From assembly GCF_021049285.1 (NCBI RefSeq), contig NZ_CP088017.1:3483380-3547379 (forward strand): DNA of 64,000 nucleotides. The letters run 5' to 3'. The DNA is from Ruania halotolerans. Its GTDB lineage: Bacteria > Actinomycetota > Actinomycetes > Actinomycetales > Beutenbergiaceae. Each line of letters begins with the position of its first letter. Positions within the stretch are counted from its first letter, which is position 1. The notes beneath the pieces were generated by a model that saw only the letters and a program-made list of their open reading frames with translations, had not been told where the DNA came from and made no database searches. The translations under genes and the position numbers were made by a program. Below are positions 1 to 64,000 of the stretch, piece by piece.

Positions 1-65
1 GTTGGTTCAGCCCTACCTCTGATCGAATCTGCCCGGTGATCCCTTCTTCAGGTCATGATGGAGAG

Positions 66-1365
66 ATGGGGACGGGGCAGGTCGAGGATTTCATCCTCGA
101 TAGCGAGCCTGCGGCGGCAGGACATCGTGGCCCGGGCGGGGGCGAAGCGGAGCGCCCTGATGCCAGCGCCCGGCGGCGTAGCGCGCGCAGGTGGCGCCGC
201 TCGCCCTGGCCGTGGGCGGCCGTGGCCGTGGTGCTCGTCGCTGCCGGGGCGCTGGTCTCCCCACGCGGTGAGCGCTCCCCAGAGACCGCCTGGGCGGTGG
301 ACCTGGAAACCGGCTCTGCGGCCGGGGCGTGGCTGGTCGATGACCGCATCATGGCCACGACCGCAGCCGGCCTCATCGCGCTCGATCCAGCCGATGGCGC
401 CGAGATCTGGACCCTCCCGCTGGATGACCCCACCTGCACCAGTGAGGGCGGCACCCTGACCTGCGTCGACGGGGAAGGCCAGGACGCCACCATCACGACC
501 GTCGATAAGGGCGGCATCAGATCGACGCTTCCGATGCCGGACGCGCAGGTGGCAACAACGGTCGGCAGTGACCTGATCGTGGCCGGAATCGCCGACGGTC
601 GACACTGGCTGGGCCGATACGACGCCGAGGGTTCACAGCGTTGGAAGGAGGCTGTAGAGGTTGTCTCCACCGACAACACATGGAGGAACATCGAGGTCCA
701 GAATGGAGTTGTCATAGCCCACGCGTCGGGATCACTGCGTGTGACCAGTGGAGTGGTCGTGCCCCTCGCGCTGCATCTCGACACTGGTGAACCGGCAACG
801 ATGACGTTCCCCGGGCCAGGCGGGTTGAGCTCGACCGGCAACGTGAGTGATGCTCGATCCGAGCACAGGGAGATCGCGCCTCGCCACCATCCGGTGTGGC
901 TCTCGCTCGCGCAGCTGAACATGCCCGAATATCCAGATGCCCTCGTCACGCTCGGAGCCGTCCGTGCAAACCCGAGCGGCAACGACGTGATGACGTTCGA
1001 CGGTGCGCCTCTTGCCGCCGTGGGATCGACCGTCTACACCACAGACGTGGCACACGACCGGACCGACCTTCTGGCCTATGACGTAGCGGACGGAGATCTG
1101 CTTTGGTCTGCCCCGCTTCCGGGCCGGACCGCTGCCATCTGTCCGTGCGCAGCATCCGACCAGTATCTCCTGCTCGTCACCGCCGAGCACCCGATAGACG
1201 ACGCTCTCCCTGCTCACGTGGTTCGGCCGAGCGTCCGGTCGCCGCCAGGCTCAAGTCAGCGTCTCGCCACACCTGCATGCGTTGGTTGCCGACGACTCCC
1301 GGTTCTTCGTACTCACCGAAGGAGCCCTGACTACCTACGAGCCGACCCGCTCCGGCCCTTCTTGA
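66..1365 (+). pseudogene. PQQ-like beta-propeller membrane protein, copy 1, frameshifted near the 3' end
   Basis: The N-terminus is cytoplasmic, followed by one membrane segment (PWPWAAVAVVLVAAGALVS) and an extracytoplasmic domain with PQQ-type repeats (IALDPADGAEIWTLPLDDP, LLAYDVADGDLLWSAPL). It matches the intact paralogs at 4473 and 5931. The reading frame holds to about 1195. After that the family's C-terminal sequence (VADDSRFFVLTEGALTTYEP) continues one frame over and stops at 1363-1365, while the original frame runs on to 1562 with unrelated Arg/Pro-rich sequence. The shift lies between 1197, where the second frame's last stop sits, and about 1225. I chose ATG 66 because the intact paralog starts at the same relative place behind a similar CATGATG leader. 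A sequencing error at the shift cannot be excluded. The molecular role of this family is unknown to me. Confidence 0.75.
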
Positions 1366-1515
1366 GCGAGCACGCCCCTAGGTCTTTCTCTGCCGCGGGA
1401 CCATTCCGCCCAACTGGCGAGCCGGCTCATCTTGCCTACGATGGATGGAGCAGGTGCCCGGCGGGACTTCCGCCGCAGCGTACCGATGCCAAGCACGACT
1501 TCTCAGGAGGCGACG

Positions 1516-1878
1516 ATGACGAACATCACCGGCAACGACGGGCCCATCACCGAGGTACGTGAGGGTATGACCGTCTTCGACTCCACTGGAGAAAAGGTCG
1601 GAACTGTGCGGGAGATCCAGATGGGCGACCCGCAGGCAGCCACCGCCAAGGGCCAGGACAGCGGCAACACCGGCGGCATTGTTGGCTCCATCGCGGACGC
1701 ATTCAGCACCGGCTCGCTCCCGGATGCGGCCAAAGAACGGCTCGCGCGGCTGGGCTTCGTGCGTGTGGATGCCAGCGGTTTGTTCGCCGGCGACCGATAC
1801 GCCGCCAGTGATGAGGTCGCTGCAGTCCGCGACGACGCCCTCCACCTTTCGGTCCCGGGCGACCAACTCATCGGCTGA
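1516..1878 (+). CDS. PRC-barrel-like (DUF2171-type) small protein
   Basis: This 120-residue soluble protein opens with ITEVREGMTVFDSTGEKVGTVREIQMGDP, the pattern of PRC-barrel/DUF2171-like domains. A flexible Gly/Ser-rich middle follows, then a second similar segment (RLARLGFVRVDASGLFAGDRYAASDEVAAVRDDALHLSV). The start is ATG 1516 because AGGAGG lies 5 bases upstream; longer in-frame starts lack this site. It has no signal peptide or membrane segment. It sits between two decayed beta-propeller copies and ends just before a strong hairpin terminator, so it is probably a single-gene transcript. PRC-barrel proteins are often stress- or surface-related in actinobacteria, but no specific job can be assigned. 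Confidence 0.75.
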   Translation: MTNITGNDGPITEVREGMTVFDSTGEKVGTVREIQMGDPQAATAKGQDSGNTGGIVGSIADAFSTGSLPDAAKERLARLGFVRVDASGLFAGDRYAASDEVAAVRDDALHLSVPGDQLIG

Positions 1879-1954
1879 CTCTCGGTTAGCCAACCGGTCG
1901 CGGGTACTCGCCGAAGGGCACACCCACCGCGTGTATACGATCGGTGAATCACCG

Positions 1955-1998
1955 AATCGCTCGTCGATCTGGCTCCCAGATCGACGAGCGATTTCTTT
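1955..1998 (+). terminator. Rho-independent terminator after the PRC-barrel gene
   Basis: Two perfectly complementary 18-base arms (1955-1972 and 1976-1993) flank a 3-base CTC loop and are followed by TCTTT. It lies 76 bases after the stop of the PRC-barrel gene and just before the decayed propeller copy. Confidence 0.85.
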
Positions 1999-2004
1999 AC
2001 GGCG

Positions 2005-2717
2005 GTGCATGATGGACTCAGCACCTGGCGCCGCTCCCCCTGGCCATGGGCCACCTCGGCTGCGGTGTTGGTACTGGCGGATGTGCTGATCTCACCGCGC
2101 GGAGAGTGGCGATCACCGAGGTCAACGGGCTGTCAGCCTACGGGCCGGATGGTGAGTTGGTCTGGACCGTCACGCTCGACGATCCCGCGTGCACCCGGGC
2201 CGACGATGGACTCACCTGCGTGCACGGCGAAGGCAATGAGGCATCGATCGCCACGATCACGGCATCCGGCGAGATCGTCGCCGACCTGTCGTTTCCCCGA
2301 GCAGATATCGGCCATGCGGTAGACGGCGAGGTCATAGTCGCCGGGGCGGGACCTGCAGGACAACGGTCCCTGGCTGGGCCTGTATCGCACGCCGGGTGAA
2401 TGGGCCAGGATCTGGAAGGTGGAGTCCGAGTACCCGGCCGATATCACCGAGCGCTGGCGAGCCATGACATTCAGTCAGGGTGTGGTCGCAGCGTCCACGG
2501 CACTCGATACCCATGATCTCCGGAGCTTCCCGAACGCTTAGAAGCCGGCGAGCTCGGTCCAGCGCGGGTAGCCGCTGCACTTCTCGGCCTCGACCCAACG
2601 ACAGGTGACCACCGCTGGCCCCCGCCGATCACCGACGCCCCAGACAGCCTCAGCGGCGGGTCTCGCCAGGCCTACGTCCTCTCCGAAGGCGCCCTCACCG
2701 CCTACACCGATCACTGA
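2005..2717 (+). pseudogene. PQQ-like beta-propeller protein, copy 2, decayed relic
   Basis: Pieces of the propeller family occur in order but in different frames. The membrane segment (RSPWPWATSAAVLVLADVLIS) is in the frame of 2005. The first repeats (VWTVTLDDPACTRADDGLTC and VHGEG) are in the frame of 2046. After about 2350 the family sequence (GLYRTPGEWARIWKVESEYP, then FSQGVV) continues in a third frame to a stop at about 2540. A final fragment, AYVLSEGALTAYTDH plus stop, ends at 2717. Most of the middle and C-terminal propeller is missing. At least two frameshifts and an internal deletion make this a clear pseudogene. It is closest in wording to the intact copy at 4473. Confidence 0.85.
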
Positions 2718-2780
2718 GCACTGATCGTGAGGCGTGTGAGGAGCCATCGCGGAATCCTGCAAGGAGGGCGCGGCTCCCTC

Positions 2781-3662
2781 CTACTCTCGATGTAAGGCGT
2801 CTTTCGCCGCGCCCGCCGCCTTCTCCGCCACATTCGGCAGAGCCGTTGTGCCGTAAAGTCGCGTGTCGGGTCGAGTGGGAGGAGGCATCGGTGCACTGCT
2901 CGTCGGGCCGTCGTGGTAACTGAACTCGCCATTGCCGTCCGGCGTCGGACCCTTGGCCCACGGCCCGTCCGCCGCTTTGGCACCGTCGGAGAAGTTGAGG
3001 TACTCGTACGAGTGCTCGGTGTGCTCCTTCTCCTGCGGGAAGTTACTCGGCACGGGCAGTTCCTCCAGTCCGTCGGCCTTGAGCTCCTCGATAGCGCGCA
3101 GCCACTGGTTCTGATGCATAGTGTCGCGGGCGAGCAAGAAGGCCAGCAGGTCACGCACGCCTGCGTCGTCGGTCATGTGATAGAGACGGGCCACCTGAAC
3201 GCGGCCCTGCATCTCGGCATTGGCATTCGCGTGGAAGTCAGCCATCAAATTGCCGCTGGCAGTGACATACCCAGCAGTCCAGGGGTTGCCGTTGCTGTCG
3301 ACCGGGCGCGCACCTGCACCGGCGACGATGGCATGCTGGACGTCGGTGCCACCAACGATGGCGGCGACTGTCGGATCCGACTGGACCGCGTCATCGGTGG
3401 CCCCGATGGGCGCATCTTTGAGCAGTTGCGCGATCATCGTCGCAAGCATCTCCACGTGACCGAATTCTTCGGCACCGATACCGAAAAGCAGGTCACGATA
3501 CTTACCGGGCATATGCGCATTCCAGGACTGAAACCCGTACTGCATAGCCACCGTGATCTCGCCGTACTGCCCGCCCAGGACCTCCTGGAGCTTACGGGCG
3601 TAAACGGCGTCGGGCTTATCCGGTGTACTGGCATGCTGCAGTTCTTGCTTGTGGAAAAACAT
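2781..3662 (-). CDS. Manganese catalase
   Basis: Dimanganese (non-heme) catalase that converts H2O2 to water and O2 in the cytoplasm; 293 residues, the family's usual length. The metal ligands are visible at the expected spacing: Glu35 (GQYGEIT), Glu66 and His69 (AEEFGHVEM), Glu150 (NANAEMQGR) and His183 (DTMHQNQW). The C-terminus (about 225-293) is a charged, Pro/Gly-rich tail common in this family. I chose the second of two adjacent ATGs (MFFHKQEL), which has AGGAG 5 bases upstream; the first ATG is only 2 bases from it. The gene is divergent from the DUF4383 gene and lies inside the propeller-paralog array. Expression under oxidative stress is likely by family, but no operator is recognisable here. 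Confidence 0.93.
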   Translation of the reverse strand: MFFHKQELQHASTPDKPDAVYARKLQEVLGGQYGEITVAMQYGFQSWNAHMPGKYRDLLFGIGAEEFGHVEMLATMIAQLLKDAPIGATDDAVQSDPTVAAIVGGTDVQHAIVAGAGARPVDSNGNPWTAGYVTASGNLMADFHANANAEMQGRVQVARLYHMTDDAGVRDLLAFLLARDTMHQNQWLRAIEELKADGLEELPVPSNFPQEKEHTEHSYEYLNFSDGAKAADGPWAKGPTPDGNGEFSYHDGPTSSAPMPPPTRPDTRLYGTTALPNVAEKAAGAAKDALHRE

Positions 3663-3865
3663 CATTGCTCCTGACGCGGACCGATCGGCTCGACGGTGGA
3701 TGGCTTCAAATGATCGGGCGAGCTTTCGCCAGTGCCGCGCCCGCGATGCACAGTGAGATGTGCCGACGATGCGAGAAACCTCGCGTACTGATCAGTCTGC
3801 GCCCGGGGTACAGTCCGCGCATCTGGTGGCTCTCGAGATGCGTACATGCCCGGTGAGGAGGACCG

Positions 3866-3880
3866 TGGGTGATTCACCCA
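3866..3880. promoter_or_regulatory. Inverted repeat upstream of the DUF4383 gene
   Basis: TGGGTGATTCACCCA is a perfect 7-base inverted repeat around one base. It lies in the 233-bp divergent region between the catalase and DUF4383 genes, 15 bases before the DUF4383 start. It could be an operator or a small leader hairpin. It occurs once here, so function is unproven. Confidence 0.35.
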
Positions 3881-3895
3881 ATGACGGAGGAACGT

Positions 3896-4348
3896 ATGAG
3901 TACACCCACACCCACCACCGCTGGCCGACGCCTCCCGCATCAGTGGATTGCTCTCATCGTCGGTGTCGTCTATCTGCTCGTCGGAATCGCGGGCTTCTTC
4001 GTGACTGGTTTCGACGGATTCGTCGAGCACAACCACGATCAGACCCTCTTGGGCTTCGCGGTTAACCCGTTGCACAACATCGTCCACCTCATCATCGGGG
4101 CTGCCGGCGTCGTCCTCTGGTCAACGCCGTCCCGTGCCCGGATCTACGGCTGGCTGCTCGCCATCGGGTACGGCGCAACGACCATCTACGGGCTCCTCGT
4201 GGTGAACGACCCGGATGCGAACATCCTGAATATCAACGGCGCAGACAACGGACTGCACATCGCCAGCACGATCGTTGGTCTGGTCATTGCTCTCTGGCCG
4301 AAGAAGACCACGCGATCCACCAACGGCCCCACGGACGGAACGCACTGA
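3896..4348 (+). CDS. DUF4383 membrane protein
   Basis: A 150-residue protein with about four membrane segments: WIALIVGVVYLLVGIAGFFV, then NIVHLIIGAAGVVLW, IYGWLLAIGYGATTIYGLLV and HIASTIVGLVIALW. The NPLHNIVHLIIGA motif between the first two segments is typical of DUF4383, a family of unknown function common in actinobacteria. ATG 3896 is chosen for the GGAGGA 4 bases upstream; GTG/ATG codons further up lack one. The C-terminal tail is short, polar and cytoplasmic. It probably forms its own transcript, divergent from the catalase gene. Confidence 0.88.
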   Translation: MSTPTPTTAGRRLPHQWIALIVGVVYLLVGIAGFFVTGFDGFVEHNHDQTLLGFAVNPLHNIVHLIIGAAGVVLWSTPSRARIYGWLLAIGYGATTIYGLLVVNDPDANILNINGADNGLHIASTIVGLVIALWPKKTTRSTNGPTDGTH

Positions 4349-4472
4349 CCGCAACGCTGTTCGCCTCCCGGTAGCCGCACGGCGGTCTCTGCCCCGTCGT
4401 GCAGATCGCTCGTTCACACCCCGGCCGTCCAATCCCCGAACGACTCTGGCGAAGGAAATGCATGATGGGGTG

Positions 4473-5762
4473 ATGGGGAATGCGCGAGTCGAGGAGTTCA
4501 CGATCGGGGGTGTCCAGCCGGCCGACAGTGAACCACCCACGGATCCCCGACGGCGGCCGTCCCGTCACGCGGGCCGCTCGCCCTGGCTGTGGGTCGCCGC
4601 GGCCGTCGCACTGATCGCGTCTGGCGTCGTGGTCTCTCCCGGTGGTCAACGCCCACCGCCGGCCACGGCGTGGACCGCTGAGGTGCCCGAGGGTCGAGCG
4701 CCCGAGGCGTGGGTGCTGGGCGACCGGATCATCGCCACCAGTGCCGTCGACGTGGTCGCATTTGACGCCGCCACCGGTGAAGCGCTCTGGGCGGTCCCCC
4801 TCGACGATCCCGCTTGCACCGAGGCCGGCGGAGAATTCACCTGCGTGCACGGAGAAGGCGAGGACGCAGCCATCGCCACCATCACGGCCGACGGCCAGAG
4901 GACCGACCGTGCGCTTCCGTTCGCCAACGTGGCCCTGACGGTCGGCGACGCTCTCCTCGTGGCTGGTGCTACGCCGTCGGGGGCACCGTGGGTGGACCGG
5001 TACGGCGCGGGTGAGCAGGAGCGCACCTGGCGCACTGCACTGGAATTCCCACTCGACGATGAGCGTTGGGGGCGAGGGATCCTCAGCCAAGGAGTGGCGA
5101 CATTCTTCACGCCGATGGGCGATCCACTGTCGTTCGGAGCCATTCTTGCCGTCGATGCCGAGACAGGGGATCAGCGACCGGTGGTCCTTCCGACACCTCG
5201 AGGGAACCTCGTCGGCATGAACGCCGGGGTCGAGGACGACCACCACCGTCTCCTTCCGACGGCCGGACCTGGACTCGACCTCGCTGAGCATCCGGACGCG
5301 ATCATCACGACCACAGGTGTGCTCGCCGGTCCGGACGGGGAACTGCTCTACGACAGTACGGGTGACGCCATCCTCGCGTCTCTCGGCCCGGACATCCTGG
5401 AATGGGTTATCGAGCCGATGGATCCGTCCTGGGAGCCGTCCTCGCTACCGGAGGAGTTCCCGGGCTCACTCAGGCGAGTGGACGTGTCCACCAGCGACGT
5501 TGCCTGGCGAACACCCACCGAGTCCATCCTGGGATGCCCATGCACGGTTGGCGAGTCCACCGCGGCATTCCTCACGAGCACGTGGTCCGGCGACGATGGC
5601 GGGTTCGAGCCCGTCGCCGAGGCGATCCTCGGGTTCGACCTCGACACCGGGCGGCGCAAGTGGTCGATCCCGCTCTCCGCCATCCCCGACGCACTGACGG
5701 CCGGAACCGACCATGTCTACATTCTCTCCGGCGGAACCCTGACGGCCTTCGCGGATCGCTGA
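4473..5762 (+). CDS. PQQ-like beta-propeller membrane protein, copy 3 (intact)
   Basis: 429 residues: a cytoplasmic N-terminus of about 35 residues (MGNARVEEFTIGG), one membrane segment (SPWLWVAAAVALIASGVVVS), then an extracytoplasmic propeller with PQQ-like blades such as VVAFDAATGEALWAVPLDDP and ILGFDLDTGRRKWSIPLSAI. Two Cys-bearing motifs recur in the family: DDPACTEAGGEFTCVHGEGE near residue 115 and GCPC near residue 355; exposed cysteines may form disulfides. The start is set at ATG 4473 by alignment with copy 1; ATG 4458 is a possible longer start. PQQ-like repeats here do not imply PQQ binding, as BamB-type scaffolds use the same fold. Function unknown. Confidence 0.82.
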   Translation: MGNARVEEFTIGGVQPADSEPPTDPRRRPSRHAGRSPWLWVAAAVALIASGVVVSPGGQRPPPATAWTAEVPEGRAPEAWVLGDRIIATSAVDVVAFDAATGEALWAVPLDDPACTEAGGEFTCVHGEGEDAAIATITADGQRTDRALPFANVALTVGDALLVAGATPSGAPWVDRYGAGEQERTWRTALEFPLDDERWGRGILSQGVATFFTPMGDPLSFGAILAVDAETGDQRPVVLPTPRGNLVGMNAGVEDDHHRLLPTAGPGLDLAEHPDAIITTTGVLAGPDGELLYDSTGDAILASLGPDILEWVIEPMDPSWEPSSLPEEFPGSLRRVDVSTSDVAWRTPTESILGCPCTVGESTAAFLTSTWSGDDGGFEPVAEAILGFDLDTGRRKWSIPLSAIPDALTAGTDHVYILSGGTLTAFADR

Positions 5763-5790
5763 TCACTTCCTGCTGGGTCATGATGAAGTG

Positions 5791-5931
5791 ATGTGGCCGA
5801 GGGATATCGAAGAGTTCCCCACCCGCTGGGCGCTCACCACAGGGGACGTCACCCTCGACTTCACCCGTGACGGCGAGCGCCTGTACGTTCTCGACGAGGC
5901 GGGCCTCACCGCCTGGGCGTTGGGCGGCTGA
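5791..5931 (+). pseudogene. 46-codon scar of the PQQ-like propeller family (copy 4)
   Basis: A short open frame reads MWPRDIEEFPTRWALTTGDV and ends RLYVLDEAGLTAWALGG. The first part resembles the family N-terminus (MGNARVEEF), and the end resembles the family C-terminus (HVYILSGGTLTAFADR). Membrane segment and blades are gone, so this looks like an in-frame internal deletion of a former full copy. The leader CATGATGAAGTG matches those of copies 1 and 3. Its stop overlaps the ATG of the next copy (TGATG), so its translation could still feed copy 5. Whether the 46-residue peptide is made is unknown. Confidence 0.6.
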
Positions 5932-7229
5932 TGGCACGAAGCGACGAGTTCACCCTCGAGCCGAACGCAACCGAGTCCACGCCGGGCGGCGACACCCCGG
6001 ACCGGTGGCGCGCATCCACCCGCTCGCATGCGTGGCCGTGGGCAGCCCTCGCCCTGGTCCTAGTGCTGGCCGGAGTGGTCACCTCACCGGGCGGCGAACG
6101 GCCCGTTCGGCAGCTGCAGGCTGCGTGGTCGATGGTCACCGAACCCGGTACGCACCCTGGAGTGTGGGTGCTCTCCGACGTGGTGGTCACTGCGGAACGC
6201 AGCGAAGTGGTCGGGCGGTCCGTCGATGACGGCGAGCGCCGGTGGCAGGTGCCGATGAACGAGCCACACTGCGCCGCTGAGGGATCGCGGATCGCCTGCA
6301 TGCCGTCCGGGCCACCATCGCGTGCCAGCGAGGGGACCATCACGATCATCGATGCCGCGGGCAGCACCAGCGTCACGACGGTCCCGGACGCCCGGCTCGC
6401 GAGTCCGCTGGGTGAGGACCTGGTGGTAGCGGGAGGTTCCGGCGACGGCAACCGCTGGCTCTCCCGGGTCAGTCCGGACGGCAGCGAGATCTGGCGCACC
6501 GTGGTCGCGGCCGAATCGTCGGACCGGACCGACGCGCTCGACTTCCACAACCTCACGGTGGACACGCGTCGGATCGTCTGGTGGTTCGGGGAAGGCGAGT
6601 TCGCATGGCCGGATCCGGGAATGCTCGACCCGGACTCGGGTGAACGGCTCCCCACACTGACGGCCGCGCCGTACACCTCAAGCCTGCCACTGGAGTTCGA
6701 ACGAACCTTGACCTACCTCGGCGCAGATTCACGCGAACCTGGCAACGGGGCGATCATGAGCGGTGGCGTCGCCGAGAGTCTCGATGGGCCATGGTTGTGG
6801 CACTGGCAGGTGGACGAGCGTCCACTGGGAGTCACCGACCACCACGTGACCACCGTGATCCGTGCGGATCTCGGCGCCGCTATCGACGGCGGTGAGCCAT
6901 TCGGTCATGCGAGGCTGCGCACACGCACGCTGCAGGATGGTGATGTCCAGGAGTCCCCCACCGAGTATCAGTCGATGGGGTGCCCGTGCGAGTGGGTGGA
7001 GGACACGCTGCTTGCGCACGGGATCCGGGTCGCCGATGCAGACGCGCTGATGGCCGGACGGTACGGCATCGACATCATCATGATCGAGGGGACGGACATC
7101 GTCGGTAGCTACCTCCTGCACGACGAGGCACCCTCCAGCTTCGCACCGTCGCCGTTCTCGCTCGCCACGGACGGCTCCCGGGCCTACCTGCTCGAAGGCG
7201 AACGTCTGACGGCGTTGCCCATGCCCTGA
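5931..7229 (+). CDS. PQQ-like beta-propeller membrane protein, copy 5 (intact)
   Basis: 432 residues with the family plan: cytoplasmic MARSDEFTLEPNATE, membrane segment (WPWAALALVLVLAGVVTS), and an extracytoplasmic propeller. Blades include VVGRSVDDGERRWQVPMNEP and a last strand AYLLEGERLTALP. It keeps the two Cys motifs (EPHCAAEGSRIACM and GCPCEWVED) but is clearly diverged from copies 1-3, so it is an older duplicate. The ATG overlaps the stop of the copy 4 scar. A convergent gene follows after 57 bases. No enzyme motif is visible; a surface scaffold or sensor role is a guess. Confidence 0.8.
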   Translation: MARSDEFTLEPNATESTPGGDTPDRWRASTRSHAWPWAALALVLVLAGVVTSPGGERPVRQLQAAWSMVTEPGTHPGVWVLSDVVVTAERSEVVGRSVDDGERRWQVPMNEPHCAAEGSRIACMPSGPPSRASEGTITIIDAAGSTSVTTVPDARLASPLGEDLVVAGGSGDGNRWLSRVSPDGSEIWRTVVAAESSDRTDALDFHNLTVDTRRIVWWFGEGEFAWPDPGMLDPDSGERLPTLTAAPYTSSLPLEFERTLTYLGADSREPGNGAIMSGGVAESLDGPWLWHWQVDERPLGVTDHHVTTVIRADLGAAIDGGEPFGHARLRTRTLQDGDVQESPTEYQSMGCPCEWVEDTLLAHGIRVADADALMAGRYGIDIIMIEGTDIVGSYLLHDEAPSSFAPSPFSLATDGSRAYLLEGERLTALPMP

Positions 7230-7286
7230 CCCTGCGGGAATCCGCCGCTCCCCCAGAGCCGATCCTGCTGTGAATCGGACCGCAGC

Positions 7287-8291
7287 TCAGGCCGAGATCT
7301 CCAGAACCGCCTGGGACACCTCATGCCGGAGCGGCACTCCGGCAACGAGACGCTCGATCTCGCCGAGCACGCTCTCCCCGAGGCGGCCCAGCTCGTTTCC
7401 AATCGAGCCCGCGATATGGGGCGTCACGATGACCTGAGGATGGGCACGCAGCCGATGCTCACGGGGCAGCGGCTCGGGTTCGGTCACATCGAGAACAGCG
7501 AACAAGGGCCGACGGTCCAGCTCCACCAGGAGCGCATCGTGGTCGATCAACGACCCACGCGAGGTGTTGATGAGGACGGCTCCGTCTCGCATCCGGGCGA
7601 GCACGTGCGAGTTCACCATGTGGCGCGTAGCCGGGAGCGCCGGTGCATGCACGGACAGCACATCGACCTGTTCAGCAAGCTCTTCCATCGATGTGGCGCG
7701 CACTCCCCACCGGGCAACCTCCACATCCGAGATATGCGGGTCATAGACCACGATGTTCACGTCGAACCCCATTAAGAGGTCCATCACCTGGCGCCCGGTC
7801 CGCGAAGCACCGACGATTCCGACGGTCCGCCCGTAGTTGCCCGCTGCCTGGAGTGGACGCCACGCTGCGGCTTGACCTCCGCGATCCGAGGGCGCCGAGG
7901 GCCACAGCACGCGCTTACCCGAGAGCAGGATCATCGCCAGGGTGTACTCGGCGACGGGCTGCGCATTCGCCGCGGCCGCTGTCGAGACGACGATCCCGCG
8001 TTCCCAGAGCACCGGATCTGCCCAGTGCTTCACCGAGCCCGCGGCGTGGATGACCGCGCGCAGCGCCGGTGCCCGCTCAAGGAAGGCTGCATTGATCCGT
8101 GGCGCACCCCAGCTGGTGATGAGGATTTCCGCTTCAGCCAGCGCATCCGACATCCGCGCGTCACCCTGATCGTCGAGAATGCGCCGATCGAGGTCCACGA
8201 GATGATCCAGCCGAGCGATGGCCCCGGCGTCGAACAACGCATCCCGCAGCTGCGCGGACTGCATCGCAAACACCGCACGAGGTCTACCCAA
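7287..8291 (-). CDS. D-isomer-specific 2-hydroxyacid dehydrogenase
   Basis: A 334-residue NAD(P)-dependent dehydrogenase of the phosphoglycerate/glyoxylate reductase superfamily. The Rossmann motif is GIVGASRTGRQV, less canonical than GxGxxG, followed by the adenine-ribose Asp in VVYDPH. The catalytic Arg is in NTSRGSLID, the Glu in DVTEPEPLP and the His in VTPHIAGS. I chose a TTG start at 8291: it reads MGRPRAVFAM and has GGAG 7 bases upstream. Longer frames would run into the divergent regulator gene, and ATG 8264 would cut off a typical first beta strand. It shares a promoter region with the DeoR/LacI regulator, suggesting control by it. Substrate unknown. Confidence 0.85.
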   Translation of the reverse strand: MGRPRAVFAMQSAQLRDALFDAGAIARLDHLVDLDRRILDDQGDARMSDALAEAEILITSWGAPRINAAFLERAPALRAVIHAAGSVKHWADPVLWERGIVVSTAAAANAQPVAEYTLAMILLSGKRVLWPSAPSDRGGQAAAWRPLQAAGNYGRTVGIVGASRTGRQVMDLLMGFDVNIVVYDPHISDVEVARWGVRATSMEELAEQVDVLSVHAPALPATRHMVNSHVLARMRDGAVLINTSRGSLIDHDALLVELDRRPLFAVLDVTEPEPLPREHRLRAHPQVIVTPHIAGSIGNELGRLGESVLGEIERLVAGVPLRHEVSQAVLEISA

Positions 8292-8360
8292 TGATCTACT
8301 CCGTCCTTGGCTCAAGATCCTGGGCACACATCGTGGAGTCCCGCGCTCGCCCCTGTCGAT

Positions 8361-8377
8361 CAAATGGACAAAAGTGA
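8361..8377 (-). promoter_or_regulatory. Candidate operator A of the DeoR/LacI hybrid regulator
   Basis: Read on the minus strand, TTCACTTTTGTCCATTTG lies between the divergent dehydrogenase (start 8291) and regulator (start 8429). A near copy (TCGCTTTTGTCCTTTTT) occurs at 9537-9552 before the ABC importer, 14 of 16 aligned bases being the same. A shared site at both promoters next to a regulator gene is the usual layout of a local operator. Inference only. Confidence 0.45.
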
Positions 8378-8428
8378 ACGCGGTGCGCCACGATGCCTCG
8401 ATCACCGAGCACTTACCCGGAGCTGATC

Positions 8429-9535
8429 ATGCTGCCGCACGCACGACAAGAGTTCCTGCTGCGCCAGTTGGAGCTGCACGGCAGCCTCCGGGCAACTGAG
8501 GTTGCCCAGATGATGGGCGTCTCACCCGTCACGGTACGGCGCGATATCGCCGAGCTCGCGGACCAAGGCCGGGTGGAGCGCGTGCACGGCGGCGCGCTGT
8601 CCAACGGGAGCAGGGCCGGGCGCCCCGACGTGGCCAGAACGCTCATCGGAGTGGTGGTTCCCTCGCGAACGTTCTACTACCCCGATGTGCTCCATGGCAT
8701 GGAGTCAGTGGCAGCCACCATGCGTGCGAGGATCGTCCTGGGCGTGGCGGGGTACAGCCCTGAAGCCGAGCGAAGCCGGGTCGAGCGCCTGCTCTCCTTG
8801 GGCGTGGAGGGCCTCGTCCTCACACCGAGTCACGTCCAGGCGCCGGAGGAAACCGCGCCCTGGCTTGCCTCCATCCCTGTGCCTGTGGTGCTGCTCGAGC
8901 GACATCTCGATGCCACGCGCAAGGTACGGGAGATCGACAGCATTCGGTCCGACCACTCCTACGGGGCGATGCTCGCCGTCGATCATCTCGCTGCTCTCGG
9001 GCACACCAGGGTCGCTCTGGCGCTGGACTCGTGGACGCCGACGGCTCCATGGATCCGCACCGGGTATCTGGAAGCAGTGGACAAACTCGGCCTGGATCCC
9101 GTTCCGGTGACCGAGATGCCTTCGGGTTTCAACGACCTGCAGGCGATCACGGACGCGGCCGATGCAGTCCTGAACATGTGCCTGGCCTCACAGACCCGGG
9201 CGGTGCTCGCCCACTCGGACCATCACGCCATCCAGATCGCGGAGATCGCGCAGCTGCGCGGTCTGCGAGTCCCCGAGGACATCGCGGTCATTTCCTACGA
9301 TGACGTCCTGGTCGCGCACGCCGCCGTGCCGTTGACGGCCGTGACCCCGCCGCGGGTGGAGCTGGGCAGAGAGGCGCTTCGCATGCTGATGGGCCGGGTG
9401 GACGGCACCGAGGAGCCGAGTTCTCCTCGTCATGTGCAGCTCCTGCCTCGGCTGACCATCCGCGAGTCGTGCGGTGGATCGGTGCGCCTTCCCCCTCCAC
9501 GCCGTACCGCAGTTGCTCGCCCACGACGTCGATGA
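8429..9535 (+). CDS. Hybrid transcription regulator: DeoR-type HTH with LacI-type sensor domain
   Basis: 368 residues. Residues 1-55 are a DeoR-type winged HTH (MLPHARQEFLLRQLELHGSL, ATEVAQMMGVSPVTVRRDIA, then RVERVHGGAL), not the LacI HTH. From about 70 on it is a periplasmic-binding-protein-like effector domain of LacI/GalR type (LIGVVVPSRTFYYPDVLHGM, GLVLTPSHV, RSDHSYGAMLAVDHLAALGH, IAVISYDDV). ATG 8429 has GGAG 6 bases upstream. It is divergent from the dehydrogenase and precedes the dipeptide-type importer. The likely effector is a sugar-like or small organic ligand brought in by that importer. Confidence 0.88.
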   Translation: MLPHARQEFLLRQLELHGSLRATEVAQMMGVSPVTVRRDIAELADQGRVERVHGGALSNGSRAGRPDVARTLIGVVVPSRTFYYPDVLHGMESVAATMRARIVLGVAGYSPEAERSRVERLLSLGVEGLVLTPSHVQAPEETAPWLASIPVPVVLLERHLDATRKVREIDSIRSDHSYGAMLAVDHLAALGHTRVALALDSWTPTAPWIRTGYLEAVDKLGLDPVPVTEMPSGFNDLQAITDAADAVLNMCLASQTRAVLAHSDHHAIQIAEIAQLRGLRVPEDIAVISYDDVLVAHAAVPLTAVTPPRVELGREALRMLMGRVDGTEEPSSPRHVQLLPRLTIRESCGGSVRLPPPRRTAVARPRRR

Positions 9536-9536
9536 T

Positions 9537-9552
9537 CGCTTTTGTCCTTTTT
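9537..9552 (+). promoter_or_regulatory. Candidate operator B before the ABC importer operon
   Basis: TCGCTTTTGTCCTTTTT starts two bases after the regulator stop, about 200 bases before the binding-protein gene. It matches candidate operator A. The 218-bp region to 9753 holds no convincing gene and presumably the importer promoter. Confidence 0.45.
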
Positions 9553-9753
9553 CTCGTTCCGACCGCTCTCGCTGGCTAGCCTGACGACCGCAAGAGGGAC
9601 ACCGGCGCAGGTGTGAGGTTGACGAGCCATCACCGAGGAAGGCTCTGGACGTCACACCTATGGTGTGCTCGTGCCGACGACGGCACGCGTACGGCACCGG
9701 TCGCCCTCCCACGGATCAGTTGTCAGCCGTTAGTTCGGTCGAGGAGGACCACG

Positions 9754-11754
9754 ATGCAACACACCAACGTTGGACAGGCACCACGAATCTCTCGCCGCCA
9801 GCTCCTGCAGGCCGGCGGAGGAACGGCCGCCCTGGTGACGCTGTCACTGGCCGCATGCGACGCCGACGGTGAGGGCACCAGCCCCGACGGCGAGGCCGTG
9901 GATCCGAACCGCCCACTCGAGGCCCCGGAGTTGACCGAGCGCGTCGAAGCCGGTGACCTGCCTCCGTTGGAGGAGCGGTTACCGGTGGAGGCAGATCGAC
10001 TGGTTGTCGAGTCAGCTGCGCTGGGCGTCTACGGCGGCGTCTACCACGGCGCGGTCGCCGACCAGGGCGACTCCCCCTGGTTGGAGCGGGTGATCGCCCA
10101 CGAGCCGCTACTGCGCTACGACCCGAACCTCGATGAGTTCGGCCTTCCCGGAGCGCTGAAGGAGGTCACGGTGAACGACACCGCCACCGAGTTCACCCTG
10201 CACCTGCGCGAAGGCATGAAGTGGTCCGATGGCGAACCCGTGACCGCCGAGGACATCATGTTCGCCGTCAACGACGTGTTCCTGAACACCGATCTTCACG
10301 GGAGCCCGCTCAGCCTGTTGCTGTCGGGAGGCGAGGCGTGCACAGCCGAACAGATCGATGAGTACACCGTGACGCTGACCTATCCGCACCCGAAGGGCGA
10401 CTTCATCGAGGAGATCTCCCGGGTGGCGAACGCCGTCGCAGCGAATCTGCTCTTCTTCCCCAAGCACTACATGGAGCAGTTCCTCCCGGACTACAACCCG
10501 GACGCCGAGGACATCGCCGAAGAGGCCGGCTTCGGCGACTGGACCGACTACTGGGTCGACCGTCGCGACTGGTGGAACAACCCCGAGCGGCCGGTGCTCT
10601 ACCCGTGGATCATCACCGATCCGCTGAACGAGGGCAATGTCACGGTCGCCGAGCGCAACCCCTACTACTGGAAGGTCGACTCCGGCGGCGCGCAGTTGCC
10701 CTACATCGACCGCCTCGAGTTCGAGGTGATCCAGGAGGAAGAGGTGATGCTGCTGAAGGCAGTCAACGGGGAGCTCGACATGCACTCACGACACTTCAAC
10801 TCCGACGCCAACAAGCCTGTCCTCGCTGACGGGCGGGAATCCGGCGGCTACCACTTCGTGGACGTTCAGCCCACCTCGATGAACCGGATGATCATCGCCC
10901 TGAACATGAACCACCAGGACGAGGAGCTCGCCGAGATCTTCCGGAACAAGGACTTCCGCGTCGGCCTTTCGCACGCCATCAACCGCCAGGACATCATCGA
11001 CACCGTCTACCAGCGTCAAGGGGAGCCCTGGCAGGCAGCTCCGCACCCGGAATCGCCGTTCTACGACGAGGAGTTCGCCAAGCAGTTCACCGAGTTCGAC
11101 CTCGACCTGGCGAACAGCCATCTGGATGCGGCAGGCCTGACGGACAAGGACTCGGACGGATTCCGGTTGCGGCCCAACGGCGAACGCCTTCGGATCAACC
11201 TTGACGTCACTAACCTGTTCCCGGAGTGGGCTCCCGCCTCCGATCTGATCCGCCAGACCTGGGCCGAGGTCGGCGTGGACATGCAGGTGAACACGATCGA
11301 ACGGAGCCTGTTCTACGACCGCAAGACCGCGGAGGCGAACGAGCATGACGCGAACGTCTGGGCCGGCGATGGCGGTCTCAAGATCGAGATGCTGGAACAG
11401 CGCTGGTGGTTCCCCTCCGGTGGCGAGTCCAACTTCGCCATGAAGTGGGCCGAGTACTACTCCACGCGAGGTGACGGTGAGAATGCGGTTGAGCCTCCCG
11501 AGGCGCCGATGCGTCAGATGGAACTGGCCTGGCAGATCCCCCAGGAGCCGGACCCGGAGGCGCAGAAGGAACTCTTCCGCGAGATCCTGCAAATCGCGAA
11601 GGAGCAGTTCTACGTGATCGGGATAGCGCTTCCCACGCCGGGGTACGCGGTGGTCAAGGACACGCTGCAGAACGTACCCGAGTCCTTCCCCGACTCGTGG
11701 CTGCACATGACGCCCGGTCACATCGATCCGCCGATCTGGTTCTTCTCGGAGTGA
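9754..11754 (+). CDS. ABC transporter substrate-binding lipoprotein, peptide/oligosaccharide (family 5) type
   Basis: 666 residues, long for family 5. The N-terminus carries a twin-arginine signal (RISRRQLLQAGG) and a lipobox ending at Cys35 (LSLAAC). Family 5 hallmarks include FTLHLREGMKWSDGEPVTAE near residue 147 and FRNKDFRVGLSHAINRQDII near residue 400. The first residues after Cys are acidic and flexible. ATG 9754 has GAGGAGGA upstream. It leads an operon with two permeases and a fused ATPase. In actinobacteria such long family 5 proteins often bind plant-derived oligosaccharides rather than peptides; the flanking dehydrogenases fit a non-peptide substrate, but this is inference. Confidence 0.9.
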   Translation: MQHTNVGQAPRISRRQLLQAGGGTAALVTLSLAACDADGEGTSPDGEAVDPNRPLEAPELTERVEAGDLPPLEERLPVEADRLVVESAALGVYGGVYHGAVADQGDSPWLERVIAHEPLLRYDPNLDEFGLPGALKEVTVNDTATEFTLHLREGMKWSDGEPVTAEDIMFAVNDVFLNTDLHGSPLSLLLSGGEACTAEQIDEYTVTLTYPHPKGDFIEEISRVANAVAANLLFFPKHYMEQFLPDYNPDAEDIAEEAGFGDWTDYWVDRRDWWNNPERPVLYPWIITDPLNEGNVTVAERNPYYWKVDSGGAQLPYIDRLEFEVIQEEEVMLLKAVNGELDMHSRHFNSDANKPVLADGRESGGYHFVDVQPTSMNRMIIALNMNHQDEELAEIFRNKDFRVGLSHAINRQDIIDTVYQRQGEPWQAAPHPESPFYDEEFAKQFTEFDLDLANSHLDAAGLTDKDSDGFRLRPNGERLRINLDVTNLFPEWAPASDLIRQTWAEVGVDMQVNTIERSLFYDRKTAEANEHDANVWAGDGGLKIEMLEQRWWFPSGGESNFAMKWAEYYSTRGDGENAVEPPEAPMRQMELAWQIPQEPDPEAQKELFREILQIAKEQFYVIGIALPTPGYAVVKDTLQNVPESFPDSWLHMTPGHIDPPIWFFSE

Positions 11755-11809
11755 CCTGGCAGCCATGATCCACATCGCACGACCCGATGACACGAGGAGG
11801 TGACCAGAG

Positions 11810-12802
11810 GTGCTGCGTTACATCGCTCGCCGTCTGCTGATCCTGATCCCGACCCTGGCGGCGATCTCTCTGGTCACCTTCATCGTGATCCAGCTGCCAC
11901 CGGGGGACTACCTGACCACCCGGGTGGCTCAGCTCGCCGCCCAGGGGGACGGATCCCTGAGTGCTCAGGAACTCGACCGGTTGACCGCACGATACGGCCT
12001 CGACCAGCCCGTGTACGTGCAGTACTGGACCTGGATCTCCAACATCGTCATGCACGGCGACTTCGGAGATTCCTTCGTCTACAACCGCTCCGTGGGCGCA
12101 CTACTCGCGGAACGGCTTCCGCTGACGATCCTGCTCTCGGTACTCACGCTGCTGTTCATCTGGGCCGTGTCCTTCCCGATCGGCGTCTACTCGGCGATGC
12201 GCCAGTACTCGGCCGGTGACTACACCTTCACGTTCCTGGGCTACCTCGGACTGGCAGTCCCGAACTTCCTCATTGCGCTCGTTCTCATGTGGCTCAGCCT
12301 CACCTACTTCGGCACGAGCGTGGGCGGACTGTTCTCCCCCGAGTACCGGGACGCACCCTGGAGCCTGGCGAAGTTCGGAGACCTCCTGACCCACATCTGG
12401 ATTCCGGTGGTGATCTGGGGAACGGCTGGGACGGCGGCGAACATCCGGGTGCTCCGCGCGAACCTCCTGGACGAACTGCGCAAGCCCTATGTCACCGCGG
12501 CCAGAGCCCGGGGCATGAAGAGAGGGCTACTGACGATCAAGTACCCCGTGCGCGTGGCAATGAACCCGTTCTTCTCCACGATCGGCTGGATCCTGCCGGG
12601 TCTGATCGCCGCCGATGCCATCACCTCGCAAGTGCTGAACCTCAGCACCACCGGGCCGCTCCTGCTCCAAGCTCTACTGGCGCAGGACATGTACCTCGCA
12701 GGCTCCGTCCTGCTGATCAGCGCCCTGCTGGTGATCATCGGGACGCTGATCTCCGATCTAGCACTCGCCTGGCTGGACCCCCGGGTCCGGCTCCGGTACT
12801 GA
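11810..12802 (+). CDS. ABC importer permease, DppB type
   Basis: 330 residues with six membrane segments. It opens with the DppB/OppB pattern (YIARRLLILIPTLAAISLVT, then FIVIQLPPGDY) and has the loop that contacts the ATPase (RANLLDELRKPYVTAARARG). The start is GTG 11810, with GAGGAGGT about 8 bases upstream. It follows the binding protein by 55 bases and precedes the DppC-type permease by 13, so they are co-transcribed. It forms the membrane channel with that partner. Confidence 0.93.
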   Translation: MLRYIARRLLILIPTLAAISLVTFIVIQLPPGDYLTTRVAQLAAQGDGSLSAQELDRLTARYGLDQPVYVQYWTWISNIVMHGDFGDSFVYNRSVGALLAERLPLTILLSVLTLLFIWAVSFPIGVYSAMRQYSAGDYTFTFLGYLGLAVPNFLIALVLMWLSLTYFGTSVGGLFSPEYRDAPWSLAKFGDLLTHIWIPVVIWGTAGTAANIRVLRANLLDELRKPYVTAARARGMKRGLLTIKYPVRVAMNPFFSTIGWILPGLIAADAITSQVLNLSTTGPLLLQALLAQDMYLAGSVLLISALLVIIGTLISDLALAWLDPRVRLRY

Positions 12803-12815
12803 GAGGAGGAACAAG

Positions 12816-14000
12816 ATGACTGAAGTATCCGCTCGGGTATCCGGAGACGAGCTCAGCGACGGCGGCAAGAACTCGATCGAGTCCGTGCAGCTCTCCGGTG
12901 ACAGTGAGGATGTGCGCGAGTCGGTCGCGCTAGCCTCGCAGTCGCAACTGGTGTGGTGGAGTTTCAAGAAGCACCGAGTTGCACTGGTCTGCGGTGTGAT
13001 CTCCGTGGCGATCTACGCCATCGCGATCCTGGCGCCGTTCCTCGCCCCGTATCCGGCAAGCGCCCATAACAACGAGTACACCTACGCCCCGCCACAGTCC
13101 ATCCACCTGTTCCATGAGGGCTCCTTTCGCCCGCATGTGAATGGGTACACCTTCGAACAGGACCCCGACACCCTCGCGCTCACCTTTGCGGTGGACACCG
13201 AGCAGGTGGTGCCGATCGGGCTATTCGTCCGTGGTGCCGAGTACGAGATCCTCGGTGTCATTCCGTGGGACCGGCATCTGATCGGACCCACGGACCACGA
13301 GGGCCCACCCATGTACCTCCTCGGTGCCGATGCGAACGGGCGAGACCTCCTCTCCCGGATCATCCACGGCACCACGATCTCCATGTCCGTCGGCCTGATC
13401 GGGGTGCTGCTTTCGCTCTTCCTCGGCGTGCTTCTCGGAGGAATCTCCGGCTACCTCGGTGGCAAGGTGGACACCGCGATCCAACGGCTCATCGAGTTCA
13501 TCATCGCGATACCCACGATCCCGTTGTGGATGGCGCTCTTCGCGGCGGTTCCCTCCTCGTGGAGCCCGGTGCAGCGGTATCTCGCCCTGACCGTGGTGAT
13601 CTCACTGGTGGGCTGGGTGGGGATGGCCAGGGAGGTACGCGGGAAGTTCTTCGCCGTACGCAACGAGGAGTACGTCTCCGCCGCGATCGCCGACGGTGCC
13701 AGCCAGGGCCGCGTGATGTTCCGGCACATGCTGCCCTCGTTCACCAGCCACATCATCGCGAACCTGTCCCTCTCCATCCCGACCATCATCTTGGCCGAGA
13801 CCGCTCTCTCTTTCATCGGGCTGGGGCTACAACCACCCACCGTGAGCTGGGGCGTTCTGCTGCAGGAAGCACAGAACATCCGGGCCGTCTCTACAGCCCC
13901 GTGGATTCTCTTGCCGGGCGTTGCCGTGGTGATCACGGTGCTCGCCATGAACTTCTTCGGCGACGGCCTCCGCGACGCAGCCGACCCCTACAAGCACTGA
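12816..14000 (+). CDS. ABC importer permease, DppC type
   Basis: 394 residues. A polar N-terminus of about 45 residues precedes the first membrane segment (VISVAIYAIAILAPFLAPYP). A long external insertion (about residues 85-165) includes GADANGRDLLSRIIHGTTIS, typical of DppC in oligosaccharide-type systems. The ATPase-contact motif is NEEYVSAAIADGASQGRVMF. The end, PGVAVVITVLAMNFFGDGLR, is a DppC signature. GAGGAGGA lies 7 bases before the ATG. The pair works with the DppB-type permease and the fused ATPase downstream. Confidence 0.93.
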   Translation: MTEVSARVSGDELSDGGKNSIESVQLSGDSEDVRESVALASQSQLVWWSFKKHRVALVCGVISVAIYAIAILAPFLAPYPASAHNNEYTYAPPQSIHLFHEGSFRPHVNGYTFEQDPDTLALTFAVDTEQVVPIGLFVRGAEYEILGVIPWDRHLIGPTDHEGPPMYLLGADANGRDLLSRIIHGTTISMSVGLIGVLLSLFLGVLLGGISGYLGGKVDTAIQRLIEFIIAIPTIPLWMALFAAVPSSWSPVQRYLALTVVISLVGWVGMAREVRGKFFAVRNEEYVSAAIADGASQGRVMFRHMLPSFTSHIIANLSLSIPTIILAETALSFIGLGLQPPTVSWGVLLQEAQNIRAVSTAPWILLPGVAVVITVLAMNFFGDGLRDAADPYKH

Positions 14001-14067
14001 CGTGTCCCGGTCCGGCGCGTCCCACCCGAGCGGTGGTCTCAGCCAAACGACTCTCAGGGAGAGCACC

Positions 14068-16233
14068 ATGGGCGACATCCTCGCCGACGCCAGCCCCCGT
14101 CCCGACGCCCGCCCTACAGCACCATTGCTGGAGATCGCGGACCTGCACACACACTTCGATACCGCAGACGGCGACGTCCGAGCCGTCGACGGCGTCAGCC
14201 TCAGCGTGCGCCCCGGCCGCACGCTCTGCGTGGTGGGTGAGTCCGGATGCGGTAAATCCATCACGGCTCGCTCGGTGCTCCAACTGGTCGATCCGCCCGG
14301 CCGGATCGTCAGCGGCAGTGTCCGCTGGGAGAAGCCGGGCGATGATCCAGTCGATCTCACCACCCTGGAGCCGGACGGGGAGCGAATCCGCGAGATCCGC
14401 GGGAACGAGATCGGCATGGTGTTCCAGGAGCCGATGGCCTCACTCTCCCCCATGTACACGGTCGGGGCCCAGCTCACCGAAGCCATCCGACTGCACCGCG
14501 ATGTGGACCCGAAAGAGGCCCGCAGAATCGGTGTGGAACTGCTGGGCCGGGTCGGAATCCCGCAGCCCGAGGACCGTTTCGACGCTTACCCCTTCCAACT
14601 CTCCGGCGGCATGTGCCAACGCGTGATGATTGCGATCGCGCTGAGCTGCGATCCAGCCCTGCTCATCGCTGATGAACCGACCACTGCGCTCGACGTCACC
14701 ACCCAGGCCCGAATCCTGGACCTGCTCAAGGAGCTCCAGCAGGAGACCGGTATGGCGATGATGTTCATCACCCATGACCTGGGCGTGGTGGCCGAGATCG
14801 CCGACGACGTCACGGTGATGTACCTGGGCCGTGCCGTGGAGCACGGCACAGTCGAGCAGATCTTCACTGCACCGAAGCACCCGTATACGCGCGCACTCCT
14901 CGGATCCCTGCCCACGGTGGACGAGACCGCGGCACGGCGACCGTTGACGGCCATCCGTGGCATGGTGCCGCACCCCCAGAACAGGCCCAGTGGCTGCCCG
15001 TTCCGGACCCGGTGCGATTTCGCGATGGAAGGGGTCTGCGATGTGGACGCACCATCGGAGACCGAATTCGCCGATGGCCACCGGGCTTACTGCCATCTAT
15101 ACAGCGAATCGGAGGAGCGCAGCGCCTTCGAGCTACCGACTCCCGAACTGCGCGAACCCGTCGCAGCCACCACACGCACCGAACCGGCCGAAGGTGCGCC
15201 GCTGCTTGAGGTCAAGGGTCTGACCAAGCACTACGCCGTCTCGGGTGGAATGTTCCGGCGGCGTAAGGGAAGTGTGCACGCCGTCGACGGTGTGGACCTG
15301 ACCATCCGCCCCGGCGAGACACTGGGCCTGGTCGGTGAGTCCGGCTGCGGCAAGACCACACTCGGGCGGAGCATCGCCCGACTCGTTGACGCCTCGGCCG
15401 GGCAGATCCTCTTCCGCAAAGAGGACGGCGCTCAGGTCGATCTCGCACAGTTGCAGGGAGCGGCACTGCGCAGCTACCGAACCCAGGTGCGCGTGATCTT
15501 CCAGGATCCCTTCTCCTCACTGAACCCACGCATGACCGTGGAACAGATCGTCGGCGAACCGCTCAAAGCGAACGGGCTGGCCAGCGGCAGCGCCCTGAGC
15601 GACCGAGTCGCCCAGATGCTGCGACGAGTGGGGATCCGCCCGGAGTACATGCCGCGATACCCGCACGCGTTCTCCGGTGGAGAGCGCCAACGCCTGAACA
15701 TTGCCCGCGCCCTGATCACCGGACCACGCCTGGTCATCGCCGACGAGCCAGTCTCGGCACTGGACGTCTCGGTGCGAGCACAGATCCTGAACCTACTCGG
15801 CGACCTCCAGGACGAGTTCGGGCTCACCTACTTGTTCATCTCCCACGACCTGTCCGTGGTCGAGCACGTCAGTGACCGGGTCGCAGTGATGTACCTGGGC
15901 AAGATCATCGAAGAAGGGCCCACCGACGACCTGTACCGCGCACCACAACACCCGTACACCCAGACGCTCCTGCACGCCGTCCCGATCCCGGATCCGAGCG
16001 CCCGCCCTGAACGTGCAGCGGCAGGTTCGGACGAGCTACCCGACCCGATGAACCCGCCGGCCGGTTGCTCGTTCCACACCAGGTGCCCGTACGTCAAGGA
16101 CACTCCGTGCACGACGGTGCAGCCGGAGCTGCGCCCGGCAGGTGAGGACCGCAGCGCTGCCTGCCACTTCTCGGACGAGCTCACCCTGCCAGGAATCTCC
16201 CGCATGAGGGTCGAGGATCGCAGCAGCTCCTGA
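14068..16233 (+). CDS. Fused double ABC ATPase (DppD-DppF type)
   Basis: 721 residues carrying two complete ATPase halves. Half 1 (about 10-350) has Walker A GESGCGKS, signature LSGGMCQRV and Walker [13 protein letters not shown]. Half 2 (about 385-715) has [17 protein letters not shown] and [12 protein letters not shown]. Each half ends in the oligopeptide-transporter C-terminal Cys motif (CPFRTRC and CSFHTRC). ATG 14068 has GGGAGAG upstream. In most systems these are two proteins; the fusion guarantees a heterodimeric motor. It powers uptake by the two permeases just upstream and ends 25 bases from the convergent flavoprotein gene. Confidence 0.95.
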
Positions 16234-16258
16234 CGTTCTGCCCAGGAGCGCGCGCAGA

Positions 16259-18463
16259 TCAGTGGATGTTGCCGTCCTCGCGATAGGCCTTCCACACGTT
16301 CTCGAAGAAGTCATCGCCCTCGGGAAGCGGACGGACCGGGCGCCACCGGAAGACGGGCACACCGGCCTGGTCTGCCTCCTCCCGGGTGACGACCTCGGCA
16401 AAGGCGGGAGACGCCGTCGGGACCTGGGACGGGGCGCACGCACCGTTCTGGCCCGAGGGGGCCACCCACGCAGCCTCCTGCACCTCATGGGCCAGCGCTC
16501 CGCCGTCGAGGGTGAACCGGAACAGTTCGGGCAGGTCCAGTTCGGCCTCAGCGTTCTCCCCGTACCCCACGAGCGGCAACTGACCCTGCGGGTCGGTGTA
16601 AAGCACCGATCCACGCGATTTGCCACCGTGGGCCACGTAGTCCGCCATCGCACTCAGGTAGATGTAGGCGGTGGTGAGGATGTCGCGCACCAGGAACGTG
16701 CGGTTCATCGACCGGCGCGAGGACTGATCGGCGCTGATGAGCTCGCCGTAGGTACTCAGCCACTCGTGTACCTGAACCAGGGCTTCGTTGATCGATTCGG
16801 GTGAACGCACCGGCCCTGCCTTGGCGCTCATCAGTTCTTGCACCTCACGCAGCAGGTCACCGGTGTTGTCCGGTGCGCCCGCGGCTTGGCGCGCCGCGGC
16901 GGCCTCGGCCAGCGCGCGTGCACCTGTGACTACCGGTGCCGCGGCCTCGGCGAACTCCGCCTGGTCTGCGGGTTCCTCCGTGCGGCGAGCGGCGATGAAC
17001 TGCGCCGCGCGAGTGGCGCCCACCTGGCCGCTGTTCAGCGCGGCACCACCGGGGCGGTACACCCCGTGCGCACCGCCGGCCTCCCCCACGGGGAAGAAGC
17101 CGCTGATGTTGGACTGCCACCAGGCGTCCACGAGCAGGCCGCCGTTGTTGTGCTGCGCGCACACGTCCACTTCGAGCATTTCTTGCTCCAGGTCCACCTG
17201 CGGGTTCTTCTCCAGGTAGAACTGGTAGGCGGGTTCGTTCATCGCCCGCAGCCGCTCGATCGGGGTGCCGAAGAGTACGCCGGCCTTCTCCAGGTACTCG
17301 CGCGCCTCGGGCTCGAGAGCATCCGGGTCGAAGGTCTCCTGCACTGGGTTGGAGCGGAAGTCCAGGAAGACCCGCCGCCCGCGCAGCACCGTCTCCCGGT
17401 AAACCAGCAGGTCGATCAGGCTGGACCCATCCCGGGCTTTGCGGATATCGAACGGCCACTGATAGCCCTTGAGGAACACCAGGGTGATCAGGCGCCCGTA
17501 GTCCGGGATCGACTCCGGGAGGAACTCGCGCTCGTCACCTCCGTCGGCATCGGTGGAAATGAACCGCGGCACCACTTGCATGTAGGTACCGGAGACGTTC
17601 CAGCGCGGTTTGATCGAGGCGAGCCCGAACTGCCATTCGGTGAGGTTCTTCCCGTGGACGCCGGCGCGGTAGGCGGCGCCCGATGCGCCCCACTGCCCGT
17701 TCGGGAACACCCGGGTGGCGTAGATGCCGGCAGGGCCGCCGGTGGCGTAGACGACGTTCGTGCACCGGATCAGCAGGTAGGGCGAGCGTTCGCCGTCGTG
17801 CGGCACGTCGGTGCGCAGCAGAAGAATGCCGCGCACGGCCCGCTCCTCACCCGAGCCTGCGACGATCAGGTCCACCACGCGGCAGTCGTCGTAGATGGGC
17901 GTGCCGTTGCGGGCGACCTTCTTCTCCAGCTGCTCCACCATGGAACGGGAGGTGTACGGCCCCACGCTCGTGCCCCGACGGCGGGGGTCGTGGTCGGTCT
18001 TGTACCCGACGAACTCCCCGTACCGGCTCTGCGGGAACGGCACCCCCAGGTCGCACAGGCGAAGGAAGCCTCGAGCGGAGAGGGCGGCCTCGGCGAGGGC
18101 GTTGTCACCGTCCATGGCGCCGCCGGAGAACAACGTCTGCGCCATCTCGTGGACGGAGTCACCCTCAGGACCGGACAGGCTGAGCTTGTAATAGGTCTGC
18201 TTATCCGAACCCGCGTTCCGGCTGGCCCCGGCGCCCACCTTGTCGGTGACCATGACGACGTCATCCTGACCGAACTCCCACAGCCGGTCGGCGGCGCAGA
18301 ACCCGGCCGAGCCGGTGCCCACCACCACGGTGTTCGCGGTGACCACGGGGATATCGATGCCGGCAATCGTTTCGATCGTGGCACCGGGTACGTCGGACAC
18401 CTCAGTGGTGCCGGACGCGTCCGTGGTGTCGGACGCGCTGGCGGTGACGCTGCTGCTGCTCAT
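16259..18463 (-). CDS. FAD-dependent dehydrogenase, fumarate reductase/succinate dehydrogenase flavoprotein family
   Basis: About 734 residues. After a Ser/Thr-rich leader comes the FAD-binding Rossmann motif VVVGTGSAGFCAADRL near residue 45 and a second FAD contact, NAGSDKQTYYKLSLSGPEGD. The family's ATGG motif is NVVYATGGPAG, and the substrate-side motif is NGGLLVDAWWQSNISGFFPV with GEAGG. A domain after about 560 is helical, as in fumarate reductases and aspartate oxidase. The first ATG has no usable ribosome site; ATG 18463 is preferred, moderately. It faces the importer operon and probably oxidises or reduces an imported substrate or its product. The exact reaction is not readable from sequence. 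Confidence 0.8.
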   Translation of the reverse strand: MSSSSVTASASDTTDASGTTEVSDVPGATIETIAGIDIPVVTANTVVVGTGSAGFCAADRLWEFGQDDVVMVTDKVGAGASRNAGSDKQTYYKLSLSGPEGDSVHEMAQTLFSGGAMDGDNALAEAALSARGFLRLCDLGVPFPQSRYGEFVGYKTDHDPRRRGTSVGPYTSRSMVEQLEKKVARNGTPIYDDCRVVDLIVAGSGEERAVRGILLLRTDVPHDGERSPYLLIRCTNVVYATGGPAGIYATRVFPNGQWGASGAAYRAGVHGKNLTEWQFGLASIKPRWNVSGTYMQVVPRFISTDADGGDEREFLPESIPDYGRLITLVFLKGYQWPFDIRKARDGSSLIDLLVYRETVLRGRRVFLDFRSNPVQETFDPDALEPEAREYLEKAGVLFGTPIERLRAMNEPAYQFYLEKNPQVDLEQEMLEVDVCAQHNNGGLLVDAWWQSNISGFFPVGEAGGAHGVYRPGGAALNSGQVGATRAAQFIAARRTEEPADQAEFAEAAAPVVTGARALAEAAAARQAAGAPDNTGDLLREVQELMSAKAGPVRSPESINEALVQVHEWLSTYGELISADQSSRRSMNRTFLVRDILTTAYIYLSAMADYVAHGGKSRGSVLYTDPQGQLPLVGYGENAEAELDLPELFRFTLDGGALAHEVQEAAWVAPSGQNGACAPSQVPTASPAFAEVVTREEADQAGVPVFRWRPVRPLPEGDDFFENVWKAYREDGNIH

Positions 18464-18483
18464 CGGTCCTGCCATCCTTCATC

Positions 18484-18541
18484 GCGAGTGCGGCCGATTT
18501 CGCTCATTTCGTGAGATATAGCCGAAATCGGGGGCACTCGC
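18484..18541 (-). repeat. Palindromic repeat element, copy 1 (inverted)
   Basis: A 58-base imperfect palindrome with ends GCGAGTGC and GCACTCGC. Read on the minus strand it aligns over its full length with copies 2 and 3. It lies just upstream of the flavoprotein start. See copy 2. Confidence 0.7.
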
Positions 18542-18569
18542 TGGAGTGTGGGTCGGGTGTCGCGGAGAT

Positions 18570-18626
18570 CGAGTGCGGCCAATTATGGGTACATCTCGCA
18601 GAATGAGCGAGATTCGCCGCACTCGC
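18570..18626 (+). repeat. Palindromic repeat element, copy 2
   Basis: A 57-base element with terminal inverted repeats CGAGTGCGG and CCGCACTCG and a conserved core ATCTCGCAGAATGA. It sits 28 bases after copy 1 in opposite orientation and 9 bases from the end of the SDR gene. It may be a REP/MITE-like element, or a paired site for a DNA-binding protein; it does not code for protein. Confidence 0.75.
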
Positions 18627-18635
18627 GTGTAGGGG

Positions 18636-19412
18636 TTAGAGGCGGGGGATGTGCATGCCGCCGTCGACGTTGATGATCTCGCCGGTGGAGTAAGGCATCT
18701 TCCCTGCCGAAAGTTGCACGACGGCGCCCGCTACATCGGACGGAACACCCCACCTCGGGATCGGGGCCAGTCCGTCAGCGAACTGCTGGTCGTACTTCTC
18801 CTTGACGCCGGCGGTCATGTCCGTGGCGATGACGCCCGGGCGGACTTCGTAGACGACGATGCCCTCCGGGGCCAGACGGGCCGCGAACAGCTGGGTGGCC
18901 ATCCCCACGCCGGCCTTGGAAATGCAGTACTCGCCGCGGTTGGTGGAGACGAACGTGGCGGAGACGGAGGAGACGTTGATGATCGTGCCGACCACGCCGT
19001 CGTCGGGTCCATGTGCCCTTTCATCACGCCCGGCGAGCATCGCGTTCGCCACACGCTGGGTGAGGAAGTACGGGCCGCGCAGGTTGATGCCGAGCACCCG
19101 GTCGAAACTTTCCGGCTCCGCCTCGAGGATGTCCGCGCGCACCGATGGCGCCACGCCGGCATTGTTCACCAGCAGGTCGATCCGGCCCCACTGCTCGAGT
19201 GCGGCATTGACATACCGCTCGTGAGACTCGGTCTCGGCCACCGACCCCTGCACGTACAGCACCTCACCACGCTCGCTCAGCTCAGCCATGAGCTCAGTCG
19301 GTTCGGGGCGGGTCGCCAGGATGGCCACCGCGTACCCCTCGTCGAGCAGGGCGTGGGTGATACCGAGGCCGATGCCGCGGTTGCCTCCAGTGACGAGTGC
19401 GACCTTGGGCAC
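18636..19412 (-). CDS. Short-chain dehydrogenase/reductase (3-ketoacyl-ACP reductase-like)
   Basis: A 258-residue classical SDR. The cofactor motif is VTGGNRGIG (TGxxxGIG), followed by LVNNAGVAP, the catalytic Ser in IINVSSVSAT and the Tyr-x-x-x-Lys in EYCISKAG. The end VDGGMHIPRL is usual for sugar and polyol dehydrogenases of this family. GTG 19412 is chosen because AAGGAG lies 6 bases upstream; the longer frame adds 32 residues without SDR features. It follows the same strand as the flavoprotein gene and may act in the same pathway; substrate unknown. Confidence 0.85.
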   Translation of the reverse strand: MPKVALVTGGNRGIGLGITHALLDEGYAVAILATRPEPTELMAELSERGEVLYVQGSVAETESHERYVNAALEQWGRIDLLVNNAGVAPSVRADILEAEPESFDRVLGINLRGPYFLTQRVANAMLAGRDERAHGPDDGVVGTIINVSSVSATFVSTNRGEYCISKAGVGMATQLFAARLAPEGIVVYEVRPGVIATDMTAGVKEKYDQQFADGLAPIPRWGVPSDVAGAVVQLSAGKMPYSTGEIINVDGGMHIPRL

Positions 19413-19526
19413 GAACAACTCCTTGAGAATCGGGTAGGCGTGCGGCCCATCATGCCTCAAGAACCCGATTCCGGCAAGCGCTTTCCGTCGTAGTGCGCAA
19501 GCCTCCACACGCTAAGGTGACCGTCC

Positions 19527-19865
19527 ATGACGCAGTTCGATCCGCGTTACCCGGACGGCCCCCTTCCCCGGCCCGACCGCTGGACGACGGGGCGAATCGT
19601 GGCCGTCATCGTGAGCGCCATCGTGGCGGTGCCGTTCCTCGTCATCATGGCGATGCTCGTCTCGTTCATCGTCGCGCCCGATCCGGCGACCGATCCGCAC
19701 GGCTACGCCCAGATCTTCGGATCTGTCACGGTCATCGTGCTCGGGTTCCTGCTGGTGTGTATCGGACCGTGGGCCCTCCCCCAGCGAGTGCGCGCCCGGG
19801 CATTCACCATCAGCGGGCTGTCCCTCCTTGCCCTGATCGTCGGCCTGTTCCTAGCTCTCGACTAG
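19527..19865 (+). CDS. Small membrane protein of unknown function
   Basis: 112 residues with three predicted membrane segments: GRIVAVIVSAIVAVPFLVIM, IFGSVTVIVLGFLLVCIGPW and FTISGLSLLALIVGLFLAL. The N-terminus is Pro-rich and cytoplasmic (DPRYPDGPLPRPD). AAGGTGA lies 7-8 bases before the ATG, a weak ribosome site. It is divergent from the SDR gene. I do not recognise a family. Confidence 0.6.
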   Translation: MTQFDPRYPDGPLPRPDRWTTGRIVAVIVSAIVAVPFLVIMAMLVSFIVAPDPATDPHGYAQIFGSVTVIVLGFLLVCIGPWALPQRVRARAFTISGLSLLALIVGLFLALD

Positions 19866-19874
19866 CGGTAACGA

Positions 19875-19943
19875 TCACGCCGGACATGTCAGCAATTCGT
19901 TCGCCTCGAGCTGGTCCTCCAGGCTGAAGGCCTCCGGCAACAG
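19875..19943 (-). pseudogene. Duplicated 3' fragment of an L-rhamnose mutarotase gene
   Basis: The last 22 codons read LLPEAFSLEDQLEANELLTC plus two residues and a stop. This matches the end of the intact mutarotase at 20740 (LLPEIFSLEDQLEANGLPTR). A 32-base stretch (19898-19929) is identical to 20763-20794. No other part of the mutarotase is found upstream, so this is a remnant of a former second copy or of a local rearrangement. Confidence 0.75.
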
Positions 19944-20739
19944 TGTGACGTGAATGGGCTCGCGAGGCGGGTTGCTCAACCCTCGGGTCTGTGACCGGCG
20001 GTGATGTTGGCTCAACTGGCGCAAAACTGGCGCACTCATCGGCGTGGCAGCATCGGTCGTGGCTGGCCTGTGGAGCACGGGGACGGCGTTGCGGGCGGTG
20101 ACCACCGGGGAGCTGCCGAGCCCGGCCTGCGCCGGCGAATGCGCCGGTTCTGGCACATGAGAGCGCAAAGAGACCCGCGGAACTGCCAGGGCTGGTGGGA
20201 GCGAGCAGTCACACAATGCTCGCCACCGGGCAACCAACGTGGCTCAGCATCGTTGCTCAACCCCACGAGGGTGGCTTCAGTGTCGTTTCCGCGCAGAAAA
20301 TCGACACTCAGGCAACCCGCGCGCACCCTTATCGGTGCCCGACGGCTATCGCTGATCGTGCCGCCTCACCATCCTCCGCCTTGAAACACCACGAGCACCC
20401 CGTCCAGGGCCGGAGACAGCTGGTGGTTGCTCCGTGATGCCGCAGTGCCTCACCTGTCTCCCGGGCCGGGCCCCAGGGGAGCGAGTGCGGCCCATTCTGG
20501 GCATATCTCACAGAATGATCATGATTCGCCGCACTCGCGTGGGTGGGGGGATGGGGGGTGTGACGTGGCTGCAGCCGGACCCACGGGGCGATCGTCACTT
20601 GATGGCCCCGGTGCTGCAGCAGCTTCGGGCGCCGGACAGCGTCCCTCGGGACACACGCGTCAGCTTGCCGGCAACGCTCGTGATCCGCGGGACCACTGCT
20701 CCTCCAGCGCGGCGCAGGCGAGCGAACTGACCACCGCGA
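19944..20739. other. Gene-free stretch with one repeat element
   Basis: About 800 bases in which no frame shows convincing coding character or a ribosome site. It holds palindromic repeat copy 3 (20481-20538). The rest looks like decayed sequence between a mutarotase relic and the intact mutarotase; short open frames here have no recognisable domains. Confidence 0.55.
20481..20538 (+). repeat. Palindromic repeat element, copy 3
   Basis: A 58-base element with ends GCGAGTGCGG and CCGCACTCGC and core ATCTCACAGAATGA, same orientation as copy 2 and about 1.9 kb away. The arms and core are better conserved than the positions between them. Confidence 0.75.
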
Positions 20740-21093
20740 TCAGAAGGGGCGGGTGGGCAGGCCGTTCGCCTCGAGCTGGTCCTCCAGGCTGAAGATCTCG
20801 GGAAGCAGCTCGAACCCCTCGTCGGGGTTGCCGGGGTTGACGAAGAACCGTTCCATACTCGCCTGCCAGCGTCCGTTGACGGCGGTCGTGGCCATGGCTG
20901 CCTGCGCCGCCGCGTAATCCTCGGCTTCGAAGTGCCCGACGAGCAGGCCGTCCGGCGCCAGATACAGCTGGTAGTTGCGCCAGCCGGAATCGCGCAGTGC
21001 CTCAAGCATCTCCGGCCACACCGCCGCATGCGCCTCGGCATACTCGGCCAGCCGGTCCGGCCGGACCCGGTTGATGAAGCAGTACCGGGGCAC
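20740..21093 (-). CDS. rhaM: L-rhamnose mutarotase
   Basis: A 117-residue protein interconverting alpha- and beta-L-rhamnose in the cytoplasm. Family motifs are RYCFINRVRPDRLAEYAEAH with the catalytic-site His, NYQLYLAPDGLLVGHFEAED and the C-terminal LLPEIFSLEDQL. GTG is the start, with GGAGG 7 bases upstream. It begins 2 bases after the stop of the Gfo/Idh/MocA gene and is the last gene of the rhamnose uptake operon. The family's usual length is about 104-115 residues. Confidence 0.93.
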   Translation of the reverse strand: MPRYCFINRVRPDRLAEYAEAHAAVWPEMLEALRDSGWRNYQLYLAPDGLLVGHFEAEDYAAAQAAMATTAVNGRWQASMERFFVNPGNPDEGFELLPEIFSLEDQLEANGLPTRPF

Positions 21094-21095
21094 GG

Positions 21096-22439
21096 TCAGT
21101 TCCTCCCGGCAGTCGGGTCGAGGTCCTGATCCGCGAGGTTCACACCCAGCTCCAGCTCGTCCACGGTGACCGCACGCCCCTCGGCGAGTGACACATTCCC
21201 AGCGATACCCACACTCACGGCACGCACGCCGTCCAGTACACCGGAGGCCCTGCCGAGCGGGTCGTCCTGGGTGCCGGGCTCGAAGATGTCCCGCAGTAGG
21301 ATCGCGTCTCCCCCACCATGACTGCCGGCCCCCATGGGGATGGCCACCTCGCGCGCCGGCTCCCAGTGCCGCTGCACCACGAGGCGCTCGCCCGTCGGGC
21401 GGACCTCGTCACCGGCCGCCCCCTCGGGGGTGGCGGAGGGATCCACCACGTTCGGGTTGTCCACCCAACCGCGTTCGACCACCTCGAGTTCGGCGCGCCC
21501 CTCGGTGCCATTCACCGTGACCCGGTACCCCTCCCAGGGAGCATGGGCGTTCAATGAATAGGTCAGGAACGCACCACTGGCGTAGTCCACGGTCAGGCCG
21601 AGGTTGTCCTCGATGGTGATCCCGGATGCGAACACGTCCTGGTCCCGCACGTAACCATCATGTTCCTCAGCGTCCAGGTAGAGCGCCTTGAGCTTGGGGT
21701 CAGCGGCCATCTTGATCGCCCACGGATCCCCGGCCGCGGCGTCCCGGCCCTTCGCGGGTCGCTCGCCGGCACCGGCGGCACCTGCGCCATCGGGCCCGTA
21801 GAACGCCAACCCGCCGGTGGCGTAGACCCGGGTGGGGTTCGAATCGATCCACCAGTTCACCAGATCGAAGTGGTGTGAGGACTTGTGCACCAGCAGACCG
21901 CCGGAGTTCTCCTTCTCCCGGTGCCAGCGGCGGAAGTAATCCGCACCATGCACCGTGTCCAGCGCCCACTCGAAGTGCACCGAGAGCACGCGCCCGATCT
22001 CCCCGTCGGCGATCACCCGGCGCAGCTCGGAGTTGCGCGGCGAGTACCGGTAGTTGAACGTCATCACCAGGTCGCGCCCGGTCTCGCGCATCGCCCCGGC
22101 AATGGTGCGCACCCCATCGGCCGTGGTGGTCAGCGGCTTCTCCACGACGACGTCCGCTCCAGCCCGCATCGCACGCGCGACCAGGTCCGCATGGGAGTGA
22201 TCCGGAGACGTCACGACCACGCGGTCAATGCGCTGTTCGGCGATCATCGCCTCGAGATCGGCCGGCTCGTACCGTGGCACGTCGAAGCCGAACTGCTCGG
22301 CGTGGTACCCGGCGCGGGCCGGGTTCGGCTCGCACACCGCCACGATCTCGCCGACGTGGGCATAGGTGTCGGTGAGCGAGCTCAAGTACATCGCGGAGCG
22401 GGATCCCGTTCCGACGACGGCGTAGCGGCGGGTGGTCAT
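21096..22439 (-). CDS. Gfo/Idh/MocA family oxidoreductase
   Basis: 447 residues. The N-terminal Rossmann domain begins YAVVGTGSRSAMYLSSL (residues 6-22) and holds the conserved EKP at 100-102 (VVVEKPLTTTADG). The C-terminal alpha/beta domain includes GGLLVHKSSHHFDLVNWWID, the usual substrate-side Lys/His region. ATG 22439 is set by GGAG upstream and by the position of the cofactor motif. Such enzymes oxidise or reduce sugars and their derivatives with NAD(P). Position between DUF624 and the mutarotase suggests a rhamnosyl or uronyl substrate. Confidence 0.88.
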   Translation of the reverse strand: MTTRRYAVVGTGSRSAMYLSSLTDTYAHVGEIVAVCEPNPARAGYHAEQFGFDVPRYEPADLEAMIAEQRIDRVVVTSPDHSHADLVARAMRAGADVVVEKPLTTTADGVRTIAGAMRETGRDLVMTFNYRYSPRNSELRRVIADGEIGRVLSVHFEWALDTVHGADYFRRWHREKENSGGLLVHKSSHHFDLVNWWIDSNPTRVYATGGLAFYGPDGAGAAGAGERPAKGRDAAAGDPWAIKMAADPKLKALYLDAEEHDGYVRDQDVFASGITIEDNLGLTVDYASGAFLTYSLNAHAPWEGYRVTVNGTEGRAELEVVERGWVDNPNVVDPSATPEGAAGDEVRPTGERLVVQRHWEPAREVAIPMGAGSHGGGDAILLRDIFEPGTQDDPLGRASGVLDGVRAVSVGIAGNVSLAEGRAVTVDELELGVNLADQDLDPTAGRN

Positions 22440-22570
22440 CGTGGACTTCTCCAGGGGTCGGGTTCGGAGGCGGCGGTGCACTGCCGTGCATCAGGATAGG
22501 CGAGAGACCGGTTTCTCACATGTGCGACCGAAGGGTGAAACGCCGTCGGAACCTTTCGTACCGCCCACCC

Positions 22571-23185
22571 TCAGAGCTCCGGACGGCCACGCCGGGAGGC
22601 CACACCCACCACGGCGAAGGTGAGCAGACCCGGCACGAGGATGACGAGCAACGCGTACATCCACACAATCGTGACGCACAGACCCACGGCGGTAAGCAGC
22701 AGCACTGAGCCGACCGGATCACCGGCGGCGAGCCGGGCGCCGTCGGTGACGGCGCTGCGCCAGGTGCCGTGCGGGTCGAGTCCGCGCAACTCGACGGTGC
22801 GCAGGAGGACCAGCACGACGGCCACGAGACCGGCGATGCTGACGACCCGGATCATCTCCGCACCAGGCAGCGCGGTGAACCGTGCGATATCCAGGTTCAA
22901 CACGAGCACGAACGCGAGCAGCAGAGCGCCGGCGGCCGCAAGCCATGAACCGCGCAGTTGGCGGCGGAAATCGGCCAGCATCTCCCGCACCGTGTCCGAA
23001 CGCCCCTCCAGGTGCCTGCGTAGATGGGTGACGCCTGCCGCCAGAGCAGCGGGCGCCGTCAGGACGGGCAGGCAGAGTGCGAGGACCACCACTGACGTGG
23101 ACATCAGTTCGGCGAACAGCGGCAGGGCCGCGGGGCGGGGCGCTTCCCCGCCGACCCGCGGCCCCGATGCGTCACCGCCTGGCAT
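22571..23185 (-). CDS. DUF624/YesL-like membrane protein
   Basis: 204 residues with four to five membrane segments (STSVVVLALCLPVLTAPAAL, WLAAAGALLLAFVLVLNL, VVSIAGLVAVVLVLLRTVEL, SVLLLTAVGLCVTIVWMYAL and LLVILVPGLLTFAVVGVA). The first segment with PVLTAPAALAAGVTHLRRHL matches the DUF624 pattern. This family is found next to sugar ABC importers; Bacillus YesL lies in the rhamnogalacturonan cluster. It begins one base after the permease stop, so it is in the same operon; the gap to the next gene is 131 bases. An accessory role in transport is likely; mechanism unknown. Confidence 0.8.
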   Translation of the reverse strand: MPGGDASGPRVGGEAPRPAALPLFAELMSTSVVVLALCLPVLTAPAALAAGVTHLRRHLEGRSDTVREMLADFRRQLRGSWLAAAGALLLAFVLVLNLDIARFTALPGAEMIRVVSIAGLVAVVLVLLRTVELRGLDPHGTWRSAVTDGARLAAGDPVGSVLLLTAVGLCVTIVWMYALLVILVPGLLTFAVVGVASRRGRPEL

Positions 23186-23186
23186 C

Positions 23187-24131
23187 TCAGCCCTTCAGAC
23201 CCTGCGTGGAGACACCGTCGATCAGATAGCGCTGGAACACGAAGAAGAAGATGATCACCGGGATCAGCGCGAGTACAGCCATGGCCACCTGTGCACCGTA
23301 ATCGGACGTGGTGGTCTGGTCCACGAACAACCGCAGGGCGATCGGCAATGTGTACAGATCCGGCCGCTTCAGGTAGAGCAGCGGGCCGAGGAAGTCATTC
23401 CACGAGGCGATGAACGTGAAGATGGCCGCAGTGATCATCGCCGGCCGCAGCAGCGGCATGATGATGGAACCGAAGACCCGGATATGTCCCGCACCGTCGA
23501 TCCGCGCGGCCTCGTCCAGGTCACGGGGGATGCCGCGCAGGAACTGGATCATCAGGAACACGAAGAAGGCCTCGGTGGCGAGGAACTTCGGGATCAGCAG
23601 CGCTCCGAAGTTGTTGATCAGCCCCAGGTTCTGGAACAGGATGTACTGCGGGATGATCGTCACGTGGAACGGCAGCAACATCGTGGCCACCATCAGCGCA
23701 AACCACAGCGGCTTCGCCCTGAACTGGATCCGAGCGAACGCGTAGGCCGCCACAGCCGAGGACACGACCACGCCGACCACCGAGAACACGGCGATGATCA
23801 CCGAGTTCACGAAGAACGTCCAGAACGAGACGCCGCCGATACCAGCCAAGGCCGTCGCGAAATTGTCCAGCGAGCCGTTCTCCGGCAGGAGCGAGATGTT
23901 GCCGATGATCTCACTCGACGGCTTGAGCGAACTCGTGAACATCCAGACTGCGGGATAGAGCACCACGGCGCAGACCGCGATCATGCCCAGGTGATAGCCA
24001 AGGCTGCCGAGGCGACCACGACGTTTGGCGTCCCGGCGCAGGCGTGAGCTGTCGTCACGGGAGGGCATCACCGTCTGCAGCGGAACCCCTGGCTGTGGCG
24101 ACGAACCGCCACTGACTTGTGTGCTGGTCAC
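23187..24131 (-). CDS. Carbohydrate ABC importer permease (MalG/LplC type)
   Basis: 314 residues with six membrane segments. The motif contacting the ATPase is DLDEAARIDGAGHIRVFGSI (EAA loop). The terminal QRYLIDGVSTQGLKG is typical of CUT1 inner permeases. The GTG start overlaps the stop of the previous permease (GTGA), indicating translational coupling. The N-terminus of about 40 residues is polar and may begin later at an internal ATG. No ATPase gene lies in this operon, so a shared MsiK-type ATPase encoded elsewhere is expected. Confidence 0.93.
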   Translation of the reverse strand: MTSTQVSGGSSPQPGVPLQTVMPSRDDSSRLRRDAKRRGRLGSLGYHLGMIAVCAVVLYPAVWMFTSSLKPSSEIIGNISLLPENGSLDNFATALAGIGGVSFWTFFVNSVIIAVFSVVGVVVSSAVAAYAFARIQFRAKPLWFALMVATMLLPFHVTIIPQYILFQNLGLINNFGALLIPKFLATEAFFVFLMIQFLRGIPRDLDEAARIDGAGHIRVFGSIIMPLLRPAMITAAIFTFIASWNDFLGPLLYLKRPDLYTLPIALRLFVDQTTTSDYGAQVAMAVLALIPVIIFFFVFQRYLIDGVSTQGLKG

Positions 24132-25069
24132 TTGGCGTCTCCCTGGTAGTGCACCCAGGCTTTCGAGGTGCGGAACAGCAGGATCGTGATGAGACCGACG
24201 GCGATCACCAGGAGCCAGGCCATCGCGGAGGCGTACCCCATGGCGAAGTCACGGAATCCGCGCTGGTAGAGGTACAGCGTGTAGAACAACGTGGACCCGG
24301 CCGGACCGCCGGTGCCTCCGGAGATGATGAACGCGGAACCGAACACCTGGAAGGAACCGATCGTCTCCATCAGCAGATTGAAGAAGATCACCGGACTCAG
24401 CATCGGCAAAGTGATGTTCCGGAACTGCCGCAAGCGCCCGGCCCCGTCCATCTCCGCTGCCTCGTAGAGCTCACCCGGCACCTGCTTGAGGCCGGCGAGG
24501 AAGATCACCATCGGTCCACCGAAGGCCCACACGGCGAGCAGGATGAACATCGGCATCGTCATATCCGGGTTGCCCACCCAGCCACCAAGTTCGACGCCAA
24601 AGATCCGAAGGCTGCTATCGACCACACCATCGTCGATGAACATCGCCTTCCAGACGATGGCGATGGAGACCGAGGCCGCCACCAGTGACGGCGCGTAGAA
24701 GGCCGACCGATAGAAACCGAGACCTCTGCGCTTGGCGTTCAGCAGCATCGCCACACCGAGCGCGGCAGCCAATTTGATCGGCGTGCCCAGCACCACATAA
24801 ATGACAGTGACCTTGATCGACTGGAGGAACTGAGGGTCGGAGAGCAGTCGAGCGTAGTTATCCGCACCAATGAACTCCGGTGGCGCGAACAGGTCATAGT
24901 CCGTGAAGGACAGGTACAGCGAGGCGATCATCGGTCCCACGGTGAGGGCGAAGAAACCCGCCAACCAGGGCGCCATGAAACCGTAACCGGCGAGCGACTC
25001 CCGCAGCCGGGCCCGTCGCAGCGACGGGCGCTCGACCAGAGCATCCGCCGGGGCGTTCGTGGTGGTCAC
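24128..25069 (-). CDS. Carbohydrate ABC importer permease (MalF/LplB type)
   Basis: 313 residues with six membrane segments (GFMAPWLAGFFALTVGPMIA first). The EAA loop is ELYEAAEMDGAGRLRQFRNI. The real start is GTG 25069, with GAGGAGGAAAC just upstream; the frame stays open far upstream only as an antisense artefact over the binding-protein gene. It lies between the binding-protein gene (79 bases upstream) and the second permease, which overlaps it. CUT1 family, di/oligosaccharide-type importers. Confidence 0.94.
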   Translation of the reverse strand: MTTTNAPADALVERPSLRRARLRESLAGYGFMAPWLAGFFALTVGPMIASLYLSFTDYDLFAPPEFIGADNYARLLSDPQFLQSIKVTVIYVVLGTPIKLAAALGVAMLLNAKRRGLGFYRSAFYAPSLVAASVSIAIVWKAMFIDDGVVDSSLRIFGVELGGWVGNPDMTMPMFILLAVWAFGGPMVIFLAGLKQVPGELYEAAEMDGAGRLRQFRNITLPMLSPVIFFNLLMETIGSFQVFGSAFIISGGTGGPAGSTLFYTLYLYQRGFRDFAMGYASAMAWLLVIAVGLITILLFRTSKAWVHYQGDAK

Positions 25070-25148
25070 GCGTTTCCTCCTCGGGTACAGGTCCCGCCGC
25101 CCGGCATACCAGGCGGCGGGACCACGTGATCGGTCAGATCCAGGCGGA

Positions 25149-26483
25149 TCAGCCGAGGGCGATCTCCGCCTCAGCGAACCACTGGGACGCGAACTCCTCA
25201 GGTGTGATGTGCCCGTAACCGAGCTCTTCAGCGAGCCGCAACCACTCGGCCTCGATCGTGCCGAACCCTTCGGGCAGCACAGGCGTAGCAGCGGTGATCT
25301 CCGGGGTCCATTCCTCCTCGTAGGCGAGCACCTGCGCGTCGGCTCCCTCCGCCTCGAGCTGCGAACGTGCCGATTCGGTGGCCGGCACCCCGCGTGAAGT
25401 ACCGAAGATGGATCCGACCTCGGCATCGTTGGTGATGAAGCTGATGAACGCCGCCGCGGCCTCCGGGTGCTCAGTGTTCGCCCCGGCGGAGAGCAACATG
25501 GACGGCTTGAAGAACATGTTCCGTTCGCCACCCTCGGGCACCGGCAGCGGTAGCATCTCCAACGAATCCGCACCGGAATCAGCCAGGTAGCCCGCGAGGA
25601 AGTTGTCCCAGGAGAACTCGGACGCCACCTCGTTGACCGTGAACCCGCCGAGTGGGGCGAGCTGGACGGTGCGTTCAGCCGGGAACAGCGCATCGGCATC
25701 ACGCAGCGGCTGGGCGACATTCAGCCACTCGATCACGTCCTGTTCGGTGAAGGCGATGTCCCCCTCGGCGGTGAACACCTCGTGCCCGTTCTGCACCAGG
25801 TACTGCACGAATAGCCACAAGACGCCGGTGAAATCGCCTGTGCCGTACAGCCTCGGATCCTCGTCAGCGCCGGCTGCAGCCGCCTCGGCGGCCCAGGCAA
25901 CGTACTCCTCCCAGGTCTGGTCCGCCGTCGGCGGCTCGATCCCGAGGTCATCGACGATCGCCGGGTTGTAGAACAGCGCCAGCGTATTGGTGCTCTGGGG
26001 GATCCCGTACTGTGCACCGTCGATCTGGCCCGAGGCGAGCAAGGCGTCCGAGAGCCCGCTCGTGTCGAGCTCTCCGCCGGCATAGGGTGCCAGGTCGACG
26101 AGCTGGCCGCGGGTGCCGAACTCGCTCAGGTAAGACAGGTCCATCTGAAAGACGTCCGGCAGCGCGTTACCGGCGGCCTCGGTGGCGCGCGCGGTCCAGT
26201 AGTCCGGCCAGGCCTGGAACTGGGACTGGATGTCGATGTTGGGGTACTCAGCTTCGAACAGCTCGATCGCCTGCTCGTAGCGGTCGGCACGGTCGTCGTT
26301 GCCCCACCAGACCACCGTGAGGCTGATCTCCTCGTCCGGGTCGACGGTGCCTCCGCTACCGGGCTCACCACCGCCAGCGTCGTCACCACCGCCGGAACAG
26401 GCGGCGAGAACGAGTGCACCTGCCGCGGACATGGCGGCAATCGGAGCCAACCGCTTCGTGGCCCTCTTCCTTGCTGAGTTCAT
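25149..26483 (-). CDS. Sugar ABC importer substrate-binding lipoprotein (rhamnose-operon)
   Basis: 444 residues. A lipoprotein signal (RLAPIAAMSAAGALVLAACS) is followed by an acidic, Gly-rich linker and the family 1 binding fold (ISLTVVWWGNDDRADRYEQA, YPNIDIQSQFQAWPDYW, LPDVFQMDLSYLSEFGTRGQ). ATG 26483 sits where the signal peptide begins. It is first in the operon that ends with the mutarotase, and a TGTAACGATTCA operator lies about 70 bases upstream. The ligand is inferred to be L-rhamnose or a rhamnose-containing oligosaccharide. Confidence 0.92.
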   Translation of the reverse strand: MNSARKRATKRLAPIAAMSAAGALVLAACSGGGDDAGGGEPGSGGTVDPDEEISLTVVWWGNDDRADRYEQAIELFEAEYPNIDIQSQFQAWPDYWTARATEAAGNALPDVFQMDLSYLSEFGTRGQLVDLAPYAGGELDTSGLSDALLASGQIDGAQYGIPQSTNTLALFYNPAIVDDLGIEPPTADQTWEEYVAWAAEAAAAGADEDPRLYGTGDFTGVLWLFVQYLVQNGHEVFTAEGDIAFTEQDVIEWLNVAQPLRDADALFPAERTVQLAPLGGFTVNEVASEFSWDNFLAGYLADSGADSLEMLPLPVPEGGERNMFFKPSMLLSAGANTEHPEAAAAFISFITNDAEVGSIFGTSRGVPATESARSQLEAEGADAQVLAYEEEWTPEITAATPVLPEGFGTIEAEWLRLAEELGYGHITPEEFASQWFAEAEIALG

Positions 26484-26550
26484 TCCGGAGCCTCTCTGCT
26501 CGAGGGTCGGGTGCCAGTGCGACTGCTGCACGAGGTTCCGACACATCCTG

Positions 26551-26562
26551 TGAATCGTTACA
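26551..26562 (-). promoter_or_regulatory. Candidate rhamnose-regulon operator 1
   Basis: On the minus strand TGTAACGATTCA, a LacI-type site with central CG. It matches sites before rhaI (35375) and the lactate oxidase (49957) in 11 of 12 positions. It lies about 70 bases before the binding-protein gene. The 308-bp gene-free region 26484-26791 contains this site, a 16-bp palindrome and a hairpin, and nothing else I recognise. Confidence 0.6.
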
Positions 26563-26641
26563 AACTATCGCATCGGCAAGGACGGAGCGCAACCCAGCAG
26601 GAAAGCGCAGTCCGCCAGTAATCATCACGATCTGGTCACGA

Positions 26642-26657
26642 TAGTGATCGATCACTA
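26642..26657. promoter_or_regulatory. Perfect 16-bp palindrome
   Basis: TAGTGATCGATCACTA is perfectly symmetric. It lies about 160 bases upstream of the sugar-binding gene and downstream of the fasciclin terminator. It could be an operator of a GntR/LacI-like protein. Only one copy was seen. Confidence 0.4.
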
Positions 26658-26721
26658 CTGGGATGTATCGCAGCTGCTACCAGGGCCCGTCATCGCCGGC
26701 ATCGCGCTGAGCACGCAGACG

Positions 26722-26754
26722 ACTGCGCCGGGACCTGGATGGTCCCGGCGCAGT
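26722..26754 (-). terminator. Hairpin terminator after the fasciclin gene
   Basis: Two perfect 14-base arms (26722-26735, 26741-26754) with a 5-base loop, 37 bases past the fasciclin stop. There is no U-tract, which is common for GC-rich actinobacterial terminators. Confidence 0.75.
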
Positions 26755-26791
26755 GGTACTGAAACGCACGCAGGCTAGATCAGCCCCACGA

Positions 26792-27454
26792 TCACTCAGA
26801 GGCGGGCATCAGCACGCCGTCGATGATGTACACGGTGGCGTTGGCGGTCTGAACGTTGCCGCAGACCACAGCGGCGCCGTCGGAACCAACGGTGAAGTCC
26901 TCACCGGACCCCTCGACGGTCAATTCGGCCCCGTTCAGGGTCTCGAACGTCCCAGCCAGGTCTTCCGGTGCCAGCGTCTGCGGGACCACGTGGTAGGTGA
27001 GCACGTCAGTCAGCAGACCGGACGGGTCGGCCTGCACGGCCTCGACCGTCTCCGCCGGCAGTGCCTCGAAGGCCGAATTCGCCGGTGCGAAGACGGTGAT
27101 GCCCTCGGCACCGTTGAGGGTGTCGCCGAGTTCTGCCAGGCCGACGAGCTCGACGAGTGTGGACAACTCAGGGTTGTTGCTTGCCGCGGTAGCGACCGGG
27201 TCCTGAGCCATACCGTCGAAGCTCCCTGCCCCCGACTCGGGGATATCGGCGCAGGCGGGCCCGAACTGGGCACCCATCTCCCCGCCCATGTCGTCCTCTT
27301 CAGCCATGTCGTCCTCCTCGGCCATCTCCTCGGAGGTGGTCTCCTCAGGAGCGTCCGGGGCGTCGGTGCCCTCGTCGGATTCGCCACCGGAACACGCGGC
27401 CAGAGTCAGGGCCGCCGCGAGCGTCAGGGCCGGGGCAAAGGTGCGGATCTTCAT
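26792..27454 (-). CDS. Fasciclin-domain surface lipoprotein
   Basis: 220 residues. The lipoprotein signal ends LTLAAC, followed by a very acidic stretch (about 25-60) with EEDDMAEEDDM repeats. The fasciclin (FAS1) domain spans about 85-220: NNPELSTLVELVGLAELGDT, ITVFAPANSAFEALPAE and LTYHVVPQTLAPEDL, ending ANATVYIIDGVLMPA. ATG 27454 has GGAG 7 bases upstream. FAS1 proteins mediate adhesion or matrix contact; the closest known group is MPT70/MPT83-like. It follows the molybdopterin oxidoreductase gene by 132 bases on the same strand, a pairing seen in other actinobacteria. Confidence 0.92.
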   Translation of the reverse strand: MKIRTFAPALTLAAALTLAACSGGESDEGTDAPDAPEETTSEEMAEEDDMAEEDDMGGEMGAQFGPACADIPESGAGSFDGMAQDPVATAASNNPELSTLVELVGLAELGDTLNGAEGITVFAPANSAFEALPAETVEAVQADPSGLLTDVLTYHVVPQTLAPEDLAGTFETLNGAELTVEGSGEDFTVGSDGAAVVCGNVQTANATVYIIDGVLMPASE

Positions 27455-27586
27455 GGTCATTCTCCTTGTGTCGAGTCGACTGGAGAATCCAGTCAGCTTC
27501 TGGGTCTGTCGGGAGGGGTTCGGAGTACGGGCTCCATCGGATGGGTCCGGAGAGGACTCAATCTCGCGAGCACCCATCGGCCGCAG

Positions 27587-29218
27587 CTAGTTCTCGACCA
27601 TGAACGCGATCGAATGCCAGCCGCGCGCGCCGTCAGGCACCGGGTCGGTGCGCTCCTGCGGCTGCGTCGATCCCGTGCCATCCGTCGCTCGCACCTGAAC
27701 GTCGTGCCGGCCGGCCCCCGTGCTCTCCCAGTCGAGACGCCAGTGGCGCCACAGGTCGACTCCACCGTCGGCGGCCAGCTCGGCCTCCTGCCAGTCCCCG
27801 TCGTCGATGCGCACCTCGACCTTCTCGATACCGCGATGCTGGGCCCACGCGACGCCCGCCATCGTGATCGAGCCGGCCGGCACACGCTCCAGCGATCCCG
27901 GCACGTCGATTCGCGTCTGCGTGAGCACTGGCGCATCCGTCGCCCAGTCGCGTTCGGTCCAATAGGCCACATCCGCCGCATAGGTGGACAGCCGCATGTC
28001 GGTGATCCATTTGGCCGCCGAGACGAATCCGAACAGTCCCGGCACGATCAGCCGGGCGGGGAAGCCCCGCTCAATGGGGAGCTGCTCGCCGTTGAGACCA
28101 ACGACCAGCATCGCGTCCCGTCCGTCGGTGGCGGCATCCAGCGGGATACTCATCGTCAGTCCGTCGGCGCTCTCCGTGAAGATCTGGTTCGCCTCAGGCT
28201 GCACACCGACCTGCTCGAACAGGTCCAGCAGCGGTACACCGAGCCACCTACCGGTGCTCACATAGGGGCCGCCAACCGGATTGGAGACGCAGGTCAGGGT
28301 GATCCAGCGCTCGGTCAGCGGCATATCGAGGATGTCCTCATATCGCAGCGTGACCGGATTGTCGACGAGTCCGCCGATCGGCAACGACCACGAGTCCACG
28401 TCAATACGGGGCGTGCTCAGTGCGATGTCGACGCGGTAGAAGTCCGCAGACGCCGTGCGAAACGGCGTGATCCCGGGGACCTCGAGTTGTACCCCGTCAG
28501 GTAGCGGGTCGGCCGGATCGGCGGCATCGGGCAGCGTCCGATCGCGTCCGATCGCCTCATCCCCGCTGCGCAGCTGGGCGAGAACCCTACCCCCGCCCAC
28601 TCCGACGGCCGCCAGCGCCGCCGGCCCACCGATCAGCACCCCCCGCCTGCTCGGGACGAACCGGCCGCTGCGAACCTGTGGGCTGTCCAGAGGAGAGACG
28701 GCAGATGGGACGCGGGCCTGCTCCGGCGCGACCTCCGGGTCCGGGTAGGAGCTGCGCAGTCCGGCCACCACCCAGAGCAAGCCCGCGGTGGCGACAGCGC
28801 CGGCGGCGACGGCGGGAAGGACAGCAATCGGCTCCGGTGAGCGGGAGAGCGCGGCCGCCGCGGCGACCGCGGCGAGCGCGACCATCCCGGCCACGCCGAC
28901 CCATCGTCGGCGGAACGACTGCAGGCCGAGCACGACCGTCGCTACCACCAGCACGAGGCCCACCCCGGCCAGCAGCACCGGTTTGTCCGCATTGCCGAAG
29001 GTCCGGACCGCGAACTCCTTGACCGGAGTCGGCGCGGCATCGATGGCAACACTGCCCACCGCCAGCAGCGGCGAGGCAGCCGGCACGGTCAGCGCGGCGA
29101 CGGTGTGCGCAACCCCGATCCCGGCAGCGGCGCAGACCACCCCGGTGAGCCCGCGGAGCCAGCGCGGTGGTGTGCAGGAACGGGCGGCACGGCGTCCATG
29201 AGATCCAGGCATGCCCAT
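27587..29218 (-). CDS. Membrane-bound molybdopterin-dependent oxidoreductase (sulfite-oxidase fold)
   Basis: 543 residues. The N-terminal part (about 1-160) has four membrane segments. A twin-arginine-like SRRGVLIGGPAALAAVGVGG (about 190-210) follows. The molybdenum-cofactor domain (about 240-420) has the Mo-ligand Cys in ITLTCVSNPVGGPYV and the motif GFPARLIVPGLFGFVSAAKW. The C-terminal dimerisation domain reads IEKVEVRIDDGDWQEAELA. The active site faces the outside. No heme domain is present. The substrate is unknown; sulfite or sulfoxide reactions are known in the superfamily. The first ATG lacks a good ribosome site, so the exact start is uncertain. Confidence 0.9.
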   Translation of the reverse strand: MGMPGSHGRRAARSCTPPRWLRGLTGVVCAAAGIGVAHTVAALTVPAASPLLAVGSVAIDAAPTPVKEFAVRTFGNADKPVLLAGVGLVLVVATVVLGLQSFRRRWVGVAGMVALAAVAAAAALSRSPEPIAVLPAVAAGAVATAGLLWVVAGLRSSYPDPEVAPEQARVPSAVSPLDSPQVRSGRFVPSRRGVLIGGPAALAAVGVGGGRVLAQLRSGDEAIGRDRTLPDAADPADPLPDGVQLEVPGITPFRTASADFYRVDIALSTPRIDVDSWSLPIGGLVDNPVTLRYEDILDMPLTERWITLTCVSNPVGGPYVSTGRWLGVPLLDLFEQVGVQPEANQIFTESADGLTMSIPLDAATDGRDAMLVVGLNGEQLPIERGFPARLIVPGLFGFVSAAKWITDMRLSTYAADVAYWTERDWATDAPVLTQTRIDVPGSLERVPAGSITMAGVAWAQHRGIEKVEVRIDDGDWQEAELAADGGVDLWRHWRLDWESTGAGRHDVQVRATDGTGSTQPQERTDPVPDGARGWHSIAFMVEN

Positions 29219-29273
29219 AGTTCGCAGCCATGGACGGATCGGATGGGCCGGGCTACCTGCGGCGAGTCATTTC

Positions 29274-30512
29274 TCAGTCCCAGCGCACCGCGGGTTCGTC
29301 GGCACCGAAATCGACCACCGGTCCGCCCAGGGATGGGCCGAGCCAGATCTCGCAACGCCCGTCCTGGCCGTCCTTCGTGCAATCGGCCTCGGTGTCCACA
29401 CTGCCGATGTACTCACCGGTCACGATCATCGGATCCGAGTAGTCCGTCGTCGCGTCGAGGGAGTCTAGCGTCGCTTGCGCTGAGGCTGTCAGTTCACGCG
29501 TGACAGTGCCGTCGACGAGTTCTGCGCCATCGTCCAAGGTCTCCGGCAAGTCCAGACCGCATCCCGCGTCAAGATCGGTCGAGGCGATGCACTCCTCGAC
29601 GTCGGCGATGACCAGATCCCGGAAAGTCGTCAGGCCTGCATCGGTCATCACCACCTCGGGCTCGAACCGTCCCGATTCGTACTGCGCGGTGACAGGGGCC
29701 GTCAGCTCTCCCTCAAGTGCGAACATCTCGTGCTCGAGGGTGACCTCGTAGACGCCGGGAAACACCTCGACGTCGGCAGCCGTGACCGGCACGCCGTTGA
29801 CCGCGGCCCCCACCGCCACCAGCTGCTCGCCCGCGTAGAGGTAGCCGAACGGGGAGGTCACCTCGTAGTCACCTTCGTCTTCGGCGTCCACTGGACCGGT
29901 CACGCTGAAGACCGTGCTCACCTCGGTGTCGCCGAGCAGGTAGGTCGCGGGCACGTCCCAGTACCCGTATCCGCTCTCACCGTCGACCGCAGGCACGTCG
30001 ATCGCTGTGATCGGGGCGATCTCGTTCGACACGGCAAGGACCTCATCGGTCATCAACTCCGTCGGTGACGGTGATGAGACGAAGGACAACGCCGTCTCGG
30101 CGTCACCGTCTGCGAGCGCCTGCAGGTAACCGGCGACGGGTGCGGTGATCGCCTCGTCCCGCGCCTGAGCCGCGGCAGCCGCCTCCTCCTCGGCGTTGCG
30201 TGCGTTCGTGGTGACGAAGACAACACCCAGCACGACGATCAGCACGAGCGCGAGCAGCCCTCCCCCGAGACCGAGCAGGAGCTTGCGAGAGGACGTCTTC
30301 GGTGGCTGAGGCGGGCCACCGGCGTGCGGATAGGTGCCGTGCTGGGACCATCCCGGCCCGGCTGGGGGTGCTCCCTGCTGACCGGGATGACCGTACTGAC
30401 CCGGCTGGCTCTGCCAGGCCGGCTGACCCTCCGGGGGACGCTGCCATGGCGGCGGCTCGGGCGTCGGTCCTGGCTCGCCTGGCGCACGCCCGTCGCCCTG
30501 TGGATATGTCAC
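29274..30512 (-). CDS. Membrane-anchored secreted protein of unknown function, Pro/Gln-rich N-terminus
   Basis: 412 residues. Residues 1-72 are cytoplasmic, rich in Pro, Gly and Gln (QPAWQSQPGQYGHPGQQGAP). One membrane segment follows (KLLLGLGGGLLALVLIVVLG), then a short Ala/Glu helix and a long acidic extracellular part with no motif I recognise. Four late cysteines (ECIAS, GCGLD, DCTKD, RCEIW) could form two disulfides. The GTG start has GAGGGG upstream. This plan is common for actinobacterial DUF4878-like or Ser/Thr-kinase-associated proteins. It is probably a single-gene transcript next to rhaB. Confidence 0.7.
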   Translation of the reverse strand: MTYPQGDGRAPGEPGPTPEPPPWQRPPEGQPAWQSQPGQYGHPGQQGAPPAGPGWSQHGTYPHAGGPPQPPKTSSRKLLLGLGGGLLALVLIVVLGVVFVTTNARNAEEEAAAAAQARDEAITAPVAGYLQALADGDAETALSFVSSPSPTELMTDEVLAVSNEIAPITAIDVPAVDGESGYGYWDVPATYLLGDTEVSTVFSVTGPVDAEDEGDYEVTSPFGYLYAGEQLVAVGAAVNGVPVTAADVEVFPGVYEVTLEHEMFALEGELTAPVTAQYESGRFEPEVVMTDAGLTTFRDLVIADVEECIASTDLDAGCGLDLPETLDDGAELVDGTVTRELTASAQATLDSLDATTDYSDPMIVTGEYIGSVDTEADCTKDGQDGRCEIWLGPSLGGPVVDFGADEPAVRWD

Positions 30513-30572
30513 TGATCTGGCCCCTCTGCTCCCGCTGCGATTCTTGCGAACAGCATCGTAGCGGCCAGTCGA

Positions 30573-32051
30573 TCAACCGAAGGCACTCCCGACGGCGGCC
30601 CAGGCCTGATATTCCGACAGGTCCGGTTCGTAGTGGCGCAACTCGAGTCCGCGAGCTCCCACCCGTCGTAGTGCGGAGAGGTCGCCACCGAGCACACGGG
30701 CCGCCCGTGCCTGCACCAGCACGTTCCCCAGGGCCGTCCCCTCCTCGGGCCCGGCAATCACCGGCAGACCGATGGCGTCCGCCGCCGCCTGGCACAGCAA
30801 CGCGTTCCTGGACCCTCCGCCGACGATATGAACCACCCGCACCGGTTTTCCCGACAGCGACGTGGCGTCGGCGATCGCGCGGCGGTAGGCCACCGCGAGC
30901 GAGTCGATCACACACCGGGCCACCTCGCCTGGAGTCACCGGCTCCGGCTGCCCCGTGCTGCGCGCATGGGCGGCGAGCCGGGCCGGCATATCACCTGGTG
31001 GGAGGAAGTCCGGGTGATCCACATTGAGCACGGTACGCCGCGCCGGCACGTGGGCAGCGCCGGTGAGTAACTGCTCGATGCCGATCTGCTGCCCGCGTTC
31101 GGCCCAGACCCGCTGGGACTCCGAGAGCACCCACAGGCCCATCACATTGCGCAGGTACCGGACGGTGCCGTCCACACCGAGCTCGTTGGTGAAGTTCGCC
31201 GCGCGCGATTCCTCGGTCAGCACGGGAGCGTCCAGCTCCACCCCCACCAGGGACCACGTGCCCGAGGAGATGTAGGCAAAGTCGCTCCCCTCGGCGGGCA
31301 CCGACGCGACGGCGGAGGCCGTGTCGTGCGAGCCGACGGCGTAGACGGGCACCGCTCCCAATCCGGTGCGCTCCCGTATCTCAGCGGTGAGCACCCCGAT
31401 CTGCGTTCCTGGTTCGACGACGGGCGGGAACAGATCGGCCGGGATACCCAACCGGTCCATCAGCACCTGTGACCAGGCCCGGCTGCGCTGGTCGAGCAGT
31501 GCCGTACTGGAGGCGTTGGTGAGTTCACTGACCCGTTGCCCGGTGAGCCAGTAGGCGAGCAGATCCGGCAGCAGCAGCGCCTGGTCGGCCCGGTCCCACA
31601 GCTGGCCACGCCGTTCGGCGGCGAGCTGGTAGATCGTGTTGAACGGCAGGTGCTGCATACCGGACACCCCGTACAGCTCATCGGGAGGGACGGCAGCGTG
31701 CACCTGCTCGATCACCTGCTCAGTGCGCGAATCCCGGTACGCCACCGGTTCGGCGAGCAGCTGACCTGCCGCATCCAGCAGGCCGTAGTCCACGGCCCAC
31801 GTGTCGATCCCGATGCCGAGCAGCGGTCCGGCTTCGCCGGCGGTCTGCAGACCCTGAAGCACCTGCTCGAACAGCGAGCTGAGATCCCAGCGCAACGTTC
31901 CGCCGTCATCGGCTTCGGCGGCATTGGCGAACCGGACCACCTCACGCAACCGGACGCCGTCGGCGCCGGAGGGGTCCACCTCAGCGCGGATCACCCGCCC
32001 CGAGGTGGCCCCCAGATCGACGGCCGCAAATGCTGCGACCTGCTCCCCCAT
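30573..32051 (-). CDS. rhaB: Rhamnulokinase
   Basis: A 492-residue FGGY-family kinase that phosphorylates L-rhamnulose to L-rhamnulose 1-phosphate using ATP. N-terminal ATP-site motif AVDLGATSGRVI (about 10-21), substrate motif IGIDTWAVDYGLLD, the rhamnulokinase pattern GVSGMQHLPFNTIYQL, and the C-terminal nucleotide motif VVHIVGGGSRNALLCQAAAD. The ATG overlaps the stop of rhaEW (TGATG), so the two are translationally coupled. It is the last gene of the rhaI-rhaEW-rhaB operon. Confidence 0.96.
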   Translation of the reverse strand: MGEQVAAFAAVDLGATSGRVIRAEVDPSGADGVRLREVVRFANAAEADDGGTLRWDLSSLFEQVLQGLQTAGEAGPLLGIGIDTWAVDYGLLDAAGQLLAEPVAYRDSRTEQVIEQVHAAVPPDELYGVSGMQHLPFNTIYQLAAERRGQLWDRADQALLLPDLLAYWLTGQRVSELTNASSTALLDQRSRAWSQVLMDRLGIPADLFPPVVEPGTQIGVLTAEIRERTGLGAVPVYAVGSHDTASAVASVPAEGSDFAYISSGTWSLVGVELDAPVLTEESRAANFTNELGVDGTVRYLRNVMGLWVLSESQRVWAERGQQIGIEQLLTGAAHVPARRTVLNVDHPDFLPPGDMPARLAAHARSTGQPEPVTPGEVARCVIDSLAVAYRRAIADATSLSGKPVRVVHIVGGGSRNALLCQAAADAIGLPVIAGPEEGTALGNVLVQARAARVLGGDLSALRRVGARGLELRHYEPDLSEYQAWAAVGSAFG

Positions 32052-34087
32052 CAGCGCAGGAAGGCAGCGGCCACGCCGGAATCCACCGGAACGTGCAGAC
32101 CGGTGGTCTGGCTCAGGTCACCGCCGGTGAGGGCGAAGACGGCGGCCGCCACGTGTTCGGGGAGCACCTCACGCTTGAGCAGCGTGCGCTGGGCGTAGTA
32201 CTGGCCCAGTTCCTCTTCCTTGACGCCGTAGACAGCGGCCCGCTTGGCGCCCCACCCGCCGGCGAAGATGCCGGAACCGCGGACCACGCCGTCGGGGTTG
32301 ATGCCGTTCACGCGCACGCCGTGCTCACCGAGTTCGGCCGCGAGCAGGCGGACCTGGTGGGCCTGATCGGCCTTGGTGGCCGAGTAGGCGATGTTGTTCG
32401 GGCCGGCGAAGAGGGAGTTCTTGGAGGCGATGTAGACGATGTCGCCGCCGAGTTTCTGGGCGATCAACGCACGGGCTGCCTCGCGGGCCACCAGGAACGA
32501 ACCCCGGGCCATCACGTCGTGCTGCAGGTCCCAGTCCTTCGTCGTGGTCTCCAGCAGCGGCTTGGAGATGGACAGGCCGGCGTTGTTCACCACGAGGTCC
32601 ACGCCTCCGAAGGCGAGTGCAGCGGCGTCGATGAGGGCGCTGACCTGGGCCTCGTCGGTGACGTCACACGCCACGGCCGCAGCGACGTCAGGGCCACCGA
32701 GCTCGTCGGCCACCGCCTGGGCCGCTTCCAGGTTGAGGTCGGCAATGACGACGCAGGCGCCCTCAGCAGCCAGTCGCGTGGCGATGGCCTTGCCGATCCC
32801 GGACGCCGCACCGGTCACCAGGGCCACCCGGGTGGCGAGCGCCTTGGGCTTGGGCATCCGCTGGAGCTTGGCCTCCTCGAGCGCCCAGTACTCGATCCGG
32901 AACTTCTCCGACTCCTCGATGGGCGCGTAGGTGGAGAGGGCTTCCGCGCCGCGCATCACGTTGATGGCGTTCACGTAGAACTCACCGGCCACACGAGCGG
33001 TCTGCTTGTTCTTACCGAAGGAGAACATCCCGACGCCGGGAACGAGCACGATCGCCGGGTCCGCACCGCGCATGGCAGGCGAGTGCTCACCGGCGTGCCT
33101 GTCGTAGTACGCGGCGTACTCGGCGCGGTAGGTCTCGTGCAACTCCTCGAGCCGGGCCACCACATCCGCCACGGGCGCGTCGGCCGGCAGGTCCACCACC
33201 AGCGGCTTGACCTTGGTGCGCAGGAAGTGGTCCGGGCACGAGGTGCCCAGCTCGGCCAGCGGGGCGAGCTTCTCGCTGGCGAGGAAGTCCAAGACGACAT
33301 CCGCATCGGTGAAGTGGCCGATCTGCGGGGCATCGGTGCTGGCGATGCCGCGGATGGTCGGGGCGAGGGCGGCGGCCTTCGCGCGGCGCTCAGCCTCGGG
33401 GAGCGCTTCGTAGCCAGGCCGCACGGCACCGAACGGGTCGGCCTTGCCGTTCTCGGCGATGTAGGTCTCGGCGGTGCGGATGATCTCCAGGGAGTTCGCC
33501 TCGGCCTGCTCGGAGGTCTCACCCCAGGCGGTGATGCCGTGGCCGCCGAGGATGCAACCGATCGCCTGGGGGTTCTCTGCCTTGATCGCTGCAATATCCA
33601 GCCCGAGCTGGAAACCGGGGCGGCGCCACGGCACCCAGACGACCCGGTCGCCGAAGATGCGGGAGGTGAGCGCTTCGCCGTCGGCGGCGGTGGCGATCGC
33701 GATGCCGGAGTCCGGGTGCAGGTGGTCCACATGCGGGGCGTCCACGAGAGCGTGCATGGCGGTGTCGATGCTCGGGGCGGCGCCGCCCTTGCCGTGCAGG
33801 CAGTAGTCGAATGCGGCCACCATCTCGTCTTCGCGGTCCACTCCCGGGTAGACATCGATGAGGGAGCGCAGGCGGTCCAGGCGGAGCACGGCCAGGCCGG
33901 TCTCCTTCAGGGTGCCGAGGTCACCGCCGGAGCCCTTGACCCAGCACAGTTCGACGGCTTCGCCGGTGACCGGATCGGTGTCGGCGCCCTTGGCGGAGGT
34001 GTTGCCGCCGGCGTAGTTGGTATTGCGTGGATCGGCGCCGAGCCGGTTGGAACGGGTGATCAGGTCGGTGACTGCCTGGTTCGTCAT
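32051..34087 (-). CDS. rhaEW: Bifunctional rhamnulose-1-phosphate aldolase/lactaldehyde dehydrogenase
   Basis: 678 residues. The N-terminal class II aldolase domain (about 1-390) cleaves L-rhamnulose-1-P to DHAP and L-lactaldehyde; NYAGGNTSAKG, WVKGSGGDLGT and the zinc-type DHLHPDSGIA are visible. The C-terminal SDR domain (about 420-678) oxidises lactaldehyde to L-lactate: VTGAASGIGKAIA, VVNNAGLSISKPL and a catalytic YSATK. The end SQTTGLHVPVDSGVAAAFLR is typical of RhaEW. It lies between rhaI (59 bases upstream) and rhaB. It channels a toxic aldehyde to L-lactate, which fits a lactate oxidase sharing the same operator. Confidence 0.95.
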   Translation of the reverse strand: MTNQAVTDLITRSNRLGADPRNTNYAGGNTSAKGADTDPVTGEAVELCWVKGSGGDLGTLKETGLAVLRLDRLRSLIDVYPGVDREDEMVAAFDYCLHGKGGAAPSIDTAMHALVDAPHVDHLHPDSGIAIATAADGEALTSRIFGDRVVWVPWRRPGFQLGLDIAAIKAENPQAIGCILGGHGITAWGETSEQAEANSLEIIRTAETYIAENGKADPFGAVRPGYEALPEAERRAKAAALAPTIRGIASTDAPQIGHFTDADVVLDFLASEKLAPLAELGTSCPDHFLRTKVKPLVVDLPADAPVADVVARLEELHETYRAEYAAYYDRHAGEHSPAMRGADPAIVLVPGVGMFSFGKNKQTARVAGEFYVNAINVMRGAEALSTYAPIEESEKFRIEYWALEEAKLQRMPKPKALATRVALVTGAASGIGKAIATRLAAEGACVVIADLNLEAAQAVADELGGPDVAAAVACDVTDEAQVSALIDAAALAFGGVDLVVNNAGLSISKPLLETTTKDWDLQHDVMARGSFLVAREAARALIAQKLGGDIVYIASKNSLFAGPNNIAYSATKADQAHQVRLLAAELGEHGVRVNGINPDGVVRGSGIFAGGWGAKRAAVYGVKEEELGQYYAQRTLLKREVLPEHVAAAVFALTGGDLSQTTGLHVPVDSGVAAAFLR

Positions 34088-34146
34088 GGGTGCCTTCCGG
34101 GAGAGGGTCTGGCTTGTCGTCGGCGATGCAGTGGTGGTTCGAGAGG

Positions 34147-35325
34147 TCAGGCGCCCCAGCCGGCCTGCTGTCCGCCTACGCGCTCGGCAGCGATCGTGTC
34201 CTGATAGCCGGAGGCGATGAACGCGGCGATGGGATCCTCGGCGAGGCCCTTCGCGGCGCGGACCTCGGCGAGCAGGGGGCGCACGTCGGTGTTGTACGCA
34301 TCCATCAGCAGCGCATTCGCACCGAGCACATCACCGGCGAACTGCGCCGCACGCAGCGCCTCGCGGTCCACGAGCAGCGCCTTCGCAGTGGCCTCCTGCA
34401 CGTTCATCACCGAACGGATCTGGCCCTGAATCTTCGGCTCGATGTTGTGGCACTGGTCGAGCATGAAGTTCACGCCGGAATCGGGGCGGAGCGCATCGGC
34501 TGAGACGATCTCGTTCATGATGCGGAACAACTGGAACGGGTCTGCCGCGCCCACGATGAGGTCGTCGTCGGCGTAGAAGCGGGAGTTGAAATCGAAGGCG
34601 CCGAGCTTCCCGAGCCGCAGCAGCTGGGCCACGATGAACTCGATATTCGTGCCGGGGGCGTGGTGGCCGGTGTCGAGCACCACACTCGCCTGGTCACCGA
34701 GGGCGAGGCAGTGCACCAGCGACGTGCCCCAGTCAGGGATGTCCATCGTGTAGAAGTACGGCTCGAAGAACTTGTACTCCAGGATCAGCCGGTGATTCGG
34801 GTCGAGCTCGGCGTAGATCTGCTGCAGTGAGTCGGCGAGGCGGTCCTGGCGGCCGCGGATATCGTCCTGGCCCGGGTAATTCGTGCCGTCCGGGAGCCAG
34901 AGCTTGAGATCGGTGGATCCAGTGGCCCGCATCACGTCGATGCACTGCTTGTGATGGTCGATGGCCTTCGCGCGGATCGCCGCATCCGGGTGAGTGAGAG
35001 AACCGAGCTTGTAGTCCTCATCCTGGAAGAGGTTGGAGTTGATCGCACCGATCTGCACGCCGAGGTCACCTGCATGGGCGGCCAGCGTGGAGATGTCGTC
35101 CACGAGGTCCCACGGGATGTGCAGGGAGACCCTTGGCGCCGCTCCGGTGTAGGCGTGCACCTGGGCGACGTCAGCGATCTTCTCGAATGGATCCCGCGGC
35201 ACGCCGGGGGTGGAGAACACCTTGAAGCGGGTCCCGGAGTTGCCGAACGCCCAGGAGGGGAGCTCGATGGTCTGGGCAGCGAGGGCGTCGCGCACCTGCG
35301 GGGCGTCAGTGGCCGAGGTGGTCAT
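34147..35325 (-). CDS. rhaI: L-rhamnose isomerase, RhaI (Pseudomonas) type
   Basis: A 392-residue TIM-barrel isomerase, L-rhamnose to L-rhamnulose, of the metal-dependent RhaI group rather than E. coli RhaA. Metal-site segments are LILEYKFFEPYFYTMDIPDW (Glu), VVLDTGHHAPGTNIEF (Asp/His) and GAFDFNSRFYADDDL (Asp). The early motif ELPSWAFGNSGTRFKVFSTP is typical of the group. ATG 35325 has GGAG upstream; the longer frame runs through the operator. It is first in the rhaI-rhaEW-rhaB operon, with a TGAAACGATTCA site 50 bases before it. Confidence 0.95.
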   Translation of the reverse strand: MTTSATDAPQVRDALAAQTIELPSWAFGNSGTRFKVFSTPGVPRDPFEKIADVAQVHAYTGAAPRVSLHIPWDLVDDISTLAAHAGDLGVQIGAINSNLFQDEDYKLGSLTHPDAAIRAKAIDHHKQCIDVMRATGSTDLKLWLPDGTNYPGQDDIRGRQDRLADSLQQIYAELDPNHRLILEYKFFEPYFYTMDIPDWGTSLVHCLALGDQASVVLDTGHHAPGTNIEFIVAQLLRLGKLGAFDFNSRFYADDDLIVGAADPFQLFRIMNEIVSADALRPDSGVNFMLDQCHNIEPKIQGQIRSVMNVQEATAKALLVDREALRAAQFAGDVLGANALLMDAYNTDVRPLLAEVRAAKGLAEDPIAAFIASGYQDTIAAERVGGQQAGWGA

Positions 35326-35374
35326 GGGGGTGCACTCCAAGTCCGGTGATGACGACGGCGGTCGCCATTCGATC

Positions 35375-35386
35375 TGAAACGATTCA
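35375..35386 (+). promoter_or_regulatory. Candidate rhamnose-regulon operator 2
   Basis: TGAAACGATTCA is a near-perfect LacI-type palindrome (TGAA...TTCA around CG). It lies in the divergent region between rhaI (start 35325) and the Pls-type synthetase (start 35477), close to the rhaI start, as expected for repression of rhaI. Confidence 0.65.
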
Positions 35387-35476
35387 TCACTCGGGGTCAC
35401 GATAAGAGATCCGGGCTGGAGCCGTCAAGGCACCCGTGCCCGCTGCGCTCTGACCCGGACGACCACCGGGAGGGCC

Positions 35477-38400
35477 ATGAGCACGCCCGCCCCCGGTATG
35501 GGCCAGACTGTTCCCGTGCTCGCCCCCGGCCCGCTGCCCACCTTGCTCGCCTCTGACCGCGCCGCCCCCGCTCGCACGTTGCTCGACGTCTTCACGGACT
35601 CACTCAGCGCCCACCCCGAGGAACTCGCCCTCGACAGCGGCGTGGCCCAGCTGACCTATCGCGAGTTCGCCGAGGCCGCCGGTGAACTCGCGGACCGGCT
35701 CACCGCCCTGGGCACCCGTCGCGGCGACCGGATCGGCCTGCGAGTGAGCTCTGGGACCACCGAACTGTACGTGGCCGTCCTCGGCATCCTGATGGCTGGC
35801 GCTGCCTACGTCCCCGTCGACGCTGACGATCCACCCGAACGCGCCCGCACCGTCTTCACCGAGGCAGCTGTCGTGGCAGTCGTGGGGAACGGTCTGGAGA
35901 TCACCGCGGCCGCTGCGGCCGGTGGCGCGCAGGCTTTCGCCAATCGCGACCGCGCCGCCGCGACCGCCCCGGAGCGCGCACCCCGGCCCGGCGATGACGC
36001 CTGGATCATCTTCACCTCCGGCTCCACCGGGACTCCGAAGGGGGTCGCCGTCACGCATCGCAGCGCCGCGGCCTTCGTGGACGCAGAGTCGCACCTGTTC
36101 CTCACCTCCGATCCGATCGGCCCTGGCGACCGGGTGATGGCTGGGCTCTCCGTCGGCTTCGATGCGAGCTGCGAGGAGATGTGGCTCGCGTGGGCACACG
36201 CTGCCTGCCTCGTGCCCGCACCTCGCTCCTTGGTGCGTTCGGGAGTCGACGTCGGCCCCTGGCTCACCGCCAACGACATCACCATCGTCTCCACAGTGCC
36301 GACCCTGGTGGCCCTCTGGCCAGCCTCGTCCCTGGACCGGGTCCGTCTGCTGATCCTCGGCGGCGAGGCGGCTCCCGCCGAACTCGCCGCCCGGCTACAA
36401 CGCCCTGGACGTGAGGTCTGGAACACCTACGGTCCCACCGAGGCGACCGTGGTCGCTTGCGCAGCGCCGATGGACGGCACCCAGCCCGTACGGATCGGGC
36501 TACCACTGGCAGGCTGGGACCTCGCCGTCGTCGATGGTGGTGGCGCCCCGGTGGCTGAAGGCGAGACGGGTGAGCTGATCATCGGTGGCGTCGGGCTGGC
36601 CCGGTACCTCGATCCGGACCAGGACGCTGAGAAGTACGCTCCGATGCCGAGCCTTGGCTGGGCTCGCGCGTATCGTTCGGGAGACATGGTCCGCAATGAC
36701 GCTGCCGGCCTCGTATTCGCCGGCCGCGCCGATGATCAGATCAAACTCGGCGGCCGTCGGATCGAACTCGGGGAGATCGACGGTCAGCTCCTTCGCCTCC
36801 CAGGCGTGGTCAGTGCGGCAGCCGCCGTGCGCGGCACAGCGGCAGGCAACCAGGTGCTGGTCGGTTACCTCACGGTGGACCAGAGCTTCGAGCACGGCGC
36901 CGCCGTGGAGCTCCTCCGGGATCGCATGCCTGCCGCACTCGTGCCACGCCTCGCCGTGGTGGAGGAGATGCCCACCCGCACGTCCGGCAAAGTGGATCGG
37001 GACGCGCTGCCGTGGCCACTGCCCAGCAGTTTCACCACGTCCGGCACAACCGAGCCCACTCAGCGGTCCGCGACCCAGGAATGGCTCGCGGGCATCTGGC
37101 ACGACGTGCTCGCCGCCGACCCGGTGGACCTACGGGCGGACTTCTTCGAGCTCGGCGGCGGCTCGCTCACTGCGGCACAGACCGTGGGAAGGATCCGGGA
37201 GCGCTACCCCGAGGTCGCCGTCGCGGATATCTACGCGAACCCGACCATCGGCGCGCTCTCTGCGTACCTGGAGGGCCTGCGCACCACCACCGCGCGCACG
37301 AACACCGCGGTCTCGCCCATTCGCACGAAGACGAAGGCGGGTCAGCTCCTCGCCTTCTACCCGCTGCGCGGGCTGACCTCGATGCGATGGCTTTCCTGGC
37401 TGCTCCTGGTGAGTCTGCTGGTGCATCCGGCCATCGACTGGCTGCCCGCACCGCCCGTGTGGCTGGTGGCCCTCACCACCGCGGCATTCGTGATCCCGCA
37501 GGGCAGGATGCTGGTCGCGGCCGGGTTGATCCGGCTCGTGTTGCGCGGCGTCCGGCCCGGCACCTACCCGCGCGGCGGGAAAGTGCACCTGCGGTACTGG
37601 CTGGCCGGCCGCATCCAGGATGATCTCGCCGCAGCCAGCCTCGCCGGTGCCGCGTCGATCACCTGGTACGCCCGGCTGCTGGGCGCCCGGATCGGGCCGA
37701 ACGTGGACCTGCACGCGCTGCCACCGGTCACCGGGTTCCTCGATATCGGCGCTCGCGCCAGCGTGGAGCAGGAGGTGGACCTGACCGGAGCATGGATCGA
37801 CGGCGATCGCGTGCACCTGGGCCGGATCACGATCAGCTCCCGGGCACGGATCGGCGCTCGCAGCACTCTCGGCCCCGGCGCCACGGTCGGCCAGCGTGCG
37901 GAGGTCGCACCGGGTTCATTCGTCGCCGGCCGGGTACGGGCCGAGCGCTTCGTCTCCGGATCCCCGGCCGAAGACACCGGCCAGGCACGCGGCCCATGGT
38001 CCAAGCGAGAGCCGTCGGGTCGGCGCGCCTGGGTGGCCGGGTACGCCGTCACCGGGGTTCTGCTCTCCGCCCTGCCGTGGCTGGCAGCCACGATCGGAGG
38101 GCTGGTGCTATGGCCCGCGTTGCGCGATTCCGCCAGCCTGAGGCAGGCATGGGCGACGGCGTGGCCGTTGCTGCCGCTCGCGGCGTTCGCCGGATACGCC
38201 GCCCTGATCGGCCTGGTCCTGGTGACCGTGCGTCTGCTCTCCCTGGCGATCCGCACCGGGCCCGTCCCCGTGCGCTCCGGAGGCGGTCTGGCCGTCTGGG
38301 CCACGGTGCGGCTGCTGGATGAGGCGCGGGATTGGTTGTTCCCGCTCTACGCGGGTGCACTCACACCCTGGTGGCTGCGGGCCCTCGGTGCCACCGTGGG

Positions 38401-39442
38401 CCGAGGTGTCGAAGCATCCACTGTGGTCCTGATCCCCAAGCTCACCCAGATCGGTAGTCAGTCCTTCCTCGCCGACGACACACTCGTGGGTGGCTACGAA
38501 CTCACCGGAGGCTGGCTGCGCGCGGAACGCGTGAAGGTCGGCAAACGAGCCTTCCTCGGAAACTCCGGGATGGCCGCGCCCGGGCGGAAGATCCCCAAGG
38601 CCTCCCTGGTCGCCGTGCTCTCGGCGGCGCCGAAGCGTGGCGCCGCCCGAGCGGGGTCCTCCTGGATCGGGAGCCCGCCCACCCAGTTGCGCCGCGTGGC
38701 CGGTAGCGCCGACGAGTCACGCACGTACCAACCGACCATCCGCTTGCGCGTGCTGCGCGGACTCGTGGAAACCTGCCGCGTGATTCCGCTGTTCCTCTCC
38801 GTGTGCCTCATGGTGGGAGTAGGTCTGAGCCTGCTGATCCTGCTCGGCACGGGCCCGGTCGACCAGGGGTGGTCCTGGGGGCGCTTCATCACCGCGGGAT
38901 TGGTCGGTCCCGTGATCCTGCTTGCTGCCGCTCTGCTGGCTGCGGGAATCACCGTGGCCGCGAAGTGGCTGCTTGTCGGAGCCCACAAGGTGGGCGAGCA
39001 CCCGCTCTGGAGCGGGGCCGTGTGGCGCGGAGAGCTGGCCGATGCATTCACCGAGGTGCTCGCCGCGCGCTGGTTCTGTTCCCTCGCGCAAGGCACGGTC
39101 GCGTTGAATATGTGGTTCCGCGCGCTCGGCGCGAAGATCGGTGACGGCGTGTGGTGCGATACCTACTGGCTACCCGAACCTGATCTCGTCGAACTTGGCG
39201 CAGGATCGTGCGTCAATGCCGGGTGCGTGGTGCAGACGCACCTATTCCACGACCGCGTGCTTGCGATGGACCGGGTGATCATCGGCCCCGGCGCCACGCT
39301 CGGGCCGAACAGTGTGATCCTGCCAGCTGCCCACCTCGATCGTGAGGCGACCGTCGGGCCAGCCTCCCTCGTGATGCGCGGCGAATCCGTGCCGAGCCGC
39401 ACCCGCTGGCTCGGCAACCCGATCGGCCCCTGGGAGGAGTGA
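35477..39442 (+). CDS. Pls/PosA-type single-module non-ribosomal peptide synthetase with membrane and beta-helix domains
   Basis: 1321 residues. Residues about 35-515 are an adenylation domain: core A3 FTSGSTGTPKGVAVTH near 180, A4 GFDASCEEMWLAW near 230, A5 NTYGPTEATV, A7 YRSGDMV and A10 RTSGKVDRDAL. A carrier domain follows (ELGGGSLTAA, phosphopantetheine Ser near 563). The rest is three repeated blocks, each with membrane helices and left-handed beta-helix hexapeptides (LGRITISSRARIGARSTLG; GPGATLGPNSVILPAAHL). This is the plan of epsilon-poly-lysine synthetase-like enzymes, with no condensation or thioesterase domain. GGGAGG precedes the ATG. It heads a unit with the M1 peptidase. Product unknown; Glu in A4 hints at a basic amino acid. 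Confidence 0.92.
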   Translation: MSTPAPGMGQTVPVLAPGPLPTLLASDRAAPARTLLDVFTDSLSAHPEELALDSGVAQLTYREFAEAAGELADRLTALGTRRGDRIGLRVSSGTTELYVAVLGILMAGAAYVPVDADDPPERARTVFTEAAVVAVVGNGLEITAAAAAGGAQAFANRDRAAATAPERAPRPGDDAWIIFTSGSTGTPKGVAVTHRSAAAFVDAESHLFLTSDPIGPGDRVMAGLSVGFDASCEEMWLAWAHAACLVPAPRSLVRSGVDVGPWLTANDITIVSTVPTLVALWPASSLDRVRLLILGGEAAPAELAARLQRPGREVWNTYGPTEATVVACAAPMDGTQPVRIGLPLAGWDLAVVDGGGAPVAEGETGELIIGGVGLARYLDPDQDAEKYAPMPSLGWARAYRSGDMVRNDAAGLVFAGRADDQIKLGGRRIELGEIDGQLLRLPGVVSAAAAVRGTAAGNQVLVGYLTVDQSFEHGAAVELLRDRMPAALVPRLAVVEEMPTRTSGKVDRDALPWPLPSSFTTSGTTEPTQRSATQEWLAGIWHDVLAADPVDLRADFFELGGGSLTAAQTVGRIRERYPEVAVADIYANPTIGALSAYLEGLRTTTARTNTAVSPIRTKTKAGQLLAFYPLRGLTSMRWLSWLLLVSLLVHPAIDWLPAPPVWLVALTTAAFVIPQGRMLVAAGLIRLVLRGVRPGTYPRGGKVHLRYWLAGRIQDDLAAASLAGAASITWYARLLGARIGPNVDLHALPPVTGFLDIGARASVEQEVDLTGAWIDGDRVHLGRITISSRARIGARSTLGPGATVGQRAEVAPGSFVAGRVRAERFVSGSPAEDTGQARGPWSKREPSGRRAWVAGYAVTGVLLSALPWLAATIGGLVLWPALRDSASLRQAWATAWPLLPLAAFAGYAALIGLVLVTVRLLSLAIRTGPVPVRSGGGLAVWATVRLLDEARDWLFPLYAGALTPWWLRALGATVGRGVEASTVVLIPKLTQIGSQSFLADDTLVGGYELTGGWLRAERVKVGKRAFLGNSGMAAPGRKIPKASLVAVLSAAPKRGAARAGSSWIGSPPTQLRRVAGSADESRTYQPTIRLRVLRGLVETCRVIPLFLSVCLMVGVGLSLLILLGTGPVDQGWSWGRFITAGLVGPVILLAAALLAAGITVAAKWLLVGAHKVGEHPLWSGAVWRGELADAFTEVLAARWFCSLAQGTVALNMWFRALGAKIGDGVWCDTYWLPEPDLVELGAGSCVNAGCVVQTHLFHDRVLAMDRVIIGPGATLGPNSVILPAAHLDREATVGPASLVMRGESVPSRTRWLGNPIGPWEE

Positions 39443-39444
39443 CA

Positions 39445-40773
39445 GTGACCCGCCCGGACGCGCTGACCACCGCAGACTCGACCGATCCGTACATGCCCGG
39501 ACACGGCGATCTGAGCTACGCCGTCGACCACTACGACCTGGACCTCGTCTATCAGCCCCGTAGCAACTTGCTTGACGGCGTGGCCGAGGTACGGCTGCGC
39601 ACGCGCGCTGAGACCACCACGCTGCGGTTCGATCTCCACCACCTCCGGGTGACGACGGTCTCCGTGGCCGGGGCCCCGCTGCGCAAGTACACACGTAACC
39701 AGAGGCACCTGGACCTCACCCTGAACAGCGCCGTCCCCGCTGGCACGGGCCTCACCGTCCGGATCGAGTACGGCGGCAACCCACGGCCGGTGCGCTCGGC
39801 CTCCCTGGGTGAGGCCGGGTGGGAGGAGCTGACGGACGGGGTGATCGTGGCCTCCCAACCACACGGTGCGCCGTCGTGGTTTCCGTGCAACGACCAAGCC
39901 CGGGACAAGGCGCGCTACGACGTGCGGCTGACCGTACCTGCCGAGTACACCGCAGCCTTCAGCGGTCAGACGCACGCGGTGAAACGGCGAGGATCGCGGT
40001 GCACCTGGACGTTCCAACAGCGCCACCCGATGGCGCCGTACCTCGCCAGCCTGCAGATTGGCAAGTACCGCGAGCAGGTCGTGGACGGAGCTGGCGTGCC
40101 GATCCGCGTGCTGCGCGCCGAACGCCTCCCAGAGGCCGCATTCGTGGCATCCTTCGGCCGCCAGCGCGAGATGCTCCGCTGCTTCGAAGAGGCGTTCGGG
40201 CCATACCCGTTCGATTCCTACACCTGCGTGATCACCGATGACGCACTGGAAATCCCCCTCGAGTCGCAAGCACTCTCGACCTTCGGGCGTAACCACTGTT
40301 CGGCGGACTTGGGCGCGGTTCGCCTCATCGCACACGAGTTGTCACATCAGTGGTTCGGCAACGCGGTCACCGCCGCTGCGTGGCGGGACATCTGGCTGCA
40401 CGAGGGATTTGCCTGCTTCAGCGAATGGGTGTGGTCGGAGCATTCCGGTGGGCCCAGCATCGCCGACCAGGCGCGCGCCTCCCATGACCGGTTGAGCAGG
40501 CTGCCGCAGGACCTCACCCTCGGGGATCCGGGTGCCGCAGACATGTTCGACGACCGCGTGTACAAGCGCGGGGCGCTGACCCTGGCCGCGCTCCGGGACC
40601 TGATCGGTGTGCACGCGTTCACCCTCCTGATGCACCGCTGGGTGGCGCAGAACTGCGGCGGAGTTGTCAGCACGGAGGACTTCATCGCGCTCGCCGAGGA
40701 GGTGGGTGGGCAGTCGCTGGGTACGTTCTTCGACGGGTGGCTCTACCGGCGCGACCTACCGGCGTGGAGCTGA
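39445..40773 (+). CDS. M1 family zinc metallopeptidase (aminopeptidase)
   Basis: About 442 residues, shorter than classical aminopeptidase N: it has the N-terminal saddle domain and the catalytic domain but lacks the large helical C-terminus. Zinc site HELSHQWFGN with the third ligand Glu in WLHEGFACFSEW; the substrate-side motif is LEIPLESQALSTFG in place of GAMEN. The start overlaps the synthetase stop region; GTG 39445 has GAGGAG 5 bases upstream, GTG 39439 is the alternative. No signal peptide, so it acts in the cytoplasm. Coupling to the Pls-like gene suggests it trims or degrades the product or protects the cell from it. Confidence 0.9.
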   Translation: MTRPDALTTADSTDPYMPGHGDLSYAVDHYDLDLVYQPRSNLLDGVAEVRLRTRAETTTLRFDLHHLRVTTVSVAGAPLRKYTRNQRHLDLTLNSAVPAGTGLTVRIEYGGNPRPVRSASLGEAGWEELTDGVIVASQPHGAPSWFPCNDQARDKARYDVRLTVPAEYTAAFSGQTHAVKRRGSRCTWTFQQRHPMAPYLASLQIGKYREQVVDGAGVPIRVLRAERLPEAAFVASFGRQREMLRCFEEAFGPYPFDSYTCVITDDALEIPLESQALSTFGRNHCSADLGAVRLIAHELSHQWFGNAVTAAAWRDIWLHEGFACFSEWVWSEHSGGPSIADQARASHDRLSRLPQDLTLGDPGAADMFDDRVYKRGALTLAALRDLIGVHAFTLLMHRWVAQNCGGVVSTEDFIALAEEVGGQSLGTFFDGWLYRRDLPAWS

Positions 40774-40793
40774 GCCGCCCACAGGTCAGCGCC

Positions 40794-41294
40794 CTACCCC
40801 ACGCACACGCGGGCGGTGAATCCGGACGGTGCCGGGATCTCCTGGACGCGGAAATCTGCCGCCCGGATCGTTGGCATCGGCACACTCAGCCCGGTTCCGA
40901 GCATCTTCAGAATCGCCTCCTTGGCCACCCAGAGGCCGAGGAGTTCCCGGCTGGACTCGTCCGGGTGCCGGACGAGCGAAGAGTCCACTGAGATCGACGC
41001 GATCTGCTCCACGTCCGCGCCGATCCCGATCGCTGCCCCATCGAGATCTGCGACGGTGAGCAGGTGCGGCCCGGCACGAGCGGCCGATACCGGGATGGCC
41101 AGGGATCCCACTCGTGCCCACGGGCGGCCGTGATCCGACCCGCCGCACGCCGGGCACAGGTGGCCGACCCTGAGGTCGGCCACAGCAGGCATAGCCAACG
41201 CGGTCCCGAGGTGCTCGCGCAGCGCCTGAGCGGTGCTCGACTCGGCACAGTGCCAGCGCACACTGACCGGCACATAGGTGGGCATCGCCGTCAT
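40794..41294 (-). CDS. 4'-phosphopantetheinyl transferase
   Basis: About 166 residues. The Mg/CoA-binding motifs are GIGADVEQI and LWVAKEAILKMLGTGLSVPM, the Sfp-type signature. It is short for Sfp (about 220) and has a Cys pair (CPACGG) in an early loop. The start is uncertain (ATG 41294 or 41285). It converges on the M1 gene. Its likely role is to load the phosphopantetheine arm onto the synthetase carrier Ser, completing a three-gene system. Confidence 0.87.
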   Translation of the reverse strand: MTAMPTYVPVSVRWHCAESSTAQALREHLGTALAMPAVADLRVGHLCPACGGSDHGRPWARVGSLAIPVSAARAGPHLLTVADLDGAAIGIGADVEQIASISVDSSLVRHPDESSRELLGLWVAKEAILKMLGTGLSVPMPTIRAADFRVQEIPAPSGFTARVCVG

Positions 41295-41325
41295 TGTGGC
41301 AGGCGCTTCCGCCACGGGTCGGCAG

Positions 41326-41337
41326 TGAAACGATAAA
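41326..41337 (+). promoter_or_regulatory. Candidate weak rhamnose-regulon operator (autoregulatory)
   Basis: TGAAACGATAAA matches the rhaI operator in 10 of 12 positions. It lies 42 bases before the LacI gene at 41379 and also upstream of the divergent transferase gene. If real, it points to that LacI protein as the rhamnose regulator. Confidence 0.4.
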
Positions 41338-41378
41338 CTCCCCGGATGGGTGCAAGCCCAGTGAAGAAGGGGAGAGAC

Positions 41379-42407
41379 ATGGCTAAGCGCGGCGCGGCGA
41401 AACGTCCAAGCGTCACCGATGTTGCCAAACAGGCGGGTGTCTCAGTCGGCACTGTCTCCAATGTGCTGAACCGGCCGGACTCGGTGGCACCGGCCACCCG
41501 CGCAAAGGTCGAGCAGGCGATCAGCACACTGCGCTTCGTCCGCAACGCGTCCGCCCGCCAGCTCCGCAGCGGTGAGATCAGCACGGTCGGTGCGGTGGTC
41601 TTGGACATCGCCAACCCGTTCTTCACTGAGATGGCCCGCGGAATCGAGGACCGGCTCGCCCAGGACGATCACACGCTGATGCTGTGCAGTTCGGACGAGA
41701 ATCCCAGCCGTGAGGCGCGATTCCTCCGGCTGTTCGAGGAGCACGGGGTCCGGGGCGTCATCGCGACCCCCTCGAACGGCAGCCTGGACGGCCTGCTGGC
41801 GCTGCGCGAACGCGGTATCGAGGTAGTCCTGCTCGACCACACCTCGCCCGACCCGGATGTCGGTTCGGTGGCCGTGGACGACGTCGGTGGGGCGGGCCTG
41901 GCGATCGAACACCTGCTGAGCCTGGGCCACACCCGCTTCGCATTCCTGAACGGCCCGCTCACCCTGCGCCAGTGCGTGGACCGGCGCGAGGGTGTCATCG
42001 CCACGCTCACCGCACACGGGTTGGATCCCGCCGAAGCGCTCACCGAGATCAACCTGGATGCACTGAACGCGACCACTGCCGACGCGGCCGTGCGCCGCTT
42101 GCTCGCCGAGGACGGACCTCGCCCGACGGCGATGTTCTGCGCGAACGACTTCACTGCCCTCGGCGCCCTGCGCGCACTCCGCGATAGCGGCGTCTCGATC
42201 CCCGAGGAGATGGCCGTGGTGGGCTACGACGACGTCATCTTCGCCTCCATGCTGACCACGCCACTGACGTCGGTGCGCCAGCCCATGCACACACTGGGGT
42301 GGACCGCCGCGGACATGCTGCTCACCGAATCGGGTACCGACGCGGCACGACAGGTGGAGTTCGAGCCCGAACTGGTCGTGCGCGCCTCCAGCACGTCCGG
42401 TCAGTGA
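41379..42407 (+). CDS. LacI family regulator, candidate rhamnose regulator
   Basis: 342 residues. HTH: RPSVTDVAKQAGVSVGTVSN (about 9-28), hinge with the LacI Leu-Ala region RQLRSGEISTVGAVVLDIAN. Sensor-domain motifs are VAVDDVGGAGLAIEHLLSLG and MAVVGYDDVIFASMLTTPLT. GGGGAG is upstream of ATG 41379. It is remote from the rhamnose genes, but a TGAAACGATAAA site before it resembles the operators of both rhamnose operons and of the lactate oxidase. That makes it the best local candidate for RhaR. Other LacI genes here have their own clear local targets. Confidence 0.9.
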   Translation: MAKRGAAKRPSVTDVAKQAGVSVGTVSNVLNRPDSVAPATRAKVEQAISTLRFVRNASARQLRSGEISTVGAVVLDIANPFFTEMARGIEDRLAQDDHTLMLCSSDENPSREARFLRLFEEHGVRGVIATPSNGSLDGLLALRERGIEVVLLDHTSPDPDVGSVAVDDVGGAGLAIEHLLSLGHTRFAFLNGPLTLRQCVDRREGVIATLTAHGLDPAEALTEINLDALNATTADAAVRRLLAEDGPRPTAMFCANDFTALGALRALRDSGVSIPEEMAVVGYDDVIFASMLTTPLTSVRQPMHTLGWTAADMLLTESGTDAARQVEFEPELVVRASSTSGQ

Positions 42408-42409
42408 AC

Positions 42410-42425
42410 GCTTCCGCGGAAGCGC
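42410..42425. terminator. 16-bp palindrome after the LacI gene
   Basis: CGCTTCCGCGGAAGCG is perfectly symmetric and begins 3 bases after the LacI stop. It may serve as a short terminator hairpin, though with no loop spacing it could equally be a protein-binding site. Confidence 0.3.
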
Positions 42426-42497
42426 CGCCGTCCTCATCGATCTGGATGTCACACCCCCGTCCTACGGTGATTTCAGGCATCGACGAAGGGGTGGAAC

Positions 42498-44114
42498 ATG
42501 ACGGCGGAACTGGTGATGGAGCGGCCCGCGAGCGGTCTTCCGGGAGTCGAGGGCACGGCGCGGCCACTGAGGGTCGTCACCGCTGACGACACGACTGATC
42601 ACACGCCTGATGGTGCGACGCGCTCCGTGCAGGATCTGGCGATCGAACTGGGTTCGCTGGCGGCAGCGATCGCAGCGCAGACGGGCCGTTTTCTGATGGT
42701 GCTGGCCGAGTTCGATGCCCGGGACGGTTGGACGGTGTGGTCGGGGATGACGTCGACGGCACATTGGCTGTCCTGGCAATGCGGCATGGCCCGGGTCACA
42801 GCCCGCGAGCATGTCCGGGTCGCCCGGGCGCTGGTCGCACTCCCTGTCACGGCGGCAGAACTCGGGGCAGGCCGGCTCAGCTACTCGAAGGTTCGCGCGA
42901 TCACGCGGGTGGCTACGCGCGAGACCGAGGCAGACCTGGTCGCGGTGGCGCAGGCGGCCACGGCTGATCAACTGGACCGGTTCTGTGCGGGTGTACGCAC
43001 CGGCACCTCGGTGGATGAGGTGAGCGACCGGCACGAGCGGCGCCACCTGACCCACCGTTTCGACCCGGACGGGATGATGAGCATGCACGCGCGCTGCTCT
43101 CCAGAAGAAGGTGCGGTGATCATCGACCTGCTGCACCGGGTGCAGCGCTACCTGGACCGCTCCGCCGTACCCGAGGATGAGGACGATCATCGCCTCCCGG
43201 GAACCGGTCACGGATTGATCGATGCGCTGGTGCTGGTGTGTGAGCAGTTCGAGCTCAGCTCGGACGACTCGGGCGATGGCAGTGGGAGTGAGTCGGCCGA
43301 TGCAGCGACTTCTCCCTCGCGAGCTTCCCGGCGTGGTGAGGCAGTGCTGCACGTGACTCTCGATGATCTGACCAGGGTCCGGCTGAGCGAGTCACCGCCT
43401 GTGCTGCCAGGGCAGCCGGAGACGCTGATCGGGCCACATCTGGAGTGCGGACCGGTGCTGCACCCGCACACGGCACGACGCCTCACCTGCGACACCGGCG
43501 TCGTGCTACACATCCACGACACTGCCGGCGACAGGCACGACATCAGCCCCGATGGGACTACTCCTGCGACCGTGGTCACACCCAGCGCCAGGCCCGGTCG
43601 AACGATCGATCTGGGCCGGCGCTGGCGCACCCCGAACGCGGCTCTGTGGCGCGCACTGTGGGACCGAGACGGAGGCTGCGTCTTCCCGGCATGCGGCCGG
43701 CGCCGCTACGTCCACGGCCACCACCTTGTGCACTGGGCCGACGGCGGACCCACGGATCTGGATAATATGGTCCTGCTCTGTGGAGCCCACCACCGGGCAC
43801 TCCATGAGGGCGGCTTCGAGATCACACGCCGCCGCGACGGGACCCTCCGCGTCCAAGACCGCGACGGAGAAACAGTTCCCAGAGTTCCCGCAGTGCCACC
43901 ACCACCCGCTCGTGCTGGACATCAGCACACCTTCCCCGGCACGGAGCCCGCCACGCAGGAACCACCGCCCGGCCACCCGCTACCGCTCGCCGCCACCGAT
44001 GGCGGTCCCCTGAATCTGGGCTACGCCGTCAACGTCGCACTCACCAACTGGCAGATCCGGGCCAACCGGCGCGAGCAGCGTCGTCACCGGCCCAGCGACG
44101 GCGCAGCGGCCTAG
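42498..44114 (+). CDS. DUF222 and HNH endonuclease-domain protein (13E12-repeat type)
   Basis: 538 residues. The DUF222 region spans about 40-300 (GWTVWSGMTSTAHWLSWQCG, then VTAREHVRVARALVALP and LSYSKVRAITRVAT). The HNH motif is at about 393-440 with CVFPACGRRR, the HH pair in VHGHHLVHWADGG, DNMVLLCGAHHRALHEGG. The C-terminus is polar. Many actinobacteria carry several copies; function is not established, and a link to mobile elements or phage defence is often suggested. GAAGGGG is upstream of the ATG. No partner gene lies next to it. Confidence 0.92.
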   Translation: MTAELVMERPASGLPGVEGTARPLRVVTADDTTDHTPDGATRSVQDLAIELGSLAAAIAAQTGRFLMVLAEFDARDGWTVWSGMTSTAHWLSWQCGMARVTAREHVRVARALVALPVTAAELGAGRLSYSKVRAITRVATRETEADLVAVAQAATADQLDRFCAGVRTGTSVDEVSDRHERRHLTHRFDPDGMMSMHARCSPEEGAVIIDLLHRVQRYLDRSAVPEDEDDHRLPGTGHGLIDALVLVCEQFELSSDDSGDGSGSESADAATSPSRASRRGEAVLHVTLDDLTRVRLSESPPVLPGQPETLIGPHLECGPVLHPHTARRLTCDTGVVLHIHDTAGDRHDISPDGTTPATVVTPSARPGRTIDLGRRWRTPNAALWRALWDRDGGCVFPACGRRRYVHGHHLVHWADGGPTDLDNMVLLCGAHHRALHEGGFEITRRRDGTLRVQDRDGETVPRVPAVPPPPARAGHQHTFPGTEPATQEPPPGHPLPLAATDGGPLNLGYAVNVALTNWQIRANRREQRRHRPSDGAAA

Positions 44115-44189
44115 CCGGCCACGACCGGCACAGTTGCGCGCACGCCGTGCCTGGGTGTTCGGGTCTGTGGCGTCAAGAGCCCGGGCAGC

Positions 44190-44203
44190 GCTCCCGCGGG
44201 AGC
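44190..44203. terminator. Possible bidirectional hairpin between convergent genes
   Basis: GCTCCCGCGGGAGC is a perfect 14-bp palindrome in the 91-bp gap between the convergent HNH and TIGR03086 genes. No U-tract follows on either side. Confidence 0.3.
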
Positions 44204-44205
44204 AC

Positions 44206-44796
44206 TCAGGGGCGTCGACCGAACGCGTCGAGCAACCGGACCTGTTCCGAAGCCTCCGGAGGCAGCGAACCGCTCGGCCCGTCACCGTAGACGCCCAGGG
44301 CCAGCATCGCGGGCAGGTGGGGTTCCACCAGACGCGCAGTGGCAACGACAAGGTCCGGGTCGAGCGCTTCGTCGAGACCTGCTCCGCGCCGAAGATCCCA
44401 CGCGTGCACCACGAGGTCGACGAGCCGGAACCGCAGGTAGTCGGAGGCCGTGGCTTCCCCGGCCGGGCCCGGCAGTGGCTGGTCCGGCGAGGCGGTGGCG
44501 AAGGCGGCTGTCTGCTCCCGCGCCGAGGTGAGGACCGCAACGAGCGGATCGTCACCGAGCAGGTCACCCTCGATCTGCGCAAGAGCTTCCGCGCGTGAGT
44601 GACCGGCCAGCAGGAGCGCCGTCAGGCGGTTCCCGGCCACCACATGCGTGACCAGCTCACGGATGGTCAGCGCCGAGGGCGTGGGATGTGACCACACCTG
44701 GGGCGGCAGCTCTCGAACGGCGCGCTCGAACTCGGTTGAAGCGGCCGCCACCAGTTTCACTGCACGCACGCTGTGCCTTTCGGACGGGTCGGACAC
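44206..44796 (-). CDS. TIGR03086-type metal-binding protein (mycothiol-dependent maleylpyruvate isomerase superfamily)
   Basis: 196 residues of DinB/MDMPI helical-bundle fold. The metal-binding His are in TIRELVTHVVAGNRLTALLL and LVDLVVHAWDLRRGAG, the latter being the hallmark W/D/L motif of the family. Such proteins are predicted to bind a divalent metal and, in some members, to use mycothiol; the exact reaction is unknown. It is convergent with the HNH gene and adjacent to the nucleoside hydrolase gene, with no clear functional tie. Confidence 0.85.
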   Translation of the reverse strand: MSDPSERHSVRAVKLVAAASTEFERAVRELPPQVWSHPTPSALTIRELVTHVVAGNRLTALLLAGHSRAEALAQIEGDLLGDDPLVAVLTSAREQTAAFATASPDQPLPGPAGEATASDYLRFRLVDLVVHAWDLRRGAGLDEALDPDLVVATARLVEPHLPAMLALGVYGDGPSGSLPPEASEQVRLLDAFGRRP

Positions 44797-44823
44797 ACCG
44801 GGATACCGGTCGCGCCACCGGGG

Positions 44824-45789
44824 TCAGGCGACCGGCGGGCCAGCCAGCCGGTCCAGCAGTACCGGGCCGACCAGCAGATCCGTCTCCAGCACCACCTGGC
44901 ACCGCGCCCCGGGAACATCCACCGGACCACGCCGCTGGCCCCGCATGTCCACGATGGTCTGCCCGCGGCCAGGTCCATCCCCCTCGTCCACCACCACGGG
45001 CACCCGAGCCGCCCGGGTGGCGGTCACCGTTCCGACGAGTAGGGCCGCCGCGAGCGGATCATGCAATGCACAGGCCCGGTAGCCGTAGATGTCGAGGTAG
45101 AAATCGAGGTAGGACTCGAGCGCCTCCCCCACCACTCTGGACACCGCATCCGGTGCCTCGAGCAGGCGCTTGCGTGCCTGCTCGTCAAAGATGTGCTCCA
45201 TCGTCACGTCCAAGGGCACCATCGTGATATCCCAGCCCGCCTGGAGCACGGCCGCCGCCGCTTCGGGATCGTTGGCGATATTCGCCTCCGCCACCGGTGA
45301 GGTGTTGCCAGGCGCGAGCGCCGCACCACCCATCACGACGACGTCCCGCACCAGTGCGGGCAGATTCGGCTCGCGTTCGAGCGCCACGGCGAGGTTGGTC
45401 AACGGTCCGACTGCCAGGACGCGCAGTTCACCTGGGTACGCCTTGGCGAGGTCGATCAGCATGTCGGCGGCGTGGCGGGAGTCGGGGCGGGCGACAGCGG
45501 GCTCAAGCACCACTCCCCCGATTCCGTTGCTGCCGTGCACGTGTGGAGCGCCACCGCGAAAGGAGCCACGCACAGGATCGATCGCTCCGACGGCGACCGG
45601 GATCTCTTCCCTGCCGGCCAGCGCGAGCAGAGCGAGGGTGTTCTCGGCCGCCACGGTGGCAGAGGTGTTTCCGCTCACCGTGCCGATACCGGCGAGATGC
45701 ACCTCCGGGGAGGCGAGCAGGTAGGCGAGGGCCAGGGCGTCGTCGATTCCGGTGTCACAGTCCAGGTAGATCGGCGCGGCGTCACTCAT
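44824..45789 (-). CDS. Inosine/uridine-preferring nucleoside hydrolase
   Basis: 321 residues. N-terminal calcium-binding DCDTGIDDALAL motif (about 10-21), GNTSATVAAENTLALLALAG, and the region VRDVVVMGGAALAPGNTSPV with AEANIANDPEAA. The final catalytic-side motif is ALHDPLAAALL, containing the typical HD. The enzyme hydrolyses N-glycosidic bonds of ribonucleosides. ATG 45789 is set by the motif position; the longer frame runs into the divergent LacI region. The LacI gene opposite may control it, as the two share a 164-bp region, but I see no clear operator there. Confidence 0.92.
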   Translation of the reverse strand: MSDAAPIYLDCDTGIDDALALAYLLASPEVHLAGIGTVSGNTSATVAAENTLALLALAGREEIPVAVGAIDPVRGSFRGGAPHVHGSNGIGGVVLEPAVARPDSRHAADMLIDLAKAYPGELRVLAVGPLTNLAVALEREPNLPALVRDVVVMGGAALAPGNTSPVAEANIANDPEAAAAVLQAGWDITMVPLDVTMEHIFDEQARKRLLEAPDAVSRVVGEALESYLDFYLDIYGYRACALHDPLAAALLVGTVTATRAARVPVVVDEGDGPGRGQTIVDMRGQRRGPVDVPGARCQVVLETDLLVGPVLLDRLAGPPVA

Positions 45790-45953
45790 GCTGGGGTCAG
45801 CTCTCCATTCGTGGGACGGGGCTCGCCATTCGAGGCGTCGGGCACCGCGGACCATTCTCCACCATGGTGCCCGCCGCCCACGTCGGGATGGCTGCTGGCC
45901 TGGAGTCGCTCAGTACCGCCTACGATGAGGCGAACCGGATGGAAGGCAGGCCC

Positions 45954-46988
45954 ATGGCTCGGATCGTCGATGTCGCGAGCCACGCAGGTGTCTCCACGGC
46001 CACCGTTTCCCGTGTTCTCAACGGCAAGACCGTGAACCCGGAGCTGGCGGCGCGAGTGCGCAGTTCCGTCGATCTCCTCGGCTACGTCCCGGACCGGACG
46101 GCCCGCTCACTGCGCCGCCGCGCGAGCGATGTGGTGGCGCTCGTGTTGCCGGATGTGGAGAACCCGTTCTTCACCGCCGTGGCGCGCGGCGTCGAGGATG
46201 TGGCGCACGGAGCGGGCTATTCGGTGGTGCTGTGCAACACCGACGACGATCCCGCCAAGGAAGCCCACTACCTCACCGTCGCCGAGCACGAGAATATGGC
46301 CGGAGTACTCATCGCCCCCGCCACTGACTCCCCCGCCCTCGACGCCCTGCAGGCGCGCGGGCGAGGGCTCGTGGTCGTGGACCGGCGCATCGATGACGCA
46401 GTGGACCAGGTGGCGTTCGACAACGAGGAGCTCGGTTATCGGGTCACGAACACCCTCATCCGGCAGGGATTTCGCAGGATTGCCTGCGTGACGGGACCTC
46501 GAAGCACAAGCACCGCCGTCGAGCGTGCGAACGGGTGGCGGCGTGCGCTGGCCGAGGCCGATCTCGCGGCCGAGGAGGAGCTACTCGTCCATGCGAACTT
46601 CCGGGTGGACGGCGGCTATGCGGCCCTTTCCGGCCTCCTTGCCCAGTCAGATCCGCCGGAGGCGGTGGCTGCCACCAACAATCTGGTGGGTGTGGGGGTG
46701 CTGCGCGCCCTCGCTGATGCCCACGGCACTCCGGCACGTACGGCCGGCAGGGCGGAGCACACAGACAAGGGACCTGAAGCGAGCGGGCCGGCGATCGGCA
46801 TCGGCATCATCGGCGATCTACCGTTCGCCACCTCGCGCACCACGGACATCCACCTGGTCCCGTTGAACCCGCGCGAGCTCGGCATGGCGGCTGCCCATCT
46901 GCTGCTCGAGCGGTTCGCTGATCCGGGCAGGCCCGCCCGGTCGGTCGTCCAGGCCGTCCCGGCACCCGGTTCCCCCTTGTCTCGGTAA
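45954..46988 (+). CDS. LacI family regulator
   Basis: 344 residues. HTH RIVDVASHAGVSTATVSRVL at the very N-terminus, hinge region ARSLRRRASDVVALVLPDVE, sensor domain with VVVDRRIDDAVDQVAFDNEE and ELGYRVTNTLIRQGFRRIAC. A Gly/Thr-rich insert (about 260-285, RTAGRAEHTDKGPEASGP) interrupts a region that is usually short. GGAAGG lies before ATG 45954. It precedes the fucose-isomerase-like gene by 23 bases and is divergent from the nucleoside hydrolase gene; the first is the more likely target. Confidence 0.9.
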   Translation: MARIVDVASHAGVSTATVSRVLNGKTVNPELAARVRSSVDLLGYVPDRTARSLRRRASDVVALVLPDVENPFFTAVARGVEDVAHGAGYSVVLCNTDDDPAKEAHYLTVAEHENMAGVLIAPATDSPALDALQARGRGLVVVDRRIDDAVDQVAFDNEELGYRVTNTLIRQGFRRIACVTGPRSTSTAVERANGWRRALAEADLAAEEELLVHANFRVDGGYAALSGLLAQSDPPEAVAATNNLVGVGVLRALADAHGTPARTAGRAEHTDKGPEASGPAIGIGIIGDLPFATSRTTDIHLVPLNPRELGMAAAHLLLERFADPGRPARSVVQAVPAPGSPLSR

Positions 46989-46996
46989 TCGATTAC
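46985..46996. promoter_or_regulatory. Perfect 12-bp palindrome overlapping the LacI stop codon
   Basis: GTAATCGATTAC has a central CG and lies 16 bases before the next ATG, overlapping the TAA stop of the LacI gene. Its position suits an operator for that LacI protein or a hairpin affecting the downstream start. Confidence 0.4.
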
Positions 46997-47011
46997 GGGC
47001 ACGATGGGGTC

Positions 47012-48661
47012 ATGACGACCTCCACGTATGCCATGCCCTCCCTCTCCGAGCCGCCCGCCGCACCCGAGAGGACCGCCTACCTGGTGGCCTCGGGCGACCT
47101 GCGCGAATCTGCAAACAGTGCCGGCTGGCCCACCCAGGTCGAGCTCGAGCGCATCATCAGCGACGCCTTCGCCGCGAATGGGTGGCAGGTGGTCCGCGCG
47201 AACGAGGTGGACCCGGCCACCGGACACGGCTTCATCTCCAGCCAGCGGATGGGCTTGGAGGTCTTCACCACCATCCCGCCGGACGCCCCGTTGATCGTGG
47301 CCGAAGCGGTGTGGCAGTACAGCCACCACATCCTCGCCGGTCTGCGCACCCACCGCGGCCCGATCCTCACCGCCGCGAACTTCGCCGGGGCATGGCCCGG
47401 CTTGGTGGGCCTGCTGGGCATCAACGCCGGGATGACCAAGATGGGCAAGCCGTACTCCACGGTGTGGACCGTCGACGGGACCGACGAGTGGTTCCAGAAC
47501 GCGATTCGCTCGTGGGTCACCACCGGCACGATCGAGCACGACGCCTCCCACGTGCACTCTCTGCCAACGCTCGCAGACAGCGCCGAAACCGAATTGGGCC
47601 GCGCGCTCGCTGCGCAGTTGCAGCGCGAGAAGGCGATCATCGGCGTCTTCGATGAAGGTTGCATGGGGATGTACAACGCCATCTTCGATGACGAACTGCT
47701 GAACGGCCTCGGCATCTACAAGGAGCGGCTCTCCCAATCGGCACTGTGGGCGGAGATGCAGCAGGTTTCCGATTCGGAGGCGGACGAGGTCCAGGCCTGG
47801 CTCACCGATGCCGGGATGACGTTCCACCTCGGCACCGACGACGCCACCGAATTGACCATGGAGCAGTTGCGGTGGCAGCACAAGATGTACATCGCGGCGT
47901 TGCGGATCGCCGACGACTTCGGCCTGGACGCCGTGGGTATCCAGTATCAGCAGGGACTGAAGGATCTCTCCCCCGCCTCCGACCTTGCCGAGGGGTTGCT
48001 GAACAACGTCTCCCGCCCGCCGGTGCGCTCCCGCGACGGCGAGCGTGTGCTGTGGGAGGGCAAGGCGTTCCCCCACTTCAACGAGGCGGACGAGGGCGTG
48101 GCGGTCGACGCTCTGGTGACGAACCGCATCTGGACGGCGATGGGCCTGGACCCGGCCACCACGTTGCACGACGTGCGCTGGGGGGAGGAGTACGACGGGC
48201 AGTTCGTCTGGGTCTTCGAGATCTCCGGGTCGGTGCCGCCGTCACACTTCGAGAACGGCTATGCCGATGCCGAGGGCTGGCGGCAGGGGCCCGTGTTCTT
48301 CCCCGCTGGCGGCTCCACGATCAACGGCATCTCCAAGCCTGGGGAGATCGTCTGGTCCCGGGTCTACATCGCCGAGGGACAACTCCAGGTGGATATGGGC
48401 CGCGCTTCGGTGATCTCGCTCCCGGAAGAGGAAACGCGGCGCCGCAAGGAGGCCACCAACCCCGAGTGGCCGATCATGCACGCCGTACTGCACGGGGTCA
48501 GCCGGGACCAGTTCATGGCGCGCCACAAGGCGAACCACCTGAACGTCGTCTACGCGCCCGATGCGCAGACGGCGGACCGTGCCTTGACCGCGAAGGCGGC
48601 ACTGTTCGACGCCCTCGGCGTACCGGTGCACCTGTGCGGGGACACCTCACTCACCCGCTGA
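47012..48661 (+). CDS. L-fucose/L-arabinose isomerase-like protein
   Basis: 549 residues. The N-terminal half has DLRESANSAGWPTQVELERI and the middle FDEGCMGMYNAIFDDELLNG. The conserved core VGIQYQQGLKDLSPASDLAE (about 310-330) and FNEADEGVAVDALVTNRIWT recall the FucI/AraA fold and its metal site. The C-terminal part contains LHDVRWGEEYDGQFVWVFEI and PGEIVWSRVYIAEGQL. The family is uncharacterised to my knowledge, often labelled fucose isomerase. Aldose-ketose isomerisation of a deoxy or pentose sugar is the natural guess. The LacI regulator is directly upstream. No matching kinase or aldolase is beside it. Confidence 0.6.
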   Translation: MTTSTYAMPSLSEPPAAPERTAYLVASGDLRESANSAGWPTQVELERIISDAFAANGWQVVRANEVDPATGHGFISSQRMGLEVFTTIPPDAPLIVAEAVWQYSHHILAGLRTHRGPILTAANFAGAWPGLVGLLGINAGMTKMGKPYSTVWTVDGTDEWFQNAIRSWVTTGTIEHDASHVHSLPTLADSAETELGRALAAQLQREKAIIGVFDEGCMGMYNAIFDDELLNGLGIYKERLSQSALWAEMQQVSDSEADEVQAWLTDAGMTFHLGTDDATELTMEQLRWQHKMYIAALRIADDFGLDAVGIQYQQGLKDLSPASDLAEGLLNNVSRPPVRSRDGERVLWEGKAFPHFNEADEGVAVDALVTNRIWTAMGLDPATTLHDVRWGEEYDGQFVWVFEISGSVPPSHFENGYADAEGWRQGPVFFPAGGSTINGISKPGEIVWSRVYIAEGQLQVDMGRASVISLPEEETRRRKEATNPEWPIMHAVLHGVSRDQFMARHKANHLNVVYAPDAQTADRALTAKAALFDALGVPVHLCGDTSLTR

Positions 48662-48677
48662 CGCACCCGCCCCCGCC

Positions 48678-49934
48678 TCAGCGAGTACGGGCCGGCACCG
48701 AGCTCTCCACCGGGAGCAACCGGCGCAACTGGGTCACGTGCGTCGGTTCGAGATCGGCCACCGAGGAGACGCCGAGCAGCTTCATCGTGCGCTCGGTCTC
48801 GGAGCCGAGGATCTCGATCATCCGGTCCACACCTTCGCGCCCGCCGGCCATCAGGCCGTACAGGTAGGCACGGCCGACGAGGGTGAAGTCGGCGCCGAGG
48901 GCGAGTGAGGCGACGATATCGGCACCGCTCATAATGCCGGTATCGAGGATGATCTCGAGCTGGTCGCCGAGTTCGGCGGCGACCTGCGGGAGCAGGTGGA
49001 ACGGGATCGGGGCGCGGTCGAGCTGGCGGCCGCCGTGGTTGGAGAGCACGATGCCGTCCACGCCGAGTTCGGCCACGCGCCGGGCGTCCTCGAGGGTCTG
49101 GATACCCTTGACGACAACCTTGCCGGGCCACTGCTGCGAGATCCACCGCAGATCCTCGAAGTCCACAGTCGGGTCGAACATCGTGTCGAGCAGCTCGGCC
49201 ACCGTGCCGGACCAACGGTCCAGGGAGGCGAAGGCGAGTGGTTCGGTGGTGAGGAAGTCGATCCACCACGCCGGGCGTGGGATCGCGTTCAGCACCGTCT
49301 TGATGCCGAGCGAGGGCGGGATCGTCATCCCGTTGCGCTTATCCCGCAGCCGGGCTCCGGCCACGGGCACGTCCACAGTGACCAGCAGCGTGTCGTACCC
49401 GGCTGCGGCCGCGCGGTCCACGAGCGCCATCGAGCGCTCACGGTCCTTCCACATGTACAGCTGGAACCAGTTCCGCCCACCGGGATTGGTAGCGGCCACA
49501 TCCTCGATCGAGGCGGTACCCATCGTGGAGAGGGAGAACGGGATCCCTGCGGCGGCGGCCGCTCCGGCGCCGGCGATCTCCCCCTCGGTTTGCATCATCC
49601 TGGTGAACCCGGTGGGCGCGATCCCGAACGGCAGGGCTGAGGGCCCGCCGAGGATCTCCACGCCGGTGTCCACACTGGCGACGTTGCGCAGGATCGACGG
49701 GTGGAACTCCACGTCCTCGAACGCCTGCCGGGCCCGCGCCAGCGAGAGTTCCTTCTCGGCGGCTCCTTCGGTGTAGTCGAAGGCGGCCTTCGGGGTGCGG
49801 CGCTGCGCGATGGTGCGCAAATCGTCGATGGTCAGGGCGGCGTCGAGCCGGCGCTTGCGACCGTCCAACTCCGGACGCTTGAACTGCAGCAGTGGCGCGA
49901 GATCGCGCACCTTGGGCACTCGACGCTGGACCAT
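48678..49934 (-). CDS. lldD: FMN-dependent alpha-hydroxy acid oxidase/L-lactate dehydrogenase
   Basis: 418 residues of the LldD/lactate oxidase family. FMN-site motifs include [20 protein letters not shown] and [10 protein letters not shown], with a Lys in [11 protein letters not shown]; the catalytic His is in [12 protein letters not shown] (about 300) and the phosphate-binding segment in [20 protein letters not shown]. It oxidises L-lactate to pyruvate. TGGAACGATTCA lies 23 bases before the start, matching the operators of the rhamnose uptake and rhaI operons. Since RhaEW ends in L-lactate, it probably completes the pathway. Convergent with the isomerase-like gene. Confidence 0.9.
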
Positions 49935-49956
49935 GCGTGGCTTCTCCTCGGCGGAA

Positions 49957-49968
49957 TGGAACGATTCA
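49957..49968 (+). promoter_or_regulatory. Candidate rhamnose-regulon operator 3
   Basis: TGGAACGATTCA differs from sites 1 and 2 only in position 3. It lies 23-34 bases before the oxidase start, where bound repressor would block transcription. See the regulon finding. Confidence 0.55.
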
Positions 49969-50103
49969 GTCGAGTCTTCCGATGCCGCTGGGGCGTGTCA
50001 AGCCAGGGGCGTTGCCCCTGCTGGCTCCCGACGGCGTTGCTCGCTGTGACATCACCCTCACCCTAGCGCCGGGCATGCACCCCGCCCCGCGAGCGCTCAT
50101 CGG

Positions 50104-50751
50104 GTGATAATCGTGGACGTGCCGCCTGCTGACTCCGCCTTGTTCCCGGTGCCTGATGGTGCGCGCCAGTATGCACGCAGGGTAGTGCTGCTGACCGGCC
50201 CGTCCGGGTCCGGGAAGAGTTCACTGAGCCGCCGGCTCGGCCTGCCGGTGGTGGCGCTGGACGACTTCTACCACGACGTCGACGCACCCGGCCTGCCCCA
50301 ACGGTTCGGCAGTGTGGACTGGGACGCGGCCGGCTCCTGGAACCATGGCGCTGCCGCCCAGGCACTGGTCACGCTGTGCCGCGACGGTGACGTGGAGGTG
50401 CCGATCTATGACATCCCGACGTCCCGACGCACCGGGACCACCACCGTGGTGGCGGGCGACTCCCCGATCGTGCTCGCCGAGGGAATCTTCGCCGGAGAGC
50501 TGGTCGACGCGCTGCGGGCTGAGGGCGTGCTCGCCGATGCGGTGTGCCTCGTACGGCCGCGGGTGCACACCTTCTGGCTCCGGCTACTGCGGGACCTGGC
50601 CGAATCCCGGAAACGGCCGAGCATCCTGATCCGGCGCGGGCTGGCGCACTACCGCAGTGAACCCGCGAAGGTGCGCGCCTGGGTGGCGCAGGGCTGCCGC
50701 GCCACGACGCCCGCTCGAGCCGAGGCGGACGTGCGCGCCCTGCTCACGTGA
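50104..50751 (+). CDS. P-loop kinase, uridine kinase-like
   Basis: 215 residues. Walker A GPSGSGKSSL near residue 33, then VVALDDFYHDVDAPG (the substrate-binding DDFY motif of uridine kinases), and SPIVLAEGIFAGEL for the Walker B/lid region. It belongs to the actinobacterial uridine kinase-like ATP-binding family, of uncertain substrate. The start is a GTG without a strong ribosome site. It is divergent from the lactate oxidase and precedes the MFS gene by 81 bases. Confidence 0.82.
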   Translation: MIIVDVPPADSALFPVPDGARQYARRVVLLTGPSGSGKSSLSRRLGLPVVALDDFYHDVDAPGLPQRFGSVDWDAAGSWNHGAAAQALVTLCRDGDVEVPIYDIPTSRRTGTTTVVAGDSPIVLAEGIFAGELVDALRAEGVLADAVCLVRPRVHTFWLRLLRDLAESRKRPSILIRRGLAHYRSEPAKVRAWVAQGCRATTPARAEADVRALLT

Positions 50752-50832
50752 GGCCACCACTTGTGGACTGTTGGTTCATTTCTTTGGACGCTGGGCACGG
50801 TCACACCAGGCGGTCCCTGCGAGGCTCGTCAG

Positions 50833-52026
50833 GTGACCGACTCCATCACTGATACCCGTCCTGATCTCCGCACCCGCACGGCATGGGCGGGGATTCTGGT
50901 CATGATGGCGACGAGCTTCGTGCTCGTCGTCGCCGAGTTTCTTCCGCCGAGCCTTCTTCCCTCGATGGCGGCTGCGCTCGGGATCACTGAAGGACAGGCA
51001 GGGCAGGCGGTGACCGTCACGGCCTTCGTCGGCCTTCTCACTGCGCCGACGATCGGCTTGATCTTCCCGCGGCTCGATCGCCGCACGCTGTTGTCATGGC
51101 TGGCCGTGGCGGCGGCCGTGTCGAATCTCGCGGTCGCGGTGTCGTCGGACTTCGTGATGCTTCTCGTCGCTCGTCTGCTGCTGGGTGCCGCGATTGGCGG
51201 GTTCTGGGCGATGTCATTGGCGATCGCGGCGCGCCTGAGCCGGCCGGAGCATCTGGGGCGCGCGGTGATGGCCATTAACACGGGGACCACGGTCGCGACG
51301 GTCGCCGGAGTCCCAGCGGGCATCTACCTGGGTTCGCTGTTCGACTGGCGGGTCGTCTTCATGGGGGCGAGCGTGCTCACCGTCGTGGTTGCTGTGGCCC
51401 TGCGGATCGTCCTGCCGGTCGTGCCGCCCGCCCAGGCGACAGGCTTGCGTTCGCTGGCGGACACGGTGCGCACTCCAGGTGTGGGGCGCGGGCTCCTCGG
51501 CCATGTGCTGACGGTGCTGGGGCATTTCGCGGCGTTCACCTACGTCCGAACAGCCCTGTCGCAGGCACCTGAGCTCGATGCCGCAGCGGTGGCGCTGCTG
51601 CTGGCAGTGTTCGGGTTCGGAGGTGTCCTCGGCAACATCGTCGTGGGCTTGCTCGTCGACAAGCACCTGCGGTTACTCCGTTACGCGATCCCGTTGATGA
51701 TCGCGGTGGGTGTGGCGATCGTTGCCTTGTGGCCCGGGGTGATGATGGCCGTGATCGCCGGGATCGCCGTCTGGGGCATCGCCTTCGGGGCCTGGTTGAC
51801 GGTGGTAGCGACGTGGATCGCGCGCGTGGCGCCGGAGCGCATGGAGGCCGGTGGCGGGTTGATCGTGGCCGGATTCCAGCTCGCCATCACGATCGGCGCC
51901 GGCGTCGGAGGAGTGCTCGTCGACACGTTCGGTGTGCAGGCGGCACTCCTCGCCGCGGCGGCGTCGGCACTCGTCGGCGGGCTGGTCTTCGGCACGACCA
52001 GAGAGGGCGCCGAGCCTCAGCGGTGA
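50833..52026 (+). CDS. MFS transporter, DHA1 type (drug/nucleoside efflux-like)
   Basis: 397 residues with twelve membrane segments. The first is LVMMATSFVLVVAEFLPPSL; motif A-like FPRLDRRTLLSW and the motif C-like region NTGTTVATVAGVPAGIYLGS are seen. It resembles the NepI/YdhP/AraJ group, which exports nucleosides, sugars or drugs. GTG 50833 is chosen because the sequence before lacks transporter character. The last 10 bases overlap the 3' end of the convergent AraC gene. Confidence 0.9.
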   Translation: MTDSITDTRPDLRTRTAWAGILVMMATSFVLVVAEFLPPSLLPSMAAALGITEGQAGQAVTVTAFVGLLTAPTIGLIFPRLDRRTLLSWLAVAAAVSNLAVAVSSDFVMLLVARLLLGAAIGGFWAMSLAIAARLSRPEHLGRAVMAINTGTTVATVAGVPAGIYLGSLFDWRVVFMGASVLTVVVAVALRIVLPVVPPAQATGLRSLADTVRTPGVGRGLLGHVLTVLGHFAAFTYVRTALSQAPELDAAAVALLLAVFGFGGVLGNIVVGLLVDKHLRLLRYAIPLMIAVGVAIVALWPGVMMAVIAGIAVWGIAFGAWLTVVATWIARVAPERMEAGGGLIVAGFQLAITIGAGVGGVLVDTFGVQAALLAAAASALVGGLVFGTTREGAEPQR

Positions 52027-52916
52027 GCAGCGGCCGCGGAGAGCCTGCTCGCTTCGATCTGGGCAGTCCGCCACCGGGCGGGTGAGATGCCGATGCGGCG
52101 GCGGAACGCCCTGGTGAAGCCTGGCTCAGATCCGTAGCCGACCCGATGAGCGACCTCCGCCACCGATGCGGCGGCATCGCCGAGTAGCGTCATGCCCTCA
52201 CTCACGCGTGCCTCGGCCACGTACTGCAGCGGTGTGAGGCCCACCGTCTCGCGAAAGTGCGCGGCAAAGCCCGATCGCGACATCGTGGCCACACGTGCCA
52301 GCTCCGAGACCGTCCAGCCTCGGGCAAGGTCGGCGTGGACGGAGGCGATCACTCGTGCGATCCGGGGATCCTCGACCGACCCGAGCCACGTGGGCGGGGC
52401 ACATCCACGCTCAGACCAGAGTCGTACTGCTGCGGAGGCGATAGTGGTCGCGATCCGGCTGCAGATCACCGCATCCCCGGCCCGGCGAGCGTTCCCGGCC
52501 GTGCGCCACCCGCACTGCAGGTCCTCGATCAATGCCACCATGCTGGGCTCGTCCCGTGCGAAGTCGGGGACGACCAGAGTCGCCGGTAACGATGCCCGTG
52601 CCAGCGGATGGGCCGAGGCCGCCGCGAACGAGACGTCGACGACCACCCCTCCACTCGTGCTTCGCACCTCGCGGTCGCCCTCGAGGGTGGAGACCACGAG
52701 GTCGCCACGCTGTACGGCCACCCAGCTGGGTGAGTCGGCACGGAACTCGACCGATCCGGAGAGGACGTAGAGGAATCCTGCCGATCGGCCAAGCCGATGG
52801 CGAAAGCCGTCCCCGGCGACGTTCACGCGGTGGGAGCCGCTGAGGTCCCATTCGAGCGCGGACAGGGCACGGTCCAGCAGGGTAAGCGGAGCGACGGCGT
52901 CGACTGCAGCAGGCAC
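52017..52916 (-). CDS. AraC family regulator with cupin-type sensor
   Basis: 299 residues. The N-terminal cupin-like sensor (about 20-120: FLYVLSGSVEFRADSPSWVA and VQRGDLVVSTLEGDREV) is of AraC_binding_2 type. The C-terminal double HTH is about 195-290: VSELARVATMSRSGFAAHFR and VAEVAHRVGYGSEPGFTRAF with the ISPARWR end. It converges and overlaps with the MFS gene and may control it, as similar pairs do. Confidence 0.9.
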   Translation of the reverse strand: MPAAVDAVAPLTLLDRALSALEWDLSGSHRVNVAGDGFRHRLGRSAGFLYVLSGSVEFRADSPSWVAVQRGDLVVSTLEGDREVRSTSGGVVVDVSFAAASAHPLARASLPATLVVPDFARDEPSMVALIEDLQCGWRTAGNARRAGDAVICSRIATTIASAAVRLWSERGCAPPTWLGSVEDPRIARVIASVHADLARGWTVSELARVATMSRSGFAAHFRETVGLTPLQYVAEARVSEGMTLLGDAAASVAEVAHRVGYGSEPGFTRAFRRRIGISPARWRTAQIEASRLSAAAAHR

Positions 52917-52969
52917 GCCAGAGGAACCACCCTGGTTCGCCGTCCATTCCCCCGCACCGCCGTCGGCGC

Positions 52970-54232
52970 CTAACGATCCGCGCCGCTCGGCACAGGCACG
53001 GGTGCGGCGAGGCGTTGGAACGCATCCGCCACCCGATTACGACGGCGCAGCAAACCCTGGTCCGATTCGACCAGGTCCCATAGGCCCATGGTGAGCAACG
53101 AGGTCTCCCGCGGGGTATCGGCGTGCCGGTAGGTCCACTCGTACATGTCGAACAGCGGCCACCACGTGTAGCCCACGACCGGGACGCCGTCGGCACGGAG
53201 CCGGTGCACCAGGGCCACGGAGTCCTCCAGCCAGGCCACCCGTTCGGCCACCGACGCCGTCACACACGTCTCAGTCACAGCCACCGGGGCGCCGTAACGC
53301 GCGGCATGGGCGAGGATGACCTCCTCAAGGCCCAGGACGCCGTCATCCCTGGTGGGCGCCGGGTCCACGAAGCCACCGCGGGGCCACGGCCCGTCCTGCA
53401 CCATCGTGGTGGAGTGCTTCGGGTAATAGTTGACGCCCATCACGTCAGGCAACACCGGGGCCGATGCGAGCCGGTCCAGTAGGTCCTCTGCCATGCCATG
53501 CCGGAGCAGGTGCTCCACCAACGGGTGCCCCTCGGTCACCCGTCCGGTGACAAGATCCTCGACGACGTAGACCTGGTCCTGGAGCAGACGCACCTTCGCC
53601 GCGTGCTCTCCGTCCACATCGCCCACGAGGCGCGTCGTGGCGTCCACGTGCACGAACGTCGCCCGATCGCCGAGTACCTCGGCGATGCCGTGCTGGCTGC
53701 GCGCGAAGCCGTCCGCGAGCGCCGCGATCATCCGGGTGAGGCCCTCTTCGCCGGTGAGGTAGGGCGGCCAGTAGCCGAGTTCACCGCAGAACCGGGCGTG
53801 GATCATCGGCTCGTTCACCGGTGTGTAGTCGGTGACCGTGGTGGCATACCGTTCGGCGACTGCCACGGCGTACTCGGCCACGCGCTGCGGATAGTCGGGG
53901 TGGGCGAACTCGCCCTCCAGCCACTCCGGAGTGCCGTAGTGCAAGAGATCGACAATCGGCCGCAGACCCAGCTCGGCGAACCGGGCCATCGCACCGTCCA
54001 ACCAGGTCCAGTCCCACTGACCGGGGGCCGGGTTGATCCGGTACCAGGGGACGCCCCAGCGCATGAACTCGGCCCCGACCTCGGTGGCGAGCCCGAGATC
54101 ACCGTGCCAGTTCGCGTAGTGCTCGGTGAGCGCGTACTCATCCAATGCTCGCTCACCCTCGCGGGTCTGCGGCACGAAGGTGTCCTCGACGCCGACACCG
54201 AAGTGCAGTCGGCCGTCCTGGTACCAGGTCAT
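52970..54232 (-). CDS. Glycoside hydrolase family 1-like (beta-glycosidase)
   Basis: 420 residues, no signal peptide: it acts in the cytoplasm. TIM-barrel motifs are MRWGVPWYRINPAPGQWDWT and LRPIVDLLHYGTPEWL. The acid/base Glu is in YTPVNEPMIH (about 140). The nucleophile Glu is probably in VAVTETCVTAS, where the usual TENG reads TETC. The late motif VVGYTWWPLFDMYEW is GH1-like. It follows the sugar ABC importer genes by about 74 bases on the same strand and most likely hydrolyses the imported oligosaccharide. The altered nucleophile motif makes the substrate hard to predict. Confidence 0.82.
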   Translation of the reverse strand: MTWYQDGRLHFGVGVEDTFVPQTREGERALDEYALTEHYANWHGDLGLATEVGAEFMRWGVPWYRINPAPGQWDWTWLDGAMARFAELGLRPIVDLLHYGTPEWLEGEFAHPDYPQRVAEYAVAVAERYATTVTDYTPVNEPMIHARFCGELGYWPPYLTGEEGLTRMIAALADGFARSQHGIAEVLGDRATFVHVDATTRLVGDVDGEHAAKVRLLQDQVYVVEDLVTGRVTEGHPLVEHLLRHGMAEDLLDRLASAPVLPDVMGVNYYPKHSTTMVQDGPWPRGGFVDPAPTRDDGVLGLEEVILAHAARYGAPVAVTETCVTASVAERVAWLEDSVALVHRLRADGVPVVGYTWWPLFDMYEWTYRHADTPRETSLLTMGLWDLVESDQGLLRRRNRVADAFQRLAAPVPVPSGADR

Positions 54233-54305
54233 CAGGGTTTCCTCACGTGATCGAAGCTGTACGGGTGGTCGAGGCTGGAGTGGGGGCGGACGGAGCTGGT
54301 CGGGC

Positions 54306-55190
54306 TCATCCCTTCATGCCGGTCATGGCGACACCCTCGATGAAGCGGCGCTGCACGAGGAGGTAGAGCACCACCAGCGGCAGGATCGCCACCAGGGAGC
54401 CGGCCATCATCACCCCGTAGGGGGCCACGCCGGTGGCGGAGCCGGTCAGCAGCGCCAGGCCGGCGGTGAGCGGGCGGACACTGGAGTCGCTGGTCATGAT
54501 CAGCGGCCAGAGCAGGTCGTTCCAGTTGTTCACGAAGTGGAACAGCGCCATGGTCAGCAGGGCAGGGACGGCGTTCGGCAGGATGACTGACCAGAACACC
54601 CGCAGTTCACTCGCGCCGTCAATCCTGGCGGCCGAGTCCAGATCCCGCGGGAGGGTGATGAAGAACTGCCGCAACAGGAAGATCCCCGCGACGTCGGCGG
54701 CCCGCGGGATCACCAGACCCGCGTAGGTGTTCACCCACCCGATCTCGGAGATCAGCTCGTACAGCGGGACCAGCAGCGCCTGGAAGGGCACCATCATGAT
54801 GGCGATCAGCACGGTGAAGATCGCGATCCGCCCCCGGAACTGGATCCGGGCCAGGGCATAGGCCGCCAGGGAGTTGAACACCAGCGACAGCCCGGTCACG
54901 GCCGCAGCGAACACGAACGAGTTCCAGGACTGCCCGAAGACCGGGATCCTGGCCATGAGCCCGTCGAAGTTCTCCAGGGTGAGCCGGGAGGGGATGAAGT
55001 TCGGCGGCCAGGAGAGCACCTCCGATTCCGGCGAGAATGCCGCGAGCACCACCACGAGCACGGGGAACGAGGTGAGCGCGGCGAAGACCAGCAGTCCGGC
55101 GACCACCCCGGACTGGGTGACCAGGCGGGCGGAGCGGGCGCTTCCGGAGCGCGGCGTACGCGCCGGGGTGAGGGACGTCGTCGTGGTCAT
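54306..55190 (-). CDS. Carbohydrate ABC importer permease (MalG type)
   Basis: About 294 residues with six membrane segments. EAA loop DLDSAARIDGASELRVFWSV; terminal QRRFIEGVAMTGMKG. ATG 55190 has GGAG 8 bases upstream; a GTG at 55199 overlapping the previous stop is possible. It pairs with the permease directly upstream. The frame continues far upstream as an antisense artefact. Confidence 0.93.
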   Translation of the reverse strand: MTTTTSLTPARTPRSGSARSARLVTQSGVVAGLLVFAALTSFPVLVVVLAAFSPESEVLSWPPNFIPSRLTLENFDGLMARIPVFGQSWNSFVFAAAVTGLSLVFNSLAAYALARIQFRGRIAIFTVLIAIMMVPFQALLVPLYELISEIGWVNTYAGLVIPRAADVAGIFLLRQFFITLPRDLDSAARIDGASELRVFWSVILPNAVPALLTMALFHFVNNWNDLLWPLIMTSDSSVRPLTAGLALLTGSATGVAPYGVMMAGSLVAILPLVVLYLLVQRRFIEGVAMTGMKG

Positions 55191-55195
55191 GGCAC

Positions 55196-56161
55196 TCACT
55201 CCAGGTCCTTCTCGCGCTTGGTCCCGATCCGGAGCTGGATCAGGCCGAGCGCGAGCGTGATCGCGAGCAGTACGTAGGACAACGCGGAGGCGAAGCCCAT
55301 CCGGAAGTCGCGGAAGCCGTCGGTGTAGATGCGGTAGACGATCGTCTCCGTGGCCCGGTCCGGTCCGCCCTGGGTCATGATGTAGATCTGGTCGAACGCC
55401 TGGAACGCGCCGATGATCGCGAAGACGATCACGAACGTCATCGTGGCGCGCAGCCCAGGCACCGTGACGGCGCGGAACTGCCGCCACGCGCCGGCACCGT
55501 CGAGGGTCGCTGCCTCGTAGAGATAGCGCGGGATCCCCTGCAACCCGGCAAGGAAGATCACCATGAAATAGCCGAAGTTCTTCCAGATCGCCACCGCCGT
55601 GACGGCGGGCAGCGCCCAGGTGGTGGAGGCGAAGACGTCCCCCATCGTGATGCCGAGGCCGCTGAGCCAATAGGGGATCAGCCCGAGATTCGGGTCCAGG
55701 AGGAACGCCCAGGCGAGGGAGGCCACCGCCATCGAGATCACGAACGGGAGGAAGATCACGGTGCGGAAGAACCCGCGCCACGGCACATCCTTGCGGTTCA
55801 GCAAGAGGGCCGCAGCCAGGCCCACCGCGATCACCAGGGGCCCGTACATGAGGGCGTACAGCATCGTGTTCGAGATGGCCCGCAGGGTGGCGGGATCGGT
55901 GAAGACGGTGACGTAGTTCTCCAGCCCGATCCAGGACTCCTCGCCGAACCCGGAGGCATCGGTGAAGGACAGTCGCAAGGCGGAGAACGCCGGAACGAAG
56001 ACAAAGGCGATGATCACGGCCAGCGCGGGGGCGAGGAACGCCGTCGCGCGGAGGGTCCGGCCGCGTTCCCGGGCGGCGATCTGGCGCGAGTTGTCCGGGT
56101 GTGCCTCGCCGCCGAGGCGTCGCGGCGCCCGGTAGCGGGGCGGTGCTGCAGAGGTGGTCAT
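55196..56161 (-). CDS. Carbohydrate ABC importer permease (MalF type)
   Basis: 321 residues; a polar N-terminus of about 40 residues and six membrane segments (TAFLAPALAVIIAFVFVPAF first). EAA loop YLYEAATLDGAGAWRQFRAV. ATG 56161 has GGGAGAG upstream. It follows the binding-protein gene by 73 bases. CUT1 type; no ATPase is encoded in this operon, so a shared one is expected. Confidence 0.93.
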   Translation of the reverse strand: MTTSAAPPRYRAPRRLGGEAHPDNSRQIAARERGRTLRATAFLAPALAVIIAFVFVPAFSALRLSFTDASGFGEESWIGLENYVTVFTDPATLRAISNTMLYALMYGPLVIAVGLAAALLLNRKDVPWRGFFRTVIFLPFVISMAVASLAWAFLLDPNLGLIPYWLSGLGITMGDVFASTTWALPAVTAVAIWKNFGYFMVIFLAGLQGIPRYLYEAATLDGAGAWRQFRAVTVPGLRATMTFVIVFAIIGAFQAFDQIYIMTQGGPDRATETIVYRIYTDGFRDFRMGFASALSYVLLAITLALGLIQLRIGTKREKDLE

Positions 56162-56234
56162 GGACTCTCCCAGGTGGGCCCCGGAGGCCGGGCCGACGGC
56201 GAAGGCCGGCCCGGCGCCCGGGGAGGCACGGTCC

Positions 56235-57539
56235 TCACTCGAACCGCGAGAGGATCTCGGTGATGGATTCGGCGGTCTCGGTGGTGGTGGCGGCGAGGTC
56301 GCCACCCTGGGTGACGGTGGTGTTCAGCGTGGAGAGCTCGGCGTTGACGTCGGTGAGCCCGCCCGGGATGCCGTACATCCGGATGTAGGAGTTCTCGGTG
56401 TGGGCGATCATGGTGCCGACGAACGGGGTGTCGGCGAGTTCCTCGGCCGTGATGTCGGTGCGGTTGGGCGGGTAGTAGGACTGCTGCGCCCAGAGCACCT
56501 GCGAATCGCGGTTGTTGTAGTGCCGCAGGAATGCCTGGGCACCAGCCGTGGCGTCCTCATCGGCCTGGGAGGTGAGCCACCAGTAGTTGGCGGCCGCCTG
56601 GGTCACCACACCCTCGGGACCGGCCGGCATCTCGAAGACGTCGATCTCCAGGCCCACGCTCTCGGCTCCGGTGATGATCCACGGGCCGATGACGGTCATC
56701 GCGGCCTTGCCGGCCTTGAACAGGTCGACGGCCTCGGGCAGGGTCACGTTGGTTGGGCCCCAGTTGCCCTCGTAGGCGTCCTGCCACCACTGCAAGGTCT
56801 CCACGTTCTGGTCGGTGTCGAGGGTGACCTCGCCGTCGGTATACACGGCACCCCCGCCTGCCTCAACGAAGGTCGGGAGGAAGGTCCCGTCGGCGTCAGG
56901 AAGCGCGAGACCGTAGATCTCTGGCTCGCCGTCACCGTTCTCGTCCACGGTGAGCTCCTCGGCGAGCGCGACCCACTCCTCCCACGTCGTGGGGATGTCG
57001 TCCTCCGTGATGCCCGCCTCGGCGAACATCTCGGTGTTGTACCAGACGGAGAAGGGCCCATAGGCCATCGGGACGCCGTAGTGGGTGCCGTCGAAGGCGG
57101 CGTAGTCGACCACGTGCGGGTAGTACGTGTCGGTGTCGTTCTCCGGGTCGGCGTAGAAGTCGTCCATCGGGACGAAGACGCCCTGGTTGACGTACCCCTC
57201 ACCGGCATCGGCGGGCTGGACCACGAGATCCGGCCCGTTGCCGGCCGAGACGGCCGGAAGCAGTTTGTCAGTGATGACGTTCCAGGGGTTGACCTCCACC
57301 TGGACCTCGTAGGCGTCCTGGGACGCGTTGAACTCCTCGGCGAGCTGGTTGACCACGTCACCGTCGGCCTCGGTGAAGCCATGCCAGACGCTGACGGTGG
57401 TGGTGCCACCGTCGCCGGCGGAGTCATCGTCGCCAGTGTCGGTACCGCCGCCGCAGGCGGCGAGGGTCAATGCGGTGGCGGCACCAGCGGCGATGAGCAC
57501 GCCGCGGCGCCGGAGTGGGGTGCGGGGGATAGTGGACAT
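56235..57539 (-). CDS. Sugar ABC importer substrate-binding lipoprotein
   Basis: 434 residues. It has an Arg-rich signal (TPLRRRGVLIAAGAATALTL) with lipobox ending AACGG, an acidic linker, then the family 1 fold: TVSVWHGFTEADGDVVNQLA and NGPDLVVQPADAG. It is first in the operon with two permeases and the GH1 enzyme. A 20-bp palindrome lies 27 bases upstream and a second one 164 bases upstream. Neighbouring araBDA and LacI genes suggest an arabinose-containing oligosaccharide or beta-glucoside. Confidence 0.93.
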   Translation of the reverse strand: MSTIPRTPLRRRGVLIAAGAATALTLAACGGGTDTGDDDSAGDGGTTTVSVWHGFTEADGDVVNQLAEEFNASQDAYEVQVEVNPWNVITDKLLPAVSAGNGPDLVVQPADAGEGYVNQGVFVPMDDFYADPENDTDTYYPHVVDYAAFDGTHYGVPMAYGPFSVWYNTEMFAEAGITEDDIPTTWEEWVALAEELTVDENGDGEPEIYGLALPDADGTFLPTFVEAGGGAVYTDGEVTLDTDQNVETLQWWQDAYEGNWGPTNVTLPEAVDLFKAGKAAMTVIGPWIITGAESVGLEIDVFEMPAGPEGVVTQAAANYWWLTSQADEDATAGAQAFLRHYNNRDSQVLWAQQSYYPPNRTDITAEELADTPFVGTMIAHTENSYIRMYGIPGGLTDVNAELSTLNTTVTQGGDLAATTTETAESITEILSRFE

Positions 57540-57565
57540 CGTGTTCTCCTCGGGTGGGAACTGCG

Positions 57566-57585
57566 GTAGTACATCGGTGTATTAC
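57566..57585. promoter_or_regulatory. Palindromic operator copy 1, before the sugar importer
   Basis: GTAGTACATCGGTGTATTAC has 8-base arms with one mismatch around a 4-base centre. It lies 27 bases before the binding-protein start, in the 298-bp region between that gene and the LacI gene. Confidence 0.65.
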
Positions 57586-57702
57586 GGCATCAGCGAGCAC
57601 GGGTGGGGCGTGCAGATCAATACGCGGCGCCGACCGGGCACCTGCCATCGAGGACGTCCGCATCCAGCCGCATCATCGCGATCGCCGCCCTCCGTCGGGT
57701 TC

Positions 57703-57722
57703 GTAGTACACCGTTGTACTAC
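57703..57722. promoter_or_regulatory. Palindromic operator copy 2, before the sugar importer
   Basis: GTAGTACACCGTTGTACTAC has perfect 8-base arms, extended by one C/G pair, around CCGT. Its start is 137 bases upstream of copy 1 (about 13 helical turns), which would allow DNA looping by one tetrameric or dimeric regulator. Confidence 0.7.
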
Positions 57723-57837
57723 GGAAGAATACGCGGCTCTCGCGCCGTGGTCAATCACTTCAGATCACGGTTCGGTCACCGATCCTCGCGATCGACTGCG
57801 CTGACGTGTCGCGACTGTCGGCGTGCAGGCGGCGACG

Positions 57838-58899
57838 TCAGCGGGTGGAGTCGCGCAGCATCAGGCGCGGTGGCACCTCGATGGCGTCCCAGGCGGTGGG
57901 CCCGGCCTCCCCGGCACCCGGGTGAGGCGCCTGACCAGGGCGAGGGTCGCCGTCGGTGGCCGCCCGCAGACGGCGGACCAGGATGCCCACCGCCAGCTCG
58001 GCCAGCTGCGACCGGTCCACCGCCACGGTACTCAGTGCGGGCACGCTGTACTGGGCGTCCTCGATGTCATCGAAACCCATCACCTGCACGTCCTCGGGCA
58101 CGCGTCGCCCGCTGCGCAGCAGCTCCGTGAGCGCTCCCAAGGCGAGCGTGTCGTTGAAGCCGAAGACGGCATCGAATGCGACCCCCTCAGCGGCGAGATC
58201 CCGGATCACTGCGGCCCCGGCCGCCTTGCTCCAGCCAACAGTGGGCCGCATGAGCGCCTCGTCCACGGTGATCCCATGACGGGCCAGTGTGTCCAGGTAG
58301 CCCCGCGTCCGCTCCCCCTCGGACCCGACGGCCTCGCCACGGCCGGCGCCGAGCGCGACGATGCGGTGCGCACCGCGCGAGATGAGGTGCTCCATCACCA
58401 GTTCCGCGCCGCGAGCGTTGGCAAGAAAGACCTGGTCCACGTCGTCGCTGATCTTGTGGTCGCCGAGCACCACCACCGGGAAGTCCGGTGGGGCCGACTG
58501 TGAGAGCACGTCTCCGTGCCCCACTGGCGCCACGATCGCGCCGTCGACCAGGTGGGTATGTGAACCGACCAGGCTCTCGACTGCCACGTGTTCAGCCGGC
58601 TCCACCTGCTCCACGATCACTTTCAACCCCACCTCGGCAGCCTTGCGGATCACCTCGTCGGCGAGCTCGGCGAAGTAGGGCAGGCGCAGCTCCGGGAGCG
58701 CGAGGCCGATCAGGCCGGTGCGATTGGTCCGCAGTTTGCGGGCGGTCACGTTGAGGCGGTAGCCGAGTTCGGCCATCGCGTCCTCAACCTGTGCGCGCGT
58801 CTGCGGACGGATGTAGGGGTAGGTGTTGTTGACGACGTTCGAGACCGTCTTCACCGAGACCCCGGCAAGTTTCGCGACATCGCGCATCGTGGCGGGCAT
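57838..58899 (-). CDS. LacI family regulator of the sugar importer locus
   Basis: 353 residues. HTH TMRDVAKLAGVSVKTVSNVV at the N-terminus, hinge ARKLRTNRTGLIGLALPELR, sensor motifs VVVLGDHKISDDVDQVFLAN and VQVMGFDDIEDAQYSVPALS. A Pro/Gly-rich insert precedes the final strand (PPRLMLRDSTR). It lies between araA and the importer operon, both on the same strand. The two palindromes GTAGTACA...TGTACTAC directly after it are its likely targets. ATG is set by the HTH position. Confidence 0.92.
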   Translation of the reverse strand: MPATMRDVAKLAGVSVKTVSNVVNNTYPYIRPQTRAQVEDAMAELGYRLNVTARKLRTNRTGLIGLALPELRLPYFAELADEVIRKAAEVGLKVIVEQVEPAEHVAVESLVGSHTHLVDGAIVAPVGHGDVLSQSAPPDFPVVVLGDHKISDDVDQVFLANARGAELVMEHLISRGAHRIVALGAGRGEAVGSEGERTRGYLDTLARHGITVDEALMRPTVGWSKAAGAAVIRDLAAEGVAFDAVFGFNDTLALGALTELLRSGRRVPEDVQVMGFDDIEDAQYSVPALSTVAVDRSQLAELAVGILVRRLRAATDGDPRPGQAPHPGAGEAGPTAWDAIEVPPRLMLRDSTR

Positions 58900-58905
58900 G
58901 CTGCT

Positions 58906-58951
58906 CCCTTCGCGCCTGGGCTCGATCCTAGATCCTCCCAGGCGCGAAGGG
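58906..58951 (-). terminator. Long perfect hairpin between araA and the LacI gene
   Basis: Two perfectly complementary 15-base arms (58906-58920 and 58937-58951, CCCTTCGCGCCTGGG) enclose a 16-base loop. It lies 34 bases after the araA stop and 6 bases before the LacI start. It can end araBDA transcription, or block the LacI ribosome site (GAAGGGAG) in a read-through transcript. Confidence 0.75.
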
Positions 58952-58984
58952 GTGCCACCGCCGGTAGCAGACTCGCACCGGGGC

Positions 58985-60493
58985 TTAGACTCCGGCTGTC
59001 ATCCGGTAGTACACCTGATTCCAACGCAGCTGCTTGGTGAAGTCACGCACGGTGGTCGCGGCATCGATCACGGCAAGTTCGGTGCGGGCGATCTCGGCGA
59101 AATCCTCGAACACCTCGATACCGAGCGCCGTGGTCAGCACCGTGTGGTGCGCTCCGCCGGCGGTCAGCCAGGCACGTGCGGACGTCTTGAAGTCCGGCCG
59201 CGGCACCCACACCGCGCGGGCCACCGGCAGGTTCGGCAGCTCGGCATCCGGGCCCACGATGTCCACCTCGTTCGCCACCAGCCGGAACCTCTCACGCATA
59301 TCGGACAGCGCGACCACGAGCCCATCACCGGTGTCGGTGTCGAAGACCAGGCGCACCGGGTCCTCGCGGTCGCCGATACCGAGCGGGTGAATCTCCAACC
59401 GGGGCGTGCTCGTGGTCAGGCTCGGGCAGATCTCCAGCATGTGCGAGCCGAGGATCTTCTCCTTGCCGGGGGTGAGTTCGTAGGTGTAGTCCTCCATCAA
59501 GGAGGCACCACCGGGCAGGCCGTAGCCCATCACCTTCGCCAGGCGCACCAGGATCGCGGTCTTCCAGTCGCCCTCGGCGCCGAAGCCATACCCGTCGGCC
59601 ATCAACCGCTGCACGGCCAGGCCGGGCAATTGCCGCAGCCCACCGAGGTCCTCGAAGTTGGTGGTGAACGCCGAGAACCCACCGGCCTCGAGGAATGCAC
59701 GCATCCCCGCCTCCTGGCGGGCGCCGTAGCGCAGCGACTCGTGCTGCTCGCCGCCAGGCTGCAGTGCGGGAACCACGTCATAGGCGTCGAGATACTCGGC
59801 CACGAGAGCATCGATCGTGGCCTCGTCCACCGCGTCCACGGCCGCCACCAGATCGTTCACGCCCCAGGTGTTCACCGAGACGCCGAACCGCAGCTCCGCC
59901 TCGGTCTTGTCGCCCTCGGTCACAGCCACGTTGCGCATATTGTCGCCGAACCGAGCCAACTTCATCCCGCTCAGGCTGGCCCACCCGACGGCGGCCCTCG
60001 CCCAGGTGCCGACCTCACCTTGGACGACCGGATCACTGGCGTGCCCCACCACGATCTTGCGCGCCACGCCGAGCCGGGATGCGATGTAGCCGAACTCGCG
60101 GTCGCCGTGGGCGGCCTGGTTCAGGTTCATGAAGTCCATGTCGATATCGGCCCAGGGCAGCTCCATACCGGCCTGCGTGTGCAGGTGCAGCATCGGGGTG
60201 CGCAGGGCGTCCAGGCCGGTGATCCACATCTTCGCCGGGGAGAACGTGTGCATCCAGGTGATCACGCCGACGCAGGCATCGTCGGCGTTCGCCTCGAGCG
60301 CTGCCCGCCGGATGGCCGCCGTGTCCTTGAGTACCGGCTTCCACACGATGCGCACCGGCACATCGGAGGACTCCTGGAGGTGGCGGGCCACCGCCTGGGA
60401 CTGCTCGGCGACCTGCTGGAGGGTCTCGTCACCGTAGAGGTCCTGGCTTCCGGTGAGGAACCAGATCTCGCGGCCATCGAAGGGGTTGTCCAT
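58985..60493 (-). CDS. araA: L-arabinose isomerase
   Basis: 502 residues, normal AraA length. It converts L-arabinose to L-ribulose with Mn. Signature [14 protein letters not shown] at the N-terminus; metal-site residues are in LMEDYTYEL (Glu), [11 protein letters not shown] (His) and the late AGGAHHTVL (His). Also [16 protein letters not shown] and [14 protein letters not shown] 60493 has AAGGA 8 bases upstream; it starts 4 bases after the araD stop. Last gene of araB-araD-araA. Confidence 0.97.
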
Positions 60494-60497
60494 GTCG

Positions 60498-61229
60498 TCA
60501 GTCCTTACCGTCCTCGGCACGCTGGCCGTAGACGTTCTGGTAGCGGTCGAAGAGGGCGTCGATGTGCTCGGTCGAGATCGGGACGACGTCCCCGAGTTGC
60601 TTGGCGATGTGCACGGTGCGGGCCACGTCCTCGCACATCACTGCGGCCTTCACCGCCTCCGTGGCGTCGGAGCCGATGGTGAACGGGCCGTGATTGGCCA
60701 TCAGCACGGCGCGGGAGCGGCTGGAGCGCAACGTCTCCACAATGCCCTGACCGATGGAGTCGTCGCCGATCAGGGCGAACGGGCCGATCGGGATCTCCCC
60801 GCCGAACTCGTCGCCCATCATCGTGATGACACAGGGCACCGGTTCGTGCCGGGCCGCCCAGGCGGTGGCGTAGGTGGAGTGGGTGTGCACCACACCACCG
60901 ACCTCGCTCATGTGCCGGTACACGTAGGCGTGCGCGGCCGTGTCGGAGGAGGGGGTGAGGCGGTCCGGGGTGCCGTCGACGATCTTGGTGCCGTCGAGGG
61001 TGCACACCACCATCGACTCCGGGGTGAGCTCGTCGTAGGAGACACCTGAGGGCTTGATCACGAACAACTCGGCCTCATCGCTGCGCACTCGCTCCGAGAC
61101 GTTCCCGGCGGTCCAGATCACCAGCTCGTACCGGACCAACTCGGCGTGCAGCCGGGCGACCCGCTCCCGGGTCGCGGCCACCTCGGCCTGCACGGCCGCG
61201 GACATCTCGCTCAACACGGGGCGGGTCAT
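60498..61229 (-). CDS. araD: L-ribulose-5-phosphate 4-epimerase
   Basis: 243 residues, class II aldolase fold. It converts L-ribulose-5-P to D-xylulose-5-P. Motifs: [27 protein letters not shown], zinc ligands in [16 protein letters not shown], and [11 protein letters not shown]. The ATG overlaps the araB stop (ATGA), so translation is coupled. The order araB-araD-araA is common in actinobacteria. Confidence 0.96.
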
Positions 61230-62950
61230 GAGAGCTCCTCCGGCACCTCAAGCGCGGGCGCACTCACGCCGTCGGAGGTACTGGCCTCCCAGGCTTCCCG
61301 GCGGAGCGTTTTGAGCCGCTTCATCACGTCGTTCTCCCCCCGGCCGAAGTAGTCGTGCAACCGGGAGTACTCGGCGAAGAGCCGGTCATACGCCGCTGTC
61401 GCTTCAGCGTTCGGCTGATAGGCACCGACCGTCCGGTGCCCCATCGAGGCCGCGGCGGTGCGCACGTCCGGGTAGGCACCGGCGGCTACGGCCGCATGGA
61501 TCGCCGATCCGACGGCGGGACCTTGCTCGGAGGTGATCGTGCTCAGCGGCAGGCCAGTCACGTCGGCGTACATCTGCATGAGGAACCGGTTCTTCAGCAG
61601 CCCGCCGGCCACTACCAGCTCGGTGATCGGCACGCCGGCCCCGGTGAAGGCCTCGATGATGGTGCGGGTGCCGAAGGCAGTGGCCTCCAGCAGCGCCCGA
61701 TAGATGTCCTCGGGCCGGGTGGCCAGCGTCTGGCCGATGATCAGCCCCGAGAGTTCGGTGTCCACCAGCACCGAGCGGTTGCCGTTGTGCCAGTCCAGCG
61801 CGACCAGACCGTGTCCGCCGATCGGCTGCTGCTCGGCGAGTTCGGTCAGGTAGGCATGCACCGACAGCCCACGACGCTCGGCCTCGGCGGTGTACGCGGC
61901 GGGCACACCGGAGGAGACGAACCAGCCGAAGATGTCCCCCACACCGCTCTGACCGGCTTCGTAGCCGTACTTTCCGGCGATCACGCCACCGTCCACCACA
62001 CCGCACATGCCAGGGACCTCGTGCAGTTGGTCGCTGTTGACCACATGGCAGGTGGAGGTGCCCATGATGAGGGTGAGTTGACCGTTCTCGACGGCGTTCG
62101 CAGCCGGCAGGGTCACGTGCGCATCCACGTTGCCCGCGGCCACCGCGATGCCCTCGGGAAGTCCGGTCCAACCTGCCGCCTCGGCGGTGAGCTGCCCGAC
62201 GGCGTCCCCCAGCTGGGCGATCGGCTGCTCCAGTTTGTCCTGGACGAACGTGGCGAAGTCGGGGTTGAGTGCGGCGAGAAACTCTTCGCCCACATGTTTG
62301 CCATCCTGGTAGATGCCCTTGTAGCCGACCGTGCAGGCGTTGCGCTGGTATTGCCCGCCGAGTTGCCAGACGATCCAGTCCGCAGCCTCCACCCAGCGGT
62401 CCATCGCGTCGTAGATTTCGCGGTCCTCCTCCAGGAGCTGCAACCCCTTGGCGAACTGCCATTCGGAGGAGATCAGCCCGCCATACCGCGGCAGCCAGGA
62501 CTCGCCACGCTCACGGGCGAGGGCATTGATCCGGTCGGCGTGCGGTTGGGCGGCGTGATGCTTCCAGAGCTTGACGTACGCATGCGGGCGGTCGGCGAAC
62601 TGTTCGAGCTCGCACAGCGGAGTGCCGTCGGCCCGAACCGGGATCATCGTGCAGGCGGTGAAGTCGGTGGCGATGCCGATCACCTGGGCAGGGTCGATCC
62701 CGGCGGCCTCGACGGCGGCGGGCACGGCAGTCTTGAGCACCTCCACGTAATCGGCAGGCACTTGCAGCGCCCACTCGGGCGGGAGCTCAGAGTTGGCGGC
62801 CGAGGCGGTGAGCGTCCGGTCCATCACGGCATGGGGGTAGGTATGCTCGGCGCTGCCGAGTTCAGCTCCGTCACTGACCCGGACGACGACCGCCCGGCCG
62901 GAGAGCGTGCCGAAGTCCACTCCGATGGTGTAGGTGTTCTCGTCAGTCAT
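61226..62950 (-). CDS. araB: Ribulokinase
   Basis: 574 residues, FGGY kinase family, L-ribulose to L-ribulose-5-P. N-terminal ATP motif IGVDFGTLSGRAVVV; DFTACTMIPVRADGTPLC, ADWIVWQLGG, the AraB-typical MGTSTCHVV and the C-terminal VVAGGLLKNRFLMQMYADV. ATG 62950 has AAGGA 5 bases upstream. First gene of the arabinose operon; a LacI-type site lies 43 bases before it. Confidence 0.97.
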   Translation of the reverse strand: MTDENTYTIGVDFGTLSGRAVVVRVSDGAELGSAEHTYPHAVMDRTLTASAANSELPPEWALQVPADYVEVLKTAVPAAVEAAGIDPAQVIGIATDFTACTMIPVRADGTPLCELEQFADRPHAYVKLWKHHAAQPHADRINALARERGESWLPRYGGLISSEWQFAKGLQLLEEDREIYDAMDRWVEAADWIVWQLGGQYQRNACTVGYKGIYQDGKHVGEEFLAALNPDFATFVQDKLEQPIAQLGDAVGQLTAEAAGWTGLPEGIAVAAGNVDAHVTLPAANAVENGQLTLIMGTSTCHVVNSDQLHEVPGMCGVVDGGVIAGKYGYEAGQSGVGDIFGWFVSSGVPAAYTAEAERRGLSVHAYLTELAEQQPIGGHGLVALDWHNGNRSVLVDTELSGLIIGQTLATRPEDIYRALLEATAFGTRTIIEAFTGAGVPITELVVAGGLLKNRFLMQMYADVTGLPLSTITSEQGPAVGSAIHAAVAAGAYPDVRTAAASMGHRTVGAYQPNAEATAAYDRLFAEYSRLHDYFGRGENDVMKRLKTLRREAWEASTSDGVSAPALEVPEELS

Positions 62951-62992
62951 CGCGATCCTTGGGTCGGCGTCGTTGCTCGGGCAATGCATTGA

Positions 62993-63006
62993 TGTTAGCG
63001 CTCACA
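62993..63006 (+). promoter_or_regulatory. Candidate arabinose operator
   Basis: TGTTAGCGCTCACA is a near-palindrome around GCGC, the form of LacI-type operators at actinobacterial sugar loci. It lies between the LacI gene (stop 63031) and araB, about 43 bases before the araB start. The LacI protein encoded beside it is the likely binder. Confidence 0.65.
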
Positions 63007-63030
63007 ACCGCCAGAGCGCTACCCTGATCT

Positions 63031-64000
63031 TCATGATCCCGGCAGGCGCGGGCCGGTGCTCGCGCGCACGAGAAGCTGCGGCGGGATCGGCACCGGCGCG
63101 AGGAGGCGCCCCGTCACCGCGCCGATCAACACGTCCATCGCGTGCCGGCCGAGCGCGTCGAAGTCCTGACGGACCGTGGTCAGCGGCGGGATGAAGTGGT
63201 CCGAGCCCTGAACATCGTCATAGCCGACCACACTGACGTCCTCGGGAACCCGCACACCCCCGTCAGCGAATGCGTGCAGGAGTCCGAGTGCCGTCTGGTC
63301 ATTGGCGGCGAACACGGCGTCGGGCAGATTCGTCAGCAGCCGTTGCCCTGCGCGGTAGCCGGCGTCAGCTGTCCAGTCCCCGGCGATCTCGTCACGGGGG
63401 AGCACCCCTGCCATCGCCAACTCTGCCCGCCAGGCATCTCGCCGGGCGATCGCGTCGAACCAGTCCGGCGGTCCAGTCACATGCACGAGATCCCGGTGCC
63501 CGAGTTCGAGCAGGTGCCGCACCAGCAGCCGGGTGCCGCTGCGCTGGTCCACGTGCACGATGGTGGGATCGCCAGGTTGTGCATCCATGGCTGCGAGCAA
63601 CAGCACCGGCACATGCGCAGAGGCAGCCCGTGCGGCATTCGCCACCCGTTCCTCCGGAGCGATCACCACGATGCCCTCGACCGACTGATCCATGAACGAG
63701 CCGAAGATCTGCGTCATCGTCTCCGGGGTCGGTTCGTCCGCCGTCGCCACGCTCACGAAATAGCCCGCCGCCCGGGCGGACTGCTCCAGCACGGCGAGGG
63801 TGGTCGCAGGCCCGAACTGCATCGACCCGCTGGTGACGATCCCGACCGTGGCCGACCGGCGGGTGACCAGGGCGCGGGCGGCACTGTTGCGGCGGTACCC
63901 GAGGGCCTCGATCGCCTCCAGCACCTTCTCCCGGGTCTCCGGGCGCACATTCGGGTGATCGTTGAGCACCCGCGAGACCGTCTGGTGGGAGACGCCGACC
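63031..64000 (-). CDS. LacI family regulator (N-terminus cut by the window end)
   Basis: At least 322 residues; the frame is open to the window edge, which falls inside the HTH (VGVSHQTVSRVLNDHPNVRP). Hinge YRRNSAARALVTRRSATVGI and sensor motifs VEGIVVIAPEERVANAARAA, VDQRSGTRLLVRHLLELGHR, VSVVGYDDVQGSDHFIPPLT follow. On the same strand upstream of araBDA, with a TGTTAGCGCTCACA site between; it is the likely arabinose regulator. The first few residues lie beyond 64000. Confidence 0.93.
   Translation of the reverse strand, partial: VGVSHQTVSRVLNDHPNVRPETREKVLEAIEALGYRRNSAARALVTRRSATVGIVTSGSMQFGPATTLAVLEQSARAAGYFVSVATADEPTPETMTQIFGSFMDQSVEGIVVIAPEERVANAARAASAHVPVLLLAAMDAQPGDPTIVHVDQRSGTRLLVRHLLELGHRDLVHVTGPPDWFDAIARRDAWRAELAMAGVLPRDEIAGDWTADAGYRAGQRLLTNLPDAVFAANDQTALGLLHAFADGGVRVPEDVSVVGYDDVQGSDHFIPPLTTVRQDFDALGRHAMDVLIGAVTGRLLAPVPIPPQLLVRASTGPRLPGS

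Follow-up and report, generated by a model that had tools for sequence, protein, structure and literature searches.

The window, a stretch of 64,000 nucleotides from Ruania halotolerans, contains a block of three open reading frames for a synthetase, an M1 metallopeptidase, and, on the opposite strand, a phosphopantetheinyl transferase (Table 1). The original prediction had placed these three genes at this locus, and both the open frames and the domain matches bear it out. Only the right end that it gave for the block, 41294, did not stand, being an internal ATG of the third frame, which starts at 41315. The TGA stop codon of the synthetase gene occupies positions 39440-39442 and is overlapped by the GTG of the peptidase gene at 39439 (GTGA). 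The second in-frame GTG of the peptidase gene has a better-placed GGAGGAG within the end of the synthetase gene and would leave a gap of 2 nt, so that the peptidase start abuts the synthetase stop, as had been described, whichever start is used. The transferase gene is convergent with this pair, also as predicted, with 20 nt between its stop codon and that of the peptidase gene.

The block is flanked by a rhamnose isomerase gene (minus strand, start at 35400) and a gene for a LacI-type regulator (start at 41346). A rhamnose-use neighbourhood thus encloses it (window positions 32051-35400 and 41346-42407; bifunctional RhaD, RhaI, and the LacI-type regulator), and a frame of 538 amino acids with matches to DUF222 and an HNH endonuclease lies downstream (42498-44114). 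Scans for promoters and terminators were uninformative: a single promoter-like site precedes rhaI on the minus strand, against 0.3 expected, and a single terminator-like site falls within pls, against 1.2 expected.

Table 1 Features of the three-gene block (positions in the window).
Feature	Position	Strand	Basis
Shine-Dalgarno-like GGGAGG ahead of the pls ATG	35468..35473	+	read from the sequence
pls-type synthetase, predicted product epsilon-poly-L-lysine; A-T-terminal domain, 1321 aa	35477..39442	+	TIGR02353, 656.9 bits (cut-off 423.1); 50% identity over 1303 columns, at full length, to the NCBI-named Pls of Streptomyces sp. NBC_01454
Adenylation domain, code D229 A230 E233 S272 I293 G295 T317 V325 V326 K505 (DAESIGTVVK)	35573..37012	+	code identical to that of PDB 7wew
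Carrier (T) domain with phosphopantetheine site GGGSL (residue 560)	37079..37270	+	one of two PF00550 matches in the genome
Terminal domain (TIGR02353; C1-C3) of membrane and left-handed beta-helix segments, presumably condensing	37343..39424	+	family match, AlphaFold model, hexapeptide acetyltransferase matches
QTHLFHD (residues 1253-1259), candidate catalytic QxHxxxD motif in the third beta-helix	39233..39253	+	conservation and remote alignment
M1 metallopeptidase, pldII-like, 444 aa	39439..40773	+	GTG start, 4-nt overlap with the pls stop (alternative GTG 39445)
Phosphopantetheinyl transferase, convergent, 173 aa, probably dedicated to the Pls carrier domain	40794..41315	-	domain match, motifs, neighbourhood

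The synthetase matched the AMP-binding (E = 1.7e-62) and carrier (PF00550, E = 5.2e-13) domains of Pfam and exceeded the cut-off for the 'Pls/PosA family' terminal domain TIGR02353, in agreement with the predicted single-module A-T synthetase of the Pls/PosA type. As had also been proposed, no canonical condensation domain was found; neither a condensation nor a thioesterase domain of Pfam was detected at an E value of 0.001. The second protein matched Peptidase_M1 (E = 5.7e-27) together with its N-terminal domain and contains HELSH...E, corresponding to the HExxH-E zinc site of the M1 type; H299, E300, H303, and E322 were each present in all 112 aligned sequences. Its best solved M1 relative is 6a8z (E = 9.6e-50), a 'zinc metalloprotease' of 474 amino acids that presumably derives from Deinococcus. 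6a8z is close to the peptidase in its short length, with the aminopeptidase N entries of the same list being far longer (about 870-970 amino acids). The transferase is of the ACPS type, scoring 31 bits against a Pfam cut-off of 25 for PF01648 and 21.8 against a cut-off of 45.35 for NCBIfam TIGR00556, and carries the DxE and KEAxxK motifs of phosphopantetheinyl transferases of the ACPS superfamily.

Lysine pocket and pairing with an M1 peptidase

The ten-residue specificity code of the window enzyme, read from an alignment to 7wew at positions set by the core motifs of adenylation domains, is identical at 10 of 10 positions to that of this structure, the adenylation domain of an epsilon-poly-L-lysine synthase from S. 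albulus. Among solved structures, the synthetase has its best relative in 7wew, with 62.3% identity across 488 columns of the adenylation domain. The same positions in the Acinetobacter baumannii homologue gave DMEHNGTVSK, which is the code printed for PosA in PMC10522769. The procedure therefore returns the published ornithine code where it is expected and separates the classes. Four further fetched relatives gave DFEYLGTVTK, DLEDIGSVVK, DSECYGGVTK, and DFEYNGTVTK, and all five proteins with other codes were about 29-33% identical to the window synthetase. According to PMC10522769, Ala at position 2 of the code goes with lysine, Met with ornithine, and Phe with shorter diamino acids; the window synthetase has Ala, and not the Met or Phe of a PosA-type pocket. 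Coryneform Pls homologues whose pocket is the same or nearly so have been assigned to lysine (PMC8117764). These data strongly suggest that the adenylation domain activates L-lysine, with the solved domain 7wew and an NCBI-named Pls as the references for the Pls assignment, and with the code leaving both the linkage (alpha or epsilon) and the chain length unfixed. The acidic residue in the A4 motif (DASCEE) had been read as a sign of a basic substrate, and this reading holds.

The arrangement of pls with a downstream peptidase gene pldII has been described previously (PMC8117764 and PMC9223678), and the window locus, an operon with a pldII-type peptidase gene, is thus a further member of a known arrangement. 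According to PMC9223678, pldII is translationally coupled to pls, and PldII degrades the polymer, protects the producing strain, and alters chain length. Like pldII, the window metallopeptidase gene overlaps the pls stop codon, but the published frame is 1404 bp in length whereas the window protein has 444 amino acids; the comparison, including placement of PldII in family M1, is by gene position beside pls rather than by alignment to a confirmed PldII sequence. A plasmid of Streptomyces sp. NBC_01454 carries an 'epsilon-poly-L-lysine synthase Pls' gene that likewise overlaps by 4 nt the gene following it, which encodes an 'M1 family metallopeptidase', and this M1 protein is 41% identical to the window peptidase. 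The predicted coupling of an M1 peptidase to the synthetase is supported by the domain match and the overlap. The block had further been credited with activating and processing one amino acid product; 'processing' calls for rewording, because PMC9223678 describes PldII as breaking down the polymer, protecting the producer, and influencing chain length.

To place the locus among its relatives, 59 relatives and 296 genomes from the phylum were searched with TIGR02353 (with up to three candidates scored per genome in one search). Outside the window, 35 places exceeded the family cut-off; wider stretches were fetched for all 35 and for one below the cut-off. Of these 36 places, 32 have a homologue that contains an adenylation domain, with the lysine code in 31 and another code in one (L079); the remaining four (L084, L089, L094, and L095) belong to a split type and do not enter the code count. 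All 31 lysine-code loci have a same-strand M1 gene downstream of the synthetase gene, at a distance of about 3.5 kb in L072. In one of the surveyed loci, L070, pls occupies two overlapping frames (7255-10910), as from a frameshift or an assembly error. A second set comprised 80 named loci, the best 80 of 584 confirmed in a species collection, and showed the lysine code in 80 of 80 and a downstream M1 gene in 80 of 80, within 100 nt in 75. The search patterns for this second set included the A4 motif CEEMWLAW, so that selection partly accounts for its uniform code; the 32 loci of the first set were drawn from the terminal-domain family and are free of this bias. The order of synthetase and peptidase genes across both sets is therefore not due to chance.

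The best solved relative of the peptidase, 6a8z, has no known tie to such a polymer, as might be expected if the M1 protein were a housekeeping aminopeptidase or had some other role and were a neighbour only. Its constant same-strand position downstream of lysine-code synthetases in both sets, and the published coupling and activity of PldII (PMC9223678), render such a reading very unlikely, however, and point to a peptidase that acts on the product of the synthetase. The M1 neighbour also bears on the substrate. Cationic homopolymers of other diamino acids (ornithine, diaminobutyrate, diaminopropionate, or beta-lysine) exist among relatives according to PMC10522769, and their synthetases belong to the same family, TIGR02353. 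The codes of these classes differ from that of the window enzyme, with Ala at position 2 going with lysine in the same source, and a close, collinear M1 partner tracks the lysine code. The plasmid loci with other codes (L189-L192) yielded no M1 relative in the fetched stretch at an E value of up to 1, the fifth other-code locus (L079) has a distant, convergent one, and the lysine-code plasmid loci L188 and L193 have M1 relatives at 41% and 45% identity. We therefore consider a product built from another diamino acid to be highly improbable.

In L079 (2518-6636 and 6653-8107), the synthetase has the code DFEYNGTVTK, and the M1-family gene, which is 17 nt away, encodes a protein 29% identical to the window peptidase over 183 residues; here an M1 peptidase may have become paired with a homopolymer synthetase independently. 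This locus led us to abandon a rule confining the M1 neighbour to the lysine code.

The original prediction called the product of this subgroup unknown. Given that the pocket matches that of epsilon-poly-L-lysine synthetase at all ten positions and that the adjoining peptidase fits the published pls partner (PMC8117764 and PMC9223678), the product is instead predictable. The locus is placed in the epsilon-poly-L-lysine class, which answers the question left by that first reading, and a new product class was rejected because pocket identity and the collinear peptidase fit lysine. We are thus highly confident in predicting, from the genes, a pls-pldII operon for epsilon-poly-L-lysine accompanied by a probably dedicated activating enzyme. 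It is very probably an ordinary actinobacterial set for production of this antimicrobial polymer and for self-protection of the producer. The window synthetase shares its domain order, ten-residue pocket, terminal-domain family, and coupled downstream peptidase with Pls of Streptomyces albulus, Kitasatospora, and Corynebacterium variabile (PMC8117764), but it is only 50% identical to a Streptomyces Pls and its locus is adjoined by a convergent transferase gene. It shares family, architecture, and a QTHLFxDR motif with PosA, the delta-poly-L-ornithine synthetase of A. baumannii, from which it differs in code and overall sequence (28.9% identity), with PosA having no M1 relative nearby.

Terminal part and candidate condensation site

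A structure model of the terminal part of the synthetase (residues 615-1321) was obtained with AlphaFold (pLDDT 85.3, pTM 0.89). The modelled helices are arranged in three pairs and the short strands in three blocks, corresponding to six helices and three beta-helices and agreeing with the three membrane/beta-helix blocks predicted originally; hydropathy alone gave five segments. Six membrane helices and three left-handed beta-helices are also predicted for Pls in PMC10522769, where this region is regarded as the polymerising part, and the location of condensation in the C-terminal part is thus a view already published there.

Of 42 aligned family members, including other-code and split enzymes, 41 extend across the QxHxxxD motif of the third beta-helix, and all 41 have Q1253, H1255, and D1259. 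R1260 was present in 38 of these 41, and all 42 aligned sequences have D1000 in the second block. Comparison of the whole terminal model with hexapeptide acetyltransferases by Foldseek gave weak matches (best E = 1.1e-4, TM-score to the model of 0.18 or less). Superposition of the third block on these enzymes with VIA-align was best for 3nz2_C (Z = 12.4, rmsd 3.4, 142 aligned residues, 11% identity). By sequence, the terminal-domain profile matches hexapeptide acetyltransferases with a best E value of 1.3e-8, mostly via the first block. A profile of the third block matched 20 frames in the fetched loci, 16 of which span the H1255 column, with His present in 13 of the 16 (the exceptions being L044, L030, and L026). 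Nine of these 13 frames were scanned with Pfam, and eight exceeded the hexapeptide-repeat cut-off, with L045 falling just short.

The matching His of hexapeptide acetyltransferases has a catalytic role, and we propose H1255 as a candidate general base for the incoming amine. On the basis of conservation and remote alignment, the most likely condensing site would be formed by this His with Asp1259 near in sequence, acting in the manner of a hexapeptide acyltransferase. The window enzyme resembles maltose- and galactoside-type hexapeptide-repeat acetyltransferases in the fold of the third block (3nz2_C) and in this His column; it differs from them in that the terminal part is fused to A-T domains and membrane helices, and CoA is not expected to be the donor. 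The QxHxxxD motif offers a target for mutagenesis in the search for the amide-bond site of enzymes that have no canonical condensation domain.

The locus might operate as follows. The phosphopantetheinyl transferase would load the phosphopantetheine arm onto the Pls carrier domain, and the adenylation domain, which pocket identity strongly implicates in activation of L-lysine, would pass the activated residue to this arm. The membrane beta-helix part would link the lysines through their epsilon-amino groups and the chain would leave the cell, as known for the family. The translationally coupled M1 peptidase would degrade epsilon-poly-L-lysine, serving in self-protection and chain trimming as does PldII of S. 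albulus.

Linked transferase and distribution of the block

With an iterated profile, a convergent transferase homologue ending near the M1 stop codon was found for 12 of the 31 loci with the lysine code. The named set (best 80 of 584) gave 24 such cases, from Nocardioides, Ornithinimicrobium, Kocuria, Aeromicrobium, Microbacterium, Arthrobacter, and others. No linked transferase was detected by profile in 19 of the 31 and 56 of the 80, including the Nocardia, Rhodococcus, Mycobacterium, Mycolicibacterium, and Tsukamurella loci of the best 80 of 584, as well as, in the first survey, L080-L083 (genomes of 8-10 Mb from one genus). The sequence of one Rhodococcus locus (L131) stops at the M1 stop codon and could not show a linked transferase. 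The idea that such a transferase always accompanies the synthetase was dropped because of the 19 loci. Three synthetase-positive genomes (G011, G012, and G016) have one PF01648 match each; the profile revealed a linked homologue that Pfam had missed in G012 and G016 (L062 and L071) and none in G011. Among 38 aligned neighbouring transferases, DxE is kept in 37 and KEAxxK in 24, being altered in 14, and 4 of 8 tested fell below the Pfam cut-off for PF01648. These counts led us to reject the idea that all neighbouring transferases are active.

The window genome has PF00550 matches in two places (the synthetase and a frame of 105 amino acids) and PF01648 matches in two (a frame of 120 amino acids and the transferase of the block). 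The 105- and 120-amino acid frames presumably encode the fatty-acid carrier protein and AcpS, respectively. With two carrier domains and two transferases, the synthetase is the probable sole client of the convergent transferase, on a count that carriers below detection would escape. None of the literature matches listed joins a phosphopantetheinyl transferase with a poly-L-lysine synthetase, and we do not claim the link as unpublished. In some of the actinobacteria, the known pls-pldII pair is extended by a phosphopantetheinyl transferase linked to it. Given that a heterologous host may lack a partner that loads the carrier domain, the linked transferase is also a practical hint for production.

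Within the genus, the synthetase exceeded the cut-off in four of eight members (G000, G003, G004, and G006) and not in the other four. All seven other genus members have rhaI and the LacI-type gene, which are about 6 kb apart in the four carriers, about 0.2 kb apart in G001, and about 1.0-1.3 kb apart in G002, G005, and G007. No remnants of the three genes were detected at the empty sites of the four non-carriers by tblastn at an E value of 0.01, and a gene for a DeoR-type regulator lies in the gap in G002 and G005 (two gaps searched). The numbers of PF00550 and PF01648 matches, respectively, were 2 and 2 in each of G000, G003, and G004 and 3 and 2 in G006; in the non-carriers they were 1 and 2 (G001), 1 and 1 (G002 and G005), and 1 and 0 (G007, a draft of 360 contigs). 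The second PF01648 match of G001 argues against a simple one-to-one rule for carriers and transferases.

The absence of the block from four of the eight genus members and the pls of L070 in two frames would be compatible with a silent or decayed locus that gives no product, and a strain of C. variabile formed no polymer under the conditions tried, even though its Pls yielded epsilon-poly-L-lysine in S. coelicolor (PMC8117764). The three window frames are nevertheless intact, with catalytic motifs and Shine-Dalgarno-like sites in place, and three genus members keep all three genes, with a protein identity of about 82% for the synthetase. We regard a locus that yields no product as extremely improbable, and the prediction of epsilon-poly-L-lysine as product is retained. 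A broader and tentative reading, possible but somewhat doubtful as a whole, would take the block as a self-contained, movable polymer-antibiotic unit (synthetase, coupled immunity peptidase, and a transferase with the synthetase as its sole client) gained or lost whole at one site, and the membrane part as a hexapeptide acyltransferase adapted to polymerise through amide bonds at one site only, QxHxxxD of the third beta-helix, while the first two blocks would mainly provide structure or guide the chain.

Two large-genome relatives have the Pls-type terminal domain and a carrier domain in one protein (L084, 6533-8890 and 8894-11650; L089, 9190-11769). The adenylation domain of L084 is in an adjoining protein, and a BLAST-type match indicates the same for L089, giving a split version of the synthetase. 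In L095 (8654-11236), a terminal-domain protein carries three tandem carrier domains and matches the terminal profile only to position 434 of 695; a phosphopantetheinyl transferase homologue is encoded nearby (15048-16001), and the same genome (G028) also has an ordinary pls.
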